30,736 nucleotides of DNA from Candidatus Aerophobota bacterium (GCA_021163155.1 JAGGXI010000119.1:1-30736); one strand, 5' to 3'; counted from the first letter of the stretch, positions 1 to 30,736 are shown. Numbers and translations are program-made. Notes: generated by a model not told the origin, from the letters alone.

Positions 1-1845
1 GCCAGAAAGGCGACTGAGGAAAAATTGGCCAAGCGCACGGCAGCAAAAAAACAACAACTGGTAGAAAGATTGGCTGCCGCTGCCAATCAGCTGGCGACCG
101 GTGTTCAGGAGGCATCATCAGCTGCTCAGGAACTTATGAGCACGATGGAGCAGATCTCCTCCGGGGCCCAAGAAGCTTCTGCTAATACTCAGGAAAGTCA
201 AGCAGCTGTTACCCAGGTTGATAAGGGAGTACAAATAGCATCTCAAAATGCCCAAGCTTCACTGGACGCCATCAATAAACTGCAGGCTATGGTAAGGGAG
301 ATGTCTCAGGATATTGAGGTTTTAATTGAAGGAGTAAACAAATCTGCCGAGATGAACGTGCAATCTGCTGAGATGGGGGTAGAACTTGAAAAACAGGCAG
401 CCGAAGTGGGAGAGATAGTTCAAACGGTGGTTGGAATCGCTGACCAGACCAATCTTTTAGCTCTTAATGCAGCGATTGAGGCAGCTCGTGCCGGAGAACA
501 TGGTAGAGGTTTTGCCGTGGTAGCCGATGAGGTCAGGAATTTAGCAGAAACCTCAGAGGCCTCGGCTGGAAACATAAGAGAGCTGGTAGAGCACATTCAA
601 AATGAGGTTAAGAAGATAGTTGAGGATATCAGAAAATCGGGAGAAGATGCTCGTGCTCAGGTGGAGAAGGGGAAAAAGATCACCGATACCTTAGCAATCA
701 TAGAAAAAGATATGGTTGAAGTTCAACAGGGAAGTAAAGAAGTAAATGATTTATCTTCCAGGCAAGCTGCTGCAGTAGAGCAGTTTTCTAAGGGGACCGA
801 GCAGATTGCCTCCACTGCCGAAGAGGCCTCATCAGCTTCTGAGGAGGCAAGTAAATCAACTCAAGAGCAAGCAAAAGCTCTGGAAGAGATAAGGAAGACC
901 ACTGAGGACTTAGCTCAGATGGCTGATGAGATCAGAACCTACAATGTTACCGATAAGGCAGCTGAGGAACTCGCTGCTGCCGCTGAAGAGCTATCCGCCA
1001 CCATCCAGGAGGCTAACAGTGCATCCCAACAGATAATGTCCGCCATCGAACAGATAGCCTCAGGTGCCGAAGAGCAAGGGGCAGCCACTGAGGAATCAGC
1101 TTCCAATGCTCAGGAAGTCCAGAAAACAGCTGAGGAAATTTCTCAAAAGGCAGGAGCTTCCTTAGAGAAAGTCATTGCTCAGCAAAAGCTCCTTCAAGAG
1201 AACAGAAAAGCTCTTGAAGAGCTCATTCAGGCAATATCCGATGCAGCCGAAGTTAATTTGACATCGGCGAAGAATGTTCGCAATTTAGAAGTAAGAGCAA
1301 AGGAAATTGACAAGATCGTCGATGCCATCGCCAATGTAACCATTCAAACCAATATGCTGGCAGTAAACGGTGCTATTGAGGCGGCCGGGGCCGGAGAGCA
1401 TGGAAAGGGTTTTGCCGTAGTAGCCTCGGATATCCGTAACCTGGCCAATGAGTCAGCGGAAAATGCTGATAAAATTAAGGATTCAGTTCGAAGGATTCAA
1501 GAGCGAATTGCCCGTGTGGCACAGGATACAGAGGAGGTTGGAGCAACAGCTCGGGGAGAAGTAGAACATGCTAAAAAAACTACAGAGGCTTTAGGTAAAG
1601 TGGCACAGGAGATAGCCGGTGTCCAGCAAAGAATGGAAGAAATAAAGGGTGCGGCTGGTGAGAGTCTAAAGGCTATTGAGCAGGCAGGAAAGGGAGTAGA
1701 TCAAATTGCCGCAGCCGCCCAGGAGACTTCTTCTGCTGCCCAGGAGGCATCCTCTGCTACCCAGGAGCAGGCCAAAGGAATGGCAGAGCTTGCCACAGCT
1801 GTAGAGGAGATATCTGCCCTGGCAGATGAGTTGCAGAATATTTAG
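1..1845 (+). CDS. Methyl-accepting chemotaxis protein with two tandem signalling domains (5'-partial)
   Basis: The frame is open from base 1, so the N-terminus lies outside the window; the TTG at 25 is probably internal. The visible part is almost entirely helical, Ala/Glu/Gln-rich coiled coil with no membrane segment. It contains two copies of the chemoreceptor hairpin. The first has the canonical tip ([18 protein letters not shown], around nt 442-495), followed by [16 protein letters not shown]. The second, about 300 residues later (around nt 1345-1398), reads [18 protein letters not shown], so the highly conserved Arg of EAARAGE is Gly (codon 1387-1389). Receptor tips bind CheW and CheA, so this protein could present two array contacts. 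There is no C-terminal NWETF-type CheR tether. It is followed by a repeat and a triple CheW gene. The family call is certain; the input sensed is unknown because the sensor part is missing. Confidence 0.95.
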
Positions 1846-1899
1846 GAGTAAAAAGTGAGTGAAAGAGGGAGGCTAAAGCTTCCCCCTACCCGATCAAGA

Positions 1900-1991
1900 G
1901 GTAGCTGCAACCTTTACCCTGTTTAAATAGTAGTGACATTTAACAGGGTTTAGGTTGCGTTGTTTTACGCAGGCTGAAGCCTGCGGCTACC
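1900..1991. repeat. Compound REP/BIME-like element, 92 bp
   Basis: The element is bounded by GGTAG and CTACC. It contains a hairpin CAACCT...AGGTTG enclosing a second hairpin at 1916-1949 (ACCCTGTT...AACAGGGT, loop AGTAGTGAC), followed by the palindrome CGCAGGCTGAAGCCTGCG. It lies between the receptor gene and the cheW gene. An almost identical copy lies in inverted orientation at 7720-7811, with only three mismatches by eye. Confidence 0.9.
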
Positions 1992-2016
1992 GGGCAAAGC
2001 AAAAAAGGAGGTTAGT

Positions 2017-3657
2017 GTGGCTGCAAATACTGAACACCAATTGGTGGGTTTCAATTTAGAGGAGGAGAAATTTGGGGTGGACATAATGGACGTCCAGGAG
2101 ATAATAAAGATACCCGAGATTACCAGGGTTCCCAAAGCCCCATCCTTTGTAGAAGGAGTGATAAATTTAAGGGGGCAGGTTTTACCGGTGATTGATTGCC
2201 GTAAGCGGTTCGACTTAGATTCCAGGGAACGGGTGGATTCTAATCGCATCATCGTGATAAACATTGAAGGCAAAACAATGGGGATAATTGTGGATTCCGT
2301 ATCTGAGGTCTTGCGTCTGCCGGATGAGGCTGTTGAGCCACCTCCACCTATTATTACTGGTGTAGATGCTGAGTATTTAGACGGAATAGGCAAAATGGAG
2401 GATGGTAAATATCTAATTAGCCTCCTTAATTTAAAAAAATTTTTAAATGTTGAGGAAATGGGAAACTTCTCGGAGGATTTCAGTTCCAACGTTAATCAGA
2501 AAAATGATGAAGCTAATGAAATTAAGACAGAGGGAATTTCTTCTAATGAAGTTCAATTGGTGGGTTTTAAATTAAGTGAAGAGGAGTATGCAGTGGGTGT
2601 TTCAGAAGTACAGGAAATTATCCGGGTACCCGAGATTACCAGGATTCCCAAAGCTCCACCCTCTATAGAAGGGGTGATAAATTTAAGAGATAAGGTCTTG
2701 CCCATTCTCTCATTGCGTAAGAAATTTGACCTGAAGAATATTGAGAAGACGGATTCCCTTAGAATTATAGTGGTAAACGCGGGTGAGGTATCTATGGGAA
2801 TGATTGTTGACTCCGTCTCCGAGGTTCTGCGTCTATCTAAGGATACTATTGGGCCACCACCGCCTATTACCTCCGGCATTGATGCACAATACCTTAAGGG
2901 AATAGGGAAATTAGAAGAGGGGAAAAGGCTGCTTCTTCTTTTAGACCTGGTTAAGCTTCTAACCGCTTCGGAAAGGAAAAAACTTTCCAAATTAGGACAA
3001 GTTAATGAGAAAAACCTTAAAAATACAGAAGGGGGTGAAAGAAAAATGGCCGAAGAAGAACAATTGGTGAGCTTTAAAATTGAAAATGAGGAATTTGGAG
3101 TGGGGATTGAGGAGGTGCAGGAAATTATAAGGCTGCCGGAGATCACCAGGGTTCCCAAGGCTCCATCCTTTGTAGAGGGAGTGATAAACTTAAGGGGCAA
3201 TGTCCTTCCGGTAATTGATTTGCGAAAGCGTTTTGACCTGGAGGCTACCAAAAAGACGAATGCCACCAGAATTGTGGTGGTAAATGTGGATGATAAAACC
3301 ACGGGCATCATCGTTGACTCCGTCTCCGAGGTTCTGCGTTTGTCTAAGGACGCCGTTGAACCGCCGCCACCTATCGTGGCAGGAATTGAGGCTAAATATC
3401 TGCGGGGTATAGGTAAACTCAACGACGGCAAGAGGCTTATCGTCTTGCTCGACTTAAATGAGGTCCTCACAGTCAAAGAGAAAGAGGAATTGGCTCGGAT
3501 GGAGCTTAAAAAAAGTCAAGAGGCTGTTAAGAAACACGTTGAGCTGAAAACAGATGAGTCTAAAGAGATAGATAAGCCAGAGCCTGTTGAGGAGCCTGTG
3601 AAGTTGGAAAGCGCCAAACCCAGGGAGGTAGACCAACCAAAACCTGTTGAAAAGTGA
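2017..3657 (+). CDS. cheW: CheW-like adaptor with three CheW domains
   Basis: CheW couples chemoreceptors to the kinase CheA. Most CheW proteins are one domain of about 150 residues; this 546-residue protein has three, at about 6-146, 178-318 and 345-487. Each copy carries the VPKAP, EGVINLR and VDSVSEVLRL motifs. Domains 1 and 3 keep NLRG (50-53, 391-394); domain 2 has NLRD (222-225) and LPILSLR in place of LPVID, so it is the most diverged. The last 60 residues are a Pro/Glu/Lys-rich tail. The GTG start at 2017 is chosen because GGAGG lies 5 bases upstream (2007-2011). An internal ATG at 3046 (residue 344), just before domain 3, has GGGGGTGA at 3031-3038 and could start a free single-domain CheW. 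The stop codon sits at the edge of a GTGAGA-type heptamer repeat. Confidence 0.95.
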   Translation: MAANTEHQLVGFNLEEEKFGVDIMDVQEIIKIPEITRVPKAPSFVEGVINLRGQVLPVIDCRKRFDLDSRERVDSNRIIVINIEGKTMGIIVDSVSEVLRLPDEAVEPPPPIITGVDAEYLDGIGKMEDGKYLISLLNLKKFLNVEEMGNFSEDFSSNVNQKNDEANEIKTEGISSNEVQLVGFKLSEEEYAVGVSEVQEIIRVPEITRIPKAPPSIEGVINLRDKVLPILSLRKKFDLKNIEKTDSLRIIVVNAGEVSMGMIVDSVSEVLRLSKDTIGPPPPITSGIDAQYLKGIGKLEEGKRLLLLLDLVKLLTASERKKLSKLGQVNEKNLKNTEGGERKMAEEEQLVSFKIENEEFGVGIEEVQEIIRLPEITRVPKAPSFVEGVINLRGNVLPVIDLRKRFDLEATKKTNATRIVVVNVDDKTTGIIVDSVSEVLRLSKDAVEPPPPIVAGIEAKYLRGIGKLNDGKRLIVLLDLNEVLTVKEKEELARMELKKSQEAVKKHVELKTDESKEIDKPEPVEEPVKLESAKPREVDQPKPVEK

Positions 3658-3683
3658 GAAGTAAGAAGACAAGGAAACCTGAA

Positions 3684-3833
3684 GGTAGCCGCAACCTTTA
3701 GGTTGCGTATCTTCCCGCAGGCTGAAGCCTGCGACTACCGGTTGCGCAAAAGCGCAGACAGGAGTGCAGTAGCTTGCTACTGCTTATCTTAACATCAGCA
3801 AGCTGATGTACTCCAATAAAGCCTGCGGCTACC
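3684..3833. repeat. REP/BIME-like cluster with several palindromes
   Basis: GGTAG at 3684 is followed by the hairpin GCAACCTTTAGGTTGC and then CGCAGGCTGAAGCCTGCG, ending in CTACC at 3739. Two further palindromes follow: GCAGTAGCTTGCTACTGC (3766-3783) and ACATCAGCAAGCTGATGT (3792-3809). The block closes with GCGGCTACC at 3833. It fills the gap between the cheW and parA-like genes. Confidence 0.85.
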
Positions 3834-3869
3834 AACTTAAACCTTAAAATTCTCGGGAGATAAATCTAT

Positions 3870-4652
3870 ATGTCATCAACTCAGGTAAGGGTTATTGCTA
3901 TCGCCAATCCAAAAGGAGGATGCGGAAAGACCACCACTACGATAAACTTAGGTGCCTTTCTTGCCGATATGAATAAAAAGGTTCTCTTGATAGACCTGGA
4001 CCCCCAATGCAATGCAAGTATTGGACTCGGAATTAAACCTCATCTGCTTGATCTCTCAGCATATGATCTCTTCAATGACACTGAAAGTCAAGTTAGTGAG
4101 GTAATTTACCCGACAAATCTATCAAATTTATCAATTGTCCCGGCTAAAGCCTCTCTCGCTGATATAGAAAGTAAGATAAGAACACAAAAAGGAGGGGGGC
4201 TTATTTTGAAAAGAAAACTCGAGCCCATAGTTTTAAAATATGACTACATTCTCTTAGACTGCAATCCATCATTGGGGGTCCTCACCTTAAATGCCCTCGT
4301 CTGCTCTGACGGGGTCATCATTCCAGTGCAAACTCAATTTTATGCCCTCAGGGGACTGACTCAACTGTTAAATCTGATTAATACGGTAAGGAAAAAGGCA
4401 AATCCGGGGTTATCCATGGTAAGAATTCTAGCTACTATGTATGATGTGCGGACCAATCTAAGCCGTTACATCTTTGAGGAGCTTCAGAAGAATTTTAAGA
4501 ACAGACTCTTTAATGCGATAATTCCGGTAAGCACTAAATTGGCTGAAGCTCCCAGCGGTGGTCTTCCCATTAATAAATATGCTCCTGATTCAAGAGGAGC
4601 AATAGCGTATAAGCAATTAGCTAAAGAGGTGATTTCTCTTGAAGAAAAGTAA
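3870..4652 (+). CDS. ParA/Soj-family ATPase in the chemotaxis cluster
   Basis: The 260-residue protein has the deviant Walker A box KGGCGKTT (residues 15-22), the A' motif LIDLDPQ (40-46) and a Walker B ending ILLD (127-130), followed by CNPSLG where the family usually has CPPSLG. This is the ParA/MinD-type dimerising ATPase fold. There is no ParB gene or parS-like site beside it, and it sits among chemotaxis genes. The best analogy is therefore the ParC/PpfA-type ATPases that position chemosensory arrays. That role is inferred from context. GGGAG at 3855-3859 precedes the ATG. Its 3' end overlaps the next gene by 14 bases, so the two are probably translationally coupled. Confidence 0.92.
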   Translation: MSSTQVRVIAIANPKGGCGKTTTTINLGAFLADMNKKVLLIDLDPQCNASIGLGIKPHLLDLSAYDLFNDTESQVSEVIYPTNLSNLSIVPAKASLADIESKIRTQKGGGLILKRKLEPIVLKYDYILLDCNPSLGVLTLNALVCSDGVIIPVQTQFYALRGLTQLLNLINTVRKKANPGLSMVRILATMYDVRTNLSRYIFEELQKNFKNRLFNAIIPVSTKLAEAPSGGLPINKYAPDSRGAIAYKQLAKEVISLEEK

Positions 4653-5124
4653 GCCTCTAATAATAAAATTGGACGCTATAATCAAAGATACAGAAAGTGA
4701 GAGTAAGGTAATAAGGGAGGACTCTATTTTAAATAATCTCCTTTCAATTGAGAATTCTGTACTCAAATATAACCAAATTGGTTTAAATTATTATAATAGA
4801 GGAAAGTATGATAAGGCGATAGAAAGCTTTCAAAAAGCCCTTCATTCAGAGGGAGAAAGCGCTTCTATTCACTATAACCTTGGTTTAGCCTATCAGGCAA
4901 AGGGGCTTTTGGATGAAGCAGCAAAGGAATATAAAAGGTCACTTGAGCTTAATCCCTCAGATGCAGAGGCACATAATAATTTGGGGATAATTTATCATAG
5001 CCTGGACCAGGACAATAAAGCAATTGCAGAATTCAGAGAGGCGATCAGGATAGATCCTGAGTTTGAGTTAGCGAAGAGAAATTTAGAGAGAGTAACTCGG
5101 AAAGACGGTAGCCGCAACCTTTAG
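4639..5124 (+). CDS. Small TPR-repeat protein
   Basis: This 161-residue protein carries about three tetratricopeptide repeats from residue 40 to 145, with typical signatures such as YDKAIESFQKAL and HYNLGLAYQAKGLLDEA. TPRs bind proteins, so an adaptor role with the preceding ParA-like ATPase or the chemosensory array is plausible but unproven. The TTG start at 4639 lies inside the end of the ParA gene and has GAGGTGA at 4626-4632. The last codons (GSRNL) and the TAG stop are supplied by a REP-like element that begins at 5107, so the original C-terminus was probably different. No signal peptide or membrane segment is seen. Confidence 0.85.
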   Translation: MKKSKPLIIKLDAIIKDTESESKVIREDSILNNLLSIENSVLKYNQIGLNYYNRGKYDKAIESFQKALHSEGESASIHYNLGLAYQAKGLLDEAAKEYKRSLELNPSDAEAHNNLGIIYHSLDQDNKAIAEFREAIRIDPEFELAKRNLERVTRKDGSRNL

Positions 5125-5162
5125 GTTGCGTTCATCTGCGCAGGCTGAAGCCTGCGGCTACC
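5107..5162. repeat. REP/BIME-like double hairpin overlapping the end of the TPR gene
   Basis: GGTAG, the hairpin GCAACCTTTAGGTTGC, a spacer, CGCAGGCTGAAGCCTGCG and then CTACC. It overlaps the last 18 bases of the TPR gene and supplies its stop. It also adds a false in-frame extension (from 5126) to the following cheR frame. Confidence 0.9.
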
Positions 5163-5188
5163 AAAAGAAAATTAACAAGGAAATTTTT

Positions 5189-5980
5189 ATGGATTCTGAT
5201 TACGAATACTTCAAGAAGAAAATCTTAAAAAAGAGCGGCGTTGATTTAAATGCTTATAAAACCCGTCAGATGCAAAGGCGAATAATTACATTGAGTGCAA
5301 AATTAGGATGCAAGAGCCTCAGGCAATACTATCGTTTTCTTGAAAAGAACCAAAAAAGATACGAGGAGTTTCTGGAGTACATCACCATAAATTTTTCTGA
5401 GTTTTTCCGCGACCCTGAAAGGTTCAAGGAATTAGAGGGCAAGATATTTCCAGAGATTTTAAGAAAAACACCCAATCCCAGAATATGGAGCGCCGGCTGC
5501 GCTACCGGAGAGGAGGCATATTCTTTGGCCATCATCCTTTACGAGAAATCTCCTCAAAGCATCAATAGAATCCTGGCCACGGATATAGATAAAGGTGCCT
5601 TAAAAAAGGCCAAAATTGGCCTTTACGATGAGAATCATATAAGAAATGTAGGAAAAGAGAGGCTAAGAAAATACTTTTTAAAGATAGGTGAAAATTATAA
5701 AATATGGGATGAGATTAAAAAGAGGGTAAAATTCAAGGAAATTGACCTATTAAAGGATGATTTTCCTCAGGGCTTTTTTCATCTCATCGTTTGCCGGAAT
5801 GTAATTATTTATTTTGAAAACAGTGCTAAAGAAATGTTAATGGATAAATTTCGTCTTGCCTTAAAAAAAGGCGGTTTCTTCTTTTGCGGTGGTACGGAGA
5901 GGCTCTTTGACCTGGATAGAATGGGTTTTGAATGTGTAGGGACCTGTCTATATAGGAAAATACAAGAAATGGGAGGCTAA
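5189..5980 (+). CDS. cheR: CheR chemoreceptor glutamate methyltransferase (first copy)
   Basis: CheR transfers methyl groups from S-adenosylmethionine to glutamates on chemoreceptors. The protein has the N-terminal all-alpha domain (about 1-75), the ITINFSEFFRD signature (65-75) and the SAM-binding motif WSAGCATGEEAYSLA (100-114), followed by ATDID and the VCRNVIIYF segment. The ATG at 5189 (263 residues) is preferred because AACAAGG lies at 5174-5180. The frame is open back to 5126, but those codons come from the repeat element and are not CheR-like. It is one of two CheR genes here; the other starts at 8944. Specificity for different receptors or assemblies is likely but not shown by the sequence. 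Confidence 0.95.
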   Translation: MDSDYEYFKKKILKKSGVDLNAYKTRQMQRRIITLSAKLGCKSLRQYYRFLEKNQKRYEEFLEYITINFSEFFRDPERFKELEGKIFPEILRKTPNPRIWSAGCATGEEAYSLAIILYEKSPQSINRILATDIDKGALKKAKIGLYDENHIRNVGKERLRKYFLKIGENYKIWDEIKKRVKFKEIDLLKDDFPQGFFHLIVCRNVIIYFENSAKEMLMDKFRLALKKGGFFFCGGTERLFDLDRMGFECVGTCLYRKIQEMGG

Positions 5981-6108
5981 GTTACCCCCACCTTTATCCT
6001 TCCCCGTAGAGGGGAAGGAGGGATGGAAAGACAAGATTAATGGCGAGGCGGTGGCTTTAACCGCCGTATAGAGAGTGAGACGTAAAAAATGAGAGGCAAA
6101 CAAAAAAA
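5981..6108. repeat. Intergenic hairpins and heptamer repeat between cheR and cheD
   Basis: Contains the hairpin CCTTCCCC-gtaga-GGGGAAGG (5998-6018), a second inverted repeat GGCGGT...ACCGCC (6047-6065) and a short GTGAGACGTAAAAAATGAGAGG stretch of the degenerate 7-bp repeat. The first hairpin has no U-run, so it is not a convincing intrinsic terminator. GAGAGG near 6090 may serve as the ribosome binding site for cheD. Confidence 0.6.
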
Positions 6109-6594
6109 ATGAAAAGAACAATTTCGGTGCCTATTGGTGAGTTTAGAATATCTACCGCTCCAGATGTGTTAATTACCCATAACCTTGGTTCCTGTGTGGG
6201 AATTGCCCTTTACGATGCTTTTTCCAAGATTGGTGGATTAGCCCATATAAGCCTACCCAATAGCAAAAACATAAACGGAGAAAGCAAAGCCCCTAAATTC
6301 GCCAACGTTGCCATCTCTTCAATGATTAAGAAAATGGAAAATATAGGAGCAAACCGCATTTATATTATAGCTAAAATTGCTGGAGGAGGAAATATGTTTA
6401 ACTTAAAGAATCTACCTCTTGAAATGGATGTAGGGGCACAAAATGTGCTTGCCGTAAAAAAATATTTAGCCAGGCAAGGCATAAGAATAATAGCGGATGA
6501 TACCTTAGGACATCACCCGCGGACAATGGAATTTGAGCTTGGAACGGGAAAGGTCACCCTCAGGACGAAGATGAAAAGAGAAAAATACCTATGA
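6109..6594 (+). CDS. cheD: CheD chemoreceptor glutamine deamidase
   Basis: CheD deamidates receptor glutamines to glutamates. The 161-residue protein shows the family core: Thr23 and Cys29 in LITHNLGSCVGI and His46 in GGLAHISLP. The spacing Cys-His of 17 and Thr-Cys of 6 matches the Thermotoga CheD catalytic triad as I recall it. In many bacteria CheD is paired with the CheY-P phosphatase CheC, but no CheC is present in this window. The stop overlaps the cheB start in an ATGA arrangement (6591-6594), so CheD and CheB, both receptor-modifying enzymes, are translationally coupled. Confidence 0.95.
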   Translation: MKRTISVPIGEFRISTAPDVLITHNLGSCVGIALYDAFSKIGGLAHISLPNSKNINGESKAPKFANVAISSMIKKMENIGANRIYIIAKIAGGGNMFNLKNLPLEMDVGAQNVLAVKKYLARQGIRIIADDTLGHHPRTMEFELGTGKVTLRTKMKREKYL

Positions 6595-7688
6595 AACACA
6601 ATCGTCTCTATACTTCATCATCACGAATAAAGGTCTTTGTAGTTGATGATTCGGCTTTTATGAGGAAGGCGATAAAGAACATATTGGAATCTGACTCTCG
6701 TATTGAGGTAATCGGCACGGCCAGAAATGGCGAGGATGCCTTAGAAAAGTTAAAGGAGTTATCTCCAGATGTAGTCACCCTGGATATAAGTATGCCCCAT
6801 ATGGATGGTTTGACCGCTCTTCAACACATTATGGCCGAAACCCCCCTACCAGTAGTTATGCTCAGTTCCCTTACTCAGGAGGGAGCGGTGGAAACATTTG
6901 AGGCTCTGGAGTTAGGAGCGGTGGATTTTATCCCCAAGCCATCGGGCACTATCTCCCTGGATATAGATAAACAAAAGAACGAGATAATTACCAAGGTTAA
7001 GGCAGCTGCCTCTGCAAAATTGGGAAATATAAAACCAGCTAAACCAGAAGTTGTTGAGCAACCACCAATGGCTATTTCTAAACGAAAAGTCTATACTGGT
7101 ATATCTGATAAAACAGTAGCCATTGGTGTTTCCACGGGAGGGCCTCAAACTTTGATGAAAATTATTCCCTATCTTCCGGACAACCTATCGGCATCACTTT
7201 TAATAGTTCAGCATATGCCTCCCAGTTTCACCAGTGCCTTTGCAGAGCGACTAAACCAAAATAGCCAGCTCGAGATCAAAGAGGCTGAAGCTGGAGATGT
7301 AGTGGAAAAAGGCAAGGGTTACCTCGCTCCGGGTGATTACCATATGAGCGTGGTTAAAAGAACCCTTGGCAAAGGAACTATCATTAGATTGAGCAAGGAG
7401 CCCTCTAATATTCTTCACAGACCTTCTGTGGATGTGATGATGTCATCGGTAGCGAAGGTTTATGGCAGGAACGCTGTTGGTGTTATCCTGACAGGGATGG
7501 GCAGTGATGGAGCTAAGGCGATGGTTGAACTGAAGAGAAAGGGCGGTAAAACCATAGCCCAGGACGAGGCCTCCTCTATAATTTTTGGTATGCCCAAGGC
7601 GGCTATAGAGATGGGCTGTGTGGATAAGGTGGTCTCCGTAAGGGGAATGGCGCAGGCAATTGTGAGAGCAGTGAAAGGTGAAACGTGA
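6591..7688 (+). CDS. cheB: CheB receptor methylesterase/deamidase
   Basis: This is a full-length, 365-residue CheB. The N-terminal receiver (about 12-120) has the acidic pair Asp19-Asp20, the phosphorylation site Asp65 (VTLDISMP) and Lys116. A linker of about 45 residues leads to the methylesterase domain, with catalytic Ser181 (GVSTGGP), His208 (VQHMPPSFT) and Asp306 (TGMGSDG), plus the HRPSVDV motif. CheA would phosphorylate the receiver and activate the esterase for adaptation. The last residues (KGET) and the stop are already within a GTGAAACGTGAGA-type heptamer repeat. Confidence 0.97.
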   Translation: MKHNRLYTSSSRIKVFVVDDSAFMRKAIKNILESDSRIEVIGTARNGEDALEKLKELSPDVVTLDISMPHMDGLTALQHIMAETPLPVVMLSSLTQEGAVETFEALELGAVDFIPKPSGTISLDIDKQKNEIITKVKAAASAKLGNIKPAKPEVVEQPPMAISKRKVYTGISDKTVAIGVSTGGPQTLMKIIPYLPDNLSASLLIVQHMPPSFTSAFAERLNQNSQLEIKEAEAGDVVEKGKGYLAPGDYHMSVVKRTLGKGTIIRLSKEPSNILHRPSVDVMMSSVAKVYGRNAVGVILTGMGSDGAKAMVELKRKGGKTIAQDEASSIIFGMPKAAIEMGCVDKVVSVRGMAQAIVRAVKGET

Positions 7689-7719
7689 GAAGTGAGAGGT
7701 GAAAAGTAAAAAGTAAACT

Positions 7720-7811
7720 GGTAGGCGCAGGCTTCAGCCTGCGTAAAACAACGCAACCTAAACCCTGTTAAATGTCACTACTATTTAAACAGGGTAAAGA
7801 TTGCGGCTACC
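7720..7811. repeat. Compound REP/BIME-like element, inverted copy of 1900-1991
   Basis: Reading the - strand gives the 1900-1991 element with three differences. It contains CGCAGGCTTCAGCCTGCG, then the nested hairpin at 7762-7795 (ACCCTGTT...AACAGGGT) and ends in CGGCTACC. It is preceded by a heptamer stretch (GTGAGAAGTGAGAGGTGAAA) that starts at the cheB stop codon. Confidence 0.92.
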
Positions 7812-7836
7812 GTAATTATATAAAAGGAAAATCAAA

Positions 7837-8928
7837 ATGATTACTTCAAAGCCTAAATTCAGCGAATTATTGGAAAAAATAAAGAGTGAGAATGATGATG
7901 AAAGAAGATGGGCAGCTCAAATGATGGGTGAACTAAGGGAAAAAGAGGGGATCCCTCATTTAATAAATCTTCTTTCCGATAAAAGCACCGCTGTCCAGGA
8001 GGCATCCGCCGATGCCTTAGTCAAAATAGATGGTAAGGAAGTTGCAGAAAAACTTGTTCCTCTTCTAAGCTCCAATGAAGCAAGTGTGCGCAACATTTCC
8101 ATAGAAATCCTGGAGGGAATTGGAGAGAAGGCAATGGACGTGTTGATCTCTTTGTTGAAGGATGAAGACCATGATATACGCAAGTTTGCCTGTGATACCC
8201 TGGGAAATATCGCCAGTCCCAAGGCTGCTCCATATCTTATATTTTCTTTAAATGATGACCCAAATATCAACGTTGCCTGCGCTGCCGCGGAAGCCCTGGG
8301 AAAAATTGGTGATAAAAGAGCAGTTGATTCATTGACAAAGGCATTGGAAGGGAATATGTGGCTTATGTGTTCCTGCGCAGAGGCTCTGGGCAGGATTGGC
8401 GATAAAAGAGCAGTTGAGTCCCTGATGAGCATTCCATCGAGTGAGAACGCATTGGTGCTTCTCTCAACGATTAAATCCCTGGGTAAGATAGGTGATGGAA
8501 GGGCGATCGATTTTCTCCTCTCTTTTTCTAAATCCGAGACACTAAGGGGAGCAGTAGCAGAGGCGATAGCTCAGATAGTTGAAAAGGAAGGAAAAGCCAT
8601 TGATAAATTAAAGGGGTCAGACTTAAGCTTTCTCTTAAAGCTTCTGGAGGGTAAATCTACCTCAACAAGAAAGGCCGCCGCCTTTCTATCAGGTAAAATT
8701 AAATACAAAAAGGCAATTTCCTCCCTGGTTAAGTTTTTATCCGATGAAGACGAGGAGATAAAAGAGATGGGGATGAAGGCCTTAATCCTTATAGATCCGA
8801 GCCTCGGATATCTACCCTTGGAGAAGAATGAAGAGGTGAGGGAAATACTTGAATCATTGGCATACGATAACGATGAGGAAGTGCGAAACGCAGCGAATGA
8901 GACATTAAAAAGACTGATGAGTGATTAA
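7837..8928 (+). CDS. HEAT-repeat protein
   Basis: The 363-residue protein is built almost entirely of HEAT / PBS-lyase-type helical repeats, for example ALGKIGDKRAVDSL, ALGRIGDKRAVESL and SLGKIGDGRAIDFL, each about 30 residues. These repeats form a curved solenoid used for protein binding. No catalytic motif, signal peptide or membrane segment is seen. AAAAGGAAAA sits just before the ATG. It lies between cheB and the second cheR, with 15 bases to the latter, so it is probably an adaptor or scaffold of the chemosensory machinery. The exact partner cannot be read from the sequence. Confidence 0.9.
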   Translation: MITSKPKFSELLEKIKSENDDERRWAAQMMGELREKEGIPHLINLLSDKSTAVQEASADALVKIDGKEVAEKLVPLLSSNEASVRNISIEILEGIGEKAMDVLISLLKDEDHDIRKFACDTLGNIASPKAAPYLIFSLNDDPNINVACAAAEALGKIGDKRAVDSLTKALEGNMWLMCSCAEALGRIGDKRAVESLMSIPSSENALVLLSTIKSLGKIGDGRAIDFLLSFSKSETLRGAVAEAIAQIVEKEGKAIDKLKGSDLSFLLKLLEGKSTSTRKAAAFLSGKIKYKKAISSLVKFLSDEDEEIKEMGMKALILIDPSLGYLPLEKNEEVREILESLAYDNDEEVRNAANETLKRLMSD

Positions 8929-8943
8929 AGCGGGAGTTAATCA

Positions 8944-9777
8944 ATGTATCTTTCGAGAGAGGATTTTCAATCAATTCGAGACTTGATCAACAGGGAAACA
9001 GGTCTTTTTTTCGATGAAAAGAAAACCTACTTTGTGACCAATAGACTTTCAAAAAGAATGGAAGAGATAAGTTGCGATAATGTAAAAGATTACATACACA
9101 TTTTAAACTATGACGGGGAGGAATTCTCCACCTTCGTGGACTCCCTCACCATAAACGAAACTTATTTTTTTCGGGATTATCCACAGCTAAGGATGTTTGC
9201 TGAGGAAATCCTACCCCTTGTTTGTGAGGAGAAAAGAAAGAAATATAATAAAACTTTAAGGATATGGAACGCTGGTTGTTCCACCGGCGAGGAGCCCTAT
9301 ACCATCGCTATCATTCTTCTGGAGATGATCAAGGATATCTATAGCTGGAGGGTGGAAATTTTGGGCACCGATATAAACCGCAAGGCTCTTAAAATGTGCA
9401 GAAAGGCAACCTATGGCGAAAGGTCGCTGAAGGACGTCCCTCTTGAATACAGAGAGAAATATTTTATCCCCTGTCAAGAGCAAGACCAGGATAAATATAA
9501 AATCAAGAACGAGATCAAAAAGTATGTTAGATTTGAATATCTTAACCTCAACGATGGATTGAGACTGCAGAGGATAAAAAACGTTGACTTTATATTTTGT
9601 AGAAATGTCCTCATTTATTTTGACCCGAAGTCCTGTAAAGAAATAGTAAATTCCTTTTATAACAGCCTTAACAAGGGAGGATATATTTTCCTGGGGTCAA
9701 GCGAATCTATGTCTCGTATCAGCGCCGCCTTTAAACTGGTCAGACTTAATAGCGGACTGGTATATATAAAGGAGTAA
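8944..9777 (+). CDS. cheR: CheR chemoreceptor glutamate methyltransferase (second copy)
   Basis: A 277-residue CheR, clearly different in sequence from the copy at 5189. It shows the N-terminal helical domain, the signature LTINETYFFRD (68-78), the SAM-binding motif WNAGCSTGEEPYT (108-120), GTDINRKAL and FCRNVLIYFDP, with a C-terminal GSSESM segment. GGGAG at 8932-8936 precedes the ATG. It closely follows the HEAT protein, suggesting co-expression. The stop codon is directly followed by a heptamer repeat. Confidence 0.96.
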   Translation: MYLSREDFQSIRDLINRETGLFFDEKKTYFVTNRLSKRMEEISCDNVKDYIHILNYDGEEFSTFVDSLTINETYFFRDYPQLRMFAEEILPLVCEEKRKKYNKTLRIWNAGCSTGEEPYTIAIILLEMIKDIYSWRVEILGTDINRKALKMCRKATYGERSLKDVPLEYREKYFIPCQEQDQDKYKIKNEIKKYVRFEYLNLNDGLRLQRIKNVDFIFCRNVLIYFDPKSCKEIVNSFYNSLNKGGYIFLGSSESMSRISAAFKLVRLNSGLVYIKE

Positions 9778-10093
9778 AACGTGAGACGTAAGACGTGAGG
9801 CGTAAGACGTGAGAAGTGAGACGTGAATACCACCGCATTCCGAAGGAATCGTCGAAGACCATTTATTCGGTGGTAGCTTATGTCTGAAAGCGAAGCGGTG
9901 GCTTTAGCCTGCGAATTTTACGCAACCTGAAGGTTGCGGCTATCGACCAGCAAATTGTAGCGGTCAAGATTGCTTGACTTATCGGAGTGCTTTAGCTTGC
10001 TAAAGCCAAGATATGCAGTAGCAAGCTGCTAAAATGTAGTTCAGGTCTTTAGACCTGATGAATTTAGGCAGACCTCAAGGTCTGCACTACGAC
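9778..10093. repeat. Heptamer repeat followed by a mosaic of REP-like palindromes
   Basis: This gap of more than 300 bases contains no gene. Bases 9779-9825 are a degenerate 7-bp tandem repeat (CGTGAGA, CGTAAGA, CGTGAGG). Then come GGCTTTAGCC, CGCAACCTGAAGGTTGCG (9921-9938), GTCAAG-attg-CTTGAC (9963-9978), GCTTTAGC-tt-GCTAAAGC (9989-10006) and a double-hairpin unit at 10036-10090. That unit runs from GTAG through CAGGTCTTTAGACCTG and CAGACCTCAAGGTCTG to CTAC. The stems differ from the common family, but the GTAG...CTAC architecture is the same. Confidence 0.8.
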
Positions 10094-10140
10094 AATTACA
10101 ATTTTTATTAAAACAGACAAGAGCAAGGAGGAAAAACAAG

Positions 10141-10506
10141 ATGAAAAAGAAAATCCTCGTGGTGGACGATTCAGCAACTATAAGGACATTACAGGGTTTC
10201 ATACTGGAATCAGCGGGCTTTGAGGTCCAAACCGCCTCTAATGGGATAGAGGCTTTGGAGAAACTGTACAGAGAAAATTTTGACTTAATAGTAGCAGATA
10301 TAAATATGCCAAAGATGGACGGACTGAAGTTAATCCAGACTTTAAGGGAGCAGGATATTTACAGAGATCTTCCCATTATCATCGTAACCACCGAGGAAGA
10401 GGAGGAGGACAGAGAAAGGGGTCTTGCCGTCGGAGCTAATGTTTATTTGGTTAAACCAACAGATCCCAAAAAATTGGTGATGAATGTGAAGATGCTTTTG
10501 GGTTGA
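10141..10506 (+). CDS. cheY: CheY-like single-domain response regulator
   Basis: A 121-residue receiver domain with no output domain. It keeps the acidic pair Asp9-Asp10 (VVDDSATIR), the phosphorylation site Asp53 in VADINMPKMDG, the Thr switch residue in IVTTEEEE and Lys near the C-terminus (LVKPTDP). This is the pattern of CheY proteins phosphorylated by CheA that bind the flagellar switch. It sits just upstream of cheA. AAGGAGG ends nine bases before the ATG and is a strong ribosome binding site. Confidence 0.93.
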   Translation: MKKKILVVDDSATIRTLQGFILESAGFEVQTASNGIEALEKLYRENFDLIVADINMPKMDGLKLIQTLREQDIYRDLPIIIVTTEEEEEDRERGLAVGANVYLVKPTDPKKLVMNVKMLLG

Positions 10507-10683
10507 GAGATAGAAGACAGAAGTCAGAATTGTAAATAGTTCATAGCTGATAGCTCATAGCCTCTACCAGCCAATGTTTTTTCATTCTGACTACTGAATT
10601 CCAAATTCTTAAACAATGATTATTCAAATGCCAGGATTAAAGTTTTGGCTGATTTACTCCGAATATACTTATAAAGGAAAAAA
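10507..10683. other. Spacer between cheY and cheA
   Basis: Contains low-complexity AGTTCATAGCTGATAGCTC (10538-10556), with a TAGCTCATAGC word that recurs near 19128. No convincing promoter, terminator or REP palindrome is seen. It marks the change from the moderately GC-rich upstream genes to the AT-rich downstream genes. Confidence 0.5.
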
Positions 10684-12747
10684 ATGAATGAATTTTTAAA
10701 TGACCCTGAAATTATGGGAGAGTTTATTAATGAATCCAGAGAGCATTTAGAATCCTTAGAGCCAAAACTCCTCCAGTTAGAGAAAGAACCTCACAATTTG
10801 GACCTTTTAAATGATATATTTCGCAGTTTTCATACCTTAAAAGGTTCTTCTTCGTTTTTAGGCTTAACCCAAATAATTGAGCTATCTCATAAATCAGAAA
10901 GCATACTTGATAAACTGCGCAGAGAAGAACTTAAAGTTACTCCCGAAATTATCGATTTTATATTTAAGACAGCGGACATTCTCAAGAGTCTAATAGAAGA
11001 TGTAGCCAGTGGAAAAGAGGATAAAATAAAAGGAGTTACTGCAAATTTATCTAAAGATATAAGTGAAATTATAAATAAAATTGAAGAAACAATTGAAAAA
11101 CCTCCCTCTAAAGAAAAAGAATTAAAAATTGAGGCAAAAAAAATAGATAATGAAGAGAAAGAGGTATTTTTGAATGCTACCCAACAATACCTTTCTACAA
11201 TAGTAGAATGCATTAATAAATTAAAAAAAGGGACTTATGAACAGGAGGTTATCAATGCTCTGTTCAGAACATTTCATAGCTTGAAAAGCTCTGCTGATTA
11301 TATGAAATTCTCTGAAATTAAGGATATAGCAGAGGAAAAAGAAGACCTTCTTCAAAAAATAAGAGAAAAAAAAATATCTATCTCTAAAGAAACGGTGGAT
11401 GAATTAAATTCATCTTATAACATTCTTGTAAAACTTATAAAAAATATAGAAAAATCTGGAGAAGAGCTTCTACAACCGGAGTTTATCTCGAGTAAGGAAG
11501 AGAAAACTGAGAAGAAAATCTCCCCGGAGAAACCCCTACCACAGAAAAAGATAAGATTAGAAAAAACCATACGGGTAAGTGAGAATAAACTTGATCTTTT
11601 AATGAACTTAGCGGGAGAATTGATTATTAACAGGGGAGGTCTCTTTTCTATTGCTCAAAAATTAGAAGCGGGGGAAAAAATTTCCGAGACCTGCAAACAG
11701 TTAAGAGAAACTATTGAAGTGATGAATAGAATAACAAGAGACCTGCAAACAGTAGTTATGGATATACATATGCTTCCCATAAAAAATCTTTTTAATAAAT
11801 TTCCCCGCATGATAAGAGACCTCTGTCGAAAAAAGAACAAAAAAATTGAATTAAAGATATCGGGGGAAGAGACACACTTAGATAAGATGATGATTGAAAA
11901 ACTTGGAGACCCCTTAATTCACTTGATTCGCAACTCCGTAGACCACGGGATAGAGACACCTGAGGAGCGAAGGGCTAAAGGAAAACCTGAAAAAGGAACA
12001 ATAAAACTCTCTGCTTTCCAGGAAGGCGAAAGTGTAACTATCAAGATTGAAGATGATGGAAAAGGAATTAATCCAGAATTAATCTGTCAAACAGCCATCA
12101 AAAAAGGAATTATTAACGAAGAAAAAATAAAATCTTTAAATAAAAAAGAACGCCTTAATCTCATTTTTCTTCCTGGTTTTAGCACTGCCAAAAAAGTAAC
12201 CGATATCTCAGGACGAGGGGTAGGAATGGATGTAGTAATGACAGCTGTTAAAGATTTAAGAGGAGAAATAGATGTAGATACTCACATAGACAGAGGAACA
12301 GTCTTTACTATTACGTTACCCCTTACCCTGGCCATTCTGAAAGTTTTTCTCATAGAGGTAAACAAACAGACTTTTGCTCTTCCTTTAAGCTCTGTAAAAG
12401 AGACATTACAGATTAATTCTAATCAAATAAAGGGAATTTTAAATAAGGAATCAATTGTTGTTAGAAATAGAGTTGTAGGAATAGCTCGTTTATCTGATTT
12501 ACTTAATCTTACCCATAATGGTAATAAAAATAGGCATATCTCTATAGTAATTATTGAGGGAGGAGGAAAAGAGCTGGGTATAGCTGTGGATGCTTTACAA
12601 AGAGAGGAAGAAATCGTTATAAAACCCCTGGAGGGATGTTTAGCCGATACTAAAGGGTTAGCTGGAGCAACAATCTTAGGAGACGGACGAGTAGTTCTTA
12701 TTCTTGACCCCCGAGAATTAATTCAATTAGCTATAAATGGCAGATAA
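10684..12747 (+). CDS. cheA: CheA chemotaxis histidine kinase with two HPt domains
   Basis: CheA autophosphorylates and passes phosphate to CheY and CheB. The 687-residue protein has a first HPt (P1) with His50 in FHTLKGSSSFLG and a second HPt-like domain with His198 in FHSLKSSADYM. The dimerisation P3 is at about 296-365. The ATP-binding domain has N box HLIRNSVDHG (413-422), G1 DDGKG (457-461) and G2 GRGVGMDV (510-517). The CheW-like P5 is at about 548-687. A standard P2 CheY-docking domain is not recognisable between the HPt domains and P3. AAGG ends 8 bases before the ATG (10676-10679). Its base composition is clearly more AT-rich than the che genes upstream and resembles the flagellar genes downstream. 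Confidence 0.96.
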   Translation: MNEFLNDPEIMGEFINESREHLESLEPKLLQLEKEPHNLDLLNDIFRSFHTLKGSSSFLGLTQIIELSHKSESILDKLRREELKVTPEIIDFIFKTADILKSLIEDVASGKEDKIKGVTANLSKDISEIINKIEETIEKPPSKEKELKIEAKKIDNEEKEVFLNATQQYLSTIVECINKLKKGTYEQEVINALFRTFHSLKSSADYMKFSEIKDIAEEKEDLLQKIREKKISISKETVDELNSSYNILVKLIKNIEKSGEELLQPEFISSKEEKTEKKISPEKPLPQKKIRLEKTIRVSENKLDLLMNLAGELIINRGGLFSIAQKLEAGEKISETCKQLRETIEVMNRITRDLQTVVMDIHMLPIKNLFNKFPRMIRDLCRKKNKKIELKISGEETHLDKMMIEKLGDPLIHLIRNSVDHGIETPEERRAKGKPEKGTIKLSAFQEGESVTIKIEDDGKGINPELICQTAIKKGIINEEKIKSLNKKERLNLIFLPGFSTAKKVTDISGRGVGMDVVMTAVKDLRGEIDVDTHIDRGTVFTITLPLTLAILKVFLIEVNKQTFALPLSSVKETLQINSNQIKGILNKESIVVRNRVVGIARLSDLLNLTHNGNKNRHISIVIIEGGGKELGIAVDALQREEEIVIKPLEGCLADTKGLAGATILGDGRVVLILDPRELIQLAINGR

Positions 12748-12957
12748 AATAGAGGATTAGAGGATTAAAGGGAAAGAGATATCGGTAGCCGCAGGCTTTA
12801 GCCTGCGAAGAGGTAAGACGTAAAAAGTGAGACGGTAGCCGCAGGCTTTAGCCTGCGAAAAAAGGGTGAAACGGTAGCCGCAGGCTTTAGCCTGCGAAAA
12901 AAGGTGAGACGGTAGCCGCAGGCTTTAGCCTGCGAAGAGGTAAGACGTGAGAGGTAT
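12748..12957. repeat. Tandem array of four identical REP units with heptamer and octamer repeats
   Basis: Four copies of a 24-base unit, GGTAGC followed by CGCAGGCTTTAGCCTGCG, start at 12784, 12834, 12873 and 12911. The first is preceded by AGAGGATT-type octamers and GGGAAAGAGATA. The copies are separated by short AAGAGGTAAGACGT or AAAAAAGGTGAGAC stretches of the heptamer type. All copies are in the same orientation. The array forms the broken 3' end of the ATPase pseudogene on the - strand. Confidence 0.92.
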
Positions 12958-13304
12958 GATTTTTATACCTCTTATTGTAGCATAAACCAATTTCAACTTT
13001 TGCCCATCTTCATCCGCATACTGAAATTCATCTATCATAAAGTACGCAGTTTCGCTGCTTTGTACAGGAAAATACGAGTAGACAAAAGAAACAGGGTCAG
13101 CCTCAAATTCCATAAGTAATCTTCTATCTTCAAAAGTTACAATCTGTATCAAGTCTCTACTAATCTTTAGCTCTCTTAATAAATACTCTCTAATAATTTC
13201 TAAAAAGGTGGTTTTCCCAGCCTGCCTTGGGCCTATTACTGCTATAAATTCTCGTCTTTTTAAGAATATTTTATTTTATTGATTAAATTTCTCTGAATAA
13301 TCAT
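12925..13304 (-). pseudogene. AAA-type ATPase (ATP-binding plus DUF4143 family) remnant, frameshifted and truncated
   Basis: Reading the - strand from an ATG at 13302-13304 gives MIIQRNLINKIK, then the frame breaks. One base appears to be missing in an A-rich run around 13268-13272. After it the frame continues FLKRREFIAVIGPRQAGKTTF (Walker A), and later AYFMIDEFQYADEDG (Walker B region). These are hallmarks of the roughly 400-residue ATPases of the DUF4143 type. The protein stops at LTSYLFAG, encoded by heptamer and REP sequence, just where the sensor-1 region would follow. Both a frameshift and a 3' truncation are therefore visible. A TTG at 13152 would give a 75-residue frame, but it is internal to this remnant. 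Confidence 0.8.
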
Positions 13305-13340
13305 CTTTTACCTTACTATTGATGTATTAACAACAATTAT

Positions 13341-13368
13341 AGTATAACTGATTTTACAAATATGTTAA
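13341..13368 (-). promoter_or_regulatory. Sigma70-type promoter of the ATPase pseudogene
   Basis: On the - strand TTAACA (complement of 13363-13368), a 16-base spacer and TATACT (complement of 13341-13346) lie about 40 bases upstream of the pseudogene ATG, which is itself preceded by AAGGT. Confidence 0.55.
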
Positions 13369-13484
13369 GAATATCTCGGGACTTTTCCCCTTCGTCGCTA
13401 TAAAATTTGCCATCCTACCCATAATTATTTTTTTACATTTTCTTTTGTTAGCTAAAATTTAATTAACAATTTTACATTTTCTTT

Positions 13485-13513
13485 TTGACAAATCGCTTTT
13501 TATATATTATTAT
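13485..13513 (+). promoter_or_regulatory. Strong sigma70-type promoter
   Basis: TTGACA (13485-13490), a 17-base spacer and TATTAT (13508-13513) lie 20 bases before the ATG at 13533, which has AGAGG as a ribosome binding site. The match is nearly consensus. A 16-base direct repeat (TTTTACATTTTCTTTT) occurs at 13431-13446 and 13470-13485 and runs into the -35 box. Confidence 0.7.
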
Positions 13514-13532
13514 AGTTTATAGAGGTAAAAAA

Positions 13533-14021
13533 ATGAGGGGCTATAGACATATACCTATCAAAGAAAAAGTCCTAATAGTCTGTCAGATAATAGCCGGGGA
13601 GAAGATACAACTCGTAGCCAATGAGCTTCAGATGCCTTGGAGGAAGCACTAAAACTGGAAAAACGGGGACCCAAGTTAAGAAGGCTCGAGTTCGATGTAA
13701 AAGATAAGGTAATCAAAGAACAAAAGGAAGAAATAGGAAGGCTAGCTAAAGGATATCGTTGAAAAGAGAGAGAAACAGATTGAAAATTTGAAAAGAAAAA
13801 TGAGTTTTCAGAAAAAGAGTATTCCTCGTCCTTCAAAGTGCCCCTATTGTGGATTTGAGAAGATATACAAAAATGGCACCTATAAGATAAAGACGGAAAA
13901 GTTTCTTAATGAGTTTAGAAAGGGGAAAGAAAAAGAGATAATAGTTCAACAGTTCATCTGTCCTTAGTGTAAGAGCACTGTTCATTTCTCAGAAAATAAG
14001 AGAAAAATCATTTTTCTTTAA
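13533..14021 (+). pseudogene. Degraded DNA-binding / zinc-ribbon gene, probably a transposase remnant
   Basis: The first frame (13533-13652) reads MRGYRHIPIKEKVLIVCQII and onward with a helix-turn-helix look (VANELQM), then stops. The reading continues in another frame with EALKLEKRGPKLRRLEFD and a coiled coil, stops again, and continues in a third frame with a zinc-ribbon-like motif CPYCGFEKIYKNGTY. The partner CPxC is interrupted by an in-frame TAG at about 13965. The HTH, coiled-coil and zinc-ribbon order suggests an IS-type transposase or its accessory protein, but I do not recognise the family. The strong promoter upstream is intact. Confidence 0.6.
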
Positions 14022-14540
14022 TACCCATAGTACCAAATTAAAGTAACCCTATAATGATGTAAAATAATTATTAATTTTTAAAATATATTCAAATCAAAGC
14101 TACTCGTGCACCTTTAAATTTCCTTTAAATAACCTTAAAATTAGAATTTACCTTCAATTTTTCAGAAATTACCCTTGACAATTTTAATATTTTGTTTTAT
14201 ATTTATAATTGGAATAAAATAAACATTGCAGGTTAAAGCGCGGCTACCAGACACCCATACCTTTGTAGATTCTGACTGAGTCTTATAGATAGCAGTTTAC
14301 TATCTCTATTCTCAATCCCTTGATTTTTTGAATCTTTTACTCTCTTTAAAGTAAGAGAGCTCATTAAAGTTCTCCACCTGGGTAGGGGAGGCTTAGCCTC
14401 CCAATCGCTTTTTAACTCTTGCTTCACAAAGGGCGATTAGTCTCGCCCCTGCCCACAAGTGGGTTGTTTAAAATTTTGGTGGGTTGAAGTAGGTTAAAAA
14501 TAGAGGGAAATAAGCTCTTTTCTGAATGTTTTTCAGGAAT
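14022..14540. other. Non-coding, hairpin-rich stretch upstream of the riboswitch
   Basis: No plausible gene is seen. The first part is AT-rich. After a candidate promoter at 14175-14203 there is a half REP (GCGCGGCTACC near 14240) and several inverted repeats: AGATAG...CTATCT (14287-14305), CTCTCTT...AAGAGAG (14340-14359), GGGAGGCT-t-AGCCTCCC (14386-14402, next to GTAG at 14382) and GGGCGA...TCGCCC (14431-14448). The latter two look like another REP family read from the - strand. Confidence 0.6.
14175..14203 (+). promoter_or_regulatory. Possible sigma70-type promoter for the riboswitch leader
   Basis: TTGACA (14175-14180), a 17-base spacer and TATATT (14198-14203). It is the best promoter match upstream of the riboswitch and would give a leader of more than 300 bases before the aptamer. 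A nearer start site cannot be excluded, although I found no good box in 14440-14530. Confidence 0.45.
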
Positions 14541-14624
14541 AGCCGATAAAGGTAAACCATCTAAAAGGATGGGGCACAAAGTCACAGATCTTCTTTAAAA
14601 AAGATAGCTGAACTACCGAAGCTA
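14540..14624 (+). promoter_or_regulatory. Class I cyclic di-GMP riboswitch aptamer (GEMM-I)
   Basis: The conserved GEMM-I segments are all present in order: GATAAAGGTAAACC (14545-14558), P2 hairpin CCATCT-aaaa-GGATGG (14557-14572), GGGCACAAAGTCACAG (14572-14587), a variable P3 arm closed by CAG/CTG (14585-14587 with 14608-14610) and AGCTGAACTACCGA (14606-14619). P1 can form from TAGC (14540-14543) with GCTA (14621-14624). These match the known consensus including the invariant AAACC, GCACAAAG and CTACCGA blocks. The P2 loop is AAAA rather than the usual GNRA-type loop. An intrinsic terminator follows at once, and the controlled gene is a FleQ-like sigma54 activator at 14715. Confidence 0.93.
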
Positions 14625-14626
14625 AT

Positions 14627-14665
14627 AAAACCCCATTCTTTCATATCTAAGAAATGGGGTTTTTT
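14627..14665 (+). terminator. Intrinsic terminator: expression platform of the riboswitch
   Basis: AACCCCATT (14629-14637) pairs with AATGGGGTT (14653-14661), the stem extends by CTT/AAG with one bulged A, and six T residues follow (14660-14665). Its 5' arm, CCCCATTC (14631-14638), could alternatively pair with GGATGGGG (14567-14574) of the aptamer P2 and flank. This gives a simple terminator/antiterminator switch. Confidence 0.88.
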
Positions 14666-14714
14666 ATTTATAGATAAAACCATTTAAGATTGCTTCTATT
14701 AAAAAGGTTATTCA

Positions 14715-16118
14715 ATGCTTAAAAAATTTTCTATTCTCATAGCAATCAGGCAAATAGAATCCTTCCAAAAGATAACTAATTCATTAAAAGAAGAGGGATA
14801 TTGTATTAAATTAGTTGAAAATAGCAAAGAAATATTAGAGAAAATTCGAAGAAAAAAATTTGATTTAATTATAATTGATTTAGATAAAAAATTAAACAAT
14901 GTAGAAATCCTTAAAAAAATAAAGACAATTTTGCCAGAAGTAAAGATAATCATTCTTTTAAAACCAACTGAGGTAAAAAATACCCTTAAATTGATCAAAG
15001 AAGGCATTTATGACTATCTTAAGAAGCCTTTCATTTGTGATGAGTTAAAGATATTAATTCGTAGAGCAATAGGAGATAAGAGTAAAGAAGATTCTTTATT
15101 AAAGTCATTAAAGACAAAGAAAAATTTTGAAAATGTTATCATCGGTGAAAGTAAAAAAATCCAAAAAATACTTCAAGATGCTCAAAATATAGCCCCTACG
15201 GACATTACTGTCTTAATTCAAGGAGAAACAGGAACGGGTAAAGAATTAATTGCTTCTACAATTTATAGCCTAAGCAAACGTAAAAATAAACCTTTTCTTA
15301 AAATAAACTGCGCTGCTTTACCTGCAGATCTTTTAGAAAGCGAGCTTTTTGGACACGAAAAAGAAGCCTTTACAGGGGCCGACCATCCAAAATTTGGTTT
15401 ATTTTCCTGCGCTGATAAAGGAACTATACTTTTGGATGAGATATCTGAGGCAAGTTTAGACCTTCAGGCAAAGCTACTACGTGTAGTAGAAGAAAAAGAA
15501 TTCATTAGAGTAGGAGGAAGGAAGTCTATAAAGGTTGATGTTCGAATTATTGCTGCCAGTAATAAAGATTTGGAGGAATGTATCCAAAAAGGAAAATTTA
15601 GAAGAGATTTATATCATCGTTTAAATATCTTTCCTATATTTATTCATCCTTTAAGAGAAAGGAAAGAAGATATTCCCCTGTTACTGCATTTCTTCCTTAA
15701 CCAGCATAATAAAAAGCTTAATAAAAATATTGAGGGAGTATCTGAGGAAGTAAAAAAAATTTTCTTAAATTATGAGTGGCCTGGAAATGTAAGAGAATTG
15801 AAAAATTTACTATTAGTAATGGTTATTAATTGCAAAGAGAGGATAATTACCATAAAAGATATTCCCAAATCTTTTTTTAAGAAAAGTGAAGGCCCTTGTT
15901 CTAAAACTTTTCTTCCCGATATTCCCCCTTCTTTTAAGGAGGCAAAACAAAATATTATAAATTCCTTTGAGGAGACTTACTTCAAGAGTTTACTTTATAC
16001 ATATAAAGGAAATATTCTCCGCTCTGCTGAAAGTGCTCAAATAACTCGCCCGTTTCTTTATAAAAAGATAAAGGAACACAAAATTGACCTATCAGACTTT
16101 AGATCAGGGGAGAATTAA
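14715..16118 (+). CDS. Sigma54-dependent activator with degenerate receiver, FleQ/FlrA-like
   Basis: The 467-residue protein has a receiver-like domain (1-120), an AAA+ domain (about 138-385) and a Fis-type HTH (about 425-456). The receiver keeps Asp55 and Lys104 but lacks the acidic pair (ILIAIRQ instead of ILVVDDE) and the Thr switch, so normal phosphorylation is unlikely; this resembles FleQ. AAA+ motifs are GETGTGKE (170-177) and TILLDE (237-242). The sigma54-contact loop reads EAFTGA (217-222) rather than GAFTGA, a rare change. A GEMM-I riboswitch and terminator lie directly upstream, so cyclic di-GMP probably controls its synthesis. It probably activates the sigma54 flagellar promoters in this window. 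Whether the protein itself also binds cyclic di-GMP, as FleQ does, cannot be judged. Confidence 0.9.
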   Translation: MLKKFSILIAIRQIESFQKITNSLKEEGYCIKLVENSKEILEKIRRKKFDLIIIDLDKKLNNVEILKKIKTILPEVKIIILLKPTEVKNTLKLIKEGIYDYLKKPFICDELKILIRRAIGDKSKEDSLLKSLKTKKNFENVIIGESKKIQKILQDAQNIAPTDITVLIQGETGTGKELIASTIYSLSKRKNKPFLKINCAALPADLLESELFGHEKEAFTGADHPKFGLFSCADKGTILLDEISEASLDLQAKLLRVVEEKEFIRVGGRKSIKVDVRIIAASNKDLEECIQKGKFRRDLYHRLNIFPIFIHPLRERKEDIPLLLHFFLNQHNKKLNKNIEGVSEEVKKIFLNYEWPGNVRELKNLLLVMVINCKERIITIKDIPKSFFKKSEGPCSKTFLPDIPPSFKEAKQNIINSFEETYFKSLLYTYKGNILRSAESAQITRPFLYKKIKEHKIDLSDFRSGEN

Positions 16119-16399
16119 AGTCAGGATTAAGAATGAAAAAAAATGATTAATAGAAACTATAAGTCTGAATTTTGACTCCTGGGTTTTATTTAAGCAGAGA
16201 GTTTACTTGTTAAAATAATTTTAATTCCTCACAGTGTATCCTTTAGTAAACATTCCCTTAAATTCTTTCCTTTCCCTTAAAATTCTCTATAAAAACCATC
16301 TTTCCTTGTTAACAAAAAGAGACACTTTTTAAAAAATAAATATGAGGATAAAGTCTCTTTTTCCTATGAATTATCTATTTTTTTCTATCTTTTAAAAAA
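16119..16399. other. AT-rich intergenic region with an inverted repeat
   Basis: No gene is seen. AAAAAGAGAC (16314-16323) and GTCTCTTTTT (16353-16362) form a perfect 10-base inverted repeat with a 29-base loop. It could be a weak terminator or a protein-binding site. A near-direct repeat, TTCCCTTAAATTCT (16252-16265) and TTCCCTTAAAATTCT (16272-16286), lies about 115-150 bases upstream of the sigma54 promoter, a distance typical of activator binding sites. Confidence 0.45.
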
Positions 16400-16416
16400 T
16401 GGCATTTATTTTGCTT
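16400..16416 (+). promoter_or_regulatory. Sigma54 (RpoN) promoter
   Basis: TGGCATTTATTTTGCTT has the -24 GG (16401-16402) and -12 GC (16413-16414) separated by exactly 10 bases, with TGGCA and TTGCT blocks as in the sigma54 consensus. It lies 56 bases before the ATG at 16473, in an AT-rich region. Confidence 0.85.
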
Positions 16417-16472
16417 CATCTTAAATGATAAGATGCAAAATGTTATGAACAATCCAATGGAGAGTAATTATT

Positions 16473-16844
16473 ATGGCTTCTATATTAGTTGCGGATGATG
16501 ATAAATTTATTCGGGATTACCTGCGAAATGTATTAATTGAAGAAGAATATAATGTGCAAACAGTGGAAAGCGGAAGTGCAGCTATAAAAAAAATCCTCAA
16601 ACAGAATTTTGATGTTCTTATCCTTGATATCCATATGTCAGGAATAAATGGATTAGAGACAATTTCCTTTATAAAAAGTGTACATCCTAATCTACCTATC
16701 ATTGTTATTACTGGAGATGCCTCTATGCAGACAGAAAAAAGAGCTCGAGAAGAAGGTGTCTTTTGTTATTTTACTAAGCCTTTAAATATAAAAGGATTAA
16801 AACAGGTAATAACATCAGCTTTAAAGACGAGGGCAGAAAAATGA
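16473..16844 (+). CDS. Single-domain response regulator (CheY-like)
   Basis: A 123-residue receiver with no output domain. It keeps the acidic cluster Asp8-Asp10 (VADDDKF), the phosphorylation site in LILDIHMSG, the Thr of IVITGDA and Lys of FTKPLN. It is the first gene after the sigma54 promoter, and its stop overlaps the start of the next gene (ATGA at 16841-16844). It may be a second CheY or a phosphorelay protein of the flagellar system. Its position in a sigma54 operon between two flagellar regulators suggests a flagellar rather than an array role. Confidence 0.9.
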   Translation: MASILVADDDKFIRDYLRNVLIEEEYNVQTVESGSAAIKKILKQNFDVLILDIHMSGINGLETISFIKSVHPNLPIIVITGDASMQTEKRAREEGVFCYFTKPLNIKGLKQVITSALKTRAEK

Positions 16845-17059
16845 AAGAAGAAAAGTTGTCTTCTTCTAAAATAATAAAGAAAGAAGAGATTAGCCTTACG
16901 GATAAACCTATATTAATCAAGTCAGCTTATAACAATCATTCTATGAAAATCAATTTAAAAAAAGAGGGAGAAATAATAAGAGTAATTGAAGTTATCTGCT
17001 CCTGCGGAAATAAAATAAATATAATTTGTGAGTATGAAAATGAAAATTTCTCTACTTAG
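16841..17059 (+). CDS. Small CxC protein of unknown function
   Basis: A 72-residue protein, Lys-rich at the N-terminus, with a C-terminal segment RVIEVICSCGNKINIICEYE. This gives Cys53, Cys55 and Cys63, a half zinc-ribbon or metal-binding look. I do not recognise the family. Its start overlaps the preceding receiver gene by four bases and its end overlaps the next gene, so it is tightly coupled within the sigma54 operon. No membrane segment is seen. Confidence 0.7.
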   Translation: MKEEKLSSSKIIKKEEISLTDKPILIKSAYNNHSMKINLKKEGEIIRVIEVICSCGNKINIICEYENENFST

Positions 17060-19121
17060 TCTTCATAATTTTTTTCTTCGTATTATTAAAATTTTTTCTT
17101 CAGGAAAATTATTTTTAGTTAAATTTATTAAGTTCATACCAGGCTTACTCTCTGTAAAAGACTTTTTTAAAAAAACAAAAAGGATAATCCTTAAAAAAAC
17201 AAAAATATCATTAGGTATCTTATTCTTGTTACTAATAGCTATTTTTACAATGTTTGAAGTATCTCCTCCGTTGTTAAATAAAGAATCAAAACTTGAAAAC
17301 TACCTTCAAAAAGCGGAAAATCTCTATAAAGAAAAGCGTTACAATGAAGGAAGGAAAATTTACGAAAAAATTATTGAAGAATTTCCTCAAAGAAAAGAAA
17401 AGATAGATTTAGCTTATTATCGAGTGGGCGAAGGCCTCCAGAAATGTGAACTTTTTCATCAATCTATTACCATTTATGAAAAATTTATTCAACAATATCC
17501 TCACTCAGACTACTTATTAAAAGCCAAATATAATTTATCCTCCTGTTATAAAAAAATAGGAAGAATAGAAAAAGCAGAACAAATTTTAAAAGAAATTATA
17601 AATGAATCTCCCCGAAATGAGATGATGCCAGAGGTATATTTTCTCCTTGCAGATTGCCTTAGAGAACAAAATAAGAATAAAGAGGCTGTACCTATTTATC
17701 AAAAAGTCATCAGAGAATATCCAGCAAGCTTACAAGCAGAAAGATCTTACCTTAGATTAGGAGATATCTATCTTCAAAAAAAGAGATATTCAGAAGCTAT
17801 GCTATGCTACTCTTCTCTCCTTAAAGAATATCCCAGAACAATCCTTAGAGATAAAGCTCTCTTTAAACTTGCATTGTCCTCTTTCTCTCAAAAAGAGGTA
17901 GATAAAACTATCTCCTTGCTCCTTACTATTTTGGATGAATATCCTCGAAGTGATTTTTTAGATGAATCTTTCTTTCTCTTAGGAGAATGTTTTTGTCAAA
18001 AGAAAGAATATGAAAAAGTTTTAATTATTTTTCAAAAAATGGAAAAAATTTATGAAGATAACCCCCTTGTCTTAACTAAAGCGAAAAGAAAAATAGCTGA
18101 GCTTTATTTAAATGAAAAAAAATATACAGAAGCAGCAAAGATATATGAAAATATTATAAAGAACTATGCTTACTACTGCGAGGGTGAGGATAAAATCTAT
18201 TTTGAATTGGGCTCTTTATACCAAAAAATTGGCAGTGATGATAAGGCAAAAAAGACCTTGATGAATTTTATTCAATATTTTCCCCTTTCTCCCGAAATCT
18301 CTTCAGCTTATTTTAAATTAGGGGAAATATTCTTTAAGCAAGGGTTTTACTTAGAATCTATCAAAGCTTTCCAGGAAGCAATAGAGGAAAAGCTCTCTAA
18401 AGAAAAGACAGGAAAAGCTCTTTCTAAAATAGGAGAAGGATATATGAGGTTAGGTCTCTGGAATGAGGCATTAAACACTTTTGAAAAAAGTCTGTGTTAT
18501 CTTAATGAAAGAGAAAACCTGAGAATGCAGTTTAAAATAGAAGAATGTCTCCTAAGAAAAAGAGATACTTCTGCTGCCAAAAAATTTTCTTCATCTCTTC
18601 TTAAAAAACCTTTTACAAATTACCCTTTTTCGGAAGAATATTTAAAAATAGGGGACATTTTAAATATCTACGGAGAAAAAAGGATAGCTCTTGAAATGTA
18701 TAAAAAAGCTCTGCTTAATTTACCACCGGAGGGAGAAAAATTTTATTTCACTTTATATAAAATAGGCAATATTCAAAAGAATGTAGGCCTTATTAATCAG
18801 GCTTTCAAAACTTATAAAGGAATTATATATCTAACTAAAAAAGATAAACTTTTTTCAAAAAATAAGATAAGAAAAGATGCTTTGCTTTCTCTCGCTGACC
18901 TTTATTATTCTTTAAAAAAGTATGAAAATGCTTCTCTTTTATATACACAGATTGCTACAGACTTTCCTGAAAATAAAGACATTAGTTGGGTTCTTTACCA
19001 AATAGGTAATTGTTATCAACACTTAGGACTGCCCAACAAAGCAAGAACATTTTATCAAGAATTGATAAAAAATTTTGGTGATAACTTATGGGCACAAATA
19101 GCCAAAACAATAATGATGTAA
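17028..19121 (+). CDS. Membrane-anchored protein with many TPR repeats
   Basis: The protein has up to 697 residues. A basic N-terminus is followed by one hydrophobic segment (about 59-77, ISLGILFLLLIAIFTMF), so the rest probably lies outside the cytoplasmic membrane. From about residue 88 to the end there are many TPR/BamD-like repeats with signatures such as YQKVIREYPAS and YKKIGRIEKAEQIL. The GTG at 17028 is the longest start; ATG codons at 17034 or 17040 are as likely, and no clear ribosome binding site is seen. It overlaps the CxC gene, so translational coupling is probable. A scaffold of the flagellar motor or its assembly is plausible from the sigma54 operon context, but the protein is not recognisable as a named flagellar component. 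Confidence 0.82.
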   Translation: MSMKMKISLLSLHNFFLRIIKIFSSGKLFLVKFIKFIPGLLSVKDFFKKTKRIILKKTKISLGILFLLLIAIFTMFEVSPPLLNKESKLENYLQKAENLYKEKRYNEGRKIYEKIIEEFPQRKEKIDLAYYRVGEGLQKCELFHQSITIYEKFIQQYPHSDYLLKAKYNLSSCYKKIGRIEKAEQILKEIINESPRNEMMPEVYFLLADCLREQNKNKEAVPIYQKVIREYPASLQAERSYLRLGDIYLQKKRYSEAMLCYSSLLKEYPRTILRDKALFKLALSSFSQKEVDKTISLLLTILDEYPRSDFLDESFFLLGECFCQKKEYEKVLIIFQKMEKIYEDNPLVLTKAKRKIAELYLNEKKYTEAAKIYENIIKNYAYYCEGEDKIYFELGSLYQKIGSDDKAKKTLMNFIQYFPLSPEISSAYFKLGEIFFKQGFYLESIKAFQEAIEEKLSKEKTGKALSKIGEGYMRLGLWNEALNTFEKSLCYLNERENLRMQFKIEECLLRKRDTSAAKKFSSSLLKKPFTNYPFSEEYLKIGDILNIYGEKRIALEMYKKALLNLPPEGEKFYFTLYKIGNIQKNVGLINQAFKTYKGIIYLTKKDKLFSKNKIRKDALLSLADLYYSLKKYENASLLYTQIATDFPENKDISWVLYQIGNCYQHLGLPNKARTFYQELIKNFGDNLWAQIAKTIMM

Positions 19122-19181
19122 GCTATAATAGCTCATAGCGGTTGTTGGCAGCTAACTTTTACATGAAAAAACAGCACAATC

Positions 19182-19432
19182 GGTAGCCGCAGGCTTTAGC
19201 CTGCGCAAAACAGCGCAACCGGTAGCCGCAGGCTTTAGCCTGCGTTTTTGCGCAACTTAAAAGTTGCGGCTACCTTCTGATTCTGCACAACCGGTAGCCG
19301 CAGGCTTTAGCCTGCGCAAAATAACACAACCGGTAGCCACACAAACGCCCAGAGTCTGCGTGTGCGTTATTTACGCAACCTAAACCCCATTAGATGTTAC
19401 TACTATCTAACGGGGTAAAGGTTGCGGCTACC
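19182..19432. repeat. REP/BIME-like cluster
   Basis: Units starting with GGTAGC and CGCAGGCTTTAGCCTGCG occur at 19182, 19221 and 19293. The unit at 19221 is followed by CGCAACTTAAAAGTTGCG ending in GGCTACC at 19274. A diverged unit at 19332 leads into the nested hairpin 19384-19416 (ACCCCATTAGAT...ATCTAACGGGGT) and GGTTGCGGCTACC at 19432. The region 19122-19455 contains no gene. Confidence 0.9.
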
Positions 19433-19455
19433 AATTAAAAAAGAGGAAGAACAAA

Positions 19456-19902
19456 ATGAGTTTATCATTAGAAGAAGAGAGAAAACTACAAGAAAAGTGT
19501 GAGGAAGAGTTAAAACTTTATGAAAATATGTTTCGCATCGCTTTAGAGCAGAAAAAAGCCATTAATTTAAAAGAGACAAAGGCTCTCCTTTCTCTCCTTA
19601 ACAAAAGAAAAAGAGTAATCAACAAAATAGAAGCAATAGAAAATGAGATTGCTTCACTTAAAAAAACAATGAAAGAATCAAAGGATTCTTTTTGCAATAA
19701 TAAAATAGCTTCTTTAATGGAAAAAATAGCTTCTTTAATGGAAAAAACCTTAAGACAGGATGTAAAAAATCAGTCCTTACTTAAGAATTTTATTAAAAAT
19801 ATCAGCCAGAATCTTGAGCATATACAGACAGGTAGAGCATTACATAATGCTTATGGAAAACATAGTTTTCCAGAATCTCGTTTTATGAATTATAAAACAT
19901 AA
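19456..19902 (+). CDS. flgN: FlgN-like flagellar export chaperone
   Basis: A 148-residue, all-helical protein. Features typical of the FlgN family are the EEELKLYENMFRIALEQKKAI start, a KRKRVINKIEAIE middle, NQSLLKNFIKNI near the C-terminus and the final HNAYGK motif. FlgN holds the hook-filament junction proteins FlgK and FlgL before export; those genes are not in this window. A perfect 21-base tandem duplication (19705-19725 and 19726-19746) encodes IASLMEK twice. It adds one heptad to the coiled coil without breaking the frame. The call rests on pattern and context, hence moderate confidence. Confidence 0.7.
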   Translation: MSLSLEEERKLQEKCEEELKLYENMFRIALEQKKAINLKETKALLSLLNKRKRVINKIEAIENEIASLKKTMKESKDSFCNNKIASLMEKIASLMEKTLRQDVKNQSLLKNFIKNISQNLEHIQTGRALHNAYGKHSFPESRFMNYKT

Positions 19903-19903
19903 T

Positions 19904-19965
19904 AGTAGCCGCAATTTTAAGTTGCACAAATAACGCACACGCAGGCTCTGAGCCTTGCGGCTACC
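19904..19965. repeat. Degenerate REP/BIME-like element
   Basis: Starts AGTAGCCGCAATTTTAAGTTGC and ends with GCAGGCTCTGAGCCTTGC and GGCTACC. It begins two bases after the flgN-like stop. The false upstream start (TTG at 19955) of the following kinase lies inside it. Confidence 0.75.
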
Positions 19966-19990
19966 AAAGTTGTACAAAAGGAATAAAATA

Positions 19991-21313
19991 TTGAAAGAAA
20001 AACTTCTTCAGAAAAAAAGAGATGAAATGAGTCTTCTCACAAACGCCTTTAGTAGCTTTAATCAAGCGACACAGACTTTAAGAGAAAGCTACCAAACCTT
20101 AAAATATCAAATTGCCCGTTTAAATAAAGAGTTAGCTGAAAGCAATGAAAAGTTAAACCGAAAAGTTGAAGAACTTAATAGAACTCGCAACTATTTAAAT
20201 AATATTCTGGACAGTATGACAGAAGGACTTATAGCTCTTAACTATAAGGGGGAAATAACCCTTCTTAATAAAACAGCAGAAATTATTTCTGGCTATAAGT
20301 CGAATGAAGTCCTTGGTTTGTCTTACCAACAGCTCTTTGGGCGGGGAAACAGAGCCTTTTCTTCAATTTTAGAAAAGAGTTTAAGAGAAAAAAAGTCTTT
20401 AATGGGAGAAAGAAAATTCTATACTCCTAATAAATCTCTCCTTCTTGAAGTGAGCACCAATCCTATAAATAATAAGAAAGGAGAAATAGAAGGAATTTTA
20501 GCTGTATTTCGAGATATCTCCATTATAAAAGAACTTCAGGAAGAAATTCGCCGAAAGGAAAGACTAGCAATATTAGGAGAAATGGCAACAACTATTGCTC
20601 ATGAAATAAGAAATCCCTTATCGGGAATTGAGGGATTTGCTCTACTTTTAAAAGAAAATCTAAAAGATGGCTTAAAAGAAAAAAAATGGATTGACAATGT
20701 CGTAAGAGGAACAAGAAGTTTGAATAGTCTTCTTACAAATTTATTAGACTTTACCCATCCTATAAAACCCAATTTTCACCAGATAGAGATAAAAAAGGTA
20801 ATAGAGGAAAGTCTATTATTTATTACTCAGAAAATCCAAGAAGAAAAACTTAATATTCAAATCGAAAAAAGATTACCCTCGGGTTCTATAAAAATAAATG
20901 GGGATTCCATTTTACTTAAACATGCATTTTTAAATCTGTTGCTTAATGCTACCCAGGCTATCTCTGAAAAAGGAAAAATAACCATTAGTATAAACAAAAA
21001 AGTACATTCCTGCTTGAGGAGCCGTAAATTTTTCAAAGAATGGGAAGGAGACTATATATTAGCTAAATCCTTTGAAGATATTTATATAAATTTTTCTGAT
21101 ACAGGATGTGGTATTTCTTCAGAGGAAAAGAAAAAAATATGCCAGCCCTTTTACACTACTAAATCTAAAGGATGTGGTTTGGGATTGGCTATTACTCAAC
21201 GAATCATTCAAAATCATGGAGGGATGATAAAAGTAGATAGTAAAAAAGATAAAGGAAGTACCTTTACAGTCATTCTCCCCTGCTGGCAGGAAGTGAGACG
21301 TGAGAAGGTGTGA
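19991..21313 (+). CDS. Cytoplasmic sensor histidine kinase, FlgS-like
   Basis: In numbering from the TTG at 19991 (440 residues): a coiled coil at about 25-70, a PAS domain at about 72-180, the HisKA box with His204 (TIAHEIRNPLSGI), the N box around Asn319 (LLLNATQAI), G1 DTGCGI and G2 GCGLGLAI. No membrane segments are seen, so it senses an internal signal. TTG 19991 has AAAAGGAA at 19976-19983; the frame is open to 19955, but those codons belong to a repeat. An ATG at 20027 is a further possibility. The last seven residues (EVRREKV) and the stop come from a heptamer repeat. Its neighbour is the NtrC-type regulator at 21359. The pair matches the FlgS-FlgR system that responds to the assembly of the export apparatus and controls sigma54 flagellar genes. 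Confidence 0.88.
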   Translation: MKEKLLQKKRDEMSLLTNAFSSFNQATQTLRESYQTLKYQIARLNKELAESNEKLNRKVEELNRTRNYLNNILDSMTEGLIALNYKGEITLLNKTAEIISGYKSNEVLGLSYQQLFGRGNRAFSSILEKSLREKKSLMGERKFYTPNKSLLLEVSTNPINNKKGEIEGILAVFRDISIIKELQEEIRRKERLAILGEMATTIAHEIRNPLSGIEGFALLLKENLKDGLKEKKWIDNVVRGTRSLNSLLTNLLDFTHPIKPNFHQIEIKKVIEESLLFITQKIQEEKLNIQIEKRLPSGSIKINGDSILLKHAFLNLLLNATQAISEKGKITISINKKVHSCLRSRKFFKEWEGDYILAKSFEDIYINFSDTGCGISSEEKKKICQPFYTTKSKGCGLGLAITQRIIQNHGGMIKVDSKKDKGSTFTVILPCWQEVRREKV

Positions 21314-21358
21314 GGTGAATACCACCAAATTCATAAATTTTTTTGGAGATTTTAAAAA

Positions 21359-22702
21359 ATGTCCATAGAAAATATTCTCGTAGTAGATGATGAGCCTTTA
21401 ATTCGAGAACTTTTAGAGGAAATTCTTAAAAAAGAAGGCTATAGTGTGAACACAGTAAAAAATGGTCTATCAGCCTTAAAGAAGATTAAAGAACATCACT
21501 TCGATTTGATAATAACAGATGTGCGAATGCCCGATATGGACGGAATAACGCTCTTAAAAAAAATAAGAGAGTCTTCCTTCTCTATTCCTGTAATAGTAAT
21601 CACCGCTTACGGAAGTATAGAAAATGCTGTAGAAGTTATGAAAAAAGGAGCAGATGATTATATCACTAAACCTATTACTCCTGCTCAACTTAAACTCACT
21701 GTTCAAAAAATATCAAAACAGAGAAATTTATTACAGGAGAATAGATACTTAAGAAGAGAAATAGAACAGAAATACGGTTACAAAGAGTTGATAGGAAAAA
21801 GTCAAGCAATGAGAGAAGTTTACAAAATGATTGATCGAGCAGCTTTAAGCAAGAGTACAGTGCTTATCTCTGGTGAAACAGGGACAGGTAAAGAACTTGT
21901 AGCCAGAGCAATTCATCATCGGAGTTCTCGTCGAGATAAACCTTTTATAAGTGTAAATTGTGCTGCTTTGCCAAAAGACCTTTTAGAAAGTGAACTCTTC
22001 GGCCATGAAAAAGGGTCTTTTACAGGAGCAATAAGCAAAAGAGAGGGAAGGTTTGAGTTAGCAGACAAGGGAACACTCCTTTTAGACGAGATAAGCGCTA
22101 CAATACCTGCTTTTCAAGCAAAACTGCTTAGAGTATTACAGGAGGAAGAGTTTGAGCGTGTAGGAGGAAACAAGACCATTAAAGTTGATGTAAGAATAAT
22201 TGCCACTACCAATAAAAATCTTAAAAAAATGGTAGAAAAAGGGGAGTTTAGAGAGGATCTTTATTATCGTCTTAATGTAATCCCTATACATCTTCCCCCT
22301 TTAAGAAAAAGAAAAGAAGATATACCACTGTTGGCTCAATTTTTTCTGAAGAAATATAACCATAAAAATGGGGGAGAAGTTAAAGAAATCTCAAAGGAAT
22401 GTTTCAAAATAATGGAAGAGTGCCTATGGCCCGGAAATGTGCGGGAGTTAGAAAATGTTATAGAAAGAGCCGTAGTGATGAATAAAGAGAAGACTATTCT
22501 CCCTCAAAATTTTGCTTTAGATATTTCTTGCTCCAATGAAAGGATAAATTTACCGGAAAATATTACCATTAAAGAGATGGAGAAAAAACTCATTAAAGAG
22601 ACTCTCCAAAAAATGAAAGGCAATCGAACAAAAACAGCAAAAACATTAGGAGTGAGTATACGCACTATTCGTAATAAGATAAAAGAATACCAGTTATGGT
22701 AG
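21359..22702 (+). CDS. NtrC-family sigma54-dependent response regulator, FlgR-like
   Basis: The 447-residue protein has a complete receiver (Asp10, Asp11, Asp54, Thr82, Lys104). The AAA+ domain carries GETGTGKE (172-179), GSFTGA (219-224, a common variant of GAFTGA), Walker B LLLDE (240-244), GNVRELENV and FYKRL-like RLNVIP. The C-terminal Fis-type HTH is recognisable in TKTAKTLGVSIRTIRNKIKEY. It lies directly after the FlgS-like kinase and before a sigma54 promoter for flgB, so it is the likely phosphorylation-dependent activator of rod and basal body genes. GGAGATTTTAAAA precedes the ATG. Unlike the activator at 14715, all phosphorylation residues are intact. Confidence 0.92.
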   Translation: MSIENILVVDDEPLIRELLEEILKKEGYSVNTVKNGLSALKKIKEHHFDLIITDVRMPDMDGITLLKKIRESSFSIPVIVITAYGSIENAVEVMKKGADDYITKPITPAQLKLTVQKISKQRNLLQENRYLRREIEQKYGYKELIGKSQAMREVYKMIDRAALSKSTVLISGETGTGKELVARAIHHRSSRRDKPFISVNCAALPKDLLESELFGHEKGSFTGAISKREGRFELADKGTLLLDEISATIPAFQAKLLRVLQEEEFERVGGNKTIKVDVRIIATTNKNLKKMVEKGEFREDLYYRLNVIPIHLPPLRKRKEDIPLLAQFFLKKYNHKNGGEVKEISKECFKIMEECLWPGNVRELENVIERAVVMNKEKTILPQNFALDISCSNERINLPENITIKEMEKKLIKETLQKMKGNRTKTAKTLGVSIRTIRNKIKEYQLW

Positions 22703-22806
22703 GCAGATTTTTCCGTAATATGATATCTTTAATTCTTGGTTCTCAATTCTTGGTTTTGAGCTTAACCTATTTTCTCTATTTATTATTCACTATTTACTGG
22801 TTTATT
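22703..22806. promoter_or_regulatory. Upstream region of flgB with a direct repeat
   Basis: AATTCTTGGTT occurs twice, at 22731-22741 and 22745-22755, that is 52-76 bases upstream of the -24 element of the flgB promoter. It could be a binding site for a sigma54 activator. The motif could equally be part of the low-complexity intergenic repeats of this genome. Confidence 0.35.
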
Positions 22807-22823
22807 TGGCATAAATTTTGCTT
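22807..22823 (+). promoter_or_regulatory. Sigma54 (RpoN) promoter of the flgB operon
   Basis: TGGCATAAATTTTGCTT with GG at 22808-22809 and GC at 22820-22821, exactly 10 bases between them. It is nearly the same sequence as the promoter at 16400. The flgB ATG follows 33 bases later. Confidence 0.87.
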
Positions 22824-22856
22824 TAATAAAAAAGTGAACTTATTCAGGAGAAAAAA

Positions 22857-23225
22857 ATGGGCTTGGTAAGGGGAGATTTAACCTACTTTCTCTTAAAAAA
22901 GTCTCTGGATGCTTATTTTTTAAGACATAAAGTCATAGCCAATAATATTGCTAATGCAGATACTCCAGGATTTAAAAGAGGAGAGGTTATTTTTGAAGAA
23001 AAACTTAAAAAGGCATTAGGAGGGAATTTTCCTTTAAATAAACTCGAAGAGGTAAAACCTGAAATTGTATTAGATTTAAATTCTTCCTGGAGAGAAGATT
23101 TCAACAATGTAGATATAGAAAAAGAGATGGTTAATCTTTCTAAAAGTTCTTTACAGTATAATCTATGCATCCAGCTCATAGATAAAAAGTTTCAAAGAAT
23201 AAAGATGGCCATCCAGGGAAAATAA
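22857..23225 (+). CDS. flgB: Flagellar basal body rod protein FlgB
   Basis: FlgB forms the proximal rod of the flagellar basal body. The 122-residue protein has the rod-protein signature IANNIANADTPGFKRGEV (27-44) and a C-terminal EKEMVNLSKSSLQYN segment, both classical for FlgB. CAGGAG precedes the ATG. It is the first gene of the operon behind the sigma54 promoter and is followed by flgC after 32 bases. FlgB is exported by the flagellar type III apparatus and has no cleaved signal peptide, as expected. Confidence 0.97.
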   Translation: MGLVRGDLTYFLLKKSLDAYFLRHKVIANNIANADTPGFKRGEVIFEEKLKKALGGNFPLNKLEEVKPEIVLDLNSSWREDFNNVDIEKEMVNLSKSSLQYNLCIQLIDKKFQRIKMAIQGK

Positions 23226-23257
23226 TTTAACGACTTTTAAACCGGGAGGTAAAAGAA

Positions 23258-23674
23258 ATGTCTTCTCTATTTTCAACAATGAATATTAGCTCCTCAGGGA
23301 TGAGTGCTCAGAGAATTCGTATGGATATAATTGCCAGTAATATAGCCAATGCTCAAACTACACGAACCCCACAGGGAGAAGGACCCTATCGAAGAAAAGA
23401 GGTTGTTTTTGCTACTCTCCTTGAAGATATGAAAAAGGGAGAGAGAGGAGTAGATATGGTAGGCATATTCCCGGATCCATCTCCTTTTAAAATGGTCTAT
23501 AAACCTCAACATCCTGATGCTAATGCCCAAGGATATGTATCTATGCCTAACGTGAATATAGTTACGGAGATGATTGACATAATTTCAGCTACACGAGCTT
23601 ATGAGGCGAATGTTACTGCTTTTAAATCTACTCAAAATATGATTCTTAAGGCTATGGAAATAGGGAGGAGATAA
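23258..23674 (+). CDS. flgC: Flagellar basal body rod protein FlgC
   Basis: A 138-residue rod protein with the N-terminal SSGMSAQRIRMDIIASNIAN motif, VSMPNVNIVTEMIDI and the C-terminal TRAYEANV helix (about 112-119), all diagnostic for FlgC. GGGAGG lies just upstream of the ATG. Its stop codon shares one base with the fliE start (TAATG at 23672), so the two are coupled. Confidence 0.97.
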   Translation: MSSLFSTMNISSSGMSAQRIRMDIIASNIANAQTTRTPQGEGPYRRKEVVFATLLEDMKKGERGVDMVGIFPDPSPFKMVYKPQHPDANAQGYVSMPNVNIVTEMIDIISATRAYEANVTAFKSTQNMILKAMEIGRR

Positions 23675-23982
23675 TGGAAGAAAATCAATCTATTCAATCT
23701 TCTTTTCCTTTAAGAGAAATACCGAAAATAGCGGAGAGAAATTTAGCAAAAATCGGGAAAGAAAATTCCTTCAAAGAAATTTTAACAAATCTTGTTGATA
23801 AAGTTAACAATCTTGAGAATAATGCCGACCAATCTATTCAAAAATTGGTTACAGGAGAAACAGACAACATTCATCAGGTGATGATTGCCGTTGAAGAAGC
23901 TGATCTTGCTTTCCGTATGATGATGGAGATAAGAAACAAATTGGTAGAAGCCTATCAACAGATTACACATATGCAGATGTGA
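23674..23982 (+). CDS. fliE: Flagellar hook-basal body protein FliE
   Basis: FliE joins the MS ring to the rod. The 102-residue protein shows the conserved C-terminal half: FKEILTNLVDKVN, GETDNIHQVMIAVEEADLAF and LVEAYQQITHMQM. It is the third gene of the flgB-flgC-fliE order common to many flagellates. The start overlaps the flgC stop by one base. A 448-base gap full of repeats separates it from fliF. Confidence 0.96.
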   Translation: MEENQSIQSSFPLREIPKIAERNLAKIGKENSFKEILTNLVDKVNNLENNADQSIQKLVTGETDNIHQVMIAVEEADLAFRMMMEIRNKLVEAYQQITHMQM

Positions 23983-24430
23983 AAACAGGATTAAAGGGAA
24001 AGAGATACCGGTAGCCGCAGGCTTTAGCCTGCGAAGAGGTGAGATGTGAGGGGAAAAAACAGGATTAAAGGATTAGAGGATTAGAGGATTAGAGGGAAAA
24101 AAGCAGTGAGACGTGAACCGGTAGCCGCAAGGCTCAGAGCCTGCGAAGAGGTGAGATGTGAGGGGAAGAAGCAGGATTAGAGGATTAAAGGATTAAAGGG
24201 AAAGAGACACCGGTAGCCGCAGGCTTTAGCCTGCGAAGAGGTGAGATGTGAAAGGCAAAAAATAGGATTAGAGGATTAGAGGGAAAGAGATACCGGTAGC
24301 CGCAACCTTTACCCCGTTAGATAGTAGTAACATCTAATGGGGTTTAGGTTGCGTAAAGAAAGATTATTACATGAGAACGCAGGCTAAAGCCTGCGGCTAC
24401 CGAGGGGGAGATATCTATTAAGGATATAAA
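23983..24430. repeat. Composite array of REP units, octamers and heptamers between fliE and fliF
   Basis: No gene is present. REP units start at 24010, 24120 (variant GCAAGGCTCAGAGCCTGC), 24212 and 24295. Each of the first three is followed by AAGAGGTGAGATGTGA. Before each unit come AGGATTAG/AGGATTAA octamers in tandem and, in most cases, GGGAAAGAGATACC. The last unit is compound (24295-24401): it has the nested hairpin 24311-24343 (ACCCCGTTAGAT...ATCTAATGGGGT, loop AGTAGTAAC), then CGCAGGCTAAAGCCTGCG and GGCTACC. AAGGA at 24420-24424 is the fliF ribosome binding site. Confidence 0.92.
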
Positions 24431-26050
24431 ATGGACTTTTTAAAACAAGTTAAAGAACAACTTCTATCAATCTGGAAAAGACTGGAAAAACGTCAAAAAA
24501 TATTCTTAATATCATCAACAGCTATTTTTCTGGTATCTCTTATTATTTTAATTAACTGGGCATCCCATCCAGAGTATTCTCTGCTTTACTCAAATCTTGC
24601 TTTACAGGATGCAGGAGAAATTGCAAATAAATTAAAAGAAAAGAAAATTACTTATAAAATAGAGAATGGTGGAAAAACAATTCTTGTACCTTCTTCAGAT
24701 GTTTACGAGATGCGTCTTCAATTGGCTATGGAAGGTGTTCCCAAAAGTGGACAGATTGGTTTTGAAATATTTGATAATACTAACATTATAGGAATGACCA
24801 ATTTTATGGAGAAAGTAAATTATCAAAGAGCTTTGCAGGGAGAATTATCTCGGACAATCCAAAGCCTAAATGAAATATCACAGGCACGGGTTCATCTGGT
24901 TCTTCCCGAATCATCTTCTTTTATTGAAAAAAAGAAATTAGCAAGAGCATCGGTAATGATAAAACTTAAACCTGGTAAGTGGCTAGCAAAAAAGCAGGTT
25001 ATGGGCATTGCTAACCTTATAGCCAGCAGTGTGGAAGATTTAACCACTAAGAATATCACCATTATAGACGAGAAAGGAAATATGCTTTTAGGCGGAGAAG
25101 AAAATGACGAAACTACTTATCTTAGTGGAAATCAAATAGAGCTAAAAAGAGACGTAGAACAATATCTTACAAACAAAATCCAACTTTTATTAATTCCTGT
25201 ATTAGGTGTAGGAAAATCTGCAGTTACTGTAGATGCAAAGTTAAATTTTGACCAGATAAGAAAAACAGAAGAGCGATACGACCCTGAAGGAAAAGTAGTT
25301 AAAAGTGAAGTGAGAAGTGAGACTACGAGAGAAGGAGGCGGTGGAGTTATAGGAGGAAGCCCTGGGGTTAAAACAAACTTAGGTCAAAACAGCCTTTTAT
25401 CTCAAGGGTTAAATCCAGAAAAAGAGACAAAAGAGGAGAGCAATATACAATATGCTATAAATAAGACTATAGAGGATACAATAGGAGAGGTAGGGAATAT
25501 AGAAAAACTATCTATCGCTGTAGCCGTTGATGGAACTTATAAAACCGGTCCTGATGGCAAAAATGAATATATCCCTCGAAGCAAGGAAGAGATAGATAAA
25601 CTCGTTTCTATTATTAAAGGAGCTATAGGATATAACTCCTCTCGTGGGGACACAATTGCAGTAACTAATGTTCCTTTTATTTCATCTCTTCCTGAAGCTG
25701 AAGAAAAAGGTCTTTTGGGTAAAATAATAGGGCCTGAATTCTTAAGATCTCTTCCTAAGTATATCATCATAGGAATATTAATCTTAATGTTATTTTTACT
25801 TCTGCGTCCAATAATAAAAGCTGTAAGTTCCTTTAAAATATCACCCATGGAAGAGAAAGTGCCTTCCAGAGTAAAGCCAGAACAAGTAATAAAAAGGGAA
25901 GAAGAAATTATTCCTTTTAAAGAAGGACAGTTACCCGGAAAGGAACTATTATACAGAAAAGAGATATTTAAGGCGGTTGAAGAAAAACCAGAAGACATTG
26001 CCCAAATAATTAGAGTATGGCTTACAAATCATAAAGGAAAGAAAAAATGA
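24431..26050 (+). CDS. fliF: Flagellar MS-ring protein FliF
   Basis: FliF builds the MS ring in the cytoplasmic membrane, on which the switch and the export gate assemble. The 539-residue protein has a first membrane segment at about 24-43, a ring-building periplasmic domain with conserved MTNFMEKVNYQRALQGELSR and ARVHLVLPE, a second membrane segment at about 441-460 and the C-terminal FliG-binding tail (EEKPEDIAQIIRVWL). The length is normal. Bases 25304-25324 match the heptamer repeat of the intergenic regions but keep a plausible FliF sequence (KSEVRSET). The stop overlaps the fliG start (ATGA). Confidence 0.97.
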   Translation: MDFLKQVKEQLLSIWKRLEKRQKIFLISSTAIFLVSLIILINWASHPEYSLLYSNLALQDAGEIANKLKEKKITYKIENGGKTILVPSSDVYEMRLQLAMEGVPKSGQIGFEIFDNTNIIGMTNFMEKVNYQRALQGELSRTIQSLNEISQARVHLVLPESSSFIEKKKLARASVMIKLKPGKWLAKKQVMGIANLIASSVEDLTTKNITIIDEKGNMLLGGEENDETTYLSGNQIELKRDVEQYLTNKIQLLLIPVLGVGKSAVTVDAKLNFDQIRKTEERYDPEGKVVKSEVRSETTREGGGGVIGGSPGVKTNLGQNSLLSQGLNPEKETKEESNIQYAINKTIEDTIGEVGNIEKLSIAVAVDGTYKTGPDGKNEYIPRSKEEIDKLVSIIKGAIGYNSSRGDTIAVTNVPFISSLPEAEEKGLLGKIIGPEFLRSLPKYIIIGILILMLFLLLRPIIKAVSSFKISPMEEKVPSRVKPEQVIKREEEIIPFKEGQLPGKELLYRKEIFKAVEEKPEDIAQIIRVWLTNHKGKKK

Positions 26051-27066
26051 AAGAAGATACATATCAGCTTACAGGTAAACAAAAAGCAGCTATTTTTTTA
26101 ATCAGTTTAGGAAAGGAAAGAGCAGCTGGAATCTTAAAAAAATTGGATATAGAAGAAGTTGAGCAATTAACTCAGGAGATAGCTAATTGGGATAATATTT
26201 CTCCAGAATTAATCAAAGAAGTATGGAAAGAGTTTTCTCAGATGAAATTAGCTCAACATTATGCTAATCAAGGAGGGGAGAAATATGCTCGGGAGATATT
26301 AGAAAAAGCATTAGGAGACCATAAAGCATTAGATATTATAAATAATTTAAAACAGAGAACAGACCTTCTTCCTCTTGATATTCTGGAAAGTATTGATCCT
26401 CAGCAATTACTCAGCTTTCTTCAATCAGAACATCCCCAAACTATTGCTCTTATTCTTTCACATTTAAAGTCAAAGCAGGCTGCTATCATTCTTTCATCTT
26501 TACCTGAAAAACTTCAATTAGAGGTAACTACAAGAATTATTAATATAGAAGAGGCATCGCCAGAAGCACTTAAAGAAGTAAATAAAATATTGAGAAAGGA
26601 ATTTTCTTATACTTCTGAGAAAGGGAGATTACAAAAAGTAGGAGGAACAAAAATGGTAGCAGAAATTCTTAACAGAGTAGACAGAGCCACAGAGAAGAGG
26701 ATTATGGAAGCTATGGAAAAAAGAGATGCTCAATTAGCAAAGAATGTAAAAAACTTAATGTTTGTTTTTGAAGATATTCTCTCTCTTGATGACCGTTCTT
26801 TACAACGAGCTTTAAGAGAAATGGATACCAAAGAATTAACCCTTGCTCTTAAAGGAGCAGACAAGAAGCTGAAGGAAAAATTCTTTAAGAATCTATCCTC
26901 TAGAGCTGTAGAAACCATTAAAGAGGATATGGAATTTATGGGGCCGGTGCGACTGCGAAATGTAGAGGAAGCTCAGCAAAAGATTGTAAACATAATGAGA
27001 AGATTAGAAGAAAAAGGGGAAATAGTAGGTCGACAAAGGGAAGAGGGGGAGCAGCTAATTGTTTAA
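26047..27066 (+). CDS. fliG: Flagellar motor switch protein FliG
   Basis: FliG forms the rotor ring that receives torque from the stator. The 339-residue protein has an N-terminal FliF-binding domain, the middle domain with SEHPQTIALILSHL, and a C-terminal torque domain with FVFEDILSLDDRSLQRALRE and MGPVRLRNVEEAQ. The charged residues of the torque helix are present. The start overlaps the fliF stop by four bases, and its own stop overlaps the TTG start of fliH by eight bases. Confidence 0.97.
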   Translation: MKEDTYQLTGKQKAAIFLISLGKERAAGILKKLDIEEVEQLTQEIANWDNISPELIKEVWKEFSQMKLAQHYANQGGEKYAREILEKALGDHKALDIINNLKQRTDLLPLDILESIDPQQLLSFLQSEHPQTIALILSHLKSKQAAIILSSLPEKLQLEVTTRIINIEEASPEALKEVNKILRKEFSYTSEKGRLQKVGGTKMVAEILNRVDRATEKRIMEAMEKRDAQLAKNVKNLMFVFEDILSLDDRSLQRALREMDTKELTLALKGADKKLKEKFFKNLSSRAVETIKEDMEFMGPVRLRNVEEAQQKIVNIMRRLEEKGEIVGRQREEGEQLIV

Positions 27067-27679
27067 AATTAAATTTATTAGCCCTTTAAAAAGGGTACAT
27101 CCTATTAAATCATTGCCCTCTCTATCAAAAGAGAAAAAAAGTCCTGCTAAAAAGGAAACCTCTATATCTTCCAAAGTGTTAACTTCTGTATCTATAGACA
27201 AAGAGACTGCATTCAGGGAAGGGTTTGAAAAAGGAAAACAGATAGGCGAACAGGAGATAAAACCTCTTATAGAGGTACTTAAAAAAGTAGTTAAGGAATT
27301 GAAGGCTAAAAAGGAAGATTTCAGTAAAGAGATGGAAGAACAGATGGTTAAAATATCCTTAAGTGCAGCGAAGAAAATAATTAAAAAGGAAGTAGCTGAA
27401 GACTCTGAAGTTATTATTAGGATAGCTAAAGAGGCTCTTAAGCAGACAATAAATTGTCGACAAATAACCGTAAAAGTTAACCCTCATGATTGGAAGAAAT
27501 TAAGAGAAGTAGAAAAAAAGTTTTTATTTTCAGACAATAGAGAACAAAACATAAGCATAGAGAAAGATGAAAAGATTAAACAGGGAGGATGCATTATAGA
27601 AACAGAGAAGCAAATAATAGATGCCCAGATTGATAATCAAATAAAAGAGATGGATAAAGCTCTTTTAGGAGAAAGATAA
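27059..27679 (+). CDS. fliH: Flagellar assembly protein FliH
   Basis: FliH binds and restrains the export ATPase FliI. The 206-residue protein has the expected REGFEKGKQIGEQE Gly-containing helix (about 50-65), a coiled coil and a C-terminal V-ATPase E-subunit-like domain (ISLSAAKKIIKKEV, VKVNPHDWKKLREV, GGCIIETEKQIIDAQID). Start codon TTG at 27059, with AGAGGGGGAG upstream inside the end of fliG. Its stop shares a base with the fliI start. Confidence 0.92.
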   Translation: MFKIKFISPLKRVHPIKSLPSLSKEKKSPAKKETSISSKVLTSVSIDKETAFREGFEKGKQIGEQEIKPLIEVLKKVVKELKAKKEDFSKEMEEQMVKISLSAAKKIIKKEVAEDSEVIIRIAKEALKQTINCRQITVKVNPHDWKKLREVEKKFLFSDNREQNISIEKDEKIKQGGCIIETEKQIIDAQIDNQIKEMDKALLGER

Positions 27680-28986
27680 TGAAAAATCTCTCCTCATACT
27701 TAAAGATTATAGAGAAAACAGACCCCATAAAGGTAGAGGGCAAAGTAACCAGAACGGTGGGTTCAGTTATAGAATCATTAGGTCCCCCTGCTTGTATAGG
27801 AGAGCTCTGTTATATCTATCCCTTAGGAGAAAAAAATGAAATCAAGGCTGAGGTTGTCGGTTTTCGAGAAAACAGACTTCTTCTAATGCCTCTGGAAAGA
27901 ACTGAAGGTATGAAAACCGAAAGTAAAATAGTAGCTACTGGTTATCCCATTACTATTAAAGCAAGCAAAGACCTTTTAGGAAGAGTACTAAATGGTTTGG
28001 GTCAACCTATAGACAATAAAAGTGCTTTTATACTGGGGGAGAGGCGGCCTATCTATAATGCTCCTATTCCTCCATTAGGAAGAAAAAGGGTTAAAGAGCC
28101 TTTAAGCATAGGAATAAGAGCAATTGATGGTATTCTCACTTATGGGAAAGGGCAAAGATTGGGAATATTTGCTGGAAGTGGAATAGGGAAAACTATTCTT
28201 ATGGGAGAAATAGCTAAATACTCCCAGGCTGATGTAAATGTAATTGCCCTTATTGGAGAAAGAGGAAGAGAGGTAAAAGATTTCTTAGAAAAAAATCTAG
28301 GCGAAGCAGGTTTAAAAAAATCAGTAGTAATAGTAGTCACTTCTGACCAACCAGCGCTTTTAAAGATAAAAGGGGCCTTTGTGGCTACTGCTATAGCAGA
28401 ATACTTTAGAGATATGGGATTAGATGTACTTTTGATGGTAGATTCTATAACACGTTTTGCTATGGCTCAAAGAGAGATAGGAGTAGCTATTGGTGAGCCT
28501 CCAACTACAAAAGCTTATCCACCATCTGTGTATGCTTTAATACCTAAACTTATAGAAAGAGCGGGAGCCTTTGCTAAAGGAAGTATCACTGGATTATACA
28601 CCGTTTTAGTAGAAGCAGATGATATAAATGAACCTGTTTCAGATACTCTCCGTTCCACGCTGGATGGTCATATTGTTCTTTCTCGAAAATTAGCCAGCAG
28701 AAACCATTATCCTGCTATTGATGTATTAAACAGTATAAGCAGATCAATGGTGGATATTGTTTCTTTAGAACACAGGAAAGCTGCTAATAAACTGAGGAAA
28801 GTTCTCTCTATTTATAAAGAAGCTGAAGATTTAATCAATATTGGAGCTTATGTAAAGGGAAGTAATCCGGAAATTGACTATGCTATAAAAATGATTAAAG
28901 AAGTAAACTCTTATCTCCAGCAAGATTTAGGAGAATACACTCCTTATAAAGAAGCTGTTTCTAAGCTAATAAGGATATTTAAGTAG
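27679..28986 (+). CDS. fliI: Flagellum-specific ATPase FliI
   Basis: FliI is the ATPase of the flagellar type III export apparatus, related to the F1 beta subunit. The 435-residue protein has DLLGRVLNGLGQPID, the P-loop FAGSGIGKTILMGEIA (about 164-179), LIGERGREVKDF, the Walker B region LLMVDSITRFAMAQREI and the GEPPTTKAYPPSVY segment. All are typical for FliI rather than for ATP synthase. It is coupled to fliH by TAATG and followed by 115 bases before fliJ. Confidence 0.97.
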   Translation: MKNLSSYLKIIEKTDPIKVEGKVTRTVGSVIESLGPPACIGELCYIYPLGEKNEIKAEVVGFRENRLLLMPLERTEGMKTESKIVATGYPITIKASKDLLGRVLNGLGQPIDNKSAFILGERRPIYNAPIPPLGRKRVKEPLSIGIRAIDGILTYGKGQRLGIFAGSGIGKTILMGEIAKYSQADVNVIALIGERGREVKDFLEKNLGEAGLKKSVVIVVTSDQPALLKIKGAFVATAIAEYFRDMGLDVLLMVDSITRFAMAQREIGVAIGEPPTTKAYPPSVYALIPKLIERAGAFAKGSITGLYTVLVEADDINEPVSDTLRSTLDGHIVLSRKLASRNHYPAIDVLNSISRSMVDIVSLEHRKAANKLRKVLSIYKEAEDLINIGAYVKGSNPEIDYAIKMIKEVNSYLQQDLGEYTPYKEAVSKLIRIFK

Positions 28987-29101
28987 AAAACAGAAGTGAA
29001 ACGTGAGAAAAATACGAATTGCATCTATCATTTTTTATGTTTTATGAATCAGGGGCAATGGCATTATTATTTAAACTGTTGAATATAGGATTAAATTATA
29101 A
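28987..29101. other. Spacer between fliI and fliJ
   Basis: Starts with a short heptamer stretch (AAGTGAAACGTGAGAAA) right after the fliI stop. The rest is AT-rich with no clear promoter; TGGCATTATTATTT near 29060 has no matching -12 GC and is not a sigma54 promoter. Confidence 0.5.
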
Positions 29102-29545
29102 ATGAAAAAATTTACTTTTTCTCTTCAACCTCTTTTAGATTATCGGAAAAGATATGAAGATAGATTAAAAAAAGAATTGGCTGAAATTAAAAAAGAGGAG
29201 AAAAGGCAGAAAAAAATTATTGAGCAGCTTCATAAAAAGAGAACAAAATGCGAGGAAGAATTAAGAAAAAGAAGAATTTCAGGAGAGATAGAAATCGCTT
29301 CGCTGTTAATCTATCAGTTTTATTTAGACAAACTCTCTTTGCAGATTGAAGAGGAGACAAAAAAAATGGAAGAAATTTTTCTAAAAATTAAAAATAAACA
29401 AACACAGATAATTGAAGCTTCCAAGAACAAAAAAGTATTAGAAAAGTTAAAAGAAAAAAGATGGCTAAAATTTATTGACGATGTAGAGAAAGATGAGCAA
29501 CGTTTTATTGATGAAATAGCTCTTACAAAGTTTAATAGCAGGTAA
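29102..29545 (+). CDS. fliJ: Flagellar export protein FliJ
   Basis: A 147-residue protein that is almost wholly coiled coil, starting FTFSLQPLLDYRKRYED, the typical FliJ opening. FliJ sits in the centre of the FliI hexamer and links it to the export gate. The ATG at 29102 follows AGGA at 29087-29090. A tiny frame of 22 codons (29037-29105) ends across this start in an ATGA overlap and may or may not be translated. The position directly after fliI supports the call, as sequence alone is weakly conserved in this family. Confidence 0.9.
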   Translation: MKKFTFSLQPLLDYRKRYEDRLKKELAEIKKEEKRQKKIIEQLHKKRTKCEEELRKRRISGEIEIASLLIYQFYLDKLSLQIEEETKKMEEIFLKIKNKQTQIIEASKNKKVLEKLKEKRWLKFIDDVEKDEQRFIDEIALTKFNSR

Positions 29546-29592
29546 TAGCAGGAAGAATTCAGAAGACAAAATAGAAAATATAAATATAAGTA

Positions 29593-29621
29593 GAGACCTC
29601 TGGAGGTTTTTTAGAGGTCTC
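29593..29621 (+). other. Hairpin between fliJ and the motE-like gene
   Basis: GAGACCTCT (29593-29601) is perfectly complementary to AGAGGTCTC (29613-29621). An overlapping shorter hairpin CCTC-tg-GAGG (29597-29606) is followed by six T residues (29607-29612) and looks like a minimal terminator. The two structures exclude each other. Confidence 0.5.
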
Positions 29622-29636
29622 AAGTAGGCTTTTAAA

Positions 29637-30200
29637 ATGAGCAAAATAAAAATAGTCTGTATCCTGGTCTCTATTTTTATCCTTACAACAGGAGCAACAC
29701 TATTTAAAAAAGGTCTTCTAACGAGAGAGCAAATCTCTTATTTAATAAAGAAGAGCTCTTCAAATAAATCTATAAAAAAAGAGGAAAATTTATCAGAAAA
29801 AGAGATTGTTCTTGCCCTTCAGAAAATTGAGAAAGAAAAAAAGAGACAATTTGAAGAAAAGCAGGAGATAGAAAAATTTAAAGAACGCCTTTCCATGCAA
29901 GAGGAAGAATTGAAGAAAAAACTGAATAATAAGGCAAATGAGATATTTAACCTAAAAAAAGAGGCTGAAATGTGGGTTAAAAAAAAAGAGGAGATAGAAA
30001 AAAAAAATATAAGTTGGCTCTCCAAGGTTTACGAAAAAATGCGGCCAGAAGAGGCGGCCTCTATTGTAGAAAAATTAGATGAAAATTTAGCAATAGCAAT
30101 TTTATCTAAAATGGAAGAACGTCAAGCAGGAAAAATATTAGGAGCTATGGATTCCAAACAGGCAATTAAACTAAGTCAGAAAATAGGTAAACCCCGTTAG
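29637..30200 (+). CDS. motE: MotE-like flagellar protein
   Basis: The 187-residue protein has an N-terminal membrane anchor (about 4-23, IKIVCILVSIFILTTGATLF), a long Lys/Glu-rich coiled coil (about 45-130) and a C-terminal MgtE-N-like helical domain (MRPEEAASIVEKLDENLAIAIL). This is the organisation of MotE (FliJ-neighbouring, stator-related in the literature), and the place between fliJ and fliK is usual. The last three codons (KPR) and the TAG stop are inside a hairpin repeat (30191-30224). The ribosome binding site is weak. Confidence 0.82.
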   Translation: MSKIKIVCILVSIFILTTGATLFKKGLLTREQISYLIKKSSSNKSIKKEENLSEKEIVLALQKIEKEKKRQFEEKQEIEKFKERLSMQEEELKKKLNNKANEIFNLKKEAEMWVKKKEEIEKKNISWLSKVYEKMRPEEAASIVEKLDENLAIAILSKMEERQAGKILGAMDSKQAIKLSQKIGKPR

Positions 30201-30224
30201 ATAGAGAAGCTTATCTAACAGGGT
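30191..30224. repeat. Hairpin repeat of the ACCCCGTTAGAT family
   Basis: ACCCCGTTAGATA (30191-30203) pairs with TATCTAACAGGGT (30212-30224), with one C-A mismatch. It is the same core as the inner hairpins at 24311 and 19384, but with a different loop and without the outer GTAG...CTAC arms. It supplies the stop codon of the motE-like gene. Confidence 0.8.
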
Positions 30225-30256
30225 AAAGAAATTCCTTATGATGAAGGAAAGAAAAA

Positions 30257-30736
30257 ATGAGAGTAATACAATTTCCTTTACTACCTAAAATAAAAGAAGG
30301 AAAAGGAAAACAAATAAAACAGAAAATAGAAAAAAAAGACTTTAAAAGTCATTTAAAATCTGCGATAAATAATCCAAAAGAGATAAAATTTTTCTTTTTT
30401 TGTTCTAATTTCTCCATTAATCAAATTTTGGCTAATAAAGGTAAGCCCAATCTAAGAAAAGTTTTTTGTGATATTAAAAAAGAGGGCTGCGTTGAAAACT
30501 CTCAAAAAAAGACTCAGCCTCTTAAGCAAAAAGAAAAGTTGATGAACCTACATAGAAAAAGCGATAAAAAATTGCCAGATGATTTTTCAGAACTTACTTT
30601 AATATCTCTTCTCTCTACAGAGAAAAAGCTTGATAGGGAGAGTATTCCTAAGGTTACCTCTATTAAGAAGAATGGTGAGGAGAAGAAGATAAAATTAAAG
30701 GCTGAGTCAGGAGAAAAAGATACTTCGGGAGTTAAA
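30257..30736 (+). CDS. fliK: Probable flagellar hook-length control protein FliK, N-terminal part (3'-partial)
   Basis: An open frame of 160 codons runs off the window end. ATG at 30257 follows AAGGAAAG (30244-30251). The sequence is Lys-rich and of low complexity (MRVIQFPLLPKIKEGKGK, then many KK, EK and SxK segments), as is common for the disordered N-terminal part of FliK. The conserved C-terminal FliK domain would lie beyond the window. The call rests mainly on gene order fliI-fliJ-motE-fliK and is otherwise open. Confidence 0.55.
   Translation, partial: MRVIQFPLLPKIKEGKGKQIKQKIEKKDFKSHLKSAINNPKEIKFFFFCSNFSINQILANKGKPNLRKVFCDIKKEGCVENSQKKTQPLKQKEKLMNLHRKSDKKLPDDFSELTLISLLSTEKKLDRESIPKVTSIKKNGEEKKIKLKAESGEKDTSGVK

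Follow-up and report, generated by a model that had tools for sequence, protein, structure and literature searches.

A predicted cyclic di-GMP-I riboswitch in front of a sigma54 activator gene and flagellar cluster in Candidatus Aerophobota

Cyclic di-GMP generally opposes flagella, and the level at which it acts varies: it may bind an activator protein, as with FleQ and FlrA, or a riboswitch on a structural operon, as in C. difficile. FleQ above FleSR and FlrA above FlrBC share the two-tier layout that concerns us here. The class-I switches of C. difficile, one of which precedes the flgB operon, are mostly OFF switches (PMC6200980), and in one of them, Cd1, the aptamer and the terminator coexist, with a transiently stable antiterminator that refolds later (PMC9262584). 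A c-di-GMP-I riboswitch has been predicted before a sigma54-dependent activator (bEBP) gene annotated as norR in Oleidesulfovibrio alaskensis G20 (PMC11124144), and the flagellar cascade of Desulfovibrio vulgaris, outside the Gammaproteobacteria, combines a FlrA/FleQ-like bEBP with a two-component bEBP (DVU2894/DVU1063; PMC4641369). Our search, to which the subscription literature including the original GEMM surveys was largely closed, did not turn up any description of a top-tier flagellar sigma54 activator under the control of a c-di-GMP riboswitch.

The locus described here lies in a 30,736-nucleotide stretch of DNA from a Candidatus Aerophobota bacterium (the window; Table 1). We read positions 14540-14671 as a transcriptional c-di-GMP-I OFF riboswitch on a top flagellar sigma54 activator with a two-tier cascade below it, and give this reading a probability of about two-thirds. 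Without ligand, the 5' arm of the terminator would capture the 3' strand of helix P2 as an antiterminator, the terminator would form too late, and RNA polymerase would continue into the activator gene. Binding of c-di-GMP would lock P2 and leave the 5' arm free, so that the terminator would form and the activator would not be made. When made, the activator would act with sigma54 at the promoter at 16400 to express the next tier, from the single-domain receiver to the FlgR-like regulator, and the latter would in turn use the promoter at 22807 to express the flgB operon. High levels of c-di-GMP would in this way turn flagella off by blocking synthesis of the top activator, not by binding a protein as with FleQ and FlrA.

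Table 1. Features of the riboswitch-activator locus and the genes behind it (window coordinates)
Feature	Position	Strand	Remarks
Possible sigma70 promoter, TTGACA-17-TATATT	14175-14203	+	11/12 consensus bases; upstream of riboswitch
c-di-GMP-I (GEMM-I) aptamer	14540-14624	+	RF03167 and RF01051, signature bases; outer P1 pairs UAGC/GCUA counted in
Antiterminator strand 1	14564-14574	+	Loop end and 3' strand of helix P2, AAAGGAUGGGG
Intrinsic terminator	14627-14671	+	Hairpin 14627-14663 (-15.4 kcal/mol), then U-rich tail
Antiterminator strand 2	14631-14641	+	Terminator 5' arm, CCCCAUUCUUU
Sigma54-dependent activator (bEBP), 467 aa	14715-16118	+	Degenerate receiver, AAA+, C-terminal HTH region
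Consensus sigma54 (-24/-12) promoter	16400-16415	+	TGGCATTTATTTTGCT; between activator and second-tier genes
Single-domain receiver (CheY-like)	16473-16844	+	First gene behind 16400 promoter
TPR-repeat protein	17028-19121	+	Conserved second-tier cluster member
FlgN-like export chaperone	19456-19902	+	PF05130, E 2.5e-8
PAS sensor histidine kinase	19955-21313	+	FleS/FlgS-like position
NtrC-type response regulator, intact receiver	21359-22702	+	FlgR/FleR-like position
Consensus sigma54 promoter	22807-22822	+	TGGCATAAATTTTGCT; before flgB
flgB, flgC, fliE, fliF, fliG, fliH, fliI, fliJ and weak FlbB/MgtE_N-like protein	22857-30200	+	Basal-body/export genes

The activator and the flagellar cluster behind it

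The gene downstream of the terminator encodes a sigma54 activator, as the original prediction held: its product matches Sigma54_activat (PF00158, E 9e-69), an AAA lid and Response_reg, and carries the bEBP motifs GETGTGKE and LLDE (Walker A and B) and EAFTGA, which place it among the AAA+ activators. EAFTGA (15366-15383) is a variant of the GAFTGA found in all four orthologues described below. A Fis-type helix-turn-helix was matched by Pfam in 4/4 of these orthologues and not in the window copy. The receiver had been said to lack its phosphorylation residues, which proved to be so in part: the acidic pair is missing from every one of the five orthologues, and the window receiver has also lost the T/S residue but keeps the Asp (IID) and the lysine of KP. 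At the Asp position, the five orthologues have D/N/E/D/N.

The further description of the activator as FleQ-like is borne out by its position and presumed role only, not by family. Pfam found no FleQ-type N-terminal domain in the window protein or its orthologues, and among solved structures the protein is closer to the NtrC1/NtrC4 type than to FleQ (290.8 bits for NtrC1 versus 243.8 bits for FleQ). The c-di-GMP contacts of FleQ include R144 and R185 (PMC10723142). These two, the ones compared among R144, R185 and R334, align with N140 and S181 of the window protein, the FleQ residue numbers being set by offset from the full-length chain with one tag offset assumed. With no FleQ domain, NtrC1 closer and two arginines absent, membership in the FleQ/FlrA family is ruled out, and the activator probably does not sense c-di-GMP in the way that FleQ does, judging by its sequence. 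An activator that lacks the FleQ-type contacts fits a circuit in which sensing is located in the RNA.

Behind the activator lie a second tier of regulatory and chaperone genes and then basal-body and export genes, of which flgB and flgC were identified by PF00460, and FliJ and the FlbB-like protein by NCBIfam; the names fliE to fliI rest on sequence and order. The consensus TGGCAYN5TTGCW matches the window exactly twice, at 16400 and 22807, against 0.05 matches expected, an expectation that is slightly flattering because the Y was chosen after a first look that allowed two mismatches. Recurrence in relatives does not depend on the choice of consensus. Counterparts were found at the same two places in the relative G014 (10335, exact; 16179, one mismatch), before the receiver gene in G011 (822, minus strand, one mismatch), and at both sites in G012 in the relaxed form GG-N10-GC, read by eye. 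Gene order also recurs, throughout in G012 and from the TPR gene on in G014, and the synteny of the activator with the FlgN-kinase-FlgR-flgBC-fliEFG cluster is conserved. By gene order and promoters, the activator thus occupies the place of FleQ and FlrA in their cascades, above a kinase/NtrC-type flagellar pair with a sigma54 promoter. Our assignment of each activator to its sigma54 promoter, and the regulon that follows from it, are predicted from this layout.

The genome to which the window belongs encodes two domains each of the GGDEF and HD-GYP types, and no match to an EAL domain was found in it; c-di-GMP is thus plausibly both made and degraded. Within its assembly (G000, the window being contig C65), we found no sigma54 gene or DNA-binding domain and no flagellin; the only rod proteins are those of flgB and flgC, and FlhA and several bEBPs are present. 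Because sigma54 was found in four flagellated relatives, its absence here is probably a matter of incompleteness. Missing contigs are the likely explanation for the absence of both sigma54 and flagellin, and a real loss is possible. Elsewhere in the window, a protein with three consecutive CheW domains is encoded at 2017-3657, in a chemotaxis cluster that also has two CheR genes and a HEAT-repeat protein.

Conservation of the riboswitch-activator pair

To place the activator among its relatives, we searched 17 genomes of the phylum. The window protein and four relatives that are 46-54% identical to it make up a clade of five orthologues (support 100/100), separate from the FlgR-like paralogues. 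A c-di-GMP-I riboswitch lies upstream in 4/5 of them (the window genome G000, G016, G014 and G012), which represent four families. The order of the tree is G014, (G016, (G000, (G012, G011))), so that, provided that the drawn root of the clade is right, the switch is ancestral with one loss in G011. No riboswitch was found upstream of the G011 orthologue, where HDOD and HD-GYP genes stand instead. There the activator follows an HDOD gene and a GAF/HD-GYP gene (L065 2548-5078, minus strand), the second of which is a probable c-di-GMP phosphodiesterase and so possibly another link to c-di-GMP. We consider the odds even that the c-di-GMP brake on the top activator has moved from protein to mRNA, in a form ancestral to at least four families, with G011 having lost the switch and its HD-GYP neighbor making the link instead.

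Riboswitches of this class are common in the phylum, with 34 c-di-GMP-I matches in 15/17 genomes and up to 7 per genome. The genes 3' of the other switches include those for HD-GYP proteins (L018, L023), a subtilase (L002) and a weak match to type II secretion system protein K (L004), and some of these switches may therefore feed back on c-di-GMP breakdown. Paired aptamers of the class, on the same strand and about 150-200 bases apart, occur at L068/L030 (G003:C9 2705, 2904) and L009/L024 (G002:C67 842, 987) and are possible tandem riboswitches. Separately, G016 has a Moco/tungsten riboswitch (RF01055, 78.5 bits; L062 2798-2917, plus strand), flanked on one side by a molybdopterin-guanine dinucleotide-like gene, recognized by eye, and on the other by what seems to be a substrate-binding transport protein.

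These surroundings bear on whether the activator, though controlled by c-di-GMP, really stands at the head of the flagellar cascade. It could act mainly on targets elsewhere, in adhesion, pili or chemotaxis, with the flagellar cluster a mere neighbor: the pairing of activators with promoters is itself a prediction, the diversity of genes behind the other switches of the phylum is in keeping with such targets, and two flagellated relatives, G015 and G002, have no orthologue in the activator clade. We think this rather unlikely. The synteny with the flagellar cluster has been kept, sigma54 promoters flank the second tier, and the activator clade is confined to genomes with flagellar rod genes, being present in 5/7 of those and in 0/10 of the others (Fisher p 0.003, uncorrected for kinship).

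Switch mechanism and ligand

The terminator predicted to adjoin the aptamer is present, with its hairpin and U-rich tail, and does not overlap P1, so that the bound aptamer and the terminator can coexist. A generic scan did not list this hairpin, whose stem has a one-base bulge. The only competitor that we found for the terminator is an antiterminator that destroys P2, an 11-bp helix possible between the two strands given in Table 1, one G-U pair included. In partition-function folds of the growing transcript, P2 persists until 14633, the antiterminator dominates from 14641 to 14653 (0.99-1.0) and the terminator appears from 14661. Holding the aptamer in place without ligand at transcript ends 14640-14652 costs 9-10 kcal/mol, a sum that tight ligand binding could pay. 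Since the 3' strand of P2 pairs with the 5' arm of the terminator, ligand should cause termination, and on this folding model the switch is predicted to be OFF in the cell. The most stable full-length fold already contains the terminator without ligand, and the switch must therefore be kinetic.

Support for the antiterminator pairing comes from two comparisons. In the window, 1/1000 shuffles of the P2 segment gives a pairing with the arm as good as the real one. The MAFFT alignment of the orthologue leaders was too poor 3' of the aptamer for pair covariation, and a partner-exchange permutation was used in its place: in the 22 terminator-bearing riboswitches of the phylum, the strands pair with their own partners at a mean of -15.0 kcal/mol and with exchanged partners at -13.1 +/- 0.5 kcal/mol, the observed mean being reached in 1/20000 permutations, with kinship among the switches uncorrected. 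Part of the phylum's switches uses another platform. Among the orthologues, the P2/arm pairing is shared by G016 (-15.9); in G014 a terminator is present but the P2/arm pairing was not found (-2.0 kcal/mol), and no terminator was found behind the riboswitch of G012.

This variation among orthologues, together with the equilibrium preference of the full-length RNA for the terminator without ligand, would suit a switch that works on the activator in the opposite direction, with ligand promoting expression, or one that acts through translation or RNA stability with only partial termination. Such a switch is unlikely, given that aptamer and terminator are compatible, that the sole competitor is the P2-destroying antiterminator, and that the class-I switches of C. 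difficile, where tested, are mostly OFF.

The original prediction of a complete GEMM-I aptamer was confirmed by the Infernal search proposed along with it, in which RF01051 gave a significant covariance-model match over the aptamer (14541-14620, 62.4 bits against a gathering score of 35). No other c-di-GMP-I match turned up in the assembly, which totals 1.83 Mb and includes the window as one of its contigs. The sole Rfam match reported for the whole 30.7 kb window is to the related family RF03167 (c-di-GMP-I-GGC; 14542-14621, plus strand, full length by cmscan), at 61.1 bits (gathering score 59) and E 2.7e-12. The three signature bases of the ligand pocket are present, G20 as G14551, A47 as A14578 and C92 as C14616, in the numbering of Vc2. 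We read the GGC of the family name as positions 20/47/92 of the RF03167 model, whose consensus is G where the window has A14578 (position 47); a variant ligand suggested by the RF03167 match was ruled out on this ground. With its A47, the window aptamer bears the signature of ordinary c-di-GMP-I switches, even though RF03167 is the reported match of the clan (CL00126), and from these bases the pocket appears to be of the ordinary type, with c-di-GMP as its predicted ligand.

The outer P1 pairs appear in the aptamer-locked fold. The P2 tetraloop is AAAA, not GNRA, so the docking of a GNRA loop in P3 that is a feature of the class is lacking here, and the usual contact may be weak; a GNRA loop on P2 is usual for the class and not absolute, as the G012 switch illustrates. 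These departures, with one C-A mismatch in helix P3 and a variant family as the best Rfam name, might indicate an aptamer that has decayed or become specific for another cyclic dinucleotide such as c-AMP-GMP. We judge this very unlikely, since almost every switch of the phylum, this one included, retains G20 and A47, the U-A that stands in the place of C22-G45 is a compensated change, and sensors of c-AMP-GMP alter a pocket base (PMC9481103). Least probable of all is that the aptamer and its strong terminator serve mainly as a small RNA on their own or as a sponge for c-di-GMP, with the activator expressed from another promoter; such RNAs exist in the form of Bdellovibrio merRNA, but merRNA has no conserved downstream gene (PMC3627812), whereas the same gene follows the switch in four families, and the antiterminator pairing would serve a sponge no purpose.

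Upstream of the aptamer, the sigma70-like site at 14175 is a weak candidate, because promoter-like sites as a class are no commoner than in shuffled sequence. G+C-rich hairpins occur in the leader at 14340-14480, including 14386-14402 and 14448-14463; no Rfam family matched the leader (14210-14540) above chance, and the idea of a further structured RNA there was set aside. The region at 12990-14020 contains broken frames, with ATPase-like remnants on the minus strand and remnants of a transposase-like gene on the plus strand, which points to mobile DNA taken up 5' of the riboswitch. At 12780-12940, the palindrome CGGTAGCCGCAGGCTTTAGCCTGCGAA occurs four times, spaced, with a related copy near 19227, in the manner of a REP-like repeat.

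The idea that c-di-GMP controls a top flagellar activator at the RNA level is thus supported by the computed aptamer and antiterminator, the conserved pair and the sigma54 layout, and both the place of the activator in the hierarchy and the response to ligand are expected from them. With a conserved locus, a readable antiterminator and two sigma54 promoters, it can be tested directly in vitro and in a laboratory host, with no need to culture the organism itself.

Comparison with known flagellar circuits

The closest parallel for the switch is Cdi-1-3 (Cd1) of C. difficile, which has a class-I aptamer, transcriptional OFF logic, a competing antiterminator and a flagellar output (PMC6200980, PMC9262584). 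As in Cd1, the window switch would be kinetic, with the terminator in the final fold. Unlike Cd1, which acts on the structural flgB operon, it precedes a sigma54 activator gene, and its antiterminator takes the P2 strand, whereas that of Cd1 disrupts the binding pocket in its 3' part. The O. alaskensis case likewise has a class-I aptamer before an activator gene of the NtrC/NorR family, but it is a prediction only, in which the authors read a NorR gene and described neither a flagellar cascade nor a switch mechanism.

For the cascade, the nearest models are those of FleQ in Pseudomonas and FlrA in Vibrio, in which a bEBP with a degenerate receiver likewise stands above a kinase/NtrC-type pair, sigma54 promoters are used and c-di-GMP is an inhibitor of flagella. 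In those cascades c-di-GMP binds the protein, whereas the window protein has no FleQ domain and has N140 and S181 in place of R144 and R185. D. vulgaris offers a similar cascade outside the Gammaproteobacteria, but DVU2894, unlike the window activator, has no N-terminal domain, and the paper mentions neither a riboswitch nor c-di-GMP (PMC4641369).

We view the circuit as a clean and conserved arrangement of known parts. A switch at the level of synthesis would give a slower, committed shutdown, and binding to existing protein a fast and reversible one. If true, control of the top activator by a riboswitch would combine the two known modes, placing at the position held by FleQ and FlrA the RNA-level control that C. 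difficile applies to a structural operon.
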